Shown piece after piece: positions 1 to 64,000 of a stretch of DNA of 64,000 nucleotides. Numbering within the stretch: the first letter of the stretch is position 1; each line of letters starts with the position of its first letter. The position numbers were made by a program, and so were the translations under genes. The DNA comes from Xenorhabdus japonica (GTDB lineage: Bacteria; Pseudomonadota; Gammaproteobacteria; Enterobacterales; Enterobacteriaceae), in the NCBI RefSeq assembly GCF_900115195.1, contig NZ_FOVO01000014.1, positions 1-64,000 of the forward strand, given 5' to 3'. The notes beneath the pieces are model-generated. The model searched no databases, was not told the DNA's origin, and was given only the letters and a program-made list of their open reading frames with translations.

Positions 1-39
1 GACTAAGCGCCAGAAGGCTGGCTGGGATAATGGCTATAT

Positions 40-69
40 GATGAAAATCCTGACAGTGGGATTTTCATC
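40..69. terminator. Hairpin, possible terminator
   Basis: An 11-bp perfect stem (GATGAAAATCC with GGATTTTCATC) closes an 8-nt loop. No clean T-run follows on either strand, so the terminator role is uncertain. Confidence 0.35.
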
Positions 70-576
70 TGTATAAATTAGACCCGTTTGCCCTATATGA
101 ATATCCTCAATATAAGTAAGTTGGTTTTAAAGTATTCTGACAACAGCATTAGAATGACTCTGGTGTAATATGAGGCATTATATAAATATTCAACTAAACG
201 GAATTAAAACCAAAACCGATTTATTTCGGATAAAACATTAATAAAAGATAAATAAAATTGATTTTTAAAAATTATATGGTTAGTGAAATCTTTGAATTTA
301 CAACTCAATTCGATCAGGGGCGGTCAATGCTATATTCACAGTTAAATCAATGCATTAGGTGTTATTTCAACCATTTCGATCAACACCTCGAATTGGTATA
401 GAGAACACCCCTATATGCTAGATAAATCAACGTGTTAATCTGATTTTCAGCAAAAAAGAGAACACCCTCATGAAAGATGAATTCGAATGGTGTGATGAGT
501 TCGATGGATTTTAATTCCAACCTGTAAGCCATCGCTACAAGTTCAACCTGTCGGCCAGACCGACCAGTTCAAATTC

Positions 577-607
577 AAGGCTGCGCATGGCGTGGCCTTT
601 TTGTTTT
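577..607 (+). terminator. Rho-independent terminator upstream of the P63C gene
   Basis: A GC-rich stem starting AAGGC and closing GCCTT is followed by TTTGTTTT. It closely resembles the terminator after the next gene (1864-1893), so the P63C gene sits between two similar terminators as its own transcription unit. Confidence 0.6.
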
Positions 608-778
608 CTGGGGGTAGTTAGCTTAGGGTTATATCTGCTTGAATAGCCATTACTGGGCTTTAAACTGCCGTAAATTAAGATTAATCTGGTTTGCATATAC
701 GTACAAAATATTTATTTGCACGTGTAAACGTACATATGTTTTAATTGCTCGTGATTTTACGATACGAGTAACTTAACC

Positions 779-1798
779 ATGACAGATGAAAATAAAAAAG
801 AAGTTGTTGGTAAGGCAAAGGGTGGTAAGGCAAGAGCGGCCAATATGACCCCTGAACAAAGAAAAAAGTCAGCTCAAAAAGCAGCAGTAGCCCGCAAAGA
901 AAAGGCAATGCTGCCCACAGTACTGAATGAGGGAGTATTAAGCATAGGTGATACAGAGTTAGATGTCGCTGTATTGAATAATGGAACTCGGGTTGTGAGC
1001 GCTACGTCTATATTTGCCGCTCTTGGGAGAACTCAGAGAGGTTATAAGAAAGATAATGAAAATCAAAGAGTTATAGGTCAGATCCAGACCCCCCCTTTCA
1101 TGGATGCAATTAACCTTAAACCTTTTATAAATCAAGATCTTGAAGAGCAGATCCCGAAGGTAAAATACAAGACAAAAACAGGCGTAATTAAAGAAGGACA
1201 CAATGTACTTATACTACCTTTAGTGGGAGACCTCTACTTAAAAGCTAGAGAATTTGGAGCAATAAAAACCAAGGAACAGATGTCGGTTGCACATAAAGCA
1301 GAGATATTAGTTCGTTCTTTGGCTAAAGTTGGTGTAATCGCTTTAGTTGACGAGGCAACTGGCTATCAACGTGATAGAGAAAGAGATGCTCTGGCTAAGA
1401 TTTTGGAGGCTTTCGTAGCTAAAGAATTAAAACCATGGGTGAGTACTTTTCCGGCTGATTATTATGAAGGGCTTTTCAAAATTTACGGTCTTGAGTACCC
1501 CCCGGTAGGACAAAAAAACTGGAGACCGGGTTTTATAGGTAATGTTACAAACAATGTTGTCTATAGCCGTCTTGCCCCCGATTTCTTGCCTGAATTAAAA
1601 AAAGCAGCTTCTAGGTCAGAAAGAAAAGCAAAGTTACATCAGTGGCTAACAGATGATATTGGACATCCAAAGTTAAGAGAACACTTAGCATCTATAGTCA
1701 CCTTGCTTAAGATATCAAAAACGCCAGAGCAATTTTACGAGTTAGTGGAAACAGTGCATCCAAAATTGATTCCAGAAACTGAACAAGATAGCGAATGA
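779..1798 (+). CDS. P63C-domain protein, phage-associated
   Basis: A 339-residue protein. Residues 1-45 are rich in Lys and Ala (KGGKARAANMTPEQRKKSAQ), as in some DNA-associated phage proteins. The middle part carries the P63C-type block with 'LVGDLYLKAREFGAI', 'AEILVRSLAKVGVIALVDEATGY' (cut here as two motifs: AEILVRSLAKVG and IALVDEATGY) and 'AKELKPWVSTFP'. This matches the P63C domain seen in many temperate phages and islands of unknown biochemical role. The start follows TTAACC without a strong Shine-Dalgarno. It stands next to a methyltransferase remnant and a lysis cassette, which fits a prophage remnant. Function cannot be stated. Confidence 0.8.
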   Translation: MTDENKKEVVGKAKGGKARAANMTPEQRKKSAQKAAVARKEKAMLPTVLNEGVLSIGDTELDVAVLNNGTRVVSATSIFAALGRTQRGYKKDNENQRVIGQIQTPPFMDAINLKPFINQDLEEQIPKVKYKTKTGVIKEGHNVLILPLVGDLYLKAREFGAIKTKEQMSVAHKAEILVRSLAKVGVIALVDEATGYQRDRERDALAKILEAFVAKELKPWVSTFPADYYEGLFKIYGLEYPPVGQKNWRPGFIGNVTNNVVYSRLAPDFLPELKKAASRSERKAKLHQWLTDDIGHPKLREHLASIVTLLKISKTPEQFYELVETVHPKLIPETEQDSE

Positions 1799-1863
1799 AA
1801 CACCAAACTCGCTTCTGAACTGCACCCCCAGTAGTTAACTTAGCGTTTACAACTCGATTATCC

Positions 1864-1893
1864 AAGGCTGCTTAATGCGGCCTTTTTTGTTTT
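1864..1893 (+). terminator. Rho-independent terminator after the P63C gene
   Basis: AAGGCTGC / GCGGCCTT-type stem with the run TTTTTTGTTTT, 66 bases after the stop codon. Confidence 0.75.
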
Positions 1894-1939
1894 GCAATCC
1901 TAACCATTTGACATTCATTCGATATCGGAATTCCGATAA

Positions 1940-3238
1940 CGGCACCTATTTATTGAAGGTGATAACCTTGAAGTACTTAAAATATTACAAAAGTCTTATC
2001 ACAAAAAGATAAAGATGATTTATATCGACCCGCCCTATAACACAGGCAAGGATTTTATCTATAAAGACAGATTTGATACATCGGGTCGGCGTCACACAAA
2101 CTGGCTGAACATGATATTTCCACGGCTGCTCGTTGCTAAAAACTTACTTCATCCGGAAGGCATGATCTATATCTCTATAGATGATAATGAAGTCTTTAAT
2201 TTAGTGAAGGTCTGTGAAGAAATATTTGGCTACGATGCCATTAAAGTTATTGTCGTTAAGATGAGTGAAGCTAGCGGACTAAAAATGGCCAGCGTCAAAA
2301 AACTAGGCACTATTCCAAAATTAAAAGAATATATCATTGCTATAAAACCGAGTGGTATCAATGGCATTGAATTTACGCCAATAAAAAAGATTAAGTGGGA
2401 CTCGGCGTATAATTTATATTTGGATAATTTTAGCCGGGAGCACAGGGATTTTTACGATTCTATAAAAGATTCAAAATATCTTAGTGACGAGCAGTTAAAA
2501 AAACTGGATGAAATTTTATCAGGTGTAACTTTAAAGCCTTTGACCGAAGTATATAAAGGAGCCGCTTCCAAAAAGAATGAGTGGCTTTTTAATAATAGCT
2601 GGCGAATATGCCAATGCGTCAAATCCAGCAGCGTTCACAAGCTAAGCGAAGAAAAGAGGAAAAACAAAAAAACAAGTGATGTTTTTTCTGTTAAGTCAGC
2701 TCAGGGATTAGTATATCTGGTACGCGTAACCTATTCAGAAACCAGCCGAAATCCCAGACCGCAATTGATATTTGCCTCTGACCACCTGTTTGTCCATCCG
2801 GGTGATTTCTGGTCTCACATTAAAACCACGGGGATTAATAACGAAGGTGGTGTGCCTTTCAAAAATGGGAAAAAGCCATTAAAACTCGTGACTGAATTGA
2901 TTGGTTCTTTAAAACCCCTTAATGATGGCGATATCGTTTTGGACTTCTTCGCTGGTTCAGCAACGACGGGGGAAGCGACGATGATAGTGAGTAAAAATAA
3001 GGATGTTAAATTAAATTACATATTAGTCCAGTTACCCGAAAGCTTAGAGGACGCCTGCAAATTAGCCAGTGCTGATGCGAAAAAGCAAATAAAAGAATCT
3101 ATGGATTACTTAAATGCATTGGGTAAGCCGCTTAGCTTAACGGAACTGGGAAAACAAAGAATGAGAATAAGTATTGAGAAATACAAAACTGAATCTCAGG
3201 CAGGTGGATTTAAAGTATTTAAGCTTGTTACAGCATAA
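1940..3238 (+). pseudogene. Type III DNA adenine methyltransferase (Mod), headless remnant
   Basis: The catalytic motifs of a beta-class adenine methyltransferase are present: IDPPYNTG (motif IV) early and LDFFAGSATT (motif I) near the C-terminus, the order of type III Mod subunits. The frame reads Mod-like sequence upstream of the first ATG (2015), back to a TAA at 1937: HLFIEGDNLEVLK, then MIYIDPPYNTG. The true N-terminus of some tens of residues is therefore gone. The stretch between the DPPY motif and the 'SGRRHTNWLNMI' block is also shorter than usual in the family, suggesting an internal deletion. The protein stops soon after 'GGFKVFKL'. No Res subunit lies nearby. It may be inactive, or a trimmed orphan phage methyltransferase using the start at 2015. 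Confidence 0.7.
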
Positions 3239-3326
3239 CTTAACTATCCCCCATTACTTTTAACCAACTCACAGGGGCGACCATAACTCACCCCGCGGAT
3301 GCCCATTGTTCAGATGGGGTGGAATT

Positions 3327-3662
3327 ATGAAGATGAAAGAGAACCCAGACTTTTGGGTGCACCTCGGTGACTGGCTCGTCTCGGTAAGAGAGCAGGGCAT
3401 CGGGGCAGCACTCGCAGGGACAATGGCATTTCTTCGCGGTCGCTATAACGGCGGAGGATGGTTGCGAGTCTCTATCGACGCCTTTATGTGTGCCATGTTC
3501 GCGTGGTTCATCCGTGATGTATTAAATCTCATCGGTCTGGATCCTGATTTGGCCTACATCGGCAGTGTGGTGATTGGCTATCTGGGGACCGACTTTATCG
3601 GTCAATTGCTGCGTAAGGCGGCGGAGAAAAGAGCGGGGGTAAGTAATGACGAGAGGCATTGA
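3327..3662 (+). CDS. Phage holin, lambda family-like
   Basis: Small membrane protein (111 residues from this start). It has an N-terminal amphipathic part (NPDFWVHLGDWLVSVREQGI), a Gly/Ala-rich middle and hydrophobic segments around 'AFMCAMFAWFIRDVLNLIGL' and 'YIGSVVIGYLGTDFIGQLL'. This is the layout of lambda-type holins that form lesions in the inner membrane for endolysin release. The start at 3327 is preferred because GGGGTGGA lies just upstream; an upstream in-frame start at 3306 lacks one. Its 3' end overlaps the endolysin start by 17 bases, as in compact lysis cassettes. Confidence 0.75.
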   Translation: MKMKENPDFWVHLGDWLVSVREQGIGAALAGTMAFLRGRYNGGGWLRVSIDAFMCAMFAWFIRDVLNLIGLDPDLAYIGSVVIGYLGTDFIGQLLRKAAEKRAGVSNDERH

Positions 3663-4048
3663 TAATAACAATCCGGGCAATATCGATCATAACCCAAAGA
3701 AGTAAGTGGCAGGGTCAGTTGCCTCATGACCCAAAGATTGAAAAGCGGTTCTGTCGCTTCGAATCTGAAATTTACGGTATTCGGGCACTCATGAAGTTAC
3801 TGACCAACTACCACAAGAACGGTTACCAAACGGTGTACCGAATGATAGACCGCTGGGCACCCAATGTGGAAAACAACACCTCAGCCTATATCAATGGCGT
3901 TGCCAAGGCACTGAGCGTCGACCCGCATCAAGTGCTCAACATTGATAAACCGACGTTGATTGCACTGGCTAAGTCGATCATTCGACATGAGAACGGCCAG
4001 CAACCGTATTCTGATGATATTTTCACACGGGCATTTGAGATGCTATGA
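3646..4048 (+). pseudogene. Phage endolysin (P5-like muramidase), frameshifted
   Basis: The start ATG at 3646 gives MTRGIDNNNPGNIDHNPKK and then a TAA. The family sequence resumes one base out of frame as KWQGQLPHDP, FESEIYGIRALMKLLTNYH, RWAPNVENNT and IIRHENGQQPY. These are the 'NNPGNI...GIRALM...RWAP.NEN..YI' blocks of phage lysozyme-like 'structural protein P5' enzymes. A single inserted base near 3698-3702 (AAAGAAG run) explains the break. The remainder is intact to the stop, which overlaps the next gene by ATGA. The damage makes this lysis cassette non-functional unless frameshifting occurs. Confidence 0.8.
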
Positions 4049-4302
4049 ACTGGAAAGCTAAAGCTGTCGTGGTGATTGTTTGTATCGCGCTGATTGGCTC
4101 GGTTGCATATTCTGTCTATTCGGTGTATGCGGATAATGGGCGACTCTCTGGAGAGAATGAGGTACTGACAACTCAGCTATCAGAGAAAAACGCCATTATC
4201 ACCACCCAGCAAGAACGCCTCAATCAACTCGCAGAACTGGATATCAAGCACACTCAGGAACTCGCCAATGCCAAATCTGAAATTGACACTCAACATCGTT
4301 AG
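4045..4302 (+). pseudogene. Phage i-spanin (Rz/LysB-like), 3' truncated
   Basis: An 85-residue product with one N-terminal membrane segment (KAVVVIVCIALIGSVAYSVY) and then a coiled-coil-like stretch rich in Glu, Gln and Leu, as expected of an inner-membrane spanin. It overlaps the endolysin by ATGA. It ends abruptly at '...AKSEIDTQHR', where Rz proteins normally continue for 50 or more residues. The last codons run straight into the antisense remnant of a kinase gene, so the 3' half was lost at a recombination junction near 4290. Confidence 0.7.
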
Positions 4303-4465
4303 ATAAAATATACCCTTTGCCTTTGATATAACCTTTTTTACTTAGGTTCATAATATGCCCTGCAACACATGATCGACTGATCCCAAGAATATCAGCAATT
4401 TCTTGTTGCTGAATAAAAGGATCACGCTTCAGAAGTTGCAATATCTGATTTTACCTCTTTGACAT
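4295..4465 (-). pseudogene. 5' fragment of a PfkB-type (pseudouridine kinase-like) sugar kinase gene
   Basis: Read on the minus strand from an ATG at 4465, the product is MSKR, a TAA stop, then 'LLKRDPFIQQQEIADILGIS', 'AGHIMNLSKKGYIKGKGYIL'. This is the winged-helix domain that precedes the kinase domain in YeiI/PsuK-like enterobacterial proteins. The kinase domain is absent: homology ends at the junction with the truncated spanin. A nonsense codon and a truncation together make it a clear pseudogene. It probably marks the chromosomal flank where the phage remnant recombined. Confidence 0.65.
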
Positions 4466-4807
4466 ATCATCCCCTCAGCTATTTTTACACTGATGTTTTG
4501 TTTCATGTCAGGCAAACAGTAAAGTCTATTTTTATACTTCTTTCTCATTATGAGAATACGATCGTAAGTTTGCTGAAGTTATCAAATTGCAAAAAATGTG
4601 ATGTATGTCTCTAATATTATGCTGAAAAATTAATAAAAATCAGATGACTAAATACATCAAGTGAGCAAACTATATTTACTACTGTAATAATCTCTTTTAA
4701 AACAGTGCATTGAGTTGCTTTATGGAAATTACAAACATATGTTTGGTTTTATGATTTATTGATTTTCATAGAGAGGTGAAACTGGAGTATACGATGGGAA
4801 AAAATTA
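4466..4807. other. AT-rich spacer between phage remnant and pirAB
   Basis: No ORF with support and no RNA gene was seen. It separates two unrelated blocks. Confidence 0.5.
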
Positions 4808-4841
4808 CCCCTGGTTACATAGTTAGCTATGTAACCAGGGG
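4808..4841 (-). terminator. Terminator of pirAB
   Basis: A perfect 15-bp stem (CCCCTGGTTACATAG with CTATGTAACCAGGGG) has a 4-nt loop. On the minus strand it is followed by TAATTTTTT, 17 bases beyond the pirB stop codon. It can fold on both strands, but the T-run supports termination of pirAB. Confidence 0.85.
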
Positions 4842-4857
4842 AGCTATTAGTCAGGTA

Positions 4858-6135
4858 TTATTTTTTATTATCCAACATATGATATGAAACGGCAATACCC
4901 GCTGCTTGACCAGCAAGTGAAGGTTCATCGTTGGCTAAGTACAGCCCTGCAATATAGTGTCCATCAACAGCATATTTTCTGTATTTTTTGGCGTAGCGCT
5001 GACCAATCTTGAGTGTACGCTTATCACTTAACGTAAATAATGCTTCATCAACAGCACCATTGCCCCATACTTCCAACATTTCGATAACACTATCATTTAG
5101 CTCAATTGAATTTGTTTCTGATGTTACTTTGCCAAGTGTGTAGGATGAACCGTTGGCAAACGTGATCTTAATACCACCAACTCGAGGCGCATTCCCAATT
5201 CTTTGTACATATCCAACCAATGATTTTATTTTATTGTATTTACCGTTGATTAAAGATGGCTTGAAGGGTTCCTGCATTTTATCGTCTTCTTTAATCGCTT
5301 GATTTTTCATTTCGGGAGTAGGATGATCAAACACAGTTGAATAACTAATAGTTTTAGGATAGAAACCACTTTTGAAGCTATTATTTTTTAGATGTTCAAT
5401 TAATTCAATACACTCTAAACCGTGTAATAAACAATATCCTCTAACAGATAATAAATTATTAGTGATATCCTGTGGTTTTGATGTATCTATGGTATTCTTA
5501 TATTCATTAGTATACATCGTATTAATGTAGTCTTTGGCCTGGCCAACCAATTTGTCGATAAGTTGTTTTAACTCATTGACTTCAATATCTGTCAGCCCAA
5601 TATCATTTTTCTTCTCTACCCCCATTTTCCAATAAGGGATCTGTAACATAATGGTGTTAGTGTACATCGGCATGATCTGGTAGTTTGTTTTATTATCAAA
5701 AGACTTAAATCTTTCATCTATACTAACCAGAAATCTAGCTAGGAACATATATGCTTCATGACTTTCTTTACTACCAGGCGAGGTTTCCAGCATGTATTTT
5801 ACATTTTCTATTTTTCCTTTGATTTCTTGTAGAGCTCCATTAAGTATTCCTTTAATAGTTTTTAGAGTGGCATTCTCTATCCTCTGCTCTACTTTTTGGA
5901 GGATTTGCTCCCAAGTATTATCTTTCTGTTGAGGCCAAAATAGTCCTAACAGGAAGGACATTGCCTGACCTGCTCCTGGAATAAATCCTATGCCACCAAT
6001 AATCGCATCCTTTACGATTGATGACATATCCCATTCATAATCAGGGGTAGATGTTGTATAAGGCACCATAAGCATGGCGTCAGTGAGTACAGGTAATGTT
6101 TCATTATTAGATACATTAATTGGTGTGGTATTCAT
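4858..6135 (-). CDS. pirB: PirB-like binary insecticidal toxin subunit
   Basis: A 425-residue protein collinear with PirB of Photorhabdus and Vibrio (about 420-440 residues). The N-terminal half is the helical, Cry-domain-I-like pore-forming part: a hydrophobic 'IGGIGFIPGAGQAMSFLLGL' followed by 'WEQILQKVEQRIENATLKTI', comparable to the 'WEQL..RI...VDESI' region of Vibrio PirB. The C-terminal half matches the beta-rich part: 'RVGGIKITFANGSSYTLGKV', 'ALFTLSDKRTLKIGQR' and the end block 'VDGHYIAGLYLANDEP'. In the family it acts with PirA after release, killing insect gut or shrimp cells. It lies 89 bases after pirA on the same strand. No signal peptide is visible, as in known Pir proteins. The ribosome binding site is probably AAGGAT, unusually far (about 14 bases) from the ATG. 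Confidence 0.9.
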   Translation of the reverse strand: MNTTPINVSNNETLPVLTDAMLMVPYTTSTPDYEWDMSSIVKDAIIGGIGFIPGAGQAMSFLLGLFWPQQKDNTWEQILQKVEQRIENATLKTIKGILNGALQEIKGKIENVKYMLETSPGSKESHEAYMFLARFLVSIDERFKSFDNKTNYQIMPMYTNTIMLQIPYWKMGVEKKNDIGLTDIEVNELKQLIDKLVGQAKDYINTMYTNEYKNTIDTSKPQDITNNLLSVRGYCLLHGLECIELIEHLKNNSFKSGFYPKTISYSTVFDHPTPEMKNQAIKEDDKMQEPFKPSLINGKYNKIKSLVGYVQRIGNAPRVGGIKITFANGSSYTLGKVTSETNSIELNDSVIEMLEVWGNGAVDEALFTLSDKRTLKIGQRYAKKYRKYAVDGHYIAGLYLANDEPSLAGQAAGIAVSYHMLDNKK

Positions 6136-6224
6136 GATTTTATTTTAAATCCTTAGTTAAATCGTGCTTTAGTTAGATAGTTATTAAATTAAAATCTGTT
6201 AGTTATAGATGGTTTTTCATCTTG

Positions 6225-6650
6225 TTACTTCTTATATCCAGTAACAAAGGCTCTTTTATCTGTATTGTTATAAATGACGACCTTGCTGTAATACACAGGG
6301 TTGCTCGGTGATTTTAATATTCCGTTCTCCCCTGCTTTCACTGTGATAGAGGAATCTTCAAACCATTCTGATGTGAAAGAATGAGACCAATAAGAAACAG
6401 CCTTAACTGATGATGCGGGGCCGGAATTAGCTACGTAGTAATTGGGACGTTTTTCGAGAATAATTGGTGTGTCAATTCTTATTGCCTCAATAGAAGAGTG
6501 TGGCTCTATTGTCATATCCTTATAAGGACTGACTGTAAGAGGTTCTGATGCTGGTGTGTTTGTATTATAAGTTAATGGTTCTGGATTGGAATCATTATCA
6601 CTTGTGACTGTAACGTTACTGTCATTTATATTTGTATTGATTTTACTCAT
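6225..6650 (-). CDS. pirA: PirA-like binary toxin subunit
   Basis: A 141-residue protein. Its C-terminal block 'SPSNPVYYSKVVIYNNTDKR' aligns with the corresponding end of Vibrio PirA (PDNAFYHQRIVVINNGASR), and a Pro/Thr-rich segment 'PASEPLTVSP' precedes the jelly-roll-like core. PirA is the small partner of the Pir toxin and resembles a carbohydrate-binding Cry domain III. The gene is promoter-proximal to pirB, with an 89-base gap and a shared terminator, so the two form one operon. The N-terminal 40 residues are rich in Asn, Ser and Thr and probably flexible. No transposase or plasmid gene adjoins directly, but an IS200 lies upstream. Confidence 0.88.
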   Translation of the reverse strand: MSKINTNINDSNVTVTSDNDSNPEPLTYNTNTPASEPLTVSPYKDMTIEPHSSIEAIRIDTPIILEKRPNYYVANSGPASSVKAVSYWSHSFTSEWFEDSSITVKAGENGILKSPSNPVYYSKVVIYNNTDKRAFVTGYKK

Positions 6651-7104
6651 AAGGTGTTATCCTATTTTAAAAATTTATTAAATATAATCCTGGGTTGTTT
6701 TTAATGTGTTAAATATTTATTTTACAGCGTTTTTACTATGGTTATATTATGTTAATATTTATGGTGGATTTCTCCTTACAGTTGAGATTTATTTTATTAT
6801 TAATAGTGAATCTATATATTATGACTGCGGATATTATAAACATATTGATATAGCAGGATGAAATATAAAAAATGTAAGTTTGATTTAAAAATTATACTGC
6901 TTATTGAAATGATATTATTAGCATGCGGATATTGTTAAAATTTATTAATGCGTGTGGATAAGTAATAATATGACTATTTTAAATAAGGTTGATAACTTTA
7001 TTAGTGCGAGATATAAATAGTGCTTTTATTAATCTCTTAAGATCTAATTCCCCGCCGCTTTCGGCGGGGTTCTTCATTATGGCTTTAGCCAGTTTAAGAA
7101 GCAT
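6651..7104. other. AT-rich pirA upstream region
   Basis: About 450 bases, strongly AT-rich, with no supported gene. It must hold the pirA promoter on the minus strand. A GC-rich hairpin at 7050-7069 (CCCCGCCG / CGGCGGGG, then TTCTTC) lies just before the IS200 and may be a terminator reading into it or part of its left flank. Confidence 0.5.
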
Positions 7105-7164
7105 AAGCTTCTTAAACATAAAACCACCCGCTATGCGAGTGGAGCTCAAGGGTTATAACAAGAA

Positions 7165-7231
7165 AAACACCTTTCCGTTACAATATAGATGTTCAAGCTA
7201 ATATATGTAACTAAAAGAAGGAAAGGTGTTT
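7165..7231 (+). promoter_or_regulatory. Stem-loop masking the IS200 tnpA ribosome binding site
   Basis: AAACACCTTTCC at 7165-7176 is exactly complementary to GGAAAGGTGTTT at 7220-7231, which contains the Shine-Dalgarno and touches the ATG at 7232. In IS200 a structure of this type is known to block tnpA translation. Confidence 0.75.
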
Positions 7232-7687
7232 ATGGGAATTAAAGCACAAAGCTCAGCCCATACAAAATGGCTCTGCAAATACCATATCGTCTTTTCGCCA
7301 AAATACAGACGAAAAGTTATTTTTGCGAGTTTACGTTCAAGTATAGGTGAGATTTTACAAAGCCTTTGTAAGTACAAAGGGGTAGAAATAATAGAAGGGC
7401 ATTTTATGCCAGATCATGTGCATATGTTGGTGAGTATCCCCCCGAAAATAAGTATACCGAGCTTCATAGAGTATTTGAAAGGTAAAATCTCACTGATGAG
7501 ATTTGATAATCACGCGAATTTAAAATACAAATTTGGCAATAGGAAGTTTTGGTCAGAAGGATATTATGTGAGCACAGTGGGGTTAAATGAAGCCACGATC
7601 CGCAAATATATCCGAGAGCAAGAAAAGCAATATTTAATGCAAGATAAATTGAGTACACGTGAGTATGAGGACCCCTTCAAGGGGTAA
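7232..7687 (+). CDS. tnpA: IS200 transposase TnpA (Y1 HUH)
   Basis: A 151-residue single-domain transposase. It shows the HUH metal-binding motif in 'MPDHVHMLVSIPP' and the catalytic Tyr region 'GLNEATIRKYIREQEKQY' near the C-terminus. 'KYHIVFSPKYRRKVI' is the usual N-terminal block of the family. The ATG at 7232 is chosen over a GTG two codons upstream because the latter lies inside the ribosome binding site. The gene is full length with no frameshift, so the copy may be active. Confidence 0.92.
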   Translation: MGIKAQSSAHTKWLCKYHIVFSPKYRRKVIFASLRSSIGEILQSLCKYKGVEIIEGHFMPDHVHMLVSIPPKISIPSFIEYLKGKISLMRFDNHANLKYKFGNRKFWSEGYYVSTVGLNEATIRKYIREQEKQYLMQDKLSTREYEDPFKG

Positions 7688-8013
7688 GCCAAAGCGGCAA
7701 TGACACTTTAGCTTGAACGAAGAGAAAGCGGCGTCGTTTAGGCGCGGTCGGTAACACGCCCTTATAGGGCTAGAGCAAACCACCCGCTATGCGGGTGGTT
7801 ATGATTACCAATTTCCCGGCTGGGGTGTATCTTCTACCAACGTAACCCATACATCTTTTTTTGTGTTCTCATGGTATTCCTATTATTTCTTAACTTTTTT
7901 CTAACTTAAAAAATTACAGCATAAGGGTGCCTATGCTCACACCTCTTTCTGGCTGCCTGTTATCTTTCGAATTAGCTATGTAATGAGAGATAGATTCGCT
8001 TCTCAAGTTTATT

Positions 8014-8880
8014 TCAGCGAACACCGCCCGTAATCAGTTTGACCTGATAGATTTTCGGATAATACTCAGAGATCTTCTTTTGATGCAGTTGCCAGCACAG
8101 GTAATTTACATCATGGTGGTGTGAATTGAATAATAGGCCAACAACACTGCCGCTATGGGCAACGTTCAAGCCATAAATACCTGTCTGTTCAACTAAATCC
8201 TTCAGTTGATGAAAACAGGGTTTCGGTAATATCGATTGGTTGGCGATGGCACTTAATGTACAGGCTTCTCCAAGTCGGTAATTATCATGCCGCTGATTTG
8301 CTGTATTAAATTGCAACCAGGCTTGTTGTAATAAAGAAACGTTATTTTGCAATTGTGATTGACGATCCTGCCGATGATATTCTTCCGTCAAAACGGTTTG
8401 TGGACTTTCCAGCAGCAAAATATCGATATCCGGTTGCCAATCGAAAGAAATTTGAGTTTGGGCGGTGAGATGATCAAACAGGGTTAATTGTCTGAATATC
8501 GTGCTGTCAGTGGGTTCCAATTTGACACAAAGTTGTGCCAGATCTGCGCTGCTCAATGATTTCCCTAATAATTTGGCGGTTGCTTGAGCGGTAGCAGCAA
8601 TATCCGCTGTGCTGCTGGCCATGCCTTTGGCGAGTGGAATTGTCGATTGATATTCAATGCGCAAGCCAGAAGTCAATTCGGGAGGCTCCTGCCAGTAATC
8701 CAAGAGTAAATTTACCATCTGGCGCATACGTGGGCGTTCATGTGGCGCAGGAACGCCTTCACTGACAGAAATACAGTTGAACCAGTTGATTGGGCAGGAG
8801 ATTAATTTTTCTCCACCAAATAGCCATCCTTGCAAAAGCTCTCCACAGGAAGCGGGGAAAGAGGCTTCAGCCATAGGCAA
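8014..8880 (-). CDS. pduX: L-threonine kinase (GHMP family)
   Basis: A 288-residue protein of PduX type, which phosphorylates L-threonine to L-threonine-O-3-phosphate, the precursor of the (R)-1-aminopropan-2-ol O-2-phosphate linker of cobalamin. The N-terminus 'ASFPASCGELLQG' is typical. 'PLAKGMASSTADIAATAQA' is the GHMP ATP-binding loop, and 'IYGLNVAHSGSVVGLLF' the C-terminal glycine motif. It overlaps cobD by 14 bases and is third in cobA-cobD-pduX, so the kinase and the decarboxylase using its product are translated together. In Salmonella pduX is in the pdu operon; here it is with cobalamin genes. A second start two codons in (8874) is possible. Confidence 0.88.
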   Translation of the reverse strand: MPMAEASFPASCGELLQGWLFGGEKLISCPINWFNCISVSEGVPAPHERPRMRQMVNLLLDYWQEPPELTSGLRIEYQSTIPLAKGMASSTADIAATAQATAKLLGKSLSSADLAQLCVKLEPTDSTIFRQLTLFDHLTAQTQISFDWQPDIDILLLESPQTVLTEEYHRQDRQSQLQNNVSLLQQAWLQFNTANQRHDNYRLGEACTLSAIANQSILPKPCFHQLKDLVEQTGIYGLNVAHSGSVVGLLFNSHHHDVNYLCWQLHQKKISEYYPKIYQVKLITGGVR

Positions 8881-9940
8881 AAACCTGCTGCATGGCTGCG
8901 ATCAGGCGCTGATTTTCCCATTCACTGCGTACGGCTACGCGATAGTAACGTGCGTCTAATCCTGCATAGTTCTTACAATGGCGAATTAACAACTGATGTT
9001 TAAGCAGGAGATGCCATAAATCAACATTGGGTTTATGGCAGCGGAAGAACAGAAAATTAGCCGATGGCGGCCAGACAGTCAGTTCAGGTAAAGCTGAAAG
9101 TTGAGTCCAGAGATAATGTCGCTGCGATTTTAGCCATTGATGTGTAGCAGCAATATAATCATGCTCGTCAAACAAAATCTCACCAATCCGAGCCGCAAAG
9201 GCGTTGATTGACCACGGTTCACGCCGATGTTTCATCTCAGCAATTCCCGCTGTATTTCCGCTGACTAAATAGCCCAAACGTAACCCGGGAATGGCGAAAA
9301 ATTTTGTCATTGAACGCAGTATATAAAGATGTTCAGTGACCACAATTTGGGGAATCAACCCTCGGTTATCAGGCAGAAAATCAATAAAGGATTCATCGAC
9401 AATCAGCGAGATCCCTTGTTTCTCACAATATTTCACCAGTGATTGCAAAAACTGGCTGTCTGGCATTAATCCGGTGGGATTATTGGGGGTGGCTATAAAA
9501 ATGCAATCGGGTTGGATGGTGGAAAGTGCATCTAACAGGCGTAAATCCGGTTGAAATCCAGTTTCTTCTGTTAACGGATAGTCGATGATTTCAGAGCCAA
9601 CTTGCTGCAAGGCTCGCCGATATTCGGCAAAACCTGGAATAAGCAGTAAAGCTCGCTTGGGATGGAGATAACGAGTAACGGCATAGATCAGTTCTGTTGC
9701 GCCATTGCCCGCCATCACTACCGCATTATCGCATTGATGAGCTTTTGCGATCGCCTGATGTAAATGACGATATTCCACATCTGGATACTTTTCGATATCG
9801 GCAAGACTATTTTTGATCAACGCCTTAACCCGTTCTGGTGCGCCCAGCGGATTGATATTGGCGCTGAAATCAATAAGCGTATTGGCGGGAAGACCATATT
9901 GCTCGGCAACGCCAAGGATATTGCCACCATGTTCACTCAT
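8867..9940 (-). CDS. cobD: L-threonine-O-3-phosphate decarboxylase
   Basis: A 357-residue PLP enzyme of the class II aminotransferase fold that makes (R)-1-aminopropan-2-ol O-2-phosphate for cobinamide assembly. The start 'HGGNILGVAEQYGLP' and 'DFSANINPLG' are CobD hallmarks. 'GNGATELIYAV', 'ATPNNPTGLMPD' and 'IVDESFIDFLP' are PLP-fold blocks, and the Schiff-base Lys lies in 'RSMTKFFAIPGLRLGYL'. The ATG overlaps the cobA stop (TAATG). The enzyme uses the product of the downstream pduX. Full length for the family. Confidence 0.93.
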   Translation of the reverse strand: MSEHGGNILGVAEQYGLPANTLIDFSANINPLGAPERVKALIKNSLADIEKYPDVEYRHLHQAIAKAHQCDNAVVMAGNGATELIYAVTRYLHPKRALLLIPGFAEYRRALQQVGSEIIDYPLTEETGFQPDLRLLDALSTIQPDCIFIATPNNPTGLMPDSQFLQSLVKYCEKQGISLIVDESFIDFLPDNRGLIPQIVVTEHLYILRSMTKFFAIPGLRLGYLVSGNTAGIAEMKHRREPWSINAFAARIGEILFDEHDYIAATHQWLKSQRHYLWTQLSALPELTVWPPSANFLFFRCHKPNVDLWHLLLKHQLLIRHCKNYAGLDARYYRVAVRSEWENQRLIAAMQQVFAYG

Positions 9941-10695
9941 TAAATTGCTCCGTCAGTGGGAAGAAAGGAGAGAGTTGCCCCCAGATTAACAACTTCACCA
10001 ATTACAATCAGTGCTGGTGCACGCAGATTCTGCTCTTCCGCTTTTGCAGACAGAGTTTCCAGTGTGCCTATAACGCTCTTTTGTTTGGGTTGACTGGCGT
10101 ACATGATCACCGCTGCAGGTGTTGCGGGGGATTTGCCATATAGCATCAGTTGTTGGCAGATCTCCATCAGACGGGTCATTCCCATCAGAATAATTAATGT
10201 TCCTTCCAATTGGGCGAGTATTTCCCAGTTCTGTTGTTCATTGCCCTGAGACGTATGCCCTGTTACGACATGGAAACTTGATGCGTGATTGCGGTGAGTG
10301 ACAGGAATACCGGCATAGGCCAATCCACCAATTGAGGAACTTATCCCCGGAACGACTTCAAATTTGATGCCATGTTGTGCCAATACTTCCGCTTCCTCTC
10401 CTCCGCGACCAAAGACATAGGGATCACCGCCTTTCAGGCGAACAACCTGTTTTCCCGCTTGTGCATGTTTTACCAGAATTTGGTTAATCTTTTCTTGTGG
10501 GATGGGATGATAATCATGTTCTTTCCCAACATTAATGATTTCACAATGATCAGGCACTTGAGCAATGAGTTCAGGGTTGACGAGACGGTCATGAACAATA
10601 ACATCCGCAAATTGAATACAATGTAGTCCTTTGACCGTGATTAAACCGGCATCACCGGGGCCGGCTCCCACTAACCAAACATTGCCTTTATTCAT
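9940..10695 (-). CDS. cobA: Uroporphyrinogen-III C-methyltransferase (SUMT)
   Basis: A 251-residue stand-alone SUMT that uses S-adenosylmethionine to make precorrin-2, the entry to corrin and siroheme. Motifs: 'VWLVGAGPGDAGLITVKG' at the N-terminus, 'VRLKGGDPYVFGRGGEEAE' and 'VVPGISSSIGGLAYAGIPVT'. Many enterics rely on the trifunctional CysG; here a monofunctional enzyme leads the cobA-cobD-pduX unit. The symbol follows the Pseudomonas SUMT name and does not mean the enteric adenosyltransferase. Its promoter should lie in the 10696-11486 spacer shared with cbiA. Confidence 0.92.
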   Translation of the reverse strand: MNKGNVWLVGAGPGDAGLITVKGLHCIQFADVIVHDRLVNPELIAQVPDHCEIINVGKEHDYHPIPQEKINQILVKHAQAGKQVVRLKGGDPYVFGRGGEEAEVLAQHGIKFEVVPGISSSIGGLAYAGIPVTHRNHASSFHVVTGHTSQGNEQQNWEILAQLEGTLIILMGMTRLMEICQQLMLYGKSPATPAAVIMYASQPKQKSVIGTLETLSAKAEEQNLRAPALIVIGEVVNLGATLSFLPTDGAI

Positions 10696-10915
10696 TGGAT
10701 TACCTCTATGGGTTTAAAATATAAATAATTAAAGAAATGGAAAAATATTCTCATCATGATAACTAAAACGGGATTTTATTTATTATAAAGGCTTGCCTAT
10801 TCTGTCTTATGCTTTAGTTAATTATCTTTCTAATAATCTTTTTTTGTATTTATGAATAGCGTTATATTAATCTCATTTTTTTGATAATTATTACTTCAAT
10901 ATGGTGTGGGATAAT

Positions 10916-10929
10916 TTGATTTATATCAA
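10916..10929. promoter_or_regulatory. FNR box 1
   Basis: TTGATTTATATCAA is an exact match to the FNR consensus TTGAT-N4-ATCAA. It lies 221 bases upstream of the cobA start and is palindromic, so either unit could use it. Confidence 0.75.
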
Positions 10930-11373
10930 TATTCGTATTTTTAATTTTGATTTTTTTAAAATGAATTTTGTTATCTGTTGAAAATATTTACTAGCAGAAA
11001 TGTTTTTTCATTTTATTAATGAAAGGCTCTTTATTTTTGTTGTTTTTTTATTTAAATTCATTAGGTTAATTTTTTGTTGTTAATTGATGTGTTTTTGCTG
11101 TGTATTAATTTTTATTTTCTTTATTATAAAAACATGTTTTATAACTTAAGAATCATGAACAAGATCACAAAAGTAATCATGGGTGTTTTTATAAATATAA
11201 AAAATGTGTATTTTTAAATAAAACAATTTTCTGTTTTTTAAAATGTAATTTACTTCGTGATAATGAATTTCTATCATAAGGTTTAATTTGTTGAAAGATA
11301 AAGAAACCATTGATATCTATATTGCTCGTGAAATATTAATTGATTTGTCAAAAAATAATTAAAAGCCTTTTGT

Positions 11374-11387
11374 TTGATAAATATCAA
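11374..11387. promoter_or_regulatory. FNR box 2
   Basis: TTGATAAATATCAA is a second exact FNR consensus match, 99 bases upstream of the cbiA ATG. A TAGTAT hexamer at 11414-11419 lies where the -10 of an FNR-activated promoter would roughly be expected. Confidence 0.78.
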
Positions 11388-11486
11388 TGAATGAGAGCAT
11401 TAGTTTTAGTTTTTAGTATCAATACTGGTTTAACGCTAATGTTAGTGGAACACCAATACAGAGTTTAAATATTTTGGGGCAAGCAC

Positions 11487-12914
11487 ATGCAACAGAAATA
11501 TGCTTTTGTCATTGCAGGTACAGGCAGCGGATGTGGGAAGACAACGGTTGCGCTGGGCATTATGCGGGCCCTGATGAATCGTTCACTGCGGGTACAGCCG
11601 TTTAAAATAGGGCCTGATTATCTGGATGGCGGCTGGCATCGTGCTGTGACTGGTGTTGCTTCACATAATCTTGATGCTTTTATGCTCCCCGAACCCATTT
11701 TAAATGGTCTGTTTAACCAAGCCATGACCAATCAAGATATTGCGGTTATTGAAGGCGTTATGGGGTTATATGATGGCTATGGTACTAACCCCAACTATTG
11801 TAGTAGCGCGGCGATGGCAAAGCAGCTTGGTTGTCCGGTGATTTTATTGGTGGATGGTAAGGCGGTTTCTACCTCGATTGCAGCTACGGTGATAGGGTTT
11901 CAGCAATTTGATCCGGCGGTCAATATTGTGGGAGTGCTGATAAATCGTGTCAATCGGGATAGTCATTTTCAATTATTAAAACAGGCAATTGAACGTTATT
12001 GCGGTATTCCCGTTTTGGGACGAATCCCTGTAATGCCTGATATTGCGCTTCCTTCCCGCCATCTTGGGCTGATCCCGGCACAAGAACAAGGCCGTCAGCA
12101 TGATAAAGGCAGCCAACACAATGAAAATGTTCGCCGTGATGAATGCTGGTCTTATCTTGCTCAACAGATTGAAGCCTCGGTGGATTTGGATAAATTGCTG
12201 GCATTGGCTCAGCTATCTTCTTTACCAAAAGGAAATATTGATTCTCTTGTCGATCCCGCAATAGGGCAAGGTTTGACGCTGGCTTTGGCAGAAGATGAAG
12301 CATTCCACTTCTATTATCCCGATAACTTGCTGTTATTGGAAAAAGCAGGTGTGACGATCAAACGTTTCAGTCCCCTGCATGATTACCAGTTACCCACATG
12401 CCAGATGATCTATCTGGGCGGGGGATATCCTGAAATCTATGCTCAAACTTTATCTTCCAATTACGCCATGCATGAAGCATTACGTCGGGCGCATCAAAAA
12501 GGCATTCCCATTTATGCGGAATGCGGTGGTCTGATGTATCTCGGTGATGCCCTGACTGATGCAGATGGCGTGCGGCATAACATGGTGGGGTTGATTGCTG
12601 GTGAAAGCCAGATGGGGGATCACTTGCAACGCTTTGGTTACTGCGAAGCCACGGCAATGTGCGATACCTCTCTGGTGGCGAAAGGGGAAACGCTACGTGG
12701 GCATGAATTCCATTACTCGGATTTTATTACGACTCAGCCGCCTATTTTCCAATGTGTCAAATGGTGTGATATCCCAACACGAAAAAAAGCGCAGAAAAAC
12801 TGGCTGGGGGGCTACCAGAATGGCAACACGCTGGCGGGCTATCTGCATATTCATTTTGCTCAACGCCCTGGTCTGCTTCATCGCTGGCTGATGATGGCAC
12901 GGAGGCTGTTATGA
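11487..12914 (+). CDS. cbiA: Cobyrinate a,c-diamide synthase
   Basis: A 475-residue amidotransferase that converts cobyrinic acid to its a,c-diamide with ATP and glutamine. The N-terminal P-loop is 'GTGSGCGKTTVALGIMRAL', and 'KIGPDYLDGGWHRAVTG' follows. The C-terminal class-I-like glutaminase domain carries the nucleophile in 'YAECGGLMYLGD'. Residues 192-205 hold a short low-complexity insert (RQHDKGSQHNENVRRDE). It is the first gene of the cbi operon and overlaps cbiB by ATGA. Gene order follows the Salmonella operon. Confidence 0.95.
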   Translation: MQQKYAFVIAGTGSGCGKTTVALGIMRALMNRSLRVQPFKIGPDYLDGGWHRAVTGVASHNLDAFMLPEPILNGLFNQAMTNQDIAVIEGVMGLYDGYGTNPNYCSSAAMAKQLGCPVILLVDGKAVSTSIAATVIGFQQFDPAVNIVGVLINRVNRDSHFQLLKQAIERYCGIPVLGRIPVMPDIALPSRHLGLIPAQEQGRQHDKGSQHNENVRRDECWSYLAQQIEASVDLDKLLALAQLSSLPKGNIDSLVDPAIGQGLTLALAEDEAFHFYYPDNLLLLEKAGVTIKRFSPLHDYQLPTCQMIYLGGGYPEIYAQTLSSNYAMHEALRRAHQKGIPIYAECGGLMYLGDALTDADGVRHNMVGLIAGESQMGDHLQRFGYCEATAMCDTSLVAKGETLRGHEFHYSDFITTQPPIFQCVKWCDIPTRKKAQKNWLGGYQNGNTLAGYLHIHFAQRPGLLHRWLMMARRLL

Positions 12915-13927
12915 CAGTCTTACTGTGGTTTGCGGCTTTTATGCTGGATATGAAATTGGGTGATCCTCCTCATTGGCCGCATCCCGTGCGCTGGATGGGA
13001 CGGCTTATCAATCAAACTGAACAGTTTATCCGCCGGATTTGCCAAACCGAAACCGACTTGAAATGGGGCGGTGTACTGTTATGGCTGGTGGTAGTGGGAA
13101 GCGTCTGGCTGGCGAGCTATTGGGTTTTGCAATTGGCCTATGGTTTGGCGTTCTGGTCAGGGTGTTTGGTTGAGATTTGGCTGATTTATACCGCGCTGGC
13201 AGGACGTGGTTTGAGTGAGGCGGCAAATGCGGTTTATCAGGCCTTGCGGCAGGGAGATTTGTTAGCCAGTCGTGAACAGCTTTCCAAAATTGTCGGGCGG
13301 GAAACGGCTCAATTGCAAGCACCACAGATCAGCCGCGCCACCATTGAAACCGTGGCAGAAAACAGTGTGGATGGTGTGATTGCACCATTGTTCTTTTTAA
13401 TGCTTGGCGGCGCTCCACTTGCTATGGCCTATAAAGCAGTTAATACCCTCGATTCAATGGTTGGCTATAAAACCCCCCGTTATCGGGCGCTGGGGATGTT
13501 TTCGGCGCGTATGGATGATGTGGCGAATTGGCTGCCTGCACGTTTGGGCTGGCTTTTGCTGGCAATGGCTGCGAAATGGCAGGGGTTGGATTTTCGACAG
13601 GCGCTACGAATTGGCTGGCGTGATCGCTATCAACACAGTAGTCCCAACAGCGGCTGGTCGGAAGCCACAGTAGCGGGGGCATTGGGCATCCGTCTTGGCG
13701 GGCCGAATGTTTATTTTAACCAGCGCGTTGAAAAGCCGTGGATTGGTGATGCAAGACGCGAGGTCACACCTGACGATATTCCACAATCTATACAGATGAT
13801 GATGGTGGCATCAGTGATGGCGCTGCTGCTGTTTGCGCTGCTGCACAGCTTGAGTGTGGTAGATAGCTTGAGTGTGATAGACAGCTTGGGCAGTTTGATG
13901 AATAGCTTGGTCAGAGTGACGGTATAA
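12911..13927 (+). CDS. cbiB: Adenosylcobinamide-phosphate synthase, membrane protein
   Basis: A 338-residue inner-membrane protein that joins the aminopropanol (phosphate) arm to adenosylcobyric acid. Family blocks seen: 'MLDMKLGDPPHWPHPVRWMG' at the N-terminus, 'TIETVAENSVDGVIAPLFF', 'AMAYKAVNTLDSMVGYK' and 'NSGWSEATVAGALGIRLGG'. Several hydrophobic segments fit a polytopic protein. The C-terminus ends in an imperfect repeat (HSLSVVDSLSVIDSLGS) encoded by 18-base units, which looks like a recent repeat expansion. Overlaps cbiA by 4 bases. Confidence 0.94.
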   Translation: MTVLLWFAAFMLDMKLGDPPHWPHPVRWMGRLINQTEQFIRRICQTETDLKWGGVLLWLVVVGSVWLASYWVLQLAYGLAFWSGCLVEIWLIYTALAGRGLSEAANAVYQALRQGDLLASREQLSKIVGRETAQLQAPQISRATIETVAENSVDGVIAPLFFLMLGGAPLAMAYKAVNTLDSMVGYKTPRYRALGMFSARMDDVANWLPARLGWLLLAMAAKWQGLDFRQALRIGWRDRYQHSSPNSGWSEATVAGALGIRLGGPNVYFNQRVEKPWIGDARREVTPDDIPQSIQMMMVASVMALLLFALLHSLSVVDSLSVIDSLGSLMNSLVRVTV

Positions 13928-13939
13928 GGAGGGAACAGC

Positions 13940-14581
13940 ATGAGCAATTACATCCAGCAACCCCAACAGATTGAAAGAAATAGTTTTGACATCATTAGCC
14001 GACTTATTTGTGAATCACGTCCTGATTATCGTTTTGTAGATGCGGATCAAGAAGCAGTGATCAAACGGGTGATCCATACCACTGCCGATTTTGACTGGCT
14101 GGATATTCTCTATTTTTCCCCTGATGTTTTTCGCCTCATTCGTGACGGTATCTTGCGTGGCTGTACGTTATATACCGATACAACAATGGTGTTGTCTGGC
14201 ATCAATAAAACCCGCTTGGCTCAGTACGGTAGCGAATGTCGTTGTTATGTCAGCGATCCCCGCACTATTCAAATGGCAAAAGCACAGCAAATCACGCGTT
14301 CAATGGCAGCCGTTGATCTGGCTCTGCAAGAATCAGGGGAGAAGATTTTTGTCTTTGGTAATGCCCCGACCGCGCTGTTTCGCTTGATGGAACATCAATC
14401 TGCACCGATTTCTGTCGTTGGTGTCCCCGTCGGTTTTGTTGGTGCGGAGGAATCAAAACATGCCCTTATCAATAGCGGATTAAGTTGCATTGCTGCAAAA
14501 GGACGCAAAGGAGGCAGCAATATTGCAGCCGCCATTATCAACGCCATTCTTTACCGGATGCCGGAGGTGAAGGGTGAATGA
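13940..14581 (+). CDS. cbiC: Cobalt-precorrin-8 methylmutase
   Basis: A 213-residue enzyme that moves the C11 methyl to C12 to give cobyrinate. The N-terminal '[13 protein letters not shown]' and the His in '[11 protein letters not shown]' (the catalytic-His region of the family) are present, as is '[14 protein letters not shown]' near the C-terminus. It has a strong AAGGAGGG ribosome binding site just upstream and overlaps cbiD by 8 bases. Confidence 0.94.
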
Positions 14582-15755
14582 AATCCGTGATCAGCAAGTT
14601 ATTGATGATAAACAAGCCGATGGCCTCGGAACGATTTGGCACAGGGGCAAGCAATATCGCAAGGGTTATACCACCGGATCTTGCGCTACGGCTGCCGCTC
14701 GGGTCGCTGCGTTGATGATCTTGCGCCAGCAGATTATTCATCAGGTTTCGATTGTCACACCCTCTGGTGTCACATTGGCCTTGAATGTCGAGCAACCCTT
14801 GATTGAAGGACAGCAGGCGATTGCGGCTATCCGTAAAGATGGTGGCGATGATGTGGATGCAACCCACGGAATGCTGATTTTTGCCCGTGTTTCCCTCAAT
14901 GACAGCGGCGTGATCATACTGGATGGCGGCGAAGGCATTGGCAGAGTAACACGAGTGGGGGTCGGTTTGCCTATTGGCTGGGCTGCTATCAATAAAACCC
15001 CACGGCATACCATTGAGGAAACAGTGCGGGAGGTGATTGGCCCGCATCGTGGGGCTGATATTGTCATTTTTGCGCCAGAAGGCGAGGAACGAGCGAAGAA
15101 AACCTATAACGACAGATTGGGGATTAAAGGCGGGATTTCGATTATCGGCACGACAGGCATTGTGACGCCGATGTCGGAAGAGAGCTGGAAACGTTCTCTG
15201 GCGCTTGAACTGGAGGCTAAACGTGCCAGCGGGTTGGATCGTGTTATTTTTGTGCCGGGTAATCATGGTGAACGTTTTGTCAGTCAACAATTGGGCATTG
15301 ATGCGAACTGTGTTGTCACGATGAGCAATTTCGTCGGTTATATGTTGCAAGAAGCGGTGCGCTTGGAGTTCCGCCATGTAGTGCTGGTAGGGCATGTCGG
15401 CAAGTTGGTGAAAATCGCCGCCGGTATCTTTCACACCCACAGCCATATTGCCGATGGTCGCATGGAAACGCTGATCGCCAATCTGGCCTTGATGGGAGCA
15501 CCTTTCGAATTGATTCAGGCGGTGGATCAATGTGATACCACCGAAGCCGCTATTGAATTGATAGCTGAGCAGGGCTGGCAGGGGGTATACCAACAAATTG
15601 CCCAGAAAATCTGTTGGCGTATCGACCAGATGCTGCGCTTTGCCAGTGGTAAACCACAATGTGACGCCATTCTGTTCTCCTTTGATAACCAAGTATTGGG
15701 TTGCAATCGGCCTGTGGACGAGATTGTGCAGGATTTTGGGGAGGATTGCCGATGA
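14574..15755 (+). CDS. cbiD: Cobalt-precorrin-5B C1-methyltransferase
   Basis: A 393-residue protein that methylates C1 of the corrin ring in the anaerobic pathway. Diagnostic '[18 protein letters not shown]' lies at about residue 29, followed by '[17 protein letters not shown]', '[15 protein letters not shown]' and '[20 protein letters not shown]'. It uses a GTG start (14574) inside the cbiC 3' end, preceded by GGAGGTG. It overlaps cbiE by ATGA. Similarity to Salmonella CbiD runs the whole length. Confidence 0.95.
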
Positions 15756-16426
15756 TCACCGTTGTTGGTATTGGCCCCGGAGCTGCTGCAAACCAAACGT
15801 TGGCTGCGCTGGATGCTATCAAACAGGCAGAAGTGTTAGTGGGTGGAAAACGTCATCTTGCCGGGTTTCCTCATTTCAGTGGTGAAATCCGCTGTTTGAA
15901 TGCGGATATGGATGGATTAATGCAGTGGCTCGAACAGAATCAGCATCGGCAGGTTGTCGTGCTGGCTTCGGGTGATCCCCTCTTTTATGGCATTGGCAAA
16001 CGAATTACCGAGCATTTCTCTGGGTTGTATGCTGGCAGCCAAAACTTCGGCAGACAAGACCTTGGCAGGAAAAACCTTCGCATTATTTCTGGCATCAGTT
16101 CGATCCAATATCTGTGTGCCCATATCTTGCTGGATATGAATGACATTTATCTCACCAGCAGCCACGGACGCAAACCGGATTTTGGCTGGCTGCTTCAACA
16201 TGAAAAAATCGCGATGGTAACGGATGACGTCATTGGCCCTTACCAGATTGCGCAAGAAATTTTAGCGCGAGGGCAGCAACGCCGCATGGTAATTGGTGAA
16301 AATCTATCTCAGGAACATGAGCAAATTATGTGTTTGAGCGCGGAACAGGTCGCTCAACGAGGTGACATTGATTATGGCTTGAATGTAGTCGTTATCTTAA
16401 ATGGTAGTGATCTTAAATGGTGGTGA
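15752..16426 (+). CDS. cbiE: Cobalt-precorrin-7 C5-methyltransferase
   Basis: A 224-residue SAM-dependent methyltransferase of the corrin tetrapyrrole family. Seen: '[20 protein letters not shown]', '[18 protein letters not shown]' and '[12 protein letters not shown]'-like block ([15 protein letters not shown]). A Gln/Gly/Arg-rich stretch ([16 protein letters not shown]) interrupts the usual spacing before it. The start at 15752 is chosen because it overlaps the cbiD stop as ATGA; an upstream in-frame start lies deep inside cbiD. In some bacteria this enzyme is fused to CbiT (CobL); here they are separate neighbours. Confidence 0.93.
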
Positions 16427-16432
16427 TCCTGA

Positions 16433-17047
16433 ATGAAAGATGAACTTTTTTTGCGTGGTCATCGCATCCCAATGACCAAAGAAGTGGTTAGAGCGCTGGC
16501 GTTGGGACGGTTGGAGCTGGAAAAAGCCAGTCGCTTTATTGATGTTGGAGCGGGTACTGGCAGCGTCAGTATTGAAGCGGCATTGCGTTATCCCACACTG
16601 GACATCCTCGCGATTGAACGCAAAGAGGAAGCGTTGCTACTGCTTACGGAGAATGTTCGGCATTTTGGCTGCCATAGCATTCGCATCCAGTCTGGGGTTG
16701 CTCCCATACCATTGGACAACACCGCCGATGCCATTTTCATTGGCGGAACTGGCGGGAATTTGACGGAAATTATTGATTGGGCGCTTGTACACCTGAATTC
16801 TGGCGGGCGTTTGGTGATGACTTTTATCTTGCTGGAAAACTTCACTCAAGCATTATCGCATCTGAAATCTTGTCAGGTAACCGAGCTTGAGGGACGTGAA
16901 ATTCAGGTAGGAGAACTGACGGCATTGGGGCAAGGGCATTATTTCAAACCCAACAATTCCACCTATTTGCTGTCCTGCCAGAAAGATTCTGAACAAGAGG
17001 AACTTAGGCAAGAGAGGCATTGGCAAGAGGAGCAAGATAATGTCTGA
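16433..17047 (+). CDS. cbiT: Cobalt-precorrin-6B C15-methyltransferase (decarboxylating)
   Basis: A 204-residue Rossmann methyltransferase that methylates C15 and removes the C12 acetate carboxyl. SAM-binding motif '[16 protein letters not shown]' and '[18 protein letters not shown]' are present. The last 20 residues are Glu/Gln/Arg-rich and extend beyond the Salmonella protein. Starts 6 bases after cbiE and overlaps cbiF by 8 bases. Confidence 0.94.
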
Positions 17048-17858
17048 ACACGTTAATTCTGAACAGATTGATTCTGAACAAATTGATAAAGCCAGTTTTG
17101 ATACTGCAAAAGTTTGGTTTGTTGGTGCAGGGCCGGGGGATAAGAGCCTGATTACCTTGAAAGGTTATCAATTGTTGCAGCAGGCTCAAGTCGTGGTTTA
17201 TGCCGGTTCACTGATTAATCGGGAGTTGCTGGAGTATTGCCGCGCAGATACCGAATGCCATGATAGCGCGAGGCTGACGTTATCGGAAATCACGGCATTA
17301 ATGGTGAATGGTGTAAAAGCGGGCAAGTTGGTGGTTCGCCTGCAAACAGGAGATTTATCGCTGTTTGGCTCCATTCGTGAACAAGCGGAAGAGCTGGCAA
17401 ATCACGATATTGGTTTTGTCTCTGTGCCGGGAGTGAGTTCATTTCTTGGCGCTGCTGCGCAGTTGGGGGTGGAGTACACCGTGCCCGAAGTCGCGCAAAG
17501 TTTGATTATCACCCGAATGGAAGGCCGAACGCCAATGCCGCCACGGGAAACGTTGGAAGCCTTTGCCGCCCACCAGACTTCAATGGCGATTTTCCTTTCG
17601 GTACAGAACATTGCGCAGGTTATTGCGCAGTTGGTTCAGGGAGGATATGAGCAGCAAACACCTGTTGCTGTAGTTTACAAGGCAACATGGCCGGATTGCC
17701 AGATTGTGCGGGGGACATTGGCAACAATTGCTGAACAGGTACGCAGCGCTGGCATTCGTAAAACTGCCTTGATTCTGGTGGGGGCGTTTCTTGGGGAAGA
17801 GTATCACTACTCGAAATTGTACGATGCGAGGTTCAGCCATGAATACCGCAGCGCCTAA
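17040..17858 (+). CDS. cbiF: Cobalt-precorrin-4 C11-methyltransferase
   Basis: A 272-residue SAM methyltransferase. Family blocks: '[18 protein letters not shown]', '[18 protein letters not shown]', '[19 protein letters not shown]' and '[16 protein letters not shown]'. The N-terminus carries an unusual extension, [14 protein letters not shown], made by a tandem 15-base repeat (ATTCTGAACARATTG). Overlaps both neighbours, so translation is probably coupled. Confidence 0.94.
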
Positions 17859-19035
17859 CAAATTGACTTCTGCCAGAACTGTTGTTGGCAGAACTAGAAC
17901 TACAGCTAAAAAAGCCATTTTAAATAAATCGGCCTTGAATATACCGTCCTTGAATAAACCAATAGTGAATAAAGAATATGCCTTGTTTTGTCTGACGGAA
18001 GGAGGCATAGCGCTGGCTCGTCGTTTGCAATCCCACTTGGCGATGGATTGCTTCACTTCTCCTGAATTGCTGGAGAGTGAATTTTTGGATCCGGACAATG
18101 GATTCATGGCTTTTGAAGATGGATTTGCCAGTACAGTGCGCAAGGCATTCATTCAATACAGTGCTTTGATCATGATTGGTGCGACGGGGATTGCCATTCG
18201 GGTTATCGCCCCTCTGCTCAAGGACAAAATGACCGATCCGGCGGTTGTGGTGCTGGATGAAAAAGGACAATTTGCTATCAGCTTACTGTCGGGGCATATG
18301 GGAGGCGCAAATAAGCTGGCACAACAGATCGCTGATATTCTTGATGGTCAGGCGGTGATCACGACTGCGACAGATGTTAACCAAGTTGCAGCATTGGATC
18401 TGTTATCTCAACAAATTGACGGAGAAATGGAGAATTTCCGTACCAACGTCAAAACCGTCAATCAAATGCTGGTCAATGGTAAGCGGGTGGGAATTTGGTG
18501 GCATCCCTCCTTGCGTTGCGAAAAAGAACGCTACGACACGCGCGGTTTCATTTCTGTTGATGTTCTGGATGATCGGCCTGAACTGGATGCTCTGGTATAC
18601 GTCAGTTATGAACGGATAAATCTGGCATTGGCAATTCCCACTTTTAAATTAATTCCTCGCCGTATTGTTGCAGGAATTGGTTGCCGGCGCGGAGTGGAAG
18701 CCGATCGGCTTGCTGAATTATTGGATCGCCATCTGATGGAATACGGTCTTGAGCCTTTGGCGCTAAAAGCCGTTGGCAGTATCGAATTGAAAAAAGCCGA
18801 GCCAGCGTTAATCCAATTGGCAGAAAAACGCCAAATTCCATTCCAAATCTTCTCTGTTAATCAACTTGCCCAGTGTGAACAAGCACTTCCGGCTTCTGAA
18901 TTTGTCCGAAAAACGGTGGGCATAGGCTGTGTTTCCCAACCCGTGGCTTGGATAATGAGTCAAGGGCACTTGGTTGGCCATACCCTGCGTGAGCAGGGCG
19001 TCACCATCACATTAGGAGTATTGAATCCATGTTAA
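17839..19035 (+). CDS. cbiG: Cobalt-precorrin-5A hydrolase
   Basis: A 398-residue protein that opens the delta-lactone of cobalt-precorrin-5A and releases acetaldehyde. Blocks: '[16 protein letters not shown]', '[18 protein letters not shown]', '[18 protein letters not shown]', '[15 protein letters not shown]' and the C-terminal '[19 protein letters not shown]'. The first 45 residues hold a low-complexity insert ([19 protein letters not shown]) that Salmonella CbiG lacks. The ATG at 17839 matches the Salmonella start (MNT...) and overlaps cbiF by 20 bases. It overlaps cbiH by 7 bases. Confidence 0.93.
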
Positions 19036-19754
19036 CTGTCATTGGAATTGGCCCCGGCAGCGAAGCCATGATGACGCAGGAAGCGATTGCAGCATTGAAA
19101 GCGGCTGATATCGTGGTGGGTTACAAAACTTATACCCATTTGGTGAAACCGCTGGTGGGCGATAAAGAGATCATCAAAACCGGCATGTGCAAAGAGATTG
19201 AACGCTGTCAGATAGCTATTGAACTGGCAGAGCAGGGCAAAAATGTGGCGATGGTTTGTAGCGGCGATGCGGGAATTTATGGCATGGCTGGCTTGATTTT
19301 GGAATTAGTCAGCCAGCAAAAACGCAATGTGGAAGTTCGGTTGGTGGCAGGTGTCACGGCAAGTACAGCCTGCGCTACCTTGCTTGGTGCGCCGTTGATG
19401 CATGATTTTTGTCATATCAGCCTGAGTGATTTGCTTACACCGTGGGAGGTGATTGAAAAACGGGTGAGGGCTGCGGCAGAAGCTGATTTTGTGGTTTGTT
19501 TCTACAATCCCCGTAGCCGTGGGCGGGAAGAACATTTGGCACGGGCATTTTCCTTGATGGCTCCGTGGAAATCAGCAGAAACTCCTGTAGGTGTGGTGAA
19601 AGCGGCGGGGCGTAAACATGAGGATAAATGGCTGACGACTTTTGCGACAATGGATTTTTCCCGTGTTGATATGCGCAGTCTGGTGATTGTGGGTAATCAG
19701 TCAACCTATATACGTGATGGGCTGATGATCACGCCGAGAGGGTACAAACTATGA
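19029..19754 (+). CDS. cbiH: Cobalt-precorrin-3 C17-methyltransferase
   Basis: A 241-residue SAM methyltransferase that causes ring contraction with C17 methylation. '[19 protein letters not shown]', 'VAMVCSGDAGIYGMAGLIL', 'VVAGVTASTACATLLGAPL'-like block and 'FVVCFYNPRSRGREEHL' are present. Full length for the family. It overlaps cbiG by 7 bases and cbiJ by 4. Confidence 0.95.
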   Translation: MLTVIGIGPGSEAMMTQEAIAALKAADIVVGYKTYTHLVKPLVGDKEIIKTGMCKEIERCQIAIELAEQGKNVAMVCSGDAGIYGMAGLILELVSQQKRNVEVRLVAGVTASTACATLLGAPLMHDFCHISLSDLLTPWEVIEKRVRAAAEADFVVCFYNPRSRGREEHLARAFSLMAPWKSAETPVGVVKAAGRKHEDKWLTTFATMDFSRVDMRSLVIVGNQSTYIRDGLMITPRGYKL

Positions 19755-20530
19755 AACGGCCGCTGATCCACATTTTTGGCGGCACAAGCGATGCCCGCCA
19801 GATTTGTGTGATGATGGATACTGCCGGCATAGATTATGGCTTGTCAGTGGCTACCCCAACAGGAGCACAGCAGGCAATGGGGATTCGCGGCGAAATTGTC
19901 ATTGGCAGGATGGAAGCCGAAGGAATGGCCGAATATCTGCAAAAGCAGGGGGTGAGAATAGTAATTGATGCGTCTCATCCTTATGCTGAACGCTTGAGTC
20001 AAAACATTGTCAGCGCTTGCCAAACATTGGGAGTGCCTCTCATTCGTTATATCCGTCCCAGCGATATTGACGCCGTTGAACATCCCCTCATCCATAAAGT
20101 GGCAACTATTGAGAAGGCGTGTGAAGTAGCAGCCAATTTGGGAACCCGCATTTTGCTGACTACCGGCAGCAAGCAATTGCCGGATTATGTAACTCACTTA
20201 CAAGGAAAAACCGTGCTGGCTCGTGTATTGCCGACAACAGAAGTTTTGGCGATGTGTGAATCCTGTGGTTTGTCCGTCGATCAGATTTTTGCCCTGAAAG
20301 GCCCATTCAGTGCCAATTTCAATCGGGCATTTTACCAATTTTGTCAGGCGGAGGTCGTGATTACTAAAGAGTCAGGTGAGCAAGGTGGTTTCAAGGAAAA
20401 AATCGAGCCATGTCTTTCTCTCGGTTTGCCCTGCATCGTGCTTTGTCGTCCCGAGGGGCAATTTGGCGGAAAAGGGATCACGCAGGTCAATGGGTTGGAA
20501 GCAATGGCGCAGTTATTGGCGAATGTTTGA
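19751..20530 (+). CDS. cbiJ: Cobalt-precorrin-6A reductase
   Basis: A 259-residue NAD(P)H-dependent reductase. The start 'IHIFGGTSDARQICVMM', 'VIDASHPYAERLSQNIVSAC', 'RILLTTGSKQLPDY' and 'ITKESGEQGGFKEKIEPC' are characteristic. Followed after 33 bases by cbiK. Confidence 0.94.
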   Translation: MKRPLIHIFGGTSDARQICVMMDTAGIDYGLSVATPTGAQQAMGIRGEIVIGRMEAEGMAEYLQKQGVRIVIDASHPYAERLSQNIVSACQTLGVPLIRYIRPSDIDAVEHPLIHKVATIEKACEVAANLGTRILLTTGSKQLPDYVTHLQGKTVLARVLPTTEVLAMCESCGLSVDQIFALKGPFSANFNRAFYQFCQAEVVITKESGEQGGFKEKIEPCLSLGLPCIVLCRPEGQFGGKGITQVNGLEAMAQLLANV

Positions 20531-20563
20531 AGGCCAGCAAATAGACCAATAAGGAAGAGTGAA

Positions 20564-21343
20564 ATGAAAAAAGCACTATTGGTTATAAGCTTCGGAACCA
20601 GCTATCCCGAAACACTAAAAAGCAATATTGAAGCCTGTGAACAGCAATTGGCATCAGTTTTTCCGGACAGGGAGCTATTTCGGGCATTTACTTCTGGCAT
20701 GATTATTCGAAAATTGCATCAGCGTGATGGTATTCACATTGATACTCCCCATGATGCACTGATCAGATTGCAGCACGCGGGTTATAACGATGTCGCTGTT
20801 CAATGCCTGCATATCATTAATGGCGATGAGTATGAAAAAGTGCTGCGTGAAGTTGAGAAATTCCGCCCCCACTTTAAACGGTTGGTGTTGGGCGCTCCGT
20901 TACTCAGCCACTTTAATGACTACCTGCAATTGATGCGGGCGCTACGCCACCAGCTTCCCCGGCTGGCGGAGAGTGAATGTGTCGTCTTTATGGGACACGG
21001 TACAACACACCCTGCTTTTTCCGCCTACGCCTGTTTGGATCACCTGATGAGTCATTACCATTTTCCGGCGCGGGTAGGAGCGGTTGAAAGCTATCCCGAA
21101 CTTCCCCTGATCATCAAAGGATTAAAAGAGCAGAAGATCCGCAAAGTTTATCTGATGCCATTGATGTTGGTGGCTGGAGATCATGCCACCAATGATATGG
21201 CCTCAAATGAAGAAGACTCTTGGAAATCACAGTTGGAGAAGGCGGGAATTGTCGCAATCCCCTGGTTACAGGGTTTGGGGGAAAACTCAATGATTCGGCA
21301 GATGTTTGTCGATCACCTTACTTACGCGCTGGATGCTGAATGA
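20564..21343 (+). CDS. cbiK: Sirohydrochlorin cobaltochelatase
   Basis: A 259-residue class II chelatase that inserts Co2+ into sirohydrochlorin, committing precorrin-2 to B12. 'ALLVISFGTSYPETLKSNIE' is the N-terminal block. Metal-binding His residues lie in 'VVFMGHGTTHPAF' and 'LMPLMLVAGDHATNDMAS'. It has no signal peptide, as in the cytoplasmic Salmonella form. A clear AAGGAAGAG ribosome binding site precedes it. Confidence 0.95.
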   Translation: MKKALLVISFGTSYPETLKSNIEACEQQLASVFPDRELFRAFTSGMIIRKLHQRDGIHIDTPHDALIRLQHAGYNDVAVQCLHIINGDEYEKVLREVEKFRPHFKRLVLGAPLLSHFNDYLQLMRALRHQLPRLAESECVVFMGHGTTHPAFSAYACLDHLMSHYHFPARVGAVESYPELPLIIKGLKEQKIRKVYLMPLMLVAGDHATNDMASNEEDSWKSQLEKAGIVAIPWLQGLGENSMIRQMFVDHLTYALDAE

Positions 21344-21368
21344 TGAATAATGATGAGGAGAAAGCCGA

Positions 21369-22112
21369 ATGAACGGAAAAGCAAAAACAGGAAAACTGTA
21401 TGTTATGGGCGTTGGCCCCGGAGCCAGTGACCTGATTACTGTACGGGCGGCGCGTATTCTTTCTGAGCTTGATGTGGTTTATACCCCAACGGGGAAAAAA
21501 GGAGCCCAAAGCCTCGCCCACTCCATTATTGAAGAATACCTTTCACCAAAAACCGAAGTTTGTACTTACCATTTTTTAATGAAAGCCGATATAGCAGCAA
21601 AAAAAGCGGTATGGGACGAAGTGGCACAAACCTTGAAAGAGGAAGTTATCAGCGGCAGGAAAGTCGGTTTTATCACTTTGGGAGATCCCATGCTGTTCAG
21701 TACATGGGTATTTCTTTTGGAGCGGATGAACTCTCCATCATGGTTAGAAATTGTACCGGGGATCACCTCATTTTCTGCTATTTCCGCGGTCAGCATGATG
21801 CCACTGGCAATGGAAAACCAAACTTTGGCGGTTATTTCCTGTACCGCTTCTGAAGCCGTCTTAGAACAAGCATTGCTCAATCACGACTGCATTGTCCTGA
21901 TGAAAGTTTATTCGCGTTTTCCCCTGATACGTGACCTGCTGCATCGACACAATCTATTGGAACATGCACAGATGATGGCAGATGCCACTTTGCTGACAGA
22001 GCAATATTGGCGCGATCTTGCCACGTTATCCTTTAGTGAAAAAGATTGGAAGCATGAGTTATCGTATTTTTCCACGATTTTGATTAATAAAAACTGGCAA
22101 TTATCGGGGTGA
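21369..22112 (+). CDS. cbiL: Cobalt-precorrin-2 C20-methyltransferase
   Basis: A 247-residue SAM methyltransferase. 'LYVMGVGPGASDLITVRAAR', 'VYTPTGKKGAQSLAHSII', 'VGFITLGDPMLFSTWVFLL' and 'VPGITSFSAISAVSMMPLA' are family blocks. It is separated from cbiP by 105 bases, the place where Salmonella has cbiMNQO. Confidence 0.94.
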   Translation: MNGKAKTGKLYVMGVGPGASDLITVRAARILSELDVVYTPTGKKGAQSLAHSIIEEYLSPKTEVCTYHFLMKADIAAKKAVWDEVAQTLKEEVISGRKVGFITLGDPMLFSTWVFLLERMNSPSWLEIVPGITSFSAISAVSMMPLAMENQTLAVISCTASEAVLEQALLNHDCIVLMKVYSRFPLIRDLLHRHNLLEHAQMMADATLLTEQYWRDLATLSFSEKDWKHELSYFSTILINKNWQLSG

Positions 22113-22217
22113 GTTATGCAACAGAAAATAATGAAATAAAAAGGATCATTATTTCCAGTCACGACATAAATTTGATCTATCAAAAATAAGCAACCACGAA
22201 ATAAGGGAGAATACACA
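22113..22217 (+). other. cbiL-cbiP spacer, possible scar of lost cbiMNQO
   Basis: Cobalt-transporter genes cbiMNQO sit between cbiL and cbiP in Salmonella. Here only 105 bases remain. They hold a start-like ATG at 22116 after GGGGTGAG, giving MQQKIMK and a stop, which may be the residue of a removed first gene. Confidence 0.4.
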
Positions 22218-23765
22218 ATGACATTATCGCTGATGGTTCAGGGAACGGCATCTGATGTAGGCAAAAGTGTGCTGGTAGCGGGATTTTGTCGAATATTTTC
22301 GCAGGACGGTTATCGTTGCACTCCCTTTAAATCCCAGAATATGGCGCTTAATTCAGGGATTACCGCAGATGGCAAAGAGATGGGACGGGCGCAGATATTT
22401 CAGGCGGAAGCGGCGGGAATTGCGCCGGATGTGCGCATGAATCCTGTATTGTTGAAACCCACCAGCGATCGTAAGGCACAAGTGATTTTTATGGGAAAAG
22501 TGATGTGCAGCATGAATGCGGTGGAATATCACGAACATAAGCCCCAATTGCTGCAACAGATTTTGATGGCATATAACGGGTTGGCAGCAGAAACGGACAT
22601 CATGGTATTAGAAGGAGCAGGCAGTCCGGCGGAGATCAATTTGCGTGATCGCGATATCGTCAATATGGGTATGGCCGAATTGGTGAATACTCCCGTAATT
22701 CTGGTGGCAGACATTGATCGTGGTGGTGTGTTCGCATCCATCTACGGTACATTGGCCTTGCTTAAACCTGAGGAAAAAGCCCGAATCAAGGGTGTTATCA
22801 TCAATAAATTTCGCGGTGATATCTCTTTGTTGCAATCAGGTATCGATCAGATCGAAGCTTTGACACAAGTACCGATATTGGGCGTTTTACCGTGGCTGGA
22901 TCTCGATCTGGAAGATGAAGACAGCGTTGCCTTGCAGGTGGGCAAATATGATCGGCGGAAACAAAAAACAGAAGGTCGTTTGGATGAAAATTGCCTGAAT
23001 ATTGCTGTCATCCAATACCCTCATATCGCTAATTTCACGGATTTCAATGCGCTGGCGGCTCAACCGGATGTGCATTTGCGTTATGTCTCTGAGCCTTCTG
23101 AACTGCAAGGCGCTGATCTGATTATTCTTCCCGGCAGCAAGAATACTTTGGGGGATTTGGCATGGTTGAAAACTCAAGGTCTTGATCAGGCCATTATCAA
23201 AGCCCGTCAGGAAAGCGTACCAATTATCGGGATCTGTGGCGGTTATCAAATGTTGGGCAAGCAGATTGTGGATGAAGTGGAATCCGGCTTAATTCAAATG
23301 ACAGGTTTGGGGTTATTGGATACTGAAACAGAATTTGCCAGTGAAAAGCAGACTGCACAGGTTAAGGGCATCGTGATGCCTGCGTTATCAGGCATGTTGA
23401 AATTATGCAGTGAAAAGCCGATTGCGGGTTATGAGATTCACATGGGAACTACGCAACTTAGTAAGCAAGCCGCGCCTTTTGCCAAAATGCACTGGCATAA
23501 TGGTGAGGAAAAAATCTGGTTTGATGGTGCAGTTGCGCGGGATGGTTTGGTGATGGGAAGCTACTTGCATGGTTTGTTTGATCAAAACACATTCACCCGC
23601 CCACTATTAAATCAATTGCGTATAAGAAAAGGTTGCGTTCCAATGGAAAATGTTGCCTTTAATTACGTCCGGCACAAAGAAAAACAGTTCAATATATTGG
23701 CGGCCAGTATGCGTGAACATCTGGATATCCCACGAATTTATCAATTAATGTGTGAACATAAATAA
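22218..23765 (+). CDS. cbiP: Adenosylcobyric acid synthase (glutamine-hydrolysing)
   Basis: A 515-residue amidotransferase that amidates carboxylates b, d, e and g. N-terminal P-loop region '[17 protein letters not shown]', then '[20 protein letters not shown]' and '[20 protein letters not shown]'. The C-terminal glutaminase has the nucleophile in '[16 protein letters not shown]' and the catalytic His in 'GSYLHGLFD'. Strong AAGGGAG ribosome binding site. Full length. Confidence 0.95.
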
Positions 23766-23861
23766 TGATTTATCGTAAATTTACAAGAGGAAATTTAGAT
23801 AAAATAGGGCATTATGTAGAGTCATTCTGTGAAATGAAATTTTGCATGATGGAGTCATACC

Positions 23862-24407
23862 ATGATTTTAGTGACAGGCGGTGCCCGCAGTGGCAAGAGC
23901 AGCTACGCTGAACACCTGCTTGCTGAGCAGTGCAGGCAGGTATTGTATATCGCTACGGCGCAGGTCACGGATGAAGAGATGGCGGCTCGTATTGAGCAGC
24001 ATAGACAGGAGCGTCCGGTACATTGGCGCACTTGGGAAGGCCATCAAGATTTAGGCTTTGTTATCCGCCAGCATCGTCAGCCCCAAGAGGGCGTTATACT
24101 AGAATGTGTTACCACATTGATTGCCAATTTACTGTTTGACTTATCGGGTGGTATATCACCTGAGGAACTTGATTTCGCATCATTGGAAGTGCTTATCCAT
24201 CATCAGCTTGATGATTTGATTGATGCCAGCTTGATGTGTCCGATGCCGGTGTATTTGGTGACCAATGAGTTGGGAATGGGCATCACACCTGAAAATCGCC
24301 TGGCACGCCATTTTGTCGATATTGCTGGGCGTGCTAATCAAAAGTTGGCAAGGGCTGCTAAAGAAGTCTGGTTGATGGTGTCAGGCATTGGAGTGAAGGT
24401 TAAATGA
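23862..24407 (+). CDS. cobU: Adenosylcobinamide kinase / guanylyltransferase
   Basis: A 181-residue bifunctional enzyme that phosphorylates adenosylcobinamide and adds GMP. P-loop '[17 protein letters not shown]', '[19 protein letters not shown]', '[14 protein letters not shown]' (guanylylated His region) and '[20 protein letters not shown]'. Follows cbiP by 96 bases and overlaps cobS by 4. Confidence 0.95.
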
Positions 24408-25162
24408 AGCTGAATGTTTTTTGGGCAGCATTACAGTTTATGACACGGCTTCCGATCCCCGAAAAATGGGCGGAAGGTGTCGATTTTCGCCAATATTGGC
24501 GTGGTGTTCCCTATTTCCCTGTGATCGGGTTGATTCTTGGTGGTTTGGCTGGCTTGGTATCACTTTCTATCAGTCAGTCGGGTGGAGGAATGTACATCGG
24601 CGCGATTGGTTATGTTTTGGCTTTGGCTTTTTTGACGGGTGGATTACATTTAGATGGATTGTCTGACACTTGTGACGGGATTTTTTCCGCCCGCCAGCGA
24701 GAAAAAATGCTGGAGATCATGCGTGATAGCCGGCTCGGAACTTATGGCGGTATCGGGTTAATCTTCTGTATCGTCCTCAAAATATTAGCTGTCGTTGAAT
24801 TGTCTTATCATCCCCCTCTTTACTTGCTTGCTTTGCTGACGTGTGCCCCGATTGTTGGACGTACGGCTGTGGTGCTTTTAATGTATGAGCAACTTTATGC
24901 CCGTGAAAATGAGGGCATGGGAAGCGGTTATATTGGTCGAATTACCCCCTCTGCAACTGCACTGACTTTATTGGGTGGGGCTGTATTGTTGATGACATTG
25001 GGAAACTGGAAAGCCTTATTGGCAATGATGGTGTCGTTGCTTGTGGTTTATGGGCTTGCGCTCTATTTCAATTATCGCCTTGGTGGGCAAACGGGCGATA
25101 CGCTGGGGGCTTCTATTGAAGTGGGAGAAGTTACTTTTTTGTTGGCAATAATTTGGCAATAA
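24404..25162 (+). CDS. cobS: Adenosylcobinamide-GDP ribazoletransferase (cobalamin synthase)
   Basis: A 252-residue polytopic membrane protein that joins AdoCbi-GDP to alpha-ribazole(-phosphate). '[16 protein letters not shown]', '[20 protein letters not shown]', '[16 protein letters not shown]' and 'GEGVGS'-like metal site region are consistent. It overlaps cobU by ATGA and is followed by the cobC remnant. Confidence 0.94.
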
Positions 25163-25208
25163 ATGATGAGTTGGCAATAAATAAAATCAATCTGGAGAGA
25201 ATAATCAG

Positions 25209-25349
25209 ATGCGATTGTTTCTTGTTCGACATGGACAGACACAAGCCAATATTGATGGTGTGGGGGCTTACAGTATCGTCGATAATCATGTGGGGTTTAT
25301 CACTTTGCGGGTATTCAATGCTCGGACAGAATACTGGCTGGATGAATAA
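25209..25349 (+). pseudogene. cobC: cobC remnant with in-frame internal deletion
   Basis: A 46-codon ORF with its own AGAGAATAA leader. Residues 1-18 (MRLFLVRHGQTQANIDGV) are the RHG-motif N-terminus of alpha-ribazole-5'-phosphate phosphatase. Residues 19-40 (GAYSIVDNHVGFITLRVFNA) match the C-terminus of enterobacterial CobC ('CWSAIDINQKFATLRVLNSR' in E. coli). About 155 internal residues, including the second catalytic His, have been removed without disturbing the frame. The product cannot be a phosphatase. Position between cobS and cobT agrees with the identity. Confidence 0.85.
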
Positions 25350-25351
25350 AC

Positions 25352-26434
25352 ATGACATTACAATCGTTGATTGAGTCTATTCAACCCTTGAATCGGGAAA
25401 ATATGGAAAAAGCGGCACGGCACATTGACAGCCTGCTCAAGCCATTGGGGAGTTTGGGGCGTCTTGAAGAATTAGCAATACATTTATCTGGCATGCCAGG
25501 CATTGCAGATCTGCAAAACCTGCAAAAAGAGATCATTGTCATGTGTGCTGATCATGGTGTGTATGATGAAGGTGTAGCTATTTCACCTAAAAACGTTACG
25601 GCCATACAGGCACGCAATATGTTGAAAGGGCTAACAGGTGTTTGTGTGCTGGCGAAAAACAGTGGAACGCATGTTTTACCCGTGGATATTGGTATTGATT
25701 GTGAGCCTATTGAACACATGCTGTCCCTTAAACTTGCACAGGGTTGCGGCAACATTGCCCAAGGTGCCGCGATGGGTTATGAACAAGCAGAAATGTTGTT
25801 GCTGGCAAGTGCACAACTGGTGCAACAGCGCATTGCGGCAGGAATAACCGTATTTGGTATTGGGGAGATGGGTGTTGCCAATACAACTTCGGCTGCTGCG
25901 GTTATTAGTGTCCTGACAGGAAGTGATCCCTGTGATGTAGTTGGGTTGGGCGCTAATTTTCCTGTTGAGTGGCTGACGCATAAGCAATCCATTGTACGGC
26001 AGGCTATTGCCATCAATCAGCCGGATAACAAAAACGCAATTGATGTGTTGGCAAAAGTGGGCGGATTTGAGTTTGTAGGCATGACTGGCGTGATTCTGGG
26101 AGCTGCTGCTGCTGGCGTGCCAGTTGTACTTGATGGTTTCTTGTCTTATGCGTCAGCATTGGCAGCGTGTCAGATATCCCCCATTGCACGGGATTATTGC
26201 ATTCCTTCCCATATATCGGCAGAAAAAGGTGCGATACTGGCGTTACAACATTTGAATTTGCAGCCATACTTGCATTTAGATTTGCGTCTTGGTGAGGGGA
26301 GTGGTGCAGCTATTGCCATGTCCCTGATTGATGCAGCCTGCACGATGTATTGTCATATGGGTAAATTGGCAAGTAGTGGTATCTGTTTTCCTGCGCCAAA
26401 AAGGCCGTACATAGCGCAGCCTTTAAGAATATAA
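25352..26434 (+). CDS. cobT: Nicotinate-nucleotide-dimethylbenzimidazole phosphoribosyltransferase
   Basis: A 360-residue enzyme that makes alpha-ribazole-5'-phosphate from the lower-ligand base and nicotinate mononucleotide. 'KPLGSLGRLEELAIHLSGM', 'VMCADHGVYDEGVAISPK', 'FGIGEMGVANTTSAAAVI' and the C-terminal 'LRLGEGSGAAIAMSLIDAA' (with the catalytic Glu region) are present. Last gene of the 15-kb plus-strand operon; starts 2 bases after the cobC remnant. Confidence 0.95.
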   Translation: MTLQSLIESIQPLNRENMEKAARHIDSLLKPLGSLGRLEELAIHLSGMPGIADLQNLQKEIIVMCADHGVYDEGVAISPKNVTAIQARNMLKGLTGVCVLAKNSGTHVLPVDIGIDCEPIEHMLSLKLAQGCGNIAQGAAMGYEQAEMLLLASAQLVQQRIAAGITVFGIGEMGVANTTSAAAVISVLTGSDPCDVVGLGANFPVEWLTHKQSIVRQAIAINQPDNKNAIDVLAKVGGFEFVGMTGVILGAAAAGVPVVLDGFLSYASALAACQISPIARDYCIPSHISAEKGAILALQHLNLQPYLHLDLRLGEGSGAAIAMSLIDAACTMYCHMGKLASSGICFPAPKRPYIAQPLRI

Positions 26435-26521
26435 ATTAAGCCAAGGGTATTAAGCTAACGATATGTTATTAAGACATTTATCATTTTCTGATTAAGAATA
26501 ATGCTCTGGCTCCATAGTAAT

Positions 26522-26992
26522 TTAGTATATATGCGAAATTAAATCATCATAAAGGGATTTATTCTTATCCAATTTTAAATAAAATTGAGGTGCTACAAAA
26601 TGGTGTGTTTTGCGTAAATAATCCAATGATACTTCTGGTATTTCAATGAATTTTATAATTGGAATAGCTAAGCCGAAATCATTATCTGCAAAGTAGTCAA
26701 AAACAGATTTTCCATTACTAGGAATGGCTTTTTCTGCGATATCTGCAATTTGTCTGGCAGTTCCTGATATAGGTTCACCAAGTAACATTATTCCTTTTAT
26801 TGCTTTGACGGGGGTTGTTACATAAATAAAAGCAACGGTATGTTTTCTCCTGAATTTTCGGCGGAATTCGTATTTCTTTTCACCGGATGAAACTTTTTTC
26901 CAAGCAGCATCATGCAAACTTAAAACAATATAATCTTCTTGTGTGATGTTATATTTTTGAATTTTGACTTTCATACGATGATTTTGCTCCAT
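26522..26992 (-). CDS. ASCH-like (PUA-fold) protein
   Basis: A 156-residue protein, or 150 from a second ATG at 26974. 'LSLHDAAWKKVSSGEKKYEF' with RRKFR resembles the core of ASCH domains ('...i..GkKtyEfR..'), and 'AFIYVTTPVKAIKGIMLLGE' the following beta strands. ASCH proteins are small PUA-like folds thought to bind RNA or modified nucleosides; some are hydrolases of N4-acetylcytidine. No function can be fixed here. It stands alone, convergent with cobT and 38 bases downstream of the ligase stop's opposite end, so it could also be read with neither. Confidence 0.55.
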   Translation of the reverse strand: MEQNHRMKVKIQKYNITQEDYIVLSLHDAAWKKVSSGEKKYEFRRKFRRKHTVAFIYVTTPVKAIKGIMLLGEPISGTARQIADIAEKAIPSNGKSVFDYFADNDFGLAIPIIKFIEIPEVSLDYLRKTHHFVAPQFYLKLDKNKSLYDDLISHIY

Positions 26993-27030
26993 TATTATTG
27001 ATTCATCGTTAGCGTTTTTTTCTTTTTATA

Positions 27031-28647
27031 TCAATTTCTGACATGCTTTCTCAATTGCTCTTTTAAAACTTTACCATTGGCATTTCGGGGCAAGGTTAAA
27101 AAAGTATATCCTTTTGGGCGTTTATACCGTGCTACTACCGTACAAATGTAATCATTTAGCTTTTGCTCAGTGATTGATGCATTTTCATCAAGCTCAATAA
27201 AGGCATGGGGAACTTCTCCCCAATAAGAATCGGGTTTCGCCACGATAGCAACCGCTAAAACACCGGGATAACTGGATAGGGCATTTTCCAGTTCAAGGCT
27301 GGAAATATTCTCACCGCCGGAAATAATGATATCTTTTTTTCTGTCAATGATTTTGATATAGCCATCAGGATCAACGACAGCCAGATCCCCGGTATAAAAC
27401 CATTCATTGGTGGTTTCTGCTGTGACGTGGCGTACAGGATCATAAGCTGCCACAATATTACCGCGTATGACGATCTCACCAATGGTTTTGCCATCAAAAG
27501 GAACTGCCTGTTGGCTATTTTCATCAATAACGCTAACTTGCCCCTGCAAATTGGAGACAATGCCTTGACGTATCCTTTTTAAGGTTTTTTCTGATTTTGG
27601 CAGTTCGTTCCATTCGTACTTGTTTTCACAAACAACGACAGGTCCATAAGTTTCGGTTAAACCGTAGACATGTGTCGCATTAATACCAACCTCATCCATC
27701 AGTGAAAATTCCATTTCTGTTGGTGGAGCACCTGCAATAAGACCATAAACGCGACCACCAAAATGCTTGCCATATTTTTGCGCTATCTTGCCTAAAGAAT
27801 AGTGAACAATCGGAGCACCACAATAATGTGTTACGTTATGTTCTTGTATAAGTTGCATCGCTTCTTCTGCATTAAATTTCCTCATACAGATGTGTGTACC
27901 CGCCCGTGCCGCAATTGTCCATGGGAAACACCAGCCATTGCAATGAAACATGGGCAACGTCCACAAAAAGATGGGATGCTTAGGCATATCCCAATCCAGA
28001 ATATTGGAAATGGCATTTAAAAATGCACCACGATGGGAATAAACGACCAATTTAGGTTGTCCGCTAGTGCCTGAAGTGGAATTGATACTAATGGCATCTT
28101 GTTCGTTAATTTGGAAAAATGATAGAGTCTTTGATGAATGTTCGGTTATCAGTGATTCATAAGGTATAAATTCATATCCGGTAGGGAATATAGGGATAGT
28201 TGAACTATTTTTATCAACAATAATTATCTTAATTTGATTATTGAAAGAAATATTATTTAATAGTGAAAGATAACTTCTATCAATAAATAATATTTTTGGA
28301 TTCAATTTTTCAAAGACAAAATTTAATGTGGCTTCACCTGTTCGAGTACTCAAGGCATTGAGAATGCCACCAGATAAAGGAACTGAAAAATGCAATTCAA
28401 GCAATTCGTGGATATTTGGTAAAAGAGCTGAGACTATGCTTCCCTTATTCACCCCCATTTGTTGGAGAGAGATTGCAATTCTTTCACAGCGATTGGCATA
28501 TTGGCACCAAGTCCAACGCTGTTTTTCGTCAATGATGGCTATATCATTACCATTGCTTAATACAGCTCTTTTGAGAAATAAAATCGGTGATAAGGCAGTG
28601 CCGGTATATTCATTTAAGAATGAATTATCGAGAATCATATTTTTCAC
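27031..28647 (-). CDS. AMP-forming acyl-CoA synthetase / ligase
   Basis: A 538-residue member of the adenylate-forming superfamily, of the medium-chain acyl-CoA ligase (AlkK/AAE-like) type. The phosphate-binding loop is 'STSGTSGQPKLVVYSHRG'; further motifs are 'HVYGLTETYGPVV', 'WFYTGDLAVVDPDGYIKI', 'DRKKDIIISGGENISSLELE' and the catalytic Lys in 'LPRNANGKVLKEQL'. It activates a carboxylic acid with ATP and couples it to CoA or another acceptor; the substrate is unknown. It is divergent from the SDR gene at 28898, and the two may share a promoter region and a pathway. Confidence 0.85.
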   Translation of the reverse strand: MKNMILDNSFLNEYTGTALSPILFLKRAVLSNGNDIAIIDEKQRWTWCQYANRCERIAISLQQMGVNKGSIVSALLPNIHELLELHFSVPLSGGILNALSTRTGEATLNFVFEKLNPKILFIDRSYLSLLNNISFNNQIKIIIVDKNSSTIPIFPTGYEFIPYESLITEHSSKTLSFFQINEQDAISINSTSGTSGQPKLVVYSHRGAFLNAISNILDWDMPKHPIFLWTLPMFHCNGWCFPWTIAARAGTHICMRKFNAEEAMQLIQEHNVTHYCGAPIVHYSLGKIAQKYGKHFGGRVYGLIAGAPPTEMEFSLMDEVGINATHVYGLTETYGPVVVCENKYEWNELPKSEKTLKRIRQGIVSNLQGQVSVIDENSQQAVPFDGKTIGEIVIRGNIVAAYDPVRHVTAETTNEWFYTGDLAVVDPDGYIKIIDRKKDIIISGGENISSLELENALSSYPGVLAVAIVAKPDSYWGEVPHAFIELDENASITEQKLNDYICTVVARYKRPKGYTFLTLPRNANGKVLKEQLRKHVRN

Positions 28648-28897
28648 CTCATGTTATTGTCTTCTTTGAAAACATTAGTATTATTGTTTAAAAATAATCT
28701 CTGGCAGAAAAATAAGCAATATCGAGTTAATTTAATGGGTGATGTTTTTTTATGTAAATAAACTTACTTTGTTTTGTGTTTTTTAATACACTGATTTCAT
28801 CTAATAAGCTTGCTTAAATGATTGTTTGAAAATAGCTTGGAAAAAATTTTACTAAGATAATAAAAAAACTCTATCCACTAATGCAAAAGGAAAAATT

Positions 28898-29647
28898 ATG
28901 TTTAATTTAGCGGGAAAGATTGCTTTTATTTCAGGTGGAACTAAAGGCATCGGCAAGGGAATTGCCAGGGTATTGAAGCAAGCCGGCGCTATTACTATTA
29001 TTGCAGGCACTGACACAGTAAGGGGCGAAGCAATTGCCAAAGAACTGGCGGTCGATTTTATTCCTCTTGATGTTACTGATCAGACGGCATGTAAGAACGT
29101 GATAGATAAGATTATTGAAAAGTATGGCAGGCTCGATATTCTTTGTTCTAATGCAGGTATTTTTCCACAGCATTATTTGAAAGATATGACCGCGGAAGAT
29201 TGGGATTTAGTGCATACCGTCAATCTTAAAGGGACATTTTTCTTAGTGCAGGCTGCGTTGAATGTCATGGAAAAACAGCGTTACGGGCGTGTTGTTATCA
29301 CTTCATCAATAACAGGCGAGATAACGGGTATTTCGGGTTATAGCCACTATGGCGCCAGTAAGGCAGGGCAATTGGGATTCATGCGCAGCGCTGCGTTGGA
29401 ATATGCAGGGCAAGGCATCACCATTAATGCGGTTATGCCAGGCATGATCATGACTGAAGGCTTAACGGCATTTGGTGATGAATTCCCCAATCATATGAAA
29501 GATGCCATCCCAATGCAGACTTTGGGTATGCCTGAAGATATTGGTTATGCTGCCTGTTTTCTGGCTTCTGATGAGGCGAAATATATTACAGGGCAAACGA
29601 TTGTCGTTGATGGTGGGCAGGTTTTGCCAGAAATGCAGGAAGCTTGA
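28898..29647 (+). CDS. Short-chain dehydrogenase/reductase (FabG-like)
   Basis: A 249-residue SDR. Cofactor motif 'GGTKGIGKGIARVL' (TGxxxGxG type), 'NAG' in 'ILCSNAGIFPQ', the catalytic Ser in 'VVITSSITGEITG' and Tyr-x-x-x-Lys in 'YSHYGASKAGQLGF'. The C-terminal 'YITGQTIVVDGGQVLPE' is typical of FabG/gluconate dehydrogenase-like members. An oxidoreductase of a hydroxy/keto-acyl or sugar substrate; the divergent ligase hints at acyl chemistry, but that is inference. Ribosome binding site AAAAGGA. Confidence 0.85.
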   Translation: MFNLAGKIAFISGGTKGIGKGIARVLKQAGAITIIAGTDTVRGEAIAKELAVDFIPLDVTDQTACKNVIDKIIEKYGRLDILCSNAGIFPQHYLKDMTAEDWDLVHTVNLKGTFFLVQAALNVMEKQRYGRVVITSSITGEITGISGYSHYGASKAGQLGFMRSAALEYAGQGITINAVMPGMIMTEGLTAFGDEFPNHMKDAIPMQTLGMPEDIGYAACFLASDEAKYITGQTIVVDGGQVLPEMQEA

Positions 29648-29764
29648 TTATTTTACAAAGATTGTCGTAAGACAGTAGAAACAGGTAAGATGCCTATCCA
29701 ATAACAGGGAGCGGAGTTTATCCTCTTCCTGATTTTTTATTGTCTGAATCAGGTAAGAAATATT

Positions 29765-30418
29765 ATGTCACTGAACTATGAGCGTAACCCGCTTCCACTG
29801 CCAAACGGACACCAAAAAGTGCTGTTGCACTCATGTTGTGCGCCATGTTCTGGGGAAGTCATGGAAGCCATGTTGGCTTCAGGAATTGATTTTACGATAT
29901 TTTTCTATAATCCGAATATTCATCCTCTGAAAGAATACGAACTGCGCAAAAATGAAAATATCCGTTTTGCGGAGCAGATGGGTATTCCTTTTGTCGATGC
30001 GGATTACGACCGTGATAATTGGTTTGAACGCGCGAAAGGAATGGAAAATGAGCCTGAACGTGGTATTCGTTGCACAATGTGTTTTGATATGCGTTTTGAA
30101 CGAACAGCGTTATATGCCCATGAACATGGTTTCCCTGTGATTACCAGCTCACTTGGTATTTCACGTTGGAAAAATATGCAGCAGATTAATGAATGCGGTG
30201 TCCGCGCAGCTTCCCGTTATCCTGATTTAATGTATTGGGAATATAATTGGCGTAAGGGAGGCGGTTCTTACCGCATGATAGAAATCAGCAAACGTGAAGA
30301 ATTCTATCAGCAGGAATATTGTGGTTGTGTTTATTCTCTGCGGGATACTAATCGCCATCGTCTGGCCACTGGTCGGGAAAGAATTAAATTGGGTACGATC
30401 TTTTATTCCGTAAATTAA
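29765..30418 (+). CDS. queH: Epoxyqueuosine reductase QueH
   Basis: A 217-residue protein of the former DUF208 family, which performs the last step of queuosine synthesis on tRNA without cobalamin, unlike QueG. Four-Cys signature: '[11 protein letters not shown]' near the N-terminus and 'RCTMCFDMR' in the middle, plus a late 'EYCGCVYS'. '[20 protein letters not shown]' is also characteristic. The start follows a weak GGTAAGAAAT. Convergent with the small RNA/araC-type gene on the other strand. Confidence 0.92.
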
Positions 30419-30464
30419 AATCAATTTGGTTTATATTTTTCTTCATATTCTTAGGCTGAATTTT

Positions 30465-30491
30465 TAAAAAAAAGCCTGCACGGATGCAGGC
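30465..30491 (-). terminator. Strong minus-strand Rho-independent terminator
   Basis: GCCTGCA / TGCAGGC stem with a TCCG loop and eight consecutive T on the minus strand. The plus-strand side lacks a T-run, so it does not serve queH. Confidence 0.85.
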
Positions 30492-30570
30492 CATAAAATA
30501 CGGCAAATATAAAATCCCTGGTGGTGACTTAGAGCTTAGTCGGATTAGCTCCAAATAGTGACGAGTCACC
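30465..30570 (-). ncRNA. Candidate small RNA (about 105 nt)
   Basis: On the minus strand, TTGGAC (30604-30599), a 17-base spacer and CATATA (30581-30576) form a plausible sigma-70 promoter. The predicted transcript starts near GGTGACTCG (30569). It can fold a 5' stem GGTGACT / AGTCACC (30569-30563 with 30525-30519) with an inner GAGCT / AGCTC helix, then an unpaired AU-rich linker, then a terminator GCCTGCA-TCCG-TGCAGGC followed by eight T. This is the usual plan of an Hfq-type small RNA. No known enterobacterial sRNA was recognised, though the terminator resembles that of OmrA. It could instead be the 3' UTR of the upstream AraC-type gene. Confidence 0.5.
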
Positions 30571-30875
30571 ATGACTATATGTGAGATGAGATACTGCCGT
30601 CCAATGGATTGCACAGATCAATCAGAGGAGATTGATCGATAAAAACGATCATTCATGATTCATCAGGCATGGAAAGTGTGAAGTAATCAGATAAAGTGGT
30701 GTACTTCGATAATACCTTAGGTTAATCGTGATTGCGGCTTTTCAGTTTGATCTAAAACAGGTTTACATGAAACTGGAAAGCCTTGGTTTATGGGATATAG
30801 CACTAAGTTTTAGTTGTTGAGTATCAATTTTTGAGTATCAGTTGATAAGCGTTCGGTTAGTTGTTAAATAAATCA

Positions 30876-31691
30876 TTAATCTTTGCCATACCTGGCGCGG
30901 TTAGGTGTACATCCAAAGCGTCGGCGATAACTTTGAGTGAAATAAGACTGGCTGGAAAAACCCGATTCTAATGAAATATCGGCGATACTCATTTCGCTAT
31001 TCAGTAATAATTGATGTGAGTAAAGAATACGTTGCTCACTGATCCAAGCTTTGGGTGAAGTACCATAGACACTGTTAAAAAGCTCCTTAAAGGAAGTCAG
31101 CCCCATACCGAATTCACGCGCGAAGTCATTTAATCTCCATTCTTTGAGATAATGAGCCTCCATAAATGTTTGCAGCCGTTCTACCTGACGATTGCTTAAT
31201 TTCCGCAGAATAGACATCAACAATGCCCCTTGATTACCCAAGGAAAGCAGTAATAATAACTCTTCAACTCTTAATTGAATCAACGCTGGAGGAGAATCAT
31301 GTACTAGTAAGTTGGCTAGCCCGCGAATGCTTTCCGTCAGCAAGGGAAATTGATTAAAAGGAACCAACCTATAAGCAGGAAACTCATGCCTCTCTATCTG
31401 ACTTAATAATGATCCAAAACGCTTTAAAAAATTGCGTAAAAACTCCATGTGTAAGGGTAACCACAATACCCGACAACTTTCTGTATTGGTTTTGGCTGCA
31501 TAGCTTCCAGGATGGGTAAAAAGGATCTCATTAGTTGTGATGTGATAAGTGTTTATGTAATCTTTCCACACCATTTCACCATCGAGTAAAATATACAGCC
31601 CTCTTTGTTTATGCTCCAGGATATTGAAATCCGGCATGGTTAATTGAACTGTGCAAATATTATTTTGATTTAAGCCCGTCGTCCTTTTCAT
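30876..31691 (-). CDS. AraC-family regulator, ExsA/VirF-like
   Basis: A 271-residue protein with an N-terminal ligand/partner domain and a C-terminal AraC DNA-binding domain. The last 60 residues ('WISEQRILYSHQLLLNSEMS', 'ADISLESGFSSQSYFTQSYR', 'RRFGCTPNRAR') are strikingly similar to ExsA of Pseudomonas and to LcrF/VirF, the activators of type III secretion. No secretion, chaperone or ExsC/D/E-like gene is in the window. A role as master regulator of a T3SS cannot be claimed; it may control other targets. The minus-strand terminator 385 bases downstream could end its message. Confidence 0.82.
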   Translation of the reverse strand: MKRTTGLNQNNICTVQLTMPDFNILEHKQRGLYILLDGEMVWKDYINTYHITTNEILFTHPGSYAAKTNTESCRVLWLPLHMEFLRNFLKRFGSLLSQIERHEFPAYRLVPFNQFPLLTESIRGLANLLVHDSPPALIQLRVEELLLLLSLGNQGALLMSILRKLSNRQVERLQTFMEAHYLKEWRLNDFAREFGMGLTSFKELFNSVYGTSPKAWISEQRILYSHQLLLNSEMSIADISLESGFSSQSYFTQSYRRRFGCTPNRARYGKD

Positions 31692-32580
31692 TTAATATTC
31701 CTAATTTTCCGTATCATGAGTAATCATTTTTTTTGATGAGTGCATGGTGTATTTATTTTATTAATTAATGGATTAAAAAAACTTCCTTACGACACTTTAA
31801 TTATCTTGATAAAACTGAGTGCCGATTGAAAAATATTGAAAGTTCTCGAAAGCTCATGCGTAACATCAATTAAATCACTTTTTGTATTATATAACTAAAT
31901 AGATATTTGTGTTAGGTTTAAGTGAAAAATTTTGTGATTGAAAATAGTTTGTTTGTTTTTTACCTTGTGCTGATTAATCTTTATATGATTTATTTCAACT
32001 AACTGTTTTTAATGGGTTATTTTTAAAATAAATTAAGATATTGAGATAAAAAAGTTAACAAAAGGGATAGGTTGTAAATTAACTAACCAAGTTATTTTTA
32101 ACTGGAATTTATCTATGTGAACTCAGAATAGTTAACATTAAAACACCATTTGGCTGATTTAAAACCCCAACTCTTGTTTAGCTGTTTTATAAAGTAAATG
32201 GCTATTTTGTAGGGTTGTTTAATCTTCTAATTAATGTGTTTTTTACCATTATGTTACAGCCAGAAACCTAATGGCGATAAAATGATTATAGGTAATTATA
32301 AGGCAATAGGCATAAAGTATTTTCTGTGGTTCTAATATAATACGGATTTATTAATAAATGTGGGATAATTCAATAACAACTCAAATGATTAAACTCAAAT
32401 GGAATCTTTATCCGTGTAATAACGCTATAAATACCTCTGTTATAGCTTGGTAGATTGTTTTTTATACTTGTACAATGATGGGATGTGTTTTCACGGCCTG
32501 TTTTCTATTACCTGCTAAGGCATATGCATAGATATATTTGCTGATGAAATATAAGGAAAAACTACAAAAACGAGAAAAAT
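31692..32580. other. AT-rich 0.9-kb spacer before the bactofilin gene
   Basis: Between divergent regulator and bactofilin genes. No ORF, repeat or RNA with support was found. It is long for a divergent promoter region and may contain decayed sequence. Confidence 0.45.
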
Positions 32581-33249
32581 ATGGAAAAGTATCGTTTTTC
32601 AGATAATGCTTTTTTATACAGTATATGGCTCCTTTGGGGAATTGCATTGGGGCTATATCTGTATGGCGCTCATCTTAGTTGTGCCATAACAGCAATTTTA
32701 TCTTTTTTAGCCTTAGTGTTTTACTTTACGAATATGAGATTGAGAATAAACGCTATGTTTAGAAAAAAAACAACAGAAGCACCAGTTGTCAGTTCTACGA
32801 CACCGGCTATGGGGATGAAGCCTGAAGAGAAAAAATTACCTGAAGCTGAGACTCGCCCAAATACCATTATTGCTAAAAACTCTGTATTCAAGGGTGATAT
32901 AGAAATGGAAGGGGATATTCAGGTCTGGGGTAAAGTTATTGGCAATATTTGCGTCAAAGGTGGTGCCATTCGTATTATGCATGCCGGCAAAGTAGAAGGT
33001 GAGCTGAATGCACCTGAAATTATCATTGATGGTCATGTTGAAGGTACATGCTGTGCGGAAACATTGGATATTCTCGAGCATGGCGAGTTACGGGGCATTA
33101 GCCGTTGCGGTAGTATGTCAATTCGACGTGGTGGGCTATTTGTTGGTCAGTCTGAACAGGTTGAGAATAAGAAAAAATCAGAAATGGAACGGGTTATTCC
33201 CATCAGAGACAATCAAGGCGATAAATCAAAAATGAAAAATAGCGCCTGA
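32581..33249 (+). CDS. Membrane-anchored bactofilin-family protein
   Basis: A 222-residue protein. Two hydrophobic N-terminal segments (about residues 10-28 and 32-50: 'LYSIWLLWGIALGLYLYG', 'AITAILSFLALVFYF') precede a linker and a polymer-forming beta-helix domain of the bactofilin/CcmA type (about residues 95-195). Its short repeats end in 'GDIEMEGDIQVWGKVIGNI' and 'GELNAPEIIIDGHVEG'. Bactofilins form filaments that position envelope or cell-shape proteins. Monocistronic, with a hairpin after it. Confidence 0.82.
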   Translation: MEKYRFSDNAFLYSIWLLWGIALGLYLYGAHLSCAITAILSFLALVFYFTNMRLRINAMFRKKTTEAPVVSSTTPAMGMKPEEKKLPEAETRPNTIIAKNSVFKGDIEMEGDIQVWGKVIGNICVKGGAIRIMHAGKVEGELNAPEIIIDGHVEGTCCAETLDILEHGELRGISRCGSMSIRRGGLFVGQSEQVENKKKSEMERVIPIRDNQGDKSKMKNSA

Positions 33250-33283
33250 TAATCGTCTATAAAATAAAAATTCAAGTTTTGCT

Positions 33284-33310
33284 GCCGGAAAATGAGTATG
33301 ATTTTCCGGC
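33284..33310. terminator. Hairpin after the bactofilin gene
   Basis: GCCGGAAAAT / ATTTTCCGGC stem, 34 bases after the stop. It lacks a good T-run, so efficiency is uncertain. Confidence 0.5.
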
Positions 33311-33467
33311 GTTCTGTATCGGCTTCGACGTTCAGATTTTACGTAAACCAGATTTTGTATGAAAATGATTGAATGCCATCAAGATTATCCTATTGGAGAG
33401 AGATAACCTTGATGGAAGCCGTTTTATGTCAGATTGTTTTGTCTGGAATGGTTATTGTCCTGAATCG

Positions 33468-34088
33468 CTATTGTCTGGATATGACCAGAGTGATGCGACC
33501 AATGAATTTTATGTCACTGATTGCACAATCAAAAGTGACGTCATTATCACTGACCCGAATCTTACCGATTGGGATTTTGGCAATCTTTTTGATGCTGTGC
33601 ATACCCTCAATATCCACCAGCCATAAGCCATCTTGAATATTGTCTTCTTGAGTATCCAGCAGATACCATGAGGCACCATCATCAATAATCAGAGGATTTT
33701 TGAGTTCCTTAGGAATCAATTCGCTATCCAAAATTACAGGGTCAGCTTCATTAAGCTTACCACCCGATAATCTTACGCGAGAGATGGATGGAGCAATGAT
33801 ATCTTCCAATCGTTCCGTTTTTTTGCCGTCTTCTCCATCTGGAAACATTTCTCCCTGACCCGTGCTCAACCACAGTAGTGAAGCGCCAGTTTCGAGATTA
33901 CACTGGATGATCCAATCCGCTGGAAAGCTATCACGAAGGTAGCGGTTTGCCATTGTGCTTTTGGAAACGCCCAAATGGTTACTTAGGGCCTGGCGTGATT
34001 TAAACCCATACGCGCGGACAAGACGCTCAATAGCAGGTCTTCCCCCACTATCGGCTCCCATTTTGATCTCAATATTGGTATTTTTCAT
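33468..34088 (-). CDS. Phage CI-type repressor
   Basis: A 206-residue protein. The N-terminal helix-turn-helix is in 'RQALSNHLGVSKSTMANRYL'; 'LETGASLLWLSTGQGEMF' is the hallmark of the P2-186/HP1-type CI repressor family. The C-terminal part resembles an oligomerisation (LexA/S24-like) domain, but no Ser-Lys catalytic dyad is evident. It is transcribed away from the early genes, with operator-like repeats in the gap (34115-34146). It probably keeps the tail gene cluster silent until the SOS response. Confidence 0.85.
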   Translation of the reverse strand: MKNTNIEIKMGADSGGRPAIERLVRAYGFKSRQALSNHLGVSKSTMANRYLRDSFPADWIIQCNLETGASLLWLSTGQGEMFPDGEDGKKTERLEDIIAPSISRVRLSGGKLNEADPVILDSELIPKELKNPLIIDDGASWYLLDTQEDNIQDGLWLVDIEGMHSIKKIAKIPIGKIRVSDNDVTFDCAISDIKFIGRITLVISRQ

Positions 34089-34114
34089 TGACGGTACAGA
34101 TAAGAGCTATTAGT

Positions 34115-34146
34115 ATCTCATCATTGTTCTCTAAATGAGATCTTTG
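34115..34146. promoter_or_regulatory. Probable CI operator region
   Basis: ATCTCAT at 34115-34121 and ATGAGAT at 34135-34141 form an inverted pair. The 12-mer ATGAGATCTTTG (34135-34146) recurs exactly at 42799-42810 upstream of ogr. Confidence 0.5.
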
Positions 34147-34284
34147 ATGAACCCGAATTGGTTAAGCTAAAAACCATTGAGAGATATTGCATCATGAACG
34201 CCCAGATTTCAATCTTTATCCAGATATCGAAATATTTCGAAAATGATTGAGGGATCGTTTCGTAGGAAAATGTTGAGGGAAAAT

Positions 34285-34476
34285 ATGGCGAATACTGAGA
34301 AAGAAAAGTTTGCCCAGATTAACCTCGGTCAGCGGCTGGAAGGATTGAATCACTTGTCGAGGATCAGGGCGACATACTGGGGTGACGATGAAAAGGAGTT
34401 AAATCGGTTTATACAAGGCGTGACTTCACCATACTTGCCTCATGCAGGATTTATCTGCACACGTATTCATCAATGA
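34285..34476 (+). CDS. Small phage early protein (DUF5347-like, probably truncated)
   Basis: A 63-residue product from the ATG at 34285, which follows GAGGGAAAAT. 'FAQINLGQRLEGLNHLSRIR' and 'YWGDDEKELNRFIQ' resemble small early-region proteins (DUF5347) of Xenorhabdus/Photorhabdus prophages that are roughly 100 residues long. The last 15 residues look unrelated, so the 3' half was probably lost. First gene of the early side opposite cI. Function unknown. Confidence 0.5.
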   Translation: MANTEKEKFAQINLGQRLEGLNHLSRIRATYWGDDEKELNRFIQGVTSPYLPHAGFICTRIHQ

Positions 34477-34688
34477 CCATCGTGCCTAAATCAGAATCTA
34501 CTGCTGTATCAGAACAAATTATTTATAAAATGAGCAAGAGATTCTCATCTTGGAGTTCTGTCAATAACTATACGGATGAACAGACTAATAGAGAGATAAA
34601 GTATTTTACAGATAGCAAAGTTGTCACAGTGGAAAAATCAATCAAATTGGCAAGTATTTCTGCGAAAACAACAGATAATAGTTATTAA
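34473..34688 (+). CDS. Hypothetical phage protein
   Basis: A 71-residue polar, Ser/Thr/Lys-rich product that overlaps the previous gene by ATGA. No domain was recognised. It may be a decayed fragment; the overlap is the only support. Confidence 0.35.
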   Translation: MTIVPKSESTAVSEQIIYKMSKRFSSWSSVNNYTDEQTNREIKYFTDSKVVTVEKSIKLASISAKTTDNSY

Positions 34689-34749
34689 CTATCAAATTTA
34701 ATCACTATAAAAGGTAAAAATTACTTTAGTTTTTGTCTTATTGTATGTA

Positions 34750-34765
34750 CTGTACATACATACAG
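34750..34765. promoter_or_regulatory. LexA (SOS) box
   Basis: CTGTACATACATACAG is a perfect CTGT-N8-ACAG palindrome. It lies 9 bases before the next start codon, ahead of the gene pair ending in the DinI-like gene, so both are expected to be SOS-induced. Confidence 0.8.
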
Positions 34766-34773
34766 TTTATTAT

Positions 34774-35031
34774 ATGAGGGCGAATAAATCAGTGGAATCT
34801 CTTATGGAATCATTGGTAGCACAACGTATCAATTTCATTGCTAGAATGGCAACAAGTTGTGAATGTAATCATGTGGAAGACAAAGAGTTGGCACTGGTTT
34901 GGATAGCGGAGCTATCTGCACCTTATGAAAAAAAATTTAACAGTTACCAGAGTAAACTGGATAGTAATCTGTTAGGTAATAAGGTGGCCGGTAACAAAAT
35001 GTTAAGGAATTCGGATTCAATAGAAGAATAA
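34774..35031 (+). CDS. Hypothetical SOS-linked phage protein
   Basis: An 85-residue protein from the ATG at 34774, or 75 from 34804 (MESLVAQRINF). An in-frame ATG at 34741 is rejected because the LexA box would lie inside the coding region. 'ESLVAQRINFIARMATSCEC' and 'KELALVWIAELSAPYEKKF' suggest a small helical protein. No known domain was recognised. It is followed after 19 bases by the DinI-like gene. Confidence 0.55.
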   Translation: MRANKSVESLMESLVAQRINFIARMATSCECNHVEDKELALVWIAELSAPYEKKFNSYQSKLDSNLLGNKVAGNKMLRNSDSIEE

Positions 35032-35050
35032 CTTTGGCGGGTGAAAAAGG

Positions 35051-35287
35051 ATGCGAGTAGAAATACTTTTCGATAAACGAACTAACGTTTCTGAATCAGT
35101 TATGTCGTCGCTAGAAAGTGAATTAGAAAAAAGAATATTACCCCATTATCCCGATACAAATTTTAGAATTGCAACCAGTAGCAGTACCTCCGTAAAAGTG
35201 ACAGGGGCTAAAAAAAGCAGTGAATACGATCACATAATGGAGCTCATTCAAGAGATTTGGGAAGATGATAGTTGGTTATCTGATTAG
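35051..35287 (+). CDS. DinI-like protein
   Basis: A 78-residue protein aligned along its length with E. coli DinI: 'MRVEILFDKRTNVSESVMSS', 'LEKRILPHYPD', 'VKVTGAKKSSEYDHIMELIQ' and the acidic end 'EIWEDDSWLSD'. DinI-type proteins modulate RecA filaments and LexA or repressor cleavage; phage versions (Tum-like) antagonise repressor. Good AAAAAGG ribosome binding site. Control by the LexA box at 34750 is likely. Confidence 0.88.
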   Translation: MRVEILFDKRTNVSESVMSSLESELEKRILPHYPDTNFRIATSSSTSVKVTGAKKSSEYDHIMELIQEIWEDDSWLSD

Positions 35288-35350
35288 CGCTGACAAAGAG
35301 TCAGTATCCCCCACAGATGGGATAGCACATAATTATAATTAAGATAAAAC

Positions 35351-35387
35351 AGTACAAAGGCAGGAAATGATTTCCTGCCTTTGTACT
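35351..35387. terminator. Bidirectional terminator after the dinI-like gene
   Basis: A 17-bp perfect stem, AGTACAAAGGCAGGAAA with its complement and a 3-nt loop. A short T-rich tail follows. It separates the early genes from the tail operon. Confidence 0.7.
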
Positions 35388-35534
35388 TATTGAAACAAAG
35401 TTATATACAGACTCAAAATTGTTCTTCATTTGTACTATTTACCTAACAATCTCATCGCATTGATGTATTTTCCTGATTATTTGATCATAACTCTCCGATT
35501 TACTGACTATTTTCTGCAAAGGAAAGGAGAGTGT

Positions 35535-35738
35535 ATGCGAGTTATAGCACAACAAAATGAAACGGTTGACGCCATTTGCTGGCGTCATTATGGTCGCACG
35601 CTGGGAATGACTGAGCGTGTATTGCAGGCAAACCCCGGATTAGCTGATTTTGGCGCGGTATTGCCTCATGGAACGAAAGTTGAAATGCCAGAATTTATGC
35701 CTGCTGCCAGTAAACCCATTATCCAGCTTTGGGATTAA
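35535..35738 (+). CDS. P2-like tail protein X (LysM-like)
   Basis: A 67-residue protein with 'VIAQQNETVDAICWRHYGRT' and 'VLQANPGLADFGAVLPHGT', the gpX pattern of P2 tails, a LysM-like fold thought to bind the tail or peptidoglycan. Start at 35535 after GGAAAGGAGA; the longer upstream ORF lacks a site. Confidence 0.88.
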   Translation: MRVIAQQNETVDAICWRHYGRTLGMTERVLQANPGLADFGAVLPHGTKVEMPEFMPAASKPIIQLWD

Positions 35739-35747
35739 GGGGTATAC

Positions 35748-36011
35748 ATGGATAAATACAGCCACGCTACTTATGCCTGCGCTAGTACTACTGCCATTTT
35801 TTCCGGTCTCTCTTTATATGAGTGGAGTTTTCTGCTCGGTGCGTTCGCCAGCATTTCTCTCGGTATCTTGACCTATCTTCTTAACCGCCGGGAGCAGATG
35901 AAACGAACCCTAATCTTGAAAAAAATCCTGGAAAATCTGGAACTAGAGCCTGCGTCAAAATCGGCCAAGATTGTCAGTGAGCTGATCAATCAAGCGCCGA
36001 AAGAACTGTAG
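35748..36011 (+). CDS. Phage holin (class II-like)
   Basis: An 87-residue protein with two hydrophobic segments ('TAIFSGLSLYEWSFLLGAFA', 'ASISLGILTYLL') and a charged C-terminus rich in Lys, as in holins of HP1/P2-type phages. It sits between X and the Rz gene. No endolysin gene lies in this cassette, so the usual partner is missing. Confidence 0.7.
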   Translation: MDKYSHATYACASTTAIFSGLSLYEWSFLLGAFASISLGILTYLLNRREQMKRTLILKKILENLELEPASKSAKIVSELINQAPKEL

Positions 36012-36084
36012 TTCTCAGGGATAGCTAGCATTCAGGGATAAACAATATGCAGTAGGTTGAACTGGTTTGTTGGGGATTTGAACG

Positions 36085-36588
36085 ATGAAAAAAATGCCTT
36101 TAATTGTGTGTTTGGTCATTGGCGGAAGCCTTGGCTGGTGGGGACATCGTTCTCTGTCTCTCAATGAAGTGGCAAATTTGAAACAGCAACAGGCTGCACA
36201 GCTTGTTGCCATCAATCAAAATATACGTTCAGAAACGTTGGCAGCTATTGAACAAATGAAAGAGGCACAAAGCCGGGCTGCGCAATTAGATGAATATTAT
36301 TCAGGAAAGTTAGCTTATGCTGCTGAAGAAAATGCGGCTTTACGTGCTGACATTGCTGCTGATCATCGGCGGGTGCAAATCGCCGCCGCCAATCTTGCTA
36401 CCTGTCAGCTCACCCAAAACCGAGATACCAGCGCCCGCAGCGTGGGCAATGGAACCCAAGTCGAACTCACTGCAAAAGCTGGACGCGCTATTTACGATAT
36501 CCGAGCCGGAATTATCAGTGACCAAGCCAAATTAGACTATTTGCAACAGTATGTACGTGATGTTGTTCGGCAGTGTAAACCAGAATAA
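36085..36588 (+). CDS. i-spanin (Rz/LysB-like)
   Basis: A 167-residue protein with an N-terminal membrane anchor ('MPLIVCLVIGGSLGWWGH') and a long coiled-coil periplasmic part. 'AALRADIAADHRRVQIAAAN' and 'IRAGIISDQAKLDYLQQYVR' are typical Rz blocks. With an o-spanin it spans the periplasm and disrupts the outer membrane. The o-spanin gene is embedded in it in the +1 frame. Confidence 0.82.
   Translation: MKKMPLIVCLVIGGSLGWWGHRSLSLNEVANLKQQQAAQLVAINQNIRSETLAAIEQMKEAQSRAAQLDEYYSGKLAYAAEENAALRADIAADHRRVQIAAANLATCQLTQNRDTSARSVGNGTQVELTAKAGRAIYDIRAGIISDQAKLDYLQQYVRDVVRQCKPE
36317..36535 (+). CDS. Embedded o-spanin lipoprotein (Rz1-like)
   Basis: A 72-residue ORF wholly inside Rz in another frame. 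It has a signal sequence with lipobox LIIGGC (Cys about residue 20; the next residues KSPPPILLP are Pro-rich), matching Rz1 lipoproteins. A CAGGAAAG site precedes the ATG at a good distance. Nested Rz/Rz1 is a known lambda arrangement. An internal ATG at 36332 could also be the start. Confidence 0.72.
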   Translation: MLLKKMRLYVLTLLLIIGGCKSPPPILLPVSSPKTEIPAPAAWAMEPKSNSLQKLDALFTISEPELSVTKPN

Positions 36589-36632
36589 TCGCATCTCATT
36601 GCAATACCGTTCAGCATCATTCAAGAAATCAT

Positions 36633-36668
36633 AAAAAGCCTTCTTTCACTCCGGAGAAGGCTTTTTTT
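36633..36668 (+). terminator. Terminator after Rz
   Basis: AAAGCCTTCT-type stem closing AGAAGGCTTTTTTT. It ends the X-holin-Rz transcript before V. Confidence 0.8.
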
Positions 36669-36772
36669 ATCTTAATATTATTGATTTAAAAGGATTTTAT
36701 TTCTGGATTTGTATGTTGTTTCTTACAACCTCAGTTTAATGTCCAGCCTGCTTTTTCATGGCATTCTTGCTT

Positions 36773-36813
36773 CATGAACACACAACTGACTTTTACGCCA
36801 TGAACACACAACT
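36773..36813 (+). repeat. Duplicated V start region
   Basis: CATGAACACACAACT occurs at 36773-36787 and 36799-36813, 26 bases apart. The first ATG opens only a 9-codon frame (MNTQLTFTP); the second starts V. Confidence 0.75.
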
Positions 36814-37549
36814 TACCGAAATAATGCGTTTATTGCGAAACATTATCCGAATAGGAGTTGTTTCCGAAGTAGATACCACAAGAGGTATGTGTCGGGTTGC
36901 GACAGGTGATCTGAAAACCGACTGGATACAGTGGCTGACATCCAGAGCGGGGAATTCCCGCACATGGTGGGCACCCAGTGCTGGTGAACAGGTTTTATTA
37001 CTGTCTATAGGCGGAGAGCTGACCACCGCCTTTGTATTGCCAGCGATTTTTTCAAATGGACGTCCGGCACCATCAATCTCTCCTCAAGCAACGCATATTG
37101 AGTTTCCGGATGGTGCAGTGATGGAGTATGAGCCGCAATTAGGAGCATTGACTGTTAAAGGCATTAAAACTGCAAAAATTGAAGCTTCGGATTCCATTGA
37201 GATGACTGCGATGGATATCAAATTAAATGCTTATAAAGAGATCGGATTAAAGGCTGGTATGGAGATCGGATTAAAGGCTGGAAACGAGATCAAGTCGGAG
37301 GCTGGAAACAAGGTTGAATTAAAGGCTGGAAACGAGATTGGATTAGAGGCTGTAAAAGAAGTCAAGTTATCTTCTGAGAACGAAATCAAAATTGAGGCGC
37401 ATAAGCTTGAACTGAAAGGGGAGGAAGGAGAAATGCACGGCAAGATTAAACATTCTGGAGGCACATTCACTTCCAACGGCATAACTGTGGATTCCCATAA
37501 ACACTCCGGTGTTCAATCAGGCGGTGCAACCTCTGGAGGTCCAATATGA
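36800..37549 (+). CDS. P2-like baseplate spike V
   Basis: A 249-residue protein from 36800 (MNTQL, matching P2 gpV MNTL). 'WLTSRAGNSRTWWAPSAGEQ' and 'IEFPDGAVMEYEPQLGALTV' are V blocks. The C-terminus has imperfect 8-residue repeats (IGLKAGME, IGLKAGNE, VELKAGNE) forming a beta-helix-like shaft and a metal-binding His-x-His in 'DSHKHSGVQSGG'. It forms the membrane-piercing tip. The shaft is longer than in P2. Confidence 0.9.
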   Translation: MNTQLTEIMRLLRNIIRIGVVSEVDTTRGMCRVATGDLKTDWIQWLTSRAGNSRTWWAPSAGEQVLLLSIGGELTTAFVLPAIFSNGRPAPSISPQATHIEFPDGAVMEYEPQLGALTVKGIKTAKIEASDSIEMTAMDIKLNAYKEIGLKAGMEIGLKAGNEIKSEAGNKVELKAGNEIGLEAVKEVKLSSENEIKIEAHKLELKGEEGEMHGKIKHSGGTFTSNGITVDSHKHSGVQSGGATSGGPI

Positions 37550-37887
37550 TGTATTTGGGAATGAATCGGTACACAGGCCGAGAGTTGACAGATTTAGCAC
37601 ATGTCAGGCAATCCGTCAGCGATATTTTATTAACTCCTGTGGGAAGCCGTATTGCACGTCGTACTTATGGTTCTTTACTGCCTGAACTTATAGATTGGCC
37701 GCAAAATCCGGCAATTAGGCTTCAGGTTATGGCAGCCAGTTATACCGCAATCAGCCGTTGGGAGCCGCGGGTAACATTGACGTCAATTACGATGGAAACC
37801 CTACAGGATGGCAAAATGGTGGTGGATATTACGGGTACTTATGAGCAATCTGCCAAAGAATTTTCACTTTCTATTCCGGTGAGGTAA
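37546..37887 (+). CDS. P2-like baseplate protein W
   Basis: A 113-residue GpW/gp25-type baseplate wedge protein. 'VRQSVSDILLTPVGSRIARR' and 'YGSLLPELIDWPQNPA' are diagnostic. Overlaps V by 4 bases (ATGATG). Intact. Confidence 0.9.
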   Translation: MMYLGMNRYTGRELTDLAHVRQSVSDILLTPVGSRIARRTYGSLLPELIDWPQNPAIRLQVMAASYTAISRWEPRVTLTSITMETLQDGKMVVDITGTYEQSAKEFSLSIPVR

Positions 37888-37890
37888 GTC

Positions 37891-38799
37891 ATGTCAACCA
37901 TCGATTTAAGTCAGTTGCCACCCCCAAATGTGGTTGAGCCACTGGATTATGAACAACTGCTGGAAGAGCGTAAAAAAGGGTTGATATCGCTCTATCCAGA
38001 CGATCAGCAAGATGCCATTGCTCGCACTTTGCAACTGGAATCCGAACCTTTGGTCAAGTTGCTGGAAGAGAACGTTTATCGCGAATTGCTCTTGCGTCAA
38101 CGGGTTAACGAAGCTGCTCGGGCGGTAATGGTGGCCTATTCAACAGGCAGCGATTTGGATCAGCTGGGTGCAAACAACAACGTATCCCGCATGGTTCTGA
38201 TTCCTGCGGATAACTCCACCGTACCACCGACCCCTGCGGTGATGGAATCTGACAACGACTATCGTGTTCGCATTCCACAGGCCTTTGAAGGCCTGAGCGT
38301 TGCCGGCTCGGTTGGTGCGTATGAATATCATGCCCGCAGTGCGGATGGCCGTGTCGCTGATGCCTCGGCAATCAGCCCGTCGCCGGCTAACGTCACCGTG
38401 ACTATTATGTCGAGAGAAGACAAGGGCGTAGCTTCTAAAGAGCTGCTGGAAATCGTCGAAAAAGCGCTGAACGACGAAAACGTGCGTCCGGTGGCGGATC
38501 GCTTGAAAGTTCAGTCGGCCAGCATTGTGGAATATGAAATTGATGCAGTGTTGTACATCTTCCCGACACCAGAGTCAGAGCCCATTCACAAAGCGGCAGA
38601 GCAGAAGCTGAAACACTATGTCGAAACACAGCATCGCCTGGGCCGTGATATTCGTTTGTCAGCGATTTATGCCGCATTGCATGTGGAAGGTGTCCAGCGC
38701 GTGGAACTGAAAGCACCGTTGAAAGACGTGGTGCTGGATAAAACCCAGGCATCTTATTGCACCAAAACCAGCCTGACGATGGGAGGCTCGGATGAGTGA
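37891..38799 (+). CDS. P2-like baseplate protein J
   Basis: A 302-residue baseplate wedge protein. 'IDLSQLPPPNVVEPLDYEQL' at the start, 'VMVAYSTGSDLDQLGANN' and 'VGAYEYHARSADGRVADAS' are J blocks. It joins the baseplate edge with I. Overlaps I by 8 bases. Confidence 0.92.
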   Translation: MSTIDLSQLPPPNVVEPLDYEQLLEERKKGLISLYPDDQQDAIARTLQLESEPLVKLLEENVYRELLLRQRVNEAARAVMVAYSTGSDLDQLGANNNVSRMVLIPADNSTVPPTPAVMESDNDYRVRIPQAFEGLSVAGSVGAYEYHARSADGRVADASAISPSPANVTVTIMSREDKGVASKELLEIVEKALNDENVRPVADRLKVQSASIVEYEIDAVLYIFPTPESEPIHKAAEQKLKHYVETQHRLGRDIRLSAIYAALHVEGVQRVELKAPLKDVVLDKTQASYCTKTSLTMGGSDE

Positions 38800-39400
38800 T
38801 CGCCTTTTACCAATGGGTTCGACCCAGCTGGAAATTGCGGCGGCCAAAGCCTGCGCGGAATTGCAGAAGATCAAAGTGCCGCTACGTGAACTGTGGAACC
38901 CAGACACCTGTCCGGCATCACTGCTGCCTTATCTGGCATGGGCATGGTCAGTCGATCGTTGGGACGAGAACTGGCCTGAGAGTACCAAGAGGAAGGTAAT
39001 CAAAAGCTCGCTATTCCTGCACAAACACAAAGGAACAATCGGAGCAATTCGACGGGTTGTTGAGCCATTGGGTTATCTCATCCGTGTAAAAGAGTGGTGG
39101 CAAACCAACGATGTACCGGGCACCTTCCGGCTGGATATTGGTGTGCTGGATAGCGGTATCACCCATGAAATGTTCGAAGAACTGGAAAACCTGATTTTTG
39201 ATGCCAAGCCAGTCAGTCGGCATTTGATTGGGTTGGACATCAATCTGGATACACGTGGTAAATATCACTACTCGGCGGTGACTTACAGTGGTGATGAATT
39301 GACAGTTTACCCTTATCTCCCGGAACAAGTAACAGTATCCGGATTGGAAGTTGTGGGGGTGGGCGTACATATTATTGATGACATGAGGATTAGAGCATGA
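38792..39400 (+). CDS. P2-like tail protein I
   Basis: A 202-residue protein. 'LLPMGSTQLEIAAAKACAEL', 'CPASLLPYLAWAWSVDRWDE' and 'KHKGTIGAIRRVVEPLGY' are I-family blocks. It links baseplate and fibre. Overlaps H by ATGA. Confidence 0.92.
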   Translation: MSDRLLPMGSTQLEIAAAKACAELQKIKVPLRELWNPDTCPASLLPYLAWAWSVDRWDENWPESTKRKVIKSSLFLHKHKGTIGAIRRVVEPLGYLIRVKEWWQTNDVPGTFRLDIGVLDSGITHEMFEELENLIFDAKPVSRHLIGLDINLDTRGKYHYSAVTYSGDELTVYPYLPEQVTVSGLEVVGVGVHIIDDMRIRA

Positions 39401-40509
39401 GTACTAAATATTTTGCGCTGTTGACGCAGCTAGGTGCAGAGAAATTGGCGAATGCCACGGCATTGGGGACTAAAATTGAAATTACCCATATGGCCGTCGG
39501 TGATGGTGATGGCAAGTTGCCGACACCGGACACCAAACAAACCAAACTGATTAATGAAAAACGTCGTGCGGCGATTAACACGCTGAGCATTGATCCTAAA
39601 AACACCAACCAGATCATTGCAGAGCAGGTTATTCCTGAAAACGAAGGCGGCTGGTGGATCCGTGAAATCGGCCTGTTTGACAAAGACGGCATTTTGATTG
39701 CCGTGGGTAACTGCGCGGAAACCTACAAACCCCAATTGCAGGAAGGTTCCGGCCGGACTCAGACTATTCGCATGATTTTGATTGTCAGTAGCGCTAACGC
39801 GGTGACATTGAAAGTTGACCCATCTGTGATTCTGGCAACACGTGAATATGTTGATGATTCCATTCAGAAACACGCGAACAGTCGTAACCATCCTGATGCA
39901 ACGCTGAAAGAGAAGGGATTTGTGATCCTGAGCAGCGCAGTGAACAGTAATAGCGAAACTCATGCAGCAACATCAAAAGCGGTAAAAGAGGCTAACGATA
40001 ATGCTAATACCCGTCTAGAGAAAAGCAAGAATGGCGCAGATATTCCAGACAAAAATGAGTTTGTGAAAAACCTCGGTTTGCTGGAAGGTTCAACTTTACC
40101 GGTTGGTGTGCCTGTTCCGTGGCCGTCAGAAATTCCACCGGAAGGTTGGTTTCAATGCAACGGTGACTTATTTGATAGAGAAAAATACCCGAAACTGGCT
40201 CTTGCCTATCCATCAGGTAGATTACCGGATTTGAGGGGGGAATTTATTCGTGGTTGGAGTGATGGAAGAGATGTTGATGTTGGGCGAACTCTTCTTTCAT
40301 CACAAAATGATTTACTTAAGGCGCATGATCATTTTTTTAGTCAAACATGGGGGGCAACGGGATTTGACAAAACAAGTGGGGGGTACCTTGTTGGTGCGGA
40401 TGTAGGTGGTTCTGTGACCAATGCGAGGTCTATCCCAACTAATTCTTTCGGGGGCATCGAAACTCGCCCACGTAACATTGCATTTAACTACATTGTGAGG
40501 GCTGTATAG
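39397..40509 (+). CDS. P2-like tail fibre H
   Basis: A 370-residue fibre. The conserved N-terminus 'KYFALLTQLGAEKLANATAL' and 'VAVGDGDG'-like block (HMAVGDGDGKLPTPD) match P2 H. A tail-collar-like domain follows 'VPVPWPSEIPPEGWFQCNGD', and the end is 'RPRNIAFNYIVRAV'. The Gin-type crossover core lies at residues about 223-230 ('VKNLGLLEG'), the border between constant and variable parts. The host-binding tip is therefore exchangeable in design. Confidence 0.9.
   Translation: MSTKYFALLTQLGAEKLANATALGTKIEITHMAVGDGDGKLPTPDTKQTKLINEKRRAAINTLSIDPKNTNQIIAEQVIPENEGGWWIREIGLFDKDGILIAVGNCAETYKPQLQEGSGRTQTIRMILIVSSANAVTLKVDPSVILATREYVDDSIQKHANSRNHPDATLKEKGFVILSSAVNSNSETHAATSKAVKEANDNANTRLEKSKNGADIPDKNEFVKNLGLLEGSTLPVGVPVPWPSEIPPEGWFQCNGDLFDREKYPKLALAYPSGRLPDLRGEFIRGWSDGRDVDVGRTLLSSQNDLLKAHDHFFSQTWGATGFDKTSGGYLVGADVGGSVTNARSIPTNSFGGIETRPRNIAFNYIVRAV
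40061..40086. promoter_or_regulatory. Gin/Cin-type DNA inversion crossover site in H
   Basis: Core AAAACCTCGGTTT (40067-40079) with flanks that match 21 of 26 positions of the Mu gix site as I recall it. It lies at the constant/variable border of the fibre gene, where such sites are found in Mu and P1. Confidence 0.65.
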
Positions 40510-41113
40510 TGACTAAAGCAGAATTGAATAGCGAATTCATAATTCATCGCAATGGTGGCCGATAATATCACAGTGTTCAATTACAATGGTGAATCGCGTG
40601 AATATCTTTCTTCCTCTGTGGAGTTATTACCTGTCGGTGTTGGCAATTCCTGCACACTCTTGTGTTGATAAGCCAGGTGAAAACAAGGAGGGTTATGCGA
40701 TTTGCCGTTCGAAGGATCTGTTAAGCTGGGAGTACGTTATTGATCACCGGGGTGAAACGGTGTATGACATTGAAACGGGTGAAACTTGGGTGATTACAGC
40801 TCTCAGCGATTATCCATTAGGCACAACCCCAAATGCACCCGCTACACAATTCGATAAATGGGATGGTAAGCGGTGGGTGACAGATAATCAGGCACTAAAA
40901 GCGGACCATATCAGACGAGCGGAACAGCAAAAATCATCACTGCGACAACAGGCAGGCATTGCTATTGCCCTGCTACAGGATGCTGTTGACCTCGACATGG
41001 CAACCGACGAAGAGAAAGCTGCCCTCCTTGCGTGGAAGAAATACCGTGTCCTGCTCAACCGGGTTGATTGCTCGACCGCCCCCGATATCGCATGGCTTGA
41101 ACAGCCAGAGTGA
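40509..41113 (+). pseudogene. Tail fibre assembly gene (Tfa / P2 G-like), two frameshifts
   Basis: Three frames together give a complete Tfa-like protein: MTKAELNSEFI from a GTG at 40509 overlapping the H stop, then MVADNITVFNYNGESREYL and SSSVELLPVGVG from 40552, then IPAHSCVDKPGENKEGYA to the stop at 41113. The first break coincides with a tandem duplication of AATTCAT (40534-40540, 40541-40547); removing one copy restores NSEFIAMVADNITV. The second break is one extra A near 40644. The gene product would normally fold the fibre tip. The longest intact frame (40586-41113) lacks the N-terminus. Confidence 0.8.
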
Positions 41114-41116
41114 TTA

Positions 41117-41141
41117 CAGGGGCATAATGCCCCTGATTTTT
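41117..41141 (+). terminator. Terminator after the Tfa gene
   Basis: AGGGGCAT / ATGCCCCT stem then GATTTTTGT. Confidence 0.75.
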
Positions 41142-41203
41142 GTATTAGTCGTGACTTGATCTGACAATTCCTAAAAAAGTGTATAACTAATTGTTATTTC
41201 TCA

Positions 41204-41992
41204 TTAGAAATCCCTGATTTCTTCTTGTAATTTCCTTTGTTTTTGGTTCCAAATAGAATCTTCTGGCATTTGAACACGAACATCCAAGCGGCAACAATCA
41301 GGAATATCACAAGGCTCTCCATCAGTATAATAAACCTTCTTATCTTCAATAATCTCTTTTATTCGCCAATTCTGAAACCGTTCAGGCAAATGTGAATACT
41401 GACGGTGGAAAGTTTCAATCATGATAGAACCATCTATTTTTACTTTGTCATCAATGTAAACCAGTTCCAGCCCATTATTATTTGTTGGTGATGAGATACC
41501 TCCGTGTACACCCCATGCACTGTCAGAATTATAGCCTAGTACACCAGAAATTTGATAATGGCCAATACCAGATTTAGTAACAATAGCACCTTCTGATTCG
41601 TTATTAACTATGAACTTACCATCAGGGTATATTTCTATTATCGGGGAAGATACTCTGAGACGTCCAGCAACATCTGGTTTAGCATTCCCTTCATGATAGA
41701 CTTTATGTCCTCTGACTCGAAGATTGTCAGATTTAAGGCTCATCCATTCAGTTGTACCTCTTCTAGAGAGGCTATGCTGCCATTTGAAATATTCATTACC
41801 ATTATCCCCTGTTCTAAACCACATGTAGGAGTCTGTATCGCCGTCTCCTGTGTTTTTAAAACCAATAGCGGCCATATCAGTATTTCTATGCCAAGCTATT
41901 TCAGTGTCAGTCGAAATAGTGATATTCCCTGTCACCTCGCCCCCACTACGTTGCAAGGCACCAGCCGCTAATTTTTGGGTTTCCGCTAAACC
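41204..41992 (-). pseudogene. Inverted tail fibre 3' segment
   Basis: Read on the minus strand it is fibre-like: 'NVGLAETQKLAAGALQRSGG', 'VTGNITISTDTEIAWHRNTD', 'MWFRTGDNGNEYFKWQHS' and 'KVYHEGNAKPDVAGRLRV'. It has no start of its own. The longer ORF to 42082 begins in antisense gpD sequence, which creates a false signal-peptide-like N-terminus. It opens exactly at a Gin-like crossover half-site and lies opposite to H, as an alternative fibre tip in an invertible cassette would. No matching assembly gene follows it. Confidence 0.7.
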
Positions 41993-42006
41993 GACGTTAG
42001 AAAACA
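41981..42006. promoter_or_regulatory. Degenerate Gin-type crossover at fibre/D junction
   Basis: On the minus strand TCGGTTTA and GGAA match the right half of the site in H, while the left half diverges and belongs to gpD sequence. About 17 of 26 positions match gix. Confidence 0.5.
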
Positions 42007-42791
42007 TTGTGAGCACGATTGCCACGAGAAACCAACTGAAATTTAAAATCAGTGAGGAATTAAAAGGCATCTCCATGCACATCGATCAGACTAACGAATC
42101 TGACGTGAGTTTCCTGACTCGTATAGCAAAACAAGAAGGGGCAATTGCTTCCGTCAAAAATGGTGAGTTGTTGTTTGTTCGACAAGGACAAAATAAAACG
42201 GCGAGTGGTCAGGATATTCCGCCTGTGCTGATTATTCGTCAATCTGGGGATAATCACCGTTTCTCTTTGTCTGATCGTGAAGCCTATACCAGCGTCGTTG
42301 CTCAGTGGCAGGATACTCGCATAGCCATTAAACAGACGGTTAAATTGAAACGGGCAGAGTCAAAGAGCGGAAAAGTTGAAATTATCGTCGAATATAGAAG
42401 CAGCGAGAGTAAATCATTAGGTAAGAATGCTTATCAAAAAGACAAAAATAAAACAACAACGGCACAGCAAGAATCTGCAAGTTATTTGACCGGCACTCAG
42501 GAGAATGTTCTGACGCTTTCCCGCGTTTATTCTAATAAGGAAAATGCAGAGCGTGCCGCCAAAGCTGTTTGGGAAAAAATGCAGCGGGGGGCAGCGCAGT
42601 TTTCTATCACATTGGCGAAAGGATGTGCAGATATCTACCCTGAAACACCCATCCAGCTAAAGGATTTTAAACCAGAGATTGATGGAACTCATTGGACATT
42701 GGTGAAAGTAACTCACAATCTTAACGACAGTGGCTTTACGACATCATTGGATCTCGAAATTAAGATTGATGATGTCGAAATAAAATATTGA
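41994..42791 (+). pseudogene. P2-like tail protein D, 5' truncated
   Basis: The frame matches P2 D from 'TLENIVSTIATRNQL' (P2: TLGAIVEAIATRNRL) to the end: 'IDQTNESDVSFLTRIAKQEG', 'VKNGELLFVRQGQNKTASGQ' and 'FTTSLDLEIKIDDVE'. About the first 125 residues are missing, replaced by the inverted fibre piece. D forms the baseplate hub, so the loss is disabling. FI, FII, E, T and U, which normally precede D, are also absent. Confidence 0.85.
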
Positions 42792-42810
42792 TCTCAATAT
42801 GAGATCTTTG
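42790..42810. promoter_or_regulatory. Operator-like palindrome before ogr
   Basis: GATCTCA-ATA-TGAGATC is a perfect inverted repeat. The last 12 bases, ATGAGATCTTTG, repeat those next to cI (34135-34146), so the CI repressor may bind both. Confidence 0.55.
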
Positions 42811-42860
42811 GTATATTGTTCACCAGACGAGACAGTGTTATTTCAAGAAAGGTGAACGAT

Positions 42861-43097
42861 ATGATTAAGTGTCCTCTGTGTGGTCAGTCAGCGCATACTC
42901 GTAGTAGCTTTGAACATTCAAGCCAAACAAAGGAGCGCTATAACCAATGTCAGAACATCAATTGTGGAGCAACGTTTGTTAGCCATGAAACCTTTGTACG
43001 TTTCATCTCTAAGCCAGGTGAAGTCCAGAATGTTACGCCACATCCAAAGGCAAAAACCAAGAGACAACCTCGCCAGAAAGTGGCTACCGTGCAGTAA
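42861..43097 (+). CDS. ogr: Late-gene activator Ogr/Delta-like zinc finger protein
   Basis: A 78-residue protein. Cys pairs in 'MIKCPLCGQSAHTRSS' and 'RYNQCQNINCGATFVSHE' form the Ogr zinc finger, and 'VRFISKPGE' continues as in P2. Ogr activates P2 late promoters by contacting RNA polymerase alpha. The start at 42861 matches P2 (MFHCPLC); the longer ORF includes leader DNA. It has an AAGGTGAAC site. Intact despite the loss of tail genes. Confidence 0.9.
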   Translation: MIKCPLCGQSAHTRSSFEHSSQTKERYNQCQNINCGATFVSHETFVRFISKPGEVQNVTPHPKAKTKRQPRQKVATVQ

Positions 43098-43142
43098 TTA
43101 ATGTAAAAACATAAATAACAAAAAACCATTGCTCCAGTTTTT

Positions 43143-43166
43143 GCCACCATTATGGTGGCTTTTTTG
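43143..43166 (+). terminator. Terminator after ogr
   Basis: GCCACCAT / ATGGTGGC stem then TTTTTTG. Confidence 0.85.
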
Positions 43167-43210
43167 TGGATATTGAATTGAATTAAGTTCTCTTGTCGAG
43201 AACTTCGTTA

Positions 43211-43232
43211 ACGCCTACTTGAAAGTAGGCGT
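43211..43232. terminator. Hairpin between ogr and ydcH
   Basis: ACGCCTACTT / AAGTAGGCGT perfect 10-bp stem, 19 bases beyond the ydcH stop. A T-run is not clear on either strand. Confidence 0.4.
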
Positions 43233-43250
43233 CAAAATCATTTGATGGGG

Positions 43251-43475
43251 TTATTTTTGATTATGAAATTCTTCTTGCAAAATCCTTTGCATTTCATCTT
43301 TGATGTGTAGTTTTTCTTTTTTTAAACGTACAACTTTATCACTGTAGCCCGCTCCATTTGGGCCTTCAAGTTGGGTTATCTCGTGGTCAAGTCGGTTATG
43401 TTTTTCAAACAGGGATTGGAAACGGGGATGAGATTCTTTCAGGTTGGATACTAAATCACGATATTCTAGAAACAT
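43251..43475 (-). CDS. ydcH: YdcH-family small protein (DUF465)
   Basis: A 74-residue helical protein: 'FLEYRDLVSNLKESHPRFQS', 'LFEKHNRLDHEITQLE' and 'VRLKKEKLHIKDEMQRILQ'. Member of the YdcH family of unknown function common in proteobacteria. Monocistronic; it appears to be core chromosome flanking the P2-like remnant. Confidence 0.88.
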   Translation of the reverse strand: MFLEYRDLVSNLKESHPRFQSLFEKHNRLDHEITQLEGPNGAGYSDKVVRLKKEKLHIKDEMQRILQEEFHNQK

Positions 43476-43743
43476 GAGACCTCCTATACGAAATTTATCG
43501 CCACACCTAATAAGTGTAGCAGCCCATTGTAATATCAGACTTGAGATATATCACATAAAAAAGAACTGGTAACACCAGTTCATCAGATTAATTATTAATA
43601 AAAGTTAACATTGGTTCAAAGTGAATAACTTTAATATTATCTAATGCCGATAAAAATCAGTGTGTTGCCAAAAAACATAATTTACCCCAGCCTTTTTGTT
43701 GTTATGATTCAATCTCCTTTTTAAATATATTCAGAGGTGATAT

Positions 43744-44220
43744 ATGAAAAAATATCTATTTCCTTTAGCGGCGTTGATGGTATCGACTTCTGTTTTTGCG
43801 GATAAAAAACCTGTAGATGTAGCACCTTATCCTGCGGCTTCTGAGGGAATGATACGCAGTGTGATTGAACTTCCTCAGAAAGAGCATGAAAACAACTACA
43901 TGGTTGAGTTGATGATTGGCAAGGATATAAAAGTGGATTGTAACCATCATTGGTTTGGTGGCAGGTTGGAGACAAAAGTATTGGAAGGGTGGGGATATAA
44001 TTATTATGAGCTAAATAAAGTCTCTGGCCTCGTTTCAACAAAAATGGCATGTCCAAACAAGGAAAAAACGGTACGCTTTGTTCAGGTTAATTTAGGTAAA
44101 GATGCGGCTGTACGCTATAACAGCAAATTACCTATTGTGGTATATACACCAAATTCGATGACAGTCAAATATCGTATTTGGCAGGCATCGGATGAAGTAA
44201 AGGAAGCAGTAATTAAATAA
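43744..44220 (+). CDS. eco: Ecotin, periplasmic serine protease inhibitor
   Basis: A 158-residue protein with a signal peptide (cleavage after SVFA), then 'VAPYPAASEGMIRSVIELPQ' and 'RYNSKLPIVVYTP'. The reactive loop reads VSTKMACP, whereas E. coli has VSTMMACP, so the P1 residue is Lys instead of Met. The two Cys of the conserved disulfide (VDCNH and MACP) are present. Ecotin inhibits trypsin-fold proteases and can protect bacteria against host proteases. Lys at P1 should favour trypsin-like targets. A terminator follows. Confidence 0.93.
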   Translation: MKKYLFPLAALMVSTSVFADKKPVDVAPYPAASEGMIRSVIELPQKEHENNYMVELMIGKDIKVDCNHHWFGGRLETKVLEGWGYNYYELNKVSGLVSTKMACPNKEKTVRFVQVNLGKDAAVRYNSKLPIVVYTPNSMTVKYRIWQASDEVKEAVIK

Positions 44221-44523
44221 GTTATTGATTAGATAAATTAACAACCTGAGTTTTTCATATTAAACTCAGGCTGTTCTATTAATGAGTTTAGTACACTGTT
44301 TTTTATATTAATTTTTAAAAAATGGATATTCATTTCTTCGTTGCTTATTGTTAAGTTAACAATAAATAAATCTATAGTTAACCTATATACTTTAATTCAT
44401 ATGGATGATGTTTATTTCTCCTTTCTTTTCTATCAGTGATTCCTTGCCCATATTTAAAAATACTAACTAAACTGTTTTTAGATTTTTTTGCATTCATGCA
44501 AAAATCATTGAGGAATCAATGAA
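44221..44523. other. Spacer between ecotin and aqpZ remnant
   Basis: Apart from the terminator it is AT-rich with nothing recognisable. Confidence 0.5.
44244..44275 (+). terminator. Terminator after ecotin
   Basis: CCTGAGTTT / AAACTCAGG stem; only a weak T-stretch follows. Confidence 0.6.
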
Positions 44524-44697
44524 TGTTTAAAAAATTATCGGCAGAGTTCTTTGGTACTTTTTGGTTGGTATTCGGTGGATGTGGTAATGCTGTTTTCGCT
44601 GCGGCATTTCCACAGCCGAGGATTGGTTTTCTGGGGGTATCTCTGGTTTTTGGTTTAACAGTGGTAACGATGGCCTATGCTGTGGGGCATGGTTGAT
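44524..44697 (+). pseudogene. aqpZ: aqpZ 5' remnant (aquaporin Z)
   Basis: A 57-residue ORF: '[20 protein letters not shown]', '[20 protein letters not shown]', 'VGHG' and stop. E. coli AqpZ is collinear ([21 protein letters not shown]... AFAVGHISGGHFNPA). Homology ends just before the first NPA box, so no pore can form. The 3' end abuts the clpP-like remnant on the opposite strand, indicating a deletion joining two genes. Confidence 0.85.
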
Positions 44698-44912
44698 AGA
44701 TTGATTTGCTGCTCAGTCGGTTGATCCGATTACGGATTTTTAATATTTCTCTGGCTTCGATTTCGATATCTGAAGCATGTCCTTGAACACTCCCTAATGG
44801 TTGCCTCATCATAAAATTGTTATTTTTCAGTTGGTTGACCATTGATTTCCCCTGCGATAATGACATGGCATGACTTAATGAGCTGATTCTGAGTATATGG
44901 GTTTGTTGTCAT
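44675..44912 (-). pseudogene. ClpP-like protease remnant
   Basis: Two fragments on the minus strand. One starts at 44912 (MTTNPYTQNQLIKSCHVIIA, GEINGQPTEK, stop), like the beginning of a ClpP-like paralogue ('...RIIFLTGEIN'). The second, in another frame, holds 'MMRQPLGSVQGHASDIEIEA' and 'REILKIRNRINRL', the block after the catalytic Ser in ClpP ('MIHQPLGG.QGQASDIEI.A.EIL'). The middle with the catalytic Ser is deleted and the C-terminus is missing. Confidence 0.65.
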
Positions 44913-45358
44913 ATCTTTTTCGTGTTTGTTTGTAAATTTGTTATACATTATTTTTTCTCTCGTAATAAATAATGTTAGATATCTAAATAATATAGCTTTA
45001 AAAAATAATTTTTCTAAAAAACATGAACTTTATTTACCTTTTGTAACATCATCAAAAAAATTGAAATATTTTTTTAAAAAATTTAATTTTTTTATGAAAT
45101 TATAATGATATATATTCATATGCAGAATTTTTATGGTTATATAACACGTGTAACAAAATAAGATGAAATAAAAAAGCCTCAATGTATTTATAGTTAGGTT
45201 TGGTTGTGTGTTATTAATTTCTTTCTGTGATATTTTTTAGAATTTTTTGTTTTTATATCCAAAATCTTGTTGGTTGAAGTTTTATAAACAGCAATATTTA
45301 TATATTGCCAATTGTATTAATTAGCTTAGATGTAAATGTAATAAATTAGGAATGAATT
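44913..45358. other. AT-rich upstream region of the isonitrile cluster
   Basis: About 450 bases, strongly AT-rich, presumably holding the isnA promoter. No gene, riboswitch or clear operator was found. Confidence 0.5.
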
Positions 45359-46381
45359 ATGGAACGTTTTGACATAGAAGAAGTGTCTAGTAAAATTCTA
45401 GATGAGTTACTGCAATACCGACGTCGTTTCCCTGAATCTGAACATACACCTCAATATGAAGAGAAAAAGGTTTTAGAGGTTCAATTGCCACGTATTCGTG
45501 CATTTGTGGAACAAGGGAAACCTATTGAATGTATTTTGCCTGCATTTCCGACAAAATCACCAAACCCTAGAAAAGTATTGGGTAAGATGCCGGATATGGC
45601 AGAAAAATTATCACTGATTTTCCTAAACTCCCTTTGTCAGCGTATTCAGCTTTATTATCCACCTGGAGCAAATATTGTTATTTGTTCTGATGGACATGTT
45701 TTTAGTGATCTTATTAATGTTGATGATGAAACAATTACCCATTATCAATTAGAAATTGAAAAACTGTTGCATGAACTTGGCGCGACTCATCTGTCGGTTT
45801 TTAATCTTGGGAATGTTGAATCACTAACTCAATATACCAGTGATTACGATCGACTGCGTGAATTATTGGTTAGTCGCTATGCATCTTCAGTTGAGGAGAT
45901 CAAAGAAACACTCAAAGAAAGCGAAGATGGAGTTCGATTATATCGGGCGATTACTCGTTTCCTTTATGAAGATAGTTTATTACCAGAATACACAGGTTCG
46001 AAAAATGCGTTGCAAAAGGATGCACGTCAGCGCGCTGTCGGCGTTATCCAACGTAGCTGGGCGTGGGGTAATTTGCTGGCGGAGCAGTTCCCATTGGCGA
46101 TCCGTCTTTCTATTCATCCACAGCCCGTCGACAGTATCAAAATTGGTATTCATATGATGCCGACCCGGGATGATTGGTTGACGCCGTGGCATGGTGTGGC
46201 TGCCAATATTAATGGTCAGTTTGTGTTGATGAAAAGTGATGAAGTGAAAAAAATGAATGGAAAGCTAATCGAAATTCGGGGTATTCCAAGTCATTACTTG
46301 ATTGAAACATTATCTGAAGAAAAACTGTTTGAAGAAAACCCGCAAACAGAATTCCAGACGACAGCAGCACAAGCAGAATAA
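45359..46381 (+). CDS. isnA: Isonitrile synthase (IsnA/PvcA family)
   Basis: A 340-residue protein. '[20 protein letters not shown]' and '[20 protein letters not shown]' are hallmarks of PvcA/IsnA enzymes, which build an isonitrile on tyrosine or tryptophan with ribulose-5-phosphate carbon. '[18 protein letters not shown]' near the C-terminus also fits. With isnB and a glycosyltransferase it forms the three-gene cluster described for rhabduscin in Xenorhabdus and Photorhabdus, which here means the tyrosine-type substrate is probable. AGGAAT precedes the ATG. Confidence 0.92.
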
Positions 46382-46401
46382 CTCAGTGGCATAGTGCATT
46401 T

Positions 46402-47286
46402 TTGAGGGAAAAAATCATGAATACATATGAACTTGATTGTCATATAGAGTTGGTGAAACCTTTCGGAGTATTTATTACGCCTAAGCATCCTGATCAGGAT
46501 ATTACCACACTGTCAATTGATGCCTTGCGTGAACTGGCTCGTACTCATCTGCTGGTTGTATTACGTGGCTTTCGCTCCGGCTTTACGGATAAAGAAAAAT
46601 TGACGGAATATTCCAATCGCTGGGGTGAAATCATGATGTGGCCATTTGGTACTGTATTGGATGTCATGGAGCATCCCGAACCATCTGACCATGTTCTGGA
46701 CAGTAGTAATGTACCGTTGCATTGGGATGGAATGTATCGAGAGACGATCCCTGAATTTCAGATATTTCACTGTGTTTCTGCTCCCGAAGCTGCTCAGGGA
46801 GGACGTACTACATTTGTCAACACTGAACAATTGATTATCGATGCCAGTGATGACGAGCGCAATACATGGAAGAATACCACCATTACTTACCGCACAAGCC
46901 GAGTGACACACTATGGTGGTGAAGTTGTTTCACCGTTGGTTTGTCTGCATCCCGACGGTAAAAAGTGGGTGATGCGTTACAATGAGCCGATGGGAAAAGA
47001 AGATACGAAGTATGCTGATCATCACTCTTTGAAGATAGACGGAATATCACAGGAAGAGCAACAGACACTTGAGGAAACATTGTATAACCGGTTGTATGAT
47101 CCGCGTTATTTTTATGCTCATCAATGGCAGTCTGGAGACATCGCGATTTGCGATAACTTCACTTTATTACATGGACGTGAGGCCTTTATTTCCCATTCTC
47201 CTCGCCATATTCAGCGGGTTCATATCCATGGTATGCCTGTGTGTGAAAATCACAGCTTTCGCACTATTTCTGTTTCCGGTTCCTGA
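46402..47286 (+). CDS. isnB: Fe(II)/2-oxoglutarate oxygenase (IsnB/PvcB family)
   Basis: A 294-residue TauD/PvcB-type oxygenase; start 46402 or the ATG at 46417 (MNTYELD), the latter having GAGGGAAAA upstream. The iron facial triad is in '[10 protein letters not shown]' (His-x-Asp) and the distal His in '[10 protein letters not shown]'; the Arg for 2-oxoglutarate is in '[12 protein letters not shown]'. It desaturates the isonitrile intermediate to the vinyl form, with loss of carboxylate. It lies 20 bases after isnA. Confidence 0.92.
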
Positions 47287-47320
47287 TTGAGTAGAAGTTG
47301 TCTTGAAGGAGGTTTGATTA

Positions 47321-48598
47321 ATGTCTCGTATTGTTTTAGCTACTGTTGCAACTCCTGGTCATGTTTTTCCAATCTTCACTATTGCGGAACATTTAATAGG
47401 GCAGGGACATGATATCACGATATTCAGTGGAGCCCTTTTTCAACAGCAAACGGAAGCGTTGGGAGCTACTTTTGTTCCCTTCGATAAGCAAGTGGATGTT
47501 GATTACCGCTATCTTGAAAAATACTTTCCTGAACGGGCAGAATATCCGCCGGGAAATACCCAGATGGCGCTGTCGTTAAGGCGGTTTTTTGCTACCCCTA
47601 TTCCCGTATTATCGAAGCAGTTGATGCAAGTACTCGAAGAGAGACAAGCTGATCTTCTGATTATCGACAATACTTTTTATTCAGCGTTGCCGCTATTGCA
47701 GAAACCGGCTGATGAACGTATTCCTGTCATTGCTATTGGTGTTAGTCCGCTGCCGTGGTCATCAAGGGATACCATATTCTGGGGACCTAGAATTCCACCT
47801 GAATTATTGCCTGCTGATTTAACACGTGAGCAATTAGTGGATGAGGAGACGCATCAATTAATCGAGCTGGTCAGGGAAGCATTCAATCAGTCGCTTGCTG
47901 CCGTGGATTGTGCACCACTGACTGGGGACCATAACGATGTTTTGATGAGCGGAGTTGATCGTTACTTGCAACTGGCAACACAATCATTTGAATTTCCACG
48001 TGATGATTTACCTGAGACGGTGGATTTTATCGGATCATTGCCAGTGAAAGTGAAAGATGATGAAACGCAAATCAGTTGGCCGGATGAAAACCTGCCGTTG
48101 ATCTTGGTGACCCAGGGAACACTGGCTAATATTGATTTTAGTCAGTTGATATTGCCGACTTTACGTGCGTTGGCAACTTTGCCGGTTCGGGTATTGGCAA
48201 TTACAGGCGGCCGTTCTATTGATGCTTTGGGAGAAGAAATTCCAGAGAATGCCAGAGTGGTCGAGTATCTCAATTTTGAACACTGGCTTCCTCGCACATC
48301 AATTTTTATTACTAATGGTGGTTATGGTTCGCTGAATTCTGCCATTCGTCATGGTGTACCTTTGGTGGTCGCGGGAACGGGAGATGGTAAATTGGAAGCT
48401 GTCGCTCGTGTTATCTGGTCACGTTGTGGTATCAGCCTGCATACTGATACACCGAGTGAACAGCAATTATACAAAGCAGTGACAAGGATATTATCTTCCC
48501 CGATATGGCACCAGCAGTCACAAATCATTAAGGCAGATTATGATGCCCATAATGCTTTGGCATCAATAACACGTCACATTAACGAATTGATTGCTTAA
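47321..48598 (+). CDS. Glycosyltransferase of the rhabduscin-type cluster
   Basis: A 425-residue GT1/MGT-like enzyme. 'LATVATPGHVFPIFTIAEHL' is the acceptor-side N-terminus; 'VTQGTLANIDFSQLILPTLR' and 'FITNGGYGSLNSAIRHGVPL' form the nucleotide-sugar binding C-domain. In the known cluster this enzyme attaches an amidosugar to the vinyl isonitrile. It lies 34 bases after isnB with AAGGAGG, so all three are one operon. Full length. Confidence 0.88.
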   Translation: MSRIVLATVATPGHVFPIFTIAEHLIGQGHDITIFSGALFQQQTEALGATFVPFDKQVDVDYRYLEKYFPERAEYPPGNTQMALSLRRFFATPIPVLSKQLMQVLEERQADLLIIDNTFYSALPLLQKPADERIPVIAIGVSPLPWSSRDTIFWGPRIPPELLPADLTREQLVDEETHQLIELVREAFNQSLAAVDCAPLTGDHNDVLMSGVDRYLQLATQSFEFPRDDLPETVDFIGSLPVKVKDDETQISWPDENLPLILVTQGTLANIDFSQLILPTLRALATLPVRVLAITGGRSIDALGEEIPENARVVEYLNFEHWLPRTSIFITNGGYGSLNSAIRHGVPLVVAGTGDGKLEAVARVIWSRCGISLHTDTPSEQQLYKAVTRILSSPIWHQQSQIIKADYDAHNALASITRHINELIA

Positions 48599-48706
48599 GT
48601 AATATTATTTCTATCCGGCAGATTTGGAATTGCAGAACGGTTAACAAATTAGTCATTCAAAAGATAGAGATGATAGAAGGCTATAAAAATAGAAGGTTGT
48701 GAAAAT

Positions 48707-48739
48707 AAAACGCGGTATGGTTTCTTGCCGCGTTTTTTA
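48707..48739. terminator. Bidirectional terminator, isonitrile operon / yceI
   Basis: AACGCGG / CCGCGTT stem with TTTTTTATT on the plus side and TTTTATTTT on the minus side. Confidence 0.8.
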
Positions 48740-48788
48740 TTAAAAAGTAATCGCTTAAATTAATATTAAAACGTTATCAGGAGGAAAA

Positions 48789-49415
48789 TCAGGCTTTTTC
48801 CCGTACCCCTTCAACAGAAATGATCAACTCGACTTCCTGAGATTTTGGCCCTAAATCACTTTTAATCTTAAAATCTTTCAATTTGATTTTTCCATTGGCC
48901 TCAAAGCCTGCGCGATATCCGCCCCACGGATCTTTGCCTTCTCCCATTAATTTGGCGTTCAATGCCACGGGCTTGGTGACACCATTTAATGTTAGATCAC
49001 CAACGATGGTGTAATTTTCCCTTGTTTTTTTGACTTCGGTTGAAATGAATTTAGCTTCTGGATATTTTGCTGTATTCAAAAAATCGGCACTGCGTAGATG
49101 CTTGTCACGCTCAGCATGGTTGGTATCGACACTATTTGTTTTAATATTGACATTGACTTTATCTGTAGCGGGATTTTGTGCATCGAACGTGAAGTTGCCG
49201 TCAAATTTCTTGAAGCCCCCGTAAAGCCAGCTCATACCCAAATGTTGGATACGAAATTCAATAAAGGCGTGTTGACCTGCCGTGTCAAATGTATAGTTGG
49301 CAGCCATTGCTGAGCCAGTACCCATCAATAACATGCCTGCGGTCAGGCTGATTATTGACTTCTTAAGCCATTTCTTTTTAAATATGGTCTTTTTAAATAT
49401 AGTATTTTCAAACAT
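48789..49415 (-). CDS. yceI: YceI-family periplasmic protein
   Basis: A 208-residue protein with a signal peptide (cleavage after GSAMA) followed by the lipocalin-like YceI domain: '[20 protein letters not shown]', '[20 protein letters not shown]' and '[19 protein letters not shown]'. The family binds polyprenoids in some members. The N-terminus before the signal region has a duplicated IFKK ([14 protein letters not shown]) from a 15-base repeat. It follows the cytochrome b561 gene by 19 bases, the usual yceJ-yceI pair. Confidence 0.9.
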
Positions 49416-49434
49416 AAGAGTAATTCTCCAGAAA

Positions 49435-49995
49435 TTATTTTATATCGGGATTGAAACCAAACATTCTTTTTAGGGTGATATCACGGTCGATAAAATGGTG
49501 TTTTAGTGCAGCGAGACCATGCAGCAGAGAGAGCACCATTGCAATCCAAGCAAAATAAAGATGGATAATACCGGCTGTATCAGCTTGAATTCCTTGTTCA
49601 GTCAAGGTTGCGGGAACATCAAACCATCCAAAAACACTGATGGAATCACCATCCGCAGTAGAAATCAGATATCCGCTGGCTAAGATGCCAAATAGAACGA
49701 TATACAGTGTGAAATGTGCTAGTTTTGAACTGATGCGTGTAAATTGACTGTAGCTTGCCAATGGTTTTGGTGGTGGAGAAATAAATCGCCATATAAGGCG
49801 AATAACTATGACAATGAAGATTAATATACCGATGCTTTTATGCAGCTCCGGTGCGCGATGATACCAAGCATCATAATAACTTAATGTCACCATCCACAAT
49901 CCAAGGGCAAACATCCCGTAAACGGCAAGGGCTACTAGCCAATGGATTAAAATAGAAATATGTCCAAAGCGTGTGGAAGTATTTTTTAGCAGCAT
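49435..49995 (-). CDS. Cytochrome b561 (YceJ-like)
   Basis: A 186-residue polytopic membrane protein with four hydrophobic segments and haem-ligand His residues in '[17 protein letters not shown]', '[15 protein letters not shown]' and '[20 protein letters not shown]'. Transfers electrons between quinone and periplasmic acceptors. It is the first gene of the pair with yceI. Confidence 0.88.
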
Positions 49996-50870
49996 ACTGT
50001 TTCCTTATTTTTGATCACTTATATCCAATCGATTTCAGGTTGAAGTATAGTCAACAAGTCAGCAACTTGAAAAACGGATATAAAGCGTACTGGCAGCCCT
50101 AAAGTGTCATAAACATTAATGAGAAAGTTAGAACATTATAGTAGATAAAAATTAAATTTTATTTTTATAAATCTCAAACAAATAATTTGTTTGAGAATAT
50201 CAAAATTTGTCAATAATAAGATGGAATGGTAATGTTTTAGGTAAAATAAAGAAAATAAGATAGATTGTTATATTCTTTTTGGTTATTTTATTATAACCAA
50301 TTATTTGTGGTTTTTTATTGGCTGAGTTTTTTATCTTAGTTGCTGTTTTAGTATGAAAGGATCAATATTAAAAGATTAATTTTATTGTCTATCTCTTTTT
50401 TCTTATTATGAGATGAGATGTTTTATTGTTTTTTATACAGTCACATCATTTATCACAATATGATTTATAATTACAGAGAGAAAGGTGATGTATACGTTGT
50501 GGATAGCCAATAAAAACTATTCTTCTCTTCTTGGTCACTGCGTCCGTGGATTTTGCTCAAGGCATTGGATATTCCTTTTAACTTTCTGATTGTTAACTTT
50601 CTGATTAGGATAAAAAAAGCTCCGTGTAGGAAACGGAGCAATAAGGGGTAAAATGAGCTGGAAAAATGTAGTACATTACTATAATAACTCAACGACATTA
50701 AATATTGATTAAACGAAAGAGAACTTCATAGAAAAATATCTGTATTCAATAGGTTATCCCATATTTGAGATTTTCCCTGCCAGTATAACTAGCATTTTTT
50801 GATGAATATAAACAATGGATAGTCAGAATTATAAATTCTGATTTAGAAGTGTTTTTGATTCAGGAAAGCT
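49996..50870. other. 0.9-kb spacer between cytochrome b561 and prpE
   Basis: AT-rich; it holds the cytochrome promoter side and the prp terminator. No gene was supported; a 75-codon minus ORF at 50471-50698 spans the terminator and is rejected. Confidence 0.5.
50612..50641 (-). terminator. Terminator of the prp operon
   Basis: GCTCCGT / ACGGAGC stem; on the minus strand followed by TTTTTTT. It lies about 230 bases beyond the prpE stop. Confidence 0.8.
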
Positions 50871-52757
50871 TTAATGGGAAATTGCATCTTTAATAACCTC
50901 CAGTGAGGTAGGGTTCTCAATCAGGGCAATATCGCTGGGTTCACGACCTTCACAAATGGCCTGCATAGTACGGCGCAACATTTTTCCTGAACGGGTTTTC
51001 GGTAATTGTGTCACAAAATAGACCCGTGCCGGACGGCCAACGCTGCCGATTTTCTTATCCACTAATTCCATCAACGCTTTTTCCAATACAGCAAAATGGT
51101 CAGCACACTGGATTTCCCGTCCTTCTTTGAGAACAGCAAAAGCAACGGCTGCCTGTCCTCTTACTTCATCTTTGATACCAATGACGGCAACTTCGGCCAC
51201 ATCTTCATGGCTGGCAATGCACTCTTCGATTTCCCGTGTCCCTAAGCGGTGACCAGAAACGTTAATCACATCATCTGAACGTCCCAGAATAAAATAGTAA
51301 CCGTCGCTGTCACGGAGCCCCCAGTCGAAAGTCGAGTACACTTGCTGGTCAAAGTGTCGCCAGTAAGTATTGATAAAACGGGTATCGTCGCCATAAATAG
51401 TCTGGATGCAACCGGGAGGCAAAGGGCCTTTGATGGTCAGCATTCCTTTCTCATTAGCGTCGCATTCCTGACCAGTCAGTTCGTTGATCAGTTTGACGTT
51501 AAAACCATACATAGGAAAACCTGTGCTACCAAAACGGTTTGGCCTGTCATCCAAACTCCGTGCAATCGCCATAATTGGCCAGCCTGTTTCAGTTTGCCAG
51601 TAGTTATCAACCACAGGCACATTAATGGCTTCGGCAATCCAACGGGCGGTATGCTCATCAAGAGGCTCTCCTGCTAAATAGAGCGCTTCAAGTGATGAGA
51701 TATCATATTTGGCGATGCAATCCGTAGGATATTTTTTCAGGACGCGGATTGCTGTAGGGGCTGAAAACATTCTGGTGACACGATATTTTTCGACAATCTG
51801 CCACCAAATACCAGCGTCCGGGCGTATCGGAAGTCCTTCATACATGACGGTTGCCATGCCGGCAATCAACGGAGCATAGATAATATAAGAGTGTCCGACA
51901 ACCCAACCGATATCCGATGTACAAAAGAAAATGCCACCGGCCTTACCACCAAAAATAACGTCCATTGATGTTGCCAGCGCCACAGCATAACCACCGACAT
52001 CTCTCTGAACACCTTTCGGTGTGCCGGTTGTGCCTGATGTATAGAGCACGCAGGAGATTTCATTGGATTCAAGCCATGTAACGGGCACTTCCGCATCAAG
52101 ATGTTTCTGCCGTAATGTAGCGAAATCTACATCTCGGCCGTTCATCCAATTAATATCAGCCAGCCCGCGATCTAACATTAAAACATGGCGTGGTGTGTGT
52201 TTGGCCAGCTCAATGGCTTCATCCAGCAGAGGTTTATAGGGAATGATTTTGCCCCCACGTGAGCCAGCATCCGCAGAGACGACTAAAACCGGTTCGGCGT
52301 TATCTAATCGTGTGGCGAGACTGTGGGAAGCAAAACCACCAAATACCACTGAGTGGATCGCGCCAATACGGGCGCAGGCCAGTAAAATAAACAGAGCTTC
52401 AGCCACCATTGGCATATAAACAATAACGCGGTCGCCTTTTTTCACGCCGAGGAACAACATCATAGCGGCAGCTCTATTCACTTCTTGATGTAATTCTTTA
52501 TAGGTGAAAACGCGCTCACTGTTAGTTTCCGTTGAAATGGCAATCAGTGCCTTGGTGTTGGGTTGGCTTTCCAGCCAGCGATCCAGTGCGTTGTAACAAA
52601 GATTGGTTTTTCCTCCACAAAACCAACGGGCAAAGGGTGGGTTACTATGATCCAGCGTCTGTTCAAAAGGCTGTTGCCAGTGTATCCGTTTGGCTTGCTC
52701 AGCCCAAAAAGCATTGGGATCATCAATCGAATGCTGATAGAAATCTTGGAATGACAT
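50871..52757 (-). CDS. prpE: Propionyl-CoA synthetase
   Basis: A 628-residue AMP-forming ligase that activates propionate. Whole-length similarity to E. coli PrpE: 'NPPFARWFCGGKTNLCYNAL', 'YTSGTTGTPKGVQRDVGGYA', 'IFFCTSDIGWVVGHSYI' and the catalytic Lys in 'LPKTRSGKMLRR'. The start at 52757 (MSFQDFYQ) matches E. coli (MSFSEFYQ). It is last in prpBCDE. Confidence 0.95.
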   Translation of the reverse strand: MSFQDFYQHSIDDPNAFWAEQAKRIHWQQPFEQTLDHSNPPFARWFCGGKTNLCYNALDRWLESQPNTKALIAISTETNSERVFTYKELHQEVNRAAAMMLFLGVKKGDRVIVYMPMVAEALFILLACARIGAIHSVVFGGFASHSLATRLDNAEPVLVVSADAGSRGGKIIPYKPLLDEAIELAKHTPRHVLMLDRGLADINWMNGRDVDFATLRQKHLDAEVPVTWLESNEISCVLYTSGTTGTPKGVQRDVGGYAVALATSMDVIFGGKAGGIFFCTSDIGWVVGHSYIIYAPLIAGMATVMYEGLPIRPDAGIWWQIVEKYRVTRMFSAPTAIRVLKKYPTDCIAKYDISSLEALYLAGEPLDEHTARWIAEAINVPVVDNYWQTETGWPIMAIARSLDDRPNRFGSTGFPMYGFNVKLINELTGQECDANEKGMLTIKGPLPPGCIQTIYGDDTRFINTYWRHFDQQVYSTFDWGLRDSDGYYFILGRSDDVINVSGHRLGTREIEECIASHEDVAEVAVIGIKDEVRGQAAVAFAVLKEGREIQCADHFAVLEKALMELVDKKIGSVGRPARVYFVTQLPKTRSGKMLRRTMQAICEGREPSDIALIENPTSLEVIKDAISH

Positions 52758-52880
52758 AATCTCTCCTAGCATATGCAGATGAGAGGCGACGTCTGGAATC
52801 AGAGCCGCCGATAGCGATGTCTTTCATCTTTCAAGCCAACGCTTGGTTAGCGGTGGCTTGAAATCGATTGGGTATATAGA

Positions 52881-54338
52881 TTATATAACGTACAAATCGA
52901 GGTATTCGTTTACGGGAATATTTTTCAATGACATTAGGTCAAGAGATTTTTCCAGAATGCTTTGTTGTTGGTCTTGCGGGAAACAACGCGCCAGATTGAT
53001 CCTGAATTTTTCTTCTAATAGCGGAATACCATCTTTACGGCGGCGAGCGTGCCCAATCGGGAACTCAACTTTGACTTCATCCAGTTGCGTGCCATCGGTA
53101 AAGACCAGAGTCAGCGCATTGGCAATAGAGCGTTTTTCAGGATCATGATAATCACGGGTGAAATCGGCATCTTCGATACAGACTATTTTTTCCCGTAAAG
53201 CATCAATACGTGGATCGGCAGCGATATCATCTTCATAATCCGCAGCCGTCAGGCGACCGAAAATCAATGGGATGGCGACCATATATTGAATGCAGTGATC
53301 CCTGTCAGCAGGATTATTCAATGGCCCCTGTTTATCAATAATTCTGATACAGGCTTCATGGGTACGGATAGTGATTCGGGCAATATCTTCAATTCGTTTG
53401 CCGTGCTCTTTCAGTTGTTGATGCAGGAACATTGCCGCTTCTACAGCGGATTGTGAGTGGAATTCAGCCGGGAAAGAGATTTTAAACAGCACATTTTCCA
53501 TTACGTAAGAGCCATAAGGGCGCTGGAATTTGAATGGTTGGCGATTGAACAGAACATCATAAAATCCCCAATTCTTGGCGGTCAATACAGAGGGATATCC
53601 CATCTCACCTTTTTGAGCTATCAATGCCAGACGCACCGCGCGGGAGGTTGCATCCCCCGCAGCCCAAGATTTGCGAGAGCCGGTGTTGGGAGCATGACGA
53701 TAGGTTCTCAGGGATTGACCGTCAACCCAAGCTAATGAAACCGCACTCAATATTTCTTCACGTTTCAGCCCCAACATTTGAGCAACAACCGCCGTGGAAG
53801 CCACTTTTACCAGAACAACGTGATCCAATCCGACTTTATTAAAGGCGTTTTCTAATGCCAGGCAGCCTTGAATTTCATGCGCCTTAATCATCGCTGTCAG
53901 AACATCCCACATGATTAGCGGTTTTCCCCCACGGGCAATCGCATTTCTTGACAGCCAGTCAGCAGTGGCAAGTATGCCTCCCAGATTATCAGAGGGATGT
54001 CCCCATTCAGCCGCCAGCCAAGTGTCATTGAAATCAAGCCAGCGAATCATTGCACCAATGTTGAATGCAGCCTGAATGGGATCAAGCTGGAATTGGGTTC
54101 CCGGCACGCGCGCTCCATTGGGCACGGTTGTTCCCGGCACAATTGGCCCTAATAATTTTGTGCAGGCGGGATATTCCAGCGCTTCCAACCCGCAGCCCAA
54201 GGTGTCTATCAGGCAATGGTGAGCCGTGGTGTAAGCAATTGGGGAGGTTATAGTGTAGTCCATGACATAATCCACAATATCCACAATCACCTGATCGTAA
54301 TCAGGGCGGTTGTTAACAACAGAGGTAGACATAATCAA
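52881..54338 (-). CDS. prpD: 2-Methylcitrate dehydratase
   Basis: A 485-residue MmgE/PrpD-family enzyme that dehydrates 2-methylcitrate. '[20 protein letters not shown]', '[20 protein letters not shown]' and '[19 protein letters not shown]' are PrpD blocks. A second ATG two codons in (54332) is equally likely the start. 29 bases after prpC. Confidence 0.95.
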
Positions 54339-54367
54339 TCCTTAAATCGTGTTATGTGTAAATCGGG

Positions 54368-55552
54368 TTATTTACGTTGTTCAATCGGTATAAATTCCAA
54401 GTTTTCAGGGCCGGTATAGTTAGCCGTTGGACGGATTATTTTGTTATCAATGCGTTGCTCAATAATATGTGCCGCCCAACCAGAAGTTCGGGCAATTACA
54501 AACAGCGGTGTGAACATGGCAGTAGGAACGCCCATCATGTGATAGGACACCGCAGAGAACCAATCAACATTCGGGAACATTTTCTTGTTATCCCACATCA
54601 CAGACTCAATCCGATCTGCAATGTCATACATCTGGGTTGTACCTGCTTCTTGGGAAAGTTGCAGGGAAATTTCTTTGATCACTTTATGGCGAGGATCGGC
54701 AATGGTATAAACTGGATGACCGAAACCAATGATGACTTCTTTTCTTTCCAGACGGGCAATAATATCAGCTTCGGCTTGAGCTGGGGTGCCATAGCGTTGT
54801 TGGATTTCGAATGAAGCCTCATTGGCTCCACCGTGCTTCGACCCACGCAGAGCACCAATTCCCCCGATAATGGCAGAGTAAGTATCCGATCCCGTACCTG
54901 CAATGACCCGGCTGGTAAATGTAGATGCGTTAAATTCATGCTCAGCGTATAGGGTCAGGGAAATGTGCATTGCTTTTTTCCATGATTCACACGGTTTTTG
55001 ACCGTGCAGGAGGTGGAGAAAGTGTCCGCCAATGGAATCATCATCGGTTTCAACTTCAATACGGCGACCATTATGGCTGTAATGATACCAATAAAGCAGG
55101 ATTGAACTGAGAGAAGCGAGTAAGCGATCAGCAATATCACGAGCACCTGCGAGGTTATGATCCTCTTTTTCTGGCAAAGTGCAGCCCAGTACAGAAACGC
55201 CGGTACGCATCACATCCATGGGGTGCGCTATCGCAGGCAGTGCTTCCAATGCGGCTTTTACGCTGCTGGGCAGGCCACGCAAGGATTTCAATTTATTTTT
55301 GTAGGACGTTAATTCTGCGCGGGAAGGTAGCTTGTCGTGGATAAGGAGATAAGCGACCTCTTCAAACTCACAATGGGCAGCTAAATCGAGAATATCATAG
55401 CCACGGTAATGTAAGTCATTGCCATTTTTGCCGACAGTACAAAGTGCTGTATTGCCTGCCGTAATGCCGGACAGTGCAACCGATTTTTTAGGTTTGAATG
55501 TCGTAATTTCAGGGGATTCCGTGACTGTATTCTGTTTACTCATGCGTATCAC
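54368..55552 (-). CDS. prpC: 2-Methylcitrate synthase
   Basis: A 394-residue citrate-synthase-fold enzyme that condenses propionyl-CoA with oxaloacetate. '[20 protein letters not shown]', '[20 protein letters not shown]', the catalytic His in '[15 protein letters not shown]' and '[19 protein letters not shown]' are seen. The start may be 55543 (MSKQN). It begins 5 bases after prpB. Confidence 0.95.
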
Positions 55553-55557
55553 CTCTG

Positions 55558-56442
55558 CTATTTTTTTGGGGAAAACAGGGCATCCAGTTTTCGTTCAAAA
55601 TCGTAGTAGTTGATGCTTTCATAAAGTTCGTTACGGGTTTGCATCATATTGATGACATTTTTCTGTGTGCCATCCCGACGCAGAGCTGTATAGACCTGTT
55701 CGGCTGCTTTATTCATGGCTCGAAATGCTGATAGGGGGTAAAGGGCAATGGCGACGTTCACGCTTCTTAATTCTTCGAGTGTAAAGAGTGGTGTCGCACC
55801 GAACTCGGTAATATTCGCTAAAACAGGAACCGACGTTTTGGACGCGAATTCCTTATACATATGCAGCTCAGTAATCGCTTCAGGAAATAGCATATCGGCG
55901 CCAGCTTCAATATAAGCTGCGGCTCTGTCCAGTGCTGCATCTAGCCCTTCCACCGCCAGTGCATCCGTACGGGCCATAATGACAAAATGTTCATCGGTGC
56001 GGGCATCAACGGCAGCTTTGATGCGGTCTACCATTTCCTGTTTGGATACGATTTCTTTATTCGGACGATGACCACAACGTTTAGCACCGACCTGATCTTC
56101 AATATGAACACCCGCCGCACCTGCTTTAATAATAGAACGAATGGTGCGGGCAACATTGAATGTTGAGGAACCGAATCCGATATCGGCATCAACAAGCAGA
56201 GGTAAATCACAGACATCAGTGATGCGGCGGATATCAATCAACACATCTTCCAGTGTAGAAATTCCCAAATCAGGTAATCCCAGTGAACCGGCAGAAACCC
56301 CGCCACCTGAAAGGTAAATTGCCTTGTAGCCTGCCCGTTTTGCCAGCAATGCATGGTTTGCATTAATGGTTCCGACGACTTGTAACGGAGATTCGGCTTC
56401 TATTGCTTGACGAAAAGCCAATCCTGCAGAAGAAAATGCCAT
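55558..56442 (-). CDS. prpB: 2-Methylisocitrate lyase
   Basis: A 294-residue isocitrate-lyase-superfamily enzyme that yields pyruvate and succinate. '[20 protein letters not shown]', '[18 protein letters not shown]' and the catalytic Cys in '[19 protein letters not shown]' are present. First gene of the operon, behind a sigma-54 promoter and divergent from prpR. Confidence 0.95.
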
Positions 56443-56494
56443 ATATAACCTCAGTGTTACTAAAATGGAACGAATTTGTATGCGGCTATAATTT

Positions 56495-56512
56495 AAGCAA
56501 GGTTTGTGCCAA
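56495..56512 (-). promoter_or_regulatory. Sigma-54 promoter of prpBCDE
   Basis: On the minus strand TTGGCAC-N5-TTGCTT matches the -24/-12 consensus (TGGCAC-N5-TTGC), about 55 bases upstream of the prpB start. It fits activation by PrpR. Confidence 0.85.
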
Positions 56513-56644
56513 TGATAAAAGAAGTGAAGCGTAAACAGGAGCGGATATAAAAAACTTATTGTTTTTATTATTTAAATTTACATGGATAGATTGATTTTAG
56601 TTAATGGGTAGTTGCTGTTTAGCTATTGGCTATAATGTATACTT

Positions 56645-56705
56645 GTTTCATTTTGAATAAATTATGTTTCATTTTTGTTTCAGATTTCGGAAGTGAAACA
56701 GCAGG
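56645..56705. promoter_or_regulatory. Candidate PrpR upstream activator sites
   Basis: GTTTCAT occurs at about 56645 and 56665, GTTTCA again at about 56677, and TGAAACA at about 56694, forming direct and inverted copies between prpR and the sigma-54 promoter. That this is the PrpR site is inference. Confidence 0.45.
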
Positions 56706-56737
56706 GTGATCTCATTACAAAAAATATGGGAGGAAAC

Positions 56738-58432
56738 ATGACATCAGTACACACAGGGGAACGTGATAACAATAGACCGGTTATCTGGACAGTTTCTGTT
56801 TCCAGACTTTTTGATCTTTTTCGTGACATTACACCGGAATTCGATCACCAAGTTGATATTACTCCGATTCAGTTGGGCTTTGAGCGTGCGGTTCAACATA
56901 TTCGCAAACGGCTGGAAACCGAGCATTGTGATGCCGTGATTTGCGCAGGATCTAATGGCGCCTATTTAAAAAGCCGCTTATCCGTGCCGGTGATTATTGC
57001 CAAAGCCAGCGGGTTTGATTTTATGCAGGCATTGGCGCGTGCCCGACAAATCAGTTCGCGAATTGGTGTCATTACTTACCAGAATACCTTACCTGTATTG
57101 GAGGAGTTTCAGCATCGTTTTAATTTGCGCATTGAACAACGCAGTTATGTGACAGAGGAAGATGCCAGAGCGCAAGTCAATGCCTTGAAGGCGATGGGCA
57201 TTAAAGTCATTGTGGGAGCAGGGCTAATTACCGATCTTACTTATGAAGCTGAGCTGGTGGGGGTGTTTGTCTATTCAGCGGACTCTATTCGGCAGGCATT
57301 TCAGGATGCGTTGGAGATGGCCCGGATGACCAAACTCAATCAGGCGGTGATTTCCCCTTATCCTACAGAAGATAAGCTCCGCACACGTCATACGATCAGC
57401 GATATTAGAGGAAACTCTGTTGCGGTAGAGCAAGTGCGTAATACGATTATGCTGTATTCCCGCTCGACAGCCACGGTTCTGATTCAGGGAGAAAGCGGTA
57501 CGGGAAAAGAGCTGGTGGCACAGGCTATTCATCATGAATATACATTGCGTTATGGACAGTTAGCGGGCAAGCCGTTTGTTGCTGTCAACTGTGGGGCGAT
57601 TACTGAATCTTTACTGGAGGCTGAACTGTTTGGTTATGAGGAAGGGGCTTTCACGGGTTCACGACGTGGCGGGCGTGCAGGTTTATTTGAAATTGCGCAC
57701 AGGGGAACGTTATTTCTTGATGAAATTGGTGAAATGCCATTACCTTTGCAAACGCGGTTATTAAGGGTATTGGAAGAAAAATTCGTTGTCAGGGTTGGCG
57801 GGTATCGCCCGATTGCTGTTGATGTACGGATTATCTGTGCCACACATTGTGATTTGGATACTTGGGTCAGGGAAGAGCGTTTTCGAGCCGATTTGTTCTA
57901 CCGTTTGAGTGTATTGCGAATTAACGTACCAGCATTGAGGGAAAGAGGAAATGATATTGGCTTGTTGGCAATAGAATACTTACAACGGGCTTTTGCCGCA
58001 CTTAATTTACCTGTTGCTACATCAAGGATACAAGAGCTTGCTGAATGTCATGAAGTATTGCAATCCTATCATTGGCCGGGAAATGTACGTGAATTGCGTA
58101 ACTTGATGGAACGAATAGCGCTTTATTTGAGTGCTCATCCTGAACAGGCTTTAACTCCTGCGTTAATATTATCACTTTCACCTGAGCGTCAAATTGATAA
58201 TAAAGTTATGAATAGCAATATTATTAATGGCAAAGTTATTAATAATAATGTGAAAGCAGCCCAATTTGAAGCATCTTCTCTTATTGAAAACACGCTTTCA
58301 GCGCCTGATATTACAGTACATGATATCTTGGCGCGATTTTCAGGTAATCGGCGTGCAGCAGCGGAACATTTGGGAATTAGCCGCACGACGCTATGGCGGA
58401 GATTAAAGCAGGAGCAGGGCAAAATTAAATAG
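56738..58432 (+). CDS. prpR: Propionate catabolism activator (sigma-54 dependent)
   Basis: A 564-residue enhancer-binding protein. N-terminal PrpR_N sensor domain ('[20 protein letters not shown]', '[20 protein letters not shown]'), AAA+ domain with Walker A '[15 protein letters not shown]', the sigma-54 contact '[11 protein letters not shown]' (GAFTGA variant, with Ser for the last Ala), '[14 protein letters not shown]' and a C-terminal Fis-type helix-turn-helix '[19 protein letters not shown]'. A Lys/Asn-rich repeat stretch ([18 protein letters not shown]) interrupts the linker. The start at 56738 has GGGAGGA and matches Salmonella (MTTAHS). Divergent from prpBCDE. Confidence 0.94.
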
Positions 58433-59018
58433 GAAAATTAATTACACGCGGATTCATATATTACGTGTTGAATATTACATCTTAGATAAAGAAACATTAT
58501 TTATAGCATTTTTAAACCTTAACATATTCCAATGGGATCCAACTTGCCTCTCCTGATTTCTTATATGCCCAATACCAGCCATTTAACGTTTTGGTTATGT
58601 ATTCAATGTATGTATTCTGGTTTTATAAAGTCAATTTTAATGCCGAACAAAGCCAGTAGAATAAGACGATTGAACTAATCGAATGCTATCGTGTGTATTG
58701 TTAGATCAATAGATTGAATACTTGACCAATTTAGGAGCTATTGTGATAAGAGTGATAGCAATGTCACAGAGCTTATTAAATTATCAGATCTTGCCTAGTG
58801 AGGTTTTTTTTGTTTTTGAGATAAAATTAACTTTATTATCATTATAATTATAATTATAATTATTATTCATTTGATTATTAATAGGCTTTAAAACTTCCTT
58901 TTTATCTGAGTTAAATTATCAGTGTTATCCTTATTTTAACATAGGTGTTTAGATATTGTGCGGATAATATTTAAGTGATGTCTGACAAGGTTAATTCATA
59001 TCAATAAGGTGAAAAGCT
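58433..59018. other. Spacer after prpR with one gene fragment
   Basis: AT-rich; contains a short minus-strand fragment (58512-58622) and the promoter of the next gene. Nothing else recognised. Confidence 0.45.
58512..58622 (-). pseudogene. C-terminal fragment of an unknown protein
   Basis: Thirty-six codons bounded upstream by a stop: 'YIEYITKTLNGWYWAYKKSG' then 'EASWIPLEYVKV'. The Trp-rich end looks like an SH3-like C-terminus of a larger protein, of which the rest is gone. Identity unknown. Confidence 0.35.
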
Positions 59019-59378
59019 ATGATAAATAAAAAAGTGAGTATTCTTGCAGGATTATTTTTGTCTCTGGTCGCAGGAACAAGTCTGGCTGCGGAGACAAAAA
59101 GTGCTGATAATATCGGTATAGTTAACCCAAGTAATTTTAAGTGCACAAAGTTTATGACTTCCGGTAATTATATCGGAAAACTGGCTTACACTGTTTCTTT
59201 GGACAGTTTGGAGCAAGATGTTTATTGGTTTGTGAGTCTAGAGTCAGGTGATGAAGGGTGCATTGCTGTTCATCAAACAAACGCGAGACATAATAAAATT
59301 GCTCATGATGCTTTTGTTCAAGGTAAAATTGTGAAAATTAAACTCGAAGGAACTAGCGTAAAAGCAATAGTCCATTAA
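59019..59378 (+). CDS. Small secreted protein of unknown function
   Basis: A 119-residue protein with a clear signal peptide (MINKKVSILAGLFLSLVAG, cleavage after SLA). The mature part of about 95 residues has two Cys (FKCTKF and EGCIAV) that could form a disulfide, and alternating hydrophobic residues suggesting a small beta-barrel ('YTVSLDSLEQDVYWFVSLES', 'VKIKLEGTSVKAIVH'). The size and layout recall B subunits of AB5 toxins, but no sequence match was recognised. AAGGTGAAAAG precedes the ATG. Alone, with its own terminator. Confidence 0.75.
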   Translation: MINKKVSILAGLFLSLVAGTSLAAETKSADNIGIVNPSNFKCTKFMTSGNYIGKLAYTVSLDSLEQDVYWFVSLESGDEGCIAVHQTNARHNKIAHDAFVQGKIVKIKLEGTSVKAIVH

Positions 59379-59423
59379 TTTTAATACATAGAGTCTAATG
59401 AATTTACCTAAATGTTTTATTAT

Positions 59424-59456
59424 TAAACCAGCATATTAATAGCGCTGGTTTTTTAT
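59424..59456 (+). terminator. Terminator after the small secreted protein
   Basis: AACCAGC / GCTGGTT stem followed by TTTTTA. Confidence 0.85.
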
Positions 59457-60124
59457 TTCTCTATACTCTAATAATCATTAAATAGTGATTATTGTAATAT
59501 GGAGAATGCTAAGGCTGATTGGCAGCTTAGATAACTGCGTCTTAATTGTCCTCTGAAAGACTGACCAATAATCACGGGATGGGGAACTGGACGGCGTAAT
59601 GCAGGGGATCAGCACCTGCCTCCACACCAATACAAGGCTGTGCACTACGTGGCTTTCCTCTAACCCATTGATTTCATTAATTTCCACTCCTCTGCCGGAA
59701 ATAAGCAAAATCAACAAGTTAGCTAAAGGTGGGATTTCTCACTTTTAATTCAGCACACTTCCGTTTCAAACGGAGGCGTGAAACTAACTCTAGGTATCCC
59801 ATATGTTAAAGGACAGATTACTGCTTTATAAGGATACTGACTTCTCATACTCACTTGATTCTTCTTTGGCAAAAGCTCATCTGATCGTCAAATATCATCA
59901 AAAAATCTGAATACTTAAAAGTGCTGTTTATGTGTACAGAAATGCACTGGTTTAGCGGGGAATTTTTGCAGTGAATTTTCTGAATAAAATAATGATGACC
60001 GTTCTTCAATATGGGTTTTTGAGAAGAGTGAACTGAGGGAAAAATCAGATCTAAAAAGAGCAAAAGTGGAATGTATTTTTGTTACACTTTTTTACAAATA
60101 GAAATACATTCGTTGCAAATAAAA

Positions 60125-60151
60125 ACACCTCAGAGGGGAAGTCTGAGGTGT
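60125..60151. terminator. Terminator-like hairpin
   Basis: ACACCTCAGA / TCTGAGGTGT stem; A-run before and a modest T-stretch after. Confidence 0.6.
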
Positions 60152-60197
60152 CTTAAATTTAACTCCACGTGCATTTCACGTGCACTTTGAAGTCCTT

Positions 60198-60215
60198 TTA
60201 CTGTCATGACAGTAA
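60198..60215. repeat. 18-bp perfect palindrome
   Basis: TTACTGTCATGACAGTAA. Role unknown; possibly a regulator or recombinase site. Confidence 0.7.
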
Positions 60216-60435
60216 CCAACTTTTCTAACCTACTGTTTTTCAAGTTGTTATCCCTACACTGTCCTACCAAATTTTCTTGCGGAATTTGAATTGGTTATAT
60301 AGTTAATTGATAAATAATATTTTTATTAATTTTTTATTGGTTAGTTACTACCAAGCTTACTACCAAAAACATTTACGATTGCTTTTTGACCGGGGGGGAT
60401 TAGCTGTGTATATTCATATTTATAAACAGTATTTT

Positions 60436-60585
60436 TATGTGTCCCGCTGTCCCTGTGTCCCTTACTTATTTATATAAATATAAAAATATTATATATATTA
60501 TATAGTTATATGTATTTTATAAAATCTATACTCAGTACAAATGAGGGACAAGAGCGGGACAACACCTAATATAGATGTCCCGATG
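60436..60585. repeat. Iteron-like array around an AT-only core (candidate phage origin)
   Basis: Six copies of TGTCCC or its complement GGGACA flank about 85 bases that are almost only A and T: three on the left (60438-60464), three on the right (60543-60585). Two right copies are in opposite orientation. Iterons around an AT-rich unwinding region are the design of replication origins. No replication protein gene is intact nearby. Confidence 0.5.
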
Positions 60586-61060
60586 TTTCAATAAACCCCT
60601 CCCCGGAAAATGAGCAACATTTTTTGCGTTTATACGGCTATACCAGATTTAGCGGTAGAGTTAAACAGGAATTCTTGCTTAGGCCTGTGGGATAAAAATT
60701 TCTACATCGCGGCCGCTTTTCTGTCTGGCTACTCCATCTATTATGGATTTTTCGCCGGGCGTAGTCTCTTGGCTTTCAAGTCCAGTAGTTTGATGTAGTT
60801 TAGGAACGGTTAATATTTTTCTGTAGTTTGCTGTAGTGTTATGTGAAAAATTTTGAATAATGTTGGCCAGCACTCTTGCTTGCTCATAGTTTCATTGAAC
60901 CGTTTGGCAAAGCGCTTTGCGCTCAGAGATGATCCAACTTTTGAATCATTAGCATAATCATGTAGTTAACCGTAACTCGATATTGAGCTACGGTCACGTT
61001 GCTAATTCCCCTGTTTCGGAGCAATTAAACCTAACCACAGAGTTAAGGCAGAATTCCGCC

Positions 61061-61561
61061 TTAGGTATCAGCTCCCCAGCCCAGATTTCTAAGTTCTGCT
61101 CGCATAAAGTCATATGCAGTAATCGTAGCTCTGGTATTTTTTGCGTGTCGAGTACAAAAAATAGCAAAGGCGTCTACCGGAGAAAAACGCTGTTTGTAGA
61201 AAAAGTATTTTGCCAGCGGATGTTTCTTTTCTGCGTAGATAGGTTTATCAGGGCAATTATATTGTTCGTCCATCCAAGATATAAATTGGTCTACAGTCAG
61301 GTCATAGACTTTTTTGTCAATTTCTAACCAGTAATGGAAATCGTCATTTTTTCGATCGCCACCAAGAACAATTTTAATATCGGCATTGCGGAAAAATTGC
61401 TGTGCAACCATACCGAAGAATACAGAAGCTCCCTGACAAGAATTAATTGGGAAGCTATAAAAGAAAGGAATACCCATATCATTTATTTTTTGGTGCTCTT
61501 TCTCGAATACTCTTCGGGTATCCATCGCTAATTTAACAAGTCCGTTTTGCATAGTTTGCAA
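61061..61561 (-). CDS. Putative papain-like/transglutaminase-fold protein
   Basis: A 166-residue protein (alternative start 61525, MDTRRVF). Three blocks could form a Cys-His-Asp triad: Cys in 'FPINSCQGASVFFG', His in 'KNDDFHYWLEID' and Asp in 'KKVYDLTVDQF'. The pattern 'F..G.C..AS...G......SHAWLE....IDITADQF' is seen in uncharacterised proteins of papain/NAT-like fold. It may be a peptidase, deamidase or acyltransferase. It sits among prophage remnants, opposite to the phage genes, as a cargo (moron) gene would. Confidence 0.55.
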   Translation of the reverse strand: MQTMQNGLVKLAMDTRRVFEKEHQKINDMGIPFFYSFPINSCQGASVFFGMVAQQFFRNADIKIVLGGDRKNDDFHYWLEIDKKVYDLTVDQFISWMDEQYNCPDKPIYAEKKHPLAKYFFYKQRFSPVDAFAIFCTRHAKNTRATITAYDFMRAELRNLGWGADT

Positions 61562-61865
61562 TCGATATTATTTAGTTTATAGAAGGGTAAGGGAATAGTT
61601 TATCAAGCTCTGCTTTGAGGGTGAAATGTTACGAACCAAGTTACCCCGATAAACCATTCCATACGATTTAATACCAGATTCTGACTGATGTTTTTTTGGT
61701 TTGTAGTTATCTGTAGTTAAAGGTGTTTGTTAGTAACTACTACCACTGTAATGCTTGGTGCTAAATGGTTTGAGCTAATTTCCATTAGCCTAAACTCTGC
61801 GCGCTTATTCTGGGTAATCTGGTATATTTTATCTACAGAAACTTTTATGAACCTAAAGGTTAACC
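61562..61865. other. Short gene-poor spacer
   Basis: About 300 bases. CTGTAGTTA and TAGTAACTACTACC motifs at 61708-61745 echo those at 60344-60363 and 60821-60838. No gene. Confidence 0.4.
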
Positions 61866-62516
61866 GTGGATATTTTATCAACGTTATTTTTTCAGAATAC
61901 GCGAAGAATCGGAATGATAATACCGAGTGTCGTGATATCGGAAAAGCACCAAGATTCGGCAGAGATTACTGAGCATCCGGTGCAATACGGTGCAGCTATC
62001 AGTGACCATGCCTATGATAAGCCGTCAGAGGTCACAATGGAGCTAGGTTTTGCTGGTGGGGGTTCGTTAATTGACGGCTTTGATACGCCTACTAAGATAT
62101 TTGATTTTAATACCGAAGAAATATTGGGTAAAAGCCCCAAAGAAATTTATGAACAACTGCTTAAACTAAAAGCCTCTAAAGAGCCGTTTGACGTTCTCAC
62201 AGGAAAGCGCCGGTATAGAAACATGCTGATCCGGGCAATTGAAGTAGTAACGGATAAAACCTCTGAAAATGTCCTGATGGTCACTTTGACCTTGCGTGAA
62301 GTGATTATCGTCGATACTGCAATAGTTGAGGGTATAAAAGTTCCACGGGTAGCAAGAACTGCACCGTTAGAGGCTCAGCCAACACTTGACCGAGGAACGG
62401 TAACGCCAATAACAATCGATAAAAATCAGTCTTTGTTAAACGCGGGATATGAGGCATTAGATGATTTTTTAGGTGGCGCATTGTCTAGGATTGGAAAGCA
62501 GATCACAGGAGGCTGA
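61866..62516 (+). CDS. Phage tail Dit-like protein
   Basis: A 216-residue protein; the start may be 61914 (MIIPSVVISEKH). 'PSVVISEKHQDSAEITEHPV' with 'DHAYDKPSEVTMELGF' and 'RYRNMLIRAIEVVTDKTSEN' are the pattern of Dit-like tail proteins of long-tailed phages, which dock to the tube end or baseplate. No neighbouring tube or tape-measure gene. It is followed by a baseplate gene fragment with a coupled ribosome binding site. Confidence 0.72.
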   Translation: MDILSTLFFQNTRRIGMIIPSVVISEKHQDSAEITEHPVQYGAAISDHAYDKPSEVTMELGFAGGGSLIDGFDTPTKIFDFNTEEILGKSPKEIYEQLLKLKASKEPFDVLTGKRRYRNMLIRAIEVVTDKTSENVLMVTLTLREVIIVDTAIVEGIKVPRVARTAPLEAQPTLDRGTVTPITIDKNQSLLNAGYEALDDFLGGALSRIGKQITGG

Positions 62517-62517
62517 A

Positions 62518-62816
62518 ATGAACGTCGTAGAGATACCTTTGCTCGCGGGAAACCAAGTGTTTGATATTCAGCTAGGCGGCATAGCGTATAGAATGGTATA
62601 CAGTATAGGGGCATTGCTGGTTGGGTATTAGATATTATGCACCCGAATAGCGAGCCGATGGTATTAGGAACTCCGCTAGTTTCTGGCGTAGATATTCTGG
62701 AATCATACCAGAGCTTGGGCTTTAATGGTGCGCTGGTTTTTGTTTGCAAAGACGGTAATGAGACGAGCGGAGAAGGCTTAGGCGATACCAAGAGGCTATA
62801 TTTCGTATCTTCTTGA
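62518..62816 (+). pseudogene. Phage baseplate-type protein (DUF6983-like), frameshifted
   Basis: The ATG at 62518 after AGGAGGCTGAA gives MNVVEIPLLAGNQVFDIQLG, GIAYRMVYSIGALLVGY and stop. From about 62606 another frame continues the family: AGWVLDIMHPNSEPMVLGTP, LVSGVDILESYQSLGFNGAL and ends RLYFVSS. One small indel explains this. Proteins of this shape follow Dit-like genes in many myophages. Confidence 0.72.
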
Positions 62817-63272
62817 GATGATTCAAAACCCGCCTCATGATTAAAATCAAACAGTTATCCATAAAGCAAACTTGCGTTACGAACAATATCAACTAGATAA
62901 GTCTCTTATGCCGGGGAGACTATCGATATCCCGGCAGTTAAAAACAAGGGGCTTTTCAATTCTACCGAATCGGTATAATTAAAATAAATCAGTAGGTTAA
63001 AGTGATGATTGAAAAGCCAATCACCATAATTACAGATAACACTCTGTTTCTACTCATGAAGCAAAAACGCGATCATTATCCCTTGCCCGTTAGCCAACCC
63101 GATTAGAACTTCCCCGGCAACCTATTGATAAGGCTTAATTCTCGCGAATCGCTAGAATTGAAAAACCCTTTCTAATCAGTATGGTCCAAAAGTTGGAACA
63201 TCTATTTCTTATACCCCCAACCGGTGTTAATATGTACTAGTTATATAGTACAACCAAAGTGGATAAAAGATC
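62817..63272. other. Spacer with a 33-codon ORF and inverted repeat
   Basis: GGCTTTTCAAT at 62951-62961 and its complement ATTGAAAAGCC at 63008-63018 bracket 46 bases and cover the ATG at 63004-63006 closely. The ORF 63004-63105 encodes MIEKPITIITDNTLFLLMKQ and ends soon after. Function unknown; it may be decayed. Confidence 0.4.
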
Positions 63273-63704
63273 ATGCACAGAGATATGCAGAAAATACTAT
63301 TGCATTGGGGCGGGTGGGTAGTGCAGGGCAGAGTTAACATTGGTTGGAAGTCAGTATCCGCTGGATTTGAAAACGCGGTGACTTATTCCGGTAACAATAA
63401 GCTGTCGTGCAGTGACGAGGACGGCATGATCATAGATAGCTGTGTCGCCAAGCTGCGCAATGTCGGTATGGCTCAGGAGTGTGATTTTATCGAGCACCAC
63501 TACGTTAGCGGCATGTCGAAAAGAGCCATAGGCCGTAAGTTCAAGCTCGGTGAAAGCGAAGTCAGAAAGCGAATGCTGGTGGCTGAGAGTTTTATCTTAG
63601 GGTGTCTGGAGGCGTTAGACGAACCATTGGAAATAGACCTAATCTATGGCTTCCACGGTAACAGGGCGAATTCGTCCAGTTCAGCATTAAACGCCCAACA
63701 GTAA
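63273..63704 (+). CDS. Phage antitermination protein Q-like
   Basis: A 143-residue protein. 'MQKILLHWGGWVVQGRVNIG', 'NNKLSCSDEDGMIIDSCVAK' and the helix-turn-helix-like 'GMSKRAIGRKFKLGESEVRK' match the PF06530-type phage antiterminators that let RNA polymerase read late genes. The ATG lacks a strong ribosome binding site. Terminator follows. Confidence 0.82.
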   Translation: MHRDMQKILLHWGGWVVQGRVNIGWKSVSAGFENAVTYSGNNKLSCSDEDGMIIDSCVAKLRNVGMAQECDFIEHHYVSGMSKRAIGRKFKLGESEVRKRMLVAESFILGCLEALDEPLEIDLIYGFHGNRANSSSSALNAQQ

Positions 63705-63741
63705 AAAGCCTATCCCTTGCCCGTATATCTATGCGAACGGC

Positions 63742-63761
63742 TACCGCCATATTTGGCGGTA
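63742..63761. terminator. Hairpin after Q
   Basis: TACCGCCA / TGGCGGTA stem, no clear T-run. Confidence 0.4.
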
Positions 63762-63790
63762 GGGTTAATATATTCAGTATGGTAAGGCGT

Positions 63791-63830
63791 GATGCCCACT
63801 TAGAGTACGGAAGAATACGTGGGCATCTTT
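63791..63830 (+). terminator. Terminator-like hairpin at the right edge
   Basis: GATGCCCAC / GTGGGCATC stem with a 19-nt loop, then TTTGATT. It lies just beyond the stop of the cut minus-strand gene. Confidence 0.5.
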
Positions 63831-63839
63831 GATTACGTT

Positions 63840-63998
63840 TTATGAGAGGTAGCGGTCTGTTGCTGGTTTTATTTTTCTACCAAAGTCTTCAATGTAATCC
63901 TCATAGATGAAGACACTACTGTTGGCAAATATAAAATAAGAATTTCTTTCCCCATTCTTAATAATACCCATTATAAAGCCACGTTCATCGCTACGATC
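63840..63998 (-). CDS. C-terminal part of an unknown protein, cut by the window
   Basis: Fifty-two codons open to the window edge: 'DRSDERGFIMGIIKNGERNS', 'YFIFANSSVFIYEDYIEDFG', 'RKIKPATDRYLS'. No domain recognised. Probably the end of a small host or phage protein. Confidence 0.45.
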   Translation of the reverse strand, partial: DRSDERGFIMGIIKNGERNSYFIFANSSVFIYEDYIEDFGRKIKPATDRYLS

Positions 63999-64000
63999 CC

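Follow-up and report, generated by a model that had tools for sequence, protein, structure and literature searches.

The xenorhabdicin locus of Xenorhabdus japonica has lost its sheath and tube genes, together with E, T, U and the front of gene D, in a deletion whose junction joins one arm of a Gin-type crossover site to the interior of D. We consider it probable that this deletion was made at a quasi-site in D by a recombinase of the Gin family, the most likely such enzyme being an invertase encoded next to cheZ and acting in trans. New here are the base-level comparison of the junction with its parents, a conserved candidate enzyme, and an enhancer-like spacer that was lost in the same deletion.

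A truncated xenorhabdicin locus

The window that we analysed is a stretch of 64,000 nucleotides from a draft Xenorhabdus genome (92 contigs, 3.56 Mb; the stretch lies on contig G000:C39). It holds a xenorhabdicin, that is, a P2-type tailocin, with what is probably an invertible tail-fibre segment. The genes recognised are those for a CI repressor, DinI, X, a spanin, V, W, J, I, H, U, a remnant of D, and ogr (Table 1). AraC-type and ogr-type genes are named for the xenorhabdicin locus in a 2026 survey (PMC13280938, cited throughout from the part of its text that is available). If the AraC-type regulator and ogr are taken as the likely edges of the locus, the span between them agrees with the survey's figure for X. 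japonica, whose locus is the shortest described there (12.2 kb).

Table 1. Features of the tailocin locus, in window coordinates
Feature	Position	Strand	Remarks
AraC-type regulator	30876..31691	-	~12.2 kb from here to ogr
V, W, J, I baseplate genes	36758..39400	+	ORFs intact
H, xenorhabdicin main tail fibre	39397..40509	+	Pfam Phage_tail_fib, Phage_fiber_2, Collar; internal crossover site; bears tip A
Intact Gin-type 26-bp crossover site	40061..40086	+	arms 40061-40072 and 40075-40086, centre TC 40073-40074
Cassette A: fibre tip and tail-fibre assembly gene U	40087..41137	+	Caudo_TAP; reversed in X. vietnamensis
Fibre assembly gene	40510..41113	+	frame disrupted relative to X. vietnamensis (gapped alignment); ORF only at 40586-41113
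Silent fibre tip B	41204..41995	-	Pfam Phage_tail_C_2
Hybrid site (deletion scar)	41981..42006	.	left arm of tip site, GA 41993-41994, right side from gene D
Gene D remnant, without residues 1-137	41995..42791	+	Pfam Phage_GPD
ogr-like late activator	42816..43097	+	Pfam Ogr_Delta

The arrangement before the deletion can be read from relatives. An alignment with their loci, which an earlier reading of the sequence alone (hereafter the sequence-only reading) had suggested, showed that X. vietnamensis (stretch L011) retains the tip, the site and the missing genes, in the order H, opposite-strand silent tips, a site at 4802-4827, FI, FII, E, T, U, and D at 9587-10807; FI (sheath), FII (tube), E and U were named there by Pfam, and T by position and size only. 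In these coordinates the loss amounts to 5,183 bp from centre to centre (4814 to 9997), or ~5.18 kb. The sequence-only reading had correctly listed FI, FII, E, T and U as missing. It had also recognised that gpD lacks its N-terminus, for which its estimate of about 125 residues was too low: by comparison with X. vietnamensis, residues 1-137 precede the join and were thus deleted with the other genes. The D remnant is 97% identical to X. vietnamensis D over 263 matched residues, this being the nearest named D. The block between tip site and D (L011:5090-9996) has no match anywhere in the X. japonica genome and is matched in 28 of 30 Xenorhabdus genomes, the exceptions being the X. japonica genome itself and one genome that is 82% complete (G024). 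Measured against the parts of a functional P2-type tailocin (sheath, tube, tape measure and complete hub), the locus falls short, its FI-to-U block being absent and its D truncated. Since sheath and tube are gone, the tailocin should not assemble.

Crossover sites in the fibre gene and across the genus

The sequence-only reading had placed a Gin-type site inside H, and this is indeed what is found: the site (TTGTGAAAAACC TC GGTTTGCTGGAA) has two arms around a 2-bp centre, and its core and central TC are the same as in gix of phage Mu, as compared with the Mu record. The scar fits this 26-bp arrangement on one arm only. The H copy of AAAACCTCGGTTT is the sole exact one in the window; a three-mismatch count of the 13-mer in the window (36, against a mean of 23 expected) was uninformative and was not used. 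When TT and AA ends are included with the core, the H site is the only exact 26-bp match to the pattern in the genome, while the bare core occurs at three places.

Such sites are widespread among relatives: 22 of 30 Xenorhabdus genomes together hold 53 matches to TTN5AAACCNNGGTTTN5AA, against three for a reversed control, and the centres are GA/TC at 48 sites, AA/TT at three, AG/CT at one and CC/GG at one. Where a site is read as NLGL, CTC encodes the leucine in 29 of 30 distinct contexts (two of the 30 come from Mu, seven have a stop within 40 codons, and one genome may be represented twice), compared to 71 of 565 CTN codons (12.6%) in 31 ORFs of the window, which argues for constraint on the centre at the level of DNA. 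Another possible scar was considered at a half-site in X. bovienii (L015), whose left-hand neighbouring ORF gave no Pfam match.

Inverted sites lie around alternative fibre 3′ ends, with TC at 40073 and GA at 41993 on the plus strand. Cassette A is 92% identical over 1073 bp to X. vietnamensis L011 4067-3021, where it is silent and on the opposite strand, so this segment has flipped since the two species split. By eye, the silent copy of the fibre assembly gene in X. vietnamensis carries damage too. The first 118 bp of tip B match tips that adjoin sites in other species.

A conserved invertase gene next to cheZ

As the sequence-only reading stated, the window holds no invertase gene, and none lies beside the sites in the stretches around D from other loci (L011-L026). 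The 2026 survey likewise describes fibre inversions in xenorhabdicins and, in its available text, no invertase in any such locus, with invertases elsewhere in all 97 genomes studied. It suggests multi-site recombinases, names no enzyme and leaves the question of the enzyme open.

The search of the genome for a gin or cin gene that the sequence-only reading had proposed was successful. Three proteins belong to PF00239, of which one is Gin-like and two are less so. The Gin-like gene, whose frame is open, lies on contig C33 between cheZ and a sodium:alanine symporter gene, and its product shares 69% identity with Mu Gin across 182 residues, with DNA invertases (4m6f/3uj3) as its best PDB matches. 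Its QxxRL motif, whose placement in Hin we assume, aligns with that of Mu Gin and has the Fis-contact residues. These residues, Q, R and L, are numbered 151, 154 and 155 in Hin (PMC3798978, available text).

Copies at least 88% identical to this invertase are present in 28 of the 30 Xenorhabdus genomes and adjoin cheZ and/or the symporter gene in 27 of the 30. With a median dN/dS of 0.025 (275 pairs among 24 copies, a set that leaves out L085, L087 and L088), the cheZ-linked gene is under strong purifying selection. A family-wide draw of 119 genomes gave three matches at E 1e-90, one of them outside Xenorhabdus. No crossover site (core, at most one mismatch) was found in flanks of up to 1.5 kb of the cheZ-linked copies in 27 genomes, and this absence, combined with conservation across the genus, calls for targets elsewhere. 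The cheZ region is present without the invertase gene in three genomes (G021, G024 and G026). Genome G021 has instead two copies, 88-89% identical, that are not linked to cheZ and that each have a site ~50 bp upstream; by eye, one of them follows a tail-fibre-like stub and a tail-tip-like gene.

The recombination could also have been of Gin type and yet the work of another enzyme, such as an invertase brought by a phage and later lost. Five genomes (G002, G010, G017, G023 and G027) carry additional invertases, 72-76% identical to the cheZ-linked one, besides that gene; the G021 copies lie beside crossover sites, one of them adjoining tail-like genes; and G026 has fibre sites despite having no cheZ-linked invertase. 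We nevertheless regard another enzyme as rather unlikely, because the cheZ-linked gene is the only Gin-like gene in the X. japonica genome and is open, and because its genus-wide conservation with siteless flanks (up to 1.5 kb) calls for targets at a distance.

An enhancer-like element in the deleted spacer

The spacer between the tip-side site and FI is part of what was deleted. Enhancers of the Hin type are 65 bp long with a Fis site at each end, lie ~100 bp from hix and work from many kb away (PMC3798978, available text). We searched for Fis-like pairs spaced by 48 bp, using a Fis consensus, and in the stretches L011, L012 and L020 the best pair lies 88-89 bp to the right of the tip-side site, with scores at least equal to the best of 40 single-base shuffles. 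Twenty spacers were then fetched, 16 of them with a GA-centred site; in all 16 the best pair is at 87-89 bp, with 23-26 of 30 points. The other four (L143, L144, L145 and L147), which have no GA-centred site and stand outside this count, have best 48-spaced pairs of 22, 24, 20 and 23 points. Among 21 spacings, 48 bp gave the best mean (25.3), followed by 45 bp (24.3), and the two boxes are more conserved (0.94 and 0.83) than the remaining columns of the spacer (0.66). A Fis-like enhancer element in cis was looked for in the window and was not found.

The spacers also resemble the beginnings of invertase genes. A profile of the 16 spacers gave 24 matches at E <=0.05 (best 4.3e-6) in 241 kb of sequence, all of them on the first codons of invertases; they represent 22 distinct genes of the 34 in the set, two being counted twice. 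The same profile had no significant match to the starts of the X. japonica invertase (E 7.4), Mu gin (6) or P1 cin (3.1). In the reverse direction, L011-L026 were searched with a profile of four phage-type invertase starts; this gave no significant result, and three of the five matches fall in spacers (E 1.8 to 3.7). In local alignments with 100 single-base shuffles for each of the 16 spacers, the score was unreached by any shuffle in 15 of 16 spacers for the start of L086, in 14 of 16 for L090 and in seven of 16 for Mu. Weak cases were L132 throughout (three to six shuffles) and L136, the weakest against Mu (20). Seven non-overlapping windows of L020 score as high as its spacer does against an invertase start, and none does so in L011, L012 or L026.

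In Mu and the G021 copies, 75-77 bp separate the first box from the site. The cheZ-linked copies keep the first Fis-like box. Of their 24 rows, 21 were anchored properly and the three others were left out; in 18 of the 21 the second box scores 8-10, compared to 12 in the G021 copies and 11 in both Mu and P1. A weak second box is as expected if the cheZ-linked copies no longer serve as an enhancer. The box pair is degraded in G021, which lacks the cheZ-linked gene and has no GA-centred site in the spacer stretch, and that of G026 is the weakest of the 16. This apparent tracking of weak or degraded boxes with absence of the gene is only suggestive, because three of the four genomes without a GA-centred site in the spacer stretch (G011, G025 and G004) have the cheZ-linked gene, and because G026 keeps its sites.

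We read the spacer as the probable decayed start of a gin-like gene that was kept as an enhancer, and we predict that it binds Fis. The boxes might instead be promoter or Ogr elements of the FI operon. A late promoter for FI is expected in the spacer, a TGT-N12-ACA box, which we take to be of Ogr type, can be read near its FI end, and the failure of the profile on Mu gin, P1 cin and the resident invertase, as well as of the reverse search, fits such elements. This is unlikely in our view, given that the boxes keep their distance of 87-89 bp from the site in every one of the 16 spacers, that 48 bp is the best of the 21 spacings, and that all significant profile matches fall on the starts of invertase genes.

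The exchange point

The scar reads TTCCGCTAAACC GA CGTTAGAAAACA, with a fit to the crossover site in the left arm only. Both parents can be recognised in relatives, which are stand-ins from X. vietnamensis and other species and not an undeleted X. japonica. The tip parent (L014 and L026) reads TTCCGCTAAACC GA GGTTTT, and the D parent (L011 and L014) reads TTATCATAAACA GA CGTTAG, the full sequence at 9985-10010 in X. vietnamensis D being TTATCATAAACA GA CGTTAGAAAACA. The tip relatives L026 and L014 read ...TTCCGCTAAACCGAGGTTTT, the match of L014 spanning just 26 bases; L058 has a different left arm ahead of AAACCGAGGTTTT, and L046 has a diverged site. The sequence-only reading had thus been right to describe a half-matching site whose other half belongs to gpD, its left arm and GA being those of the relatives' fibre-tip site and its right arm being D.

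Among D sequences, a C directly left of GA is present in the scar alone and in none of 38 D rows from other loci, while the central GA is present in nine of these 38 rows (many of which are one genome in two collections), as well as in the tip sites and in D of L011 and L014. Since the product combines the C that the tip has left of GA with the C that D has right of GA, the exchange occurred within GA, the place at which enzymes of the Gin family exchange strands. When a 240-bp stretch across the junction was compared with the 30 Xenorhabdus genomes, 28 had a match, and the match spans the junction in the X. japonica genome alone; none of the other 29 matches across it, their matches covering one side only (D or tip) or the two sides separately. 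The exact 27-base junction is absent from the viral contigs searched.

To ask how site-like the breakpoint in D is, we built a matrix from 34 distinct half-sites of the genus, which come from a pattern with TT and AAACC fixed, and applied it to the 5,953 26-mers of L011 that lie between position 4829 and the end of D. Among these the D window takes second place, and first place among the 395 that are GA-centred. Its arms score 2.7 (left) and -10.1 (right), compared to 14.5-17.7 for three real arms. Plain identity was rejected as evidence: the D window matches Mu gix at 14 of 26 positions, which 29 of 5,955 windows equal (24 for P1 cixR), and 22 of 11,938 12-mers do as well as its left arm against Mu half-sites. 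Because the quasi-site in D has the same orientation as the tip site, a single exchange between the two deletes. Recombination of Gin or Cin type at a quasi-site in D, as the sequence-only reading had proposed, is thus supported by an exchange confined to GA, by the GA that D shares, and by the rank of the D window among GA-centred candidates.

An ordinary illegitimate or microhomology deletion could have ended in a crossover site by chance. The parents share TAAAC as well as GA around the join, and a dead tailocin is free to lose DNA anywhere. However, the uninterrupted identity at the exchange point is GA (2 bp) and not the TAAAC run, and three longer words of 12 bp, which the two stretches share at two places elsewhere, were left unused. 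Microhomology would also leave unexplained the coincidence of a site centre on one side with the best GA-centred quasi-site on the other, and we therefore consider it quite improbable. A mis-join of the assembly at the scar is hardly credible: the draft is fragmented and crossover sites recur within genomes, but the shared run at the join is only 2 bp, the join is internal to a contig, the lost block is nowhere else in the assembly though matched in 28 of 30 genomes, and the survey's X. japonica locus has about the present length.

Proposed history

On the preferred reading, a serine recombinase of the Gin family would have paired the site beside silent tip B with the quasi-site in D, in direct orientation and with the same GA in both. 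Joining of the strands at GA would have cut out FI, FII, E, T, U and the beginning of D, along with the putative Fis-type enhancer, which in relatives lies 87-89 bp from the tip-B-side site. The enzyme would most likely have been the cheZ-linked invertase, acting in trans. Such an event must be rare, since enzymes of the Gin type prefer sites in inverted orientation and are inefficient at deletion between direct repeats.

With one site arm and the enhancer-like element gone, the remaining fibre switch is probably locked. The sequence-only reading had the tip frozen in reverse; the freezing fits these losses, whereas the reversal is not due to this event, since the X. vietnamensis tip beside the second site is also on the minus strand. 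Nor is the tip fused to the truncated gpD as a protein, as that reading might suggest, because the two lie on opposite strands and share the site.

More tentatively, and with chances that we would put a little short of even, the genus may have a split switch, in which the tailocin carries the crossover sites together with a Fis enhancer that is a fossil of the 5′ end of an invertase gene formerly present in the tailocin, a genus-core orphan Gin next to cheZ acts in trans, and the window records an off-target deletion by this enzyme. If so, the spacer would preserve, still under constraint, the internal enhancer of a gene whose role as a protein has passed elsewhere, and the deletion would show that in nature an invertase can destroy the very weapon that it diversifies. 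The scar, the set of sites, the cheZ-linked invertase and the enhancer-like spacer together name an enzyme, sites and a control element that can be tested.

Relation to known systems

The available text of the 2026 survey makes no mention of crossover, gix, hix or inverted repeats. Among the literature matches listed (titles and beginnings of abstracts, with subscription literature mostly outside), there is no description of crossover sites, an enhancer or a cheZ-linked invertase for xenorhabdicin.

In gene set, fibre variation and inversions, the present locus corresponds to the xenorhabdicins xnp1 and xbp1 (PMC13280938), from which it differs in having no sheath, tube, E, T, U or front of D. 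Use of secondary crossover sites has a precedent in phage P1, where Cin does so on rare occasions according to Arber (PMC4270481, available text). In the P1 record, cin contains an annotated enhancer, and the crossover point of cix is set between its two central bases. However, the P1 centres are TT/AA, and the present case is a naturally occurring deletion, between direct sites of a tailocin. Mu Gin/gix has the same site core with central TC/GA, alternative 3′ cassettes of the fibre gene and a 69% identical enzyme, as well as, in gin, a Fis-like pair 48 bp apart that starts 77 bp from the site. In Xenorhabdus, by contrast, the enzyme gene is not beside the sites, where at most a decayed 5′ stretch is found, with boxes 87-89 bp off. 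Carotovoricin (cited in PMC13280938) is likewise a tailocin with an invertible fibre, and it differs from the xenorhabdicins in that its locus includes the invertase gene.

Crossover sites in other Xenorhabdus genomes

The middle crossover site of the undeleted X. vietnamensis tailocin locus (L011) has the centre AG, not GA/TC, and the silent cassette A of this species may therefore be unable to recombine with H. In X. bovienii T228 (L015), half a site, consisting of GA and the right arm, adjoins an enhancer-type spacer, and other DNA replaces the left arm; this is possibly a second deletion scar. Four of the 53 crossover sites begin 36-44 bases from a contig start (contigs G002:C87, G002:C174, G002:C188 and G015:C186), as if assemblies were breaking at repeated or flipping sites.

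Coordinates of the features discussed
Feature	Position	Context
Middle crossover site	L011 4047-4072	X. vietnamensis
Half crossover site	L015 ~3145-3170	X. bovienii T228
Ecotin-family protease inhibitor gene	window 43744-44220	close to ogr
ORF resembling the Ecotin-family gene	L011 11756-12232	X. vietnamensis
DIT1_PvcA, TauD and UDP-glycosyltransferase genes, consecutive	window 45359-48598	adjoining tailocin
cheZ-linked invertase	L031 7869-8447	G000:C33

Tailocin neighbourhood

An ORF similar to the window's Ecotin-family gene is present in X. vietnamensis. The consecutive DIT1_PvcA, TauD and UDP-glycosyltransferase genes form an isonitrile-type cluster similar to the rhabduscin cluster.

Invertase genes

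One Xenorhabdus genome (G021) carries two invertase genes (L086 and L090) that are 88-89% identical to the cheZ-linked invertase. Each lies ~50 bp from a crossover site, and tail-like genes adjoin one of the two (L123). These genes are possibly donors or relatives of the orphan cheZ-linked gene.

Within the cheZ-linked invertase gene, codons 1-20 show the least synonymous variation (0.19-0.24, versus 0.30-0.45 in later blocks of ten), which is odd for a gene without local crossover sites. In P1 cin, the matching part of the gene is where the enhancer sits.
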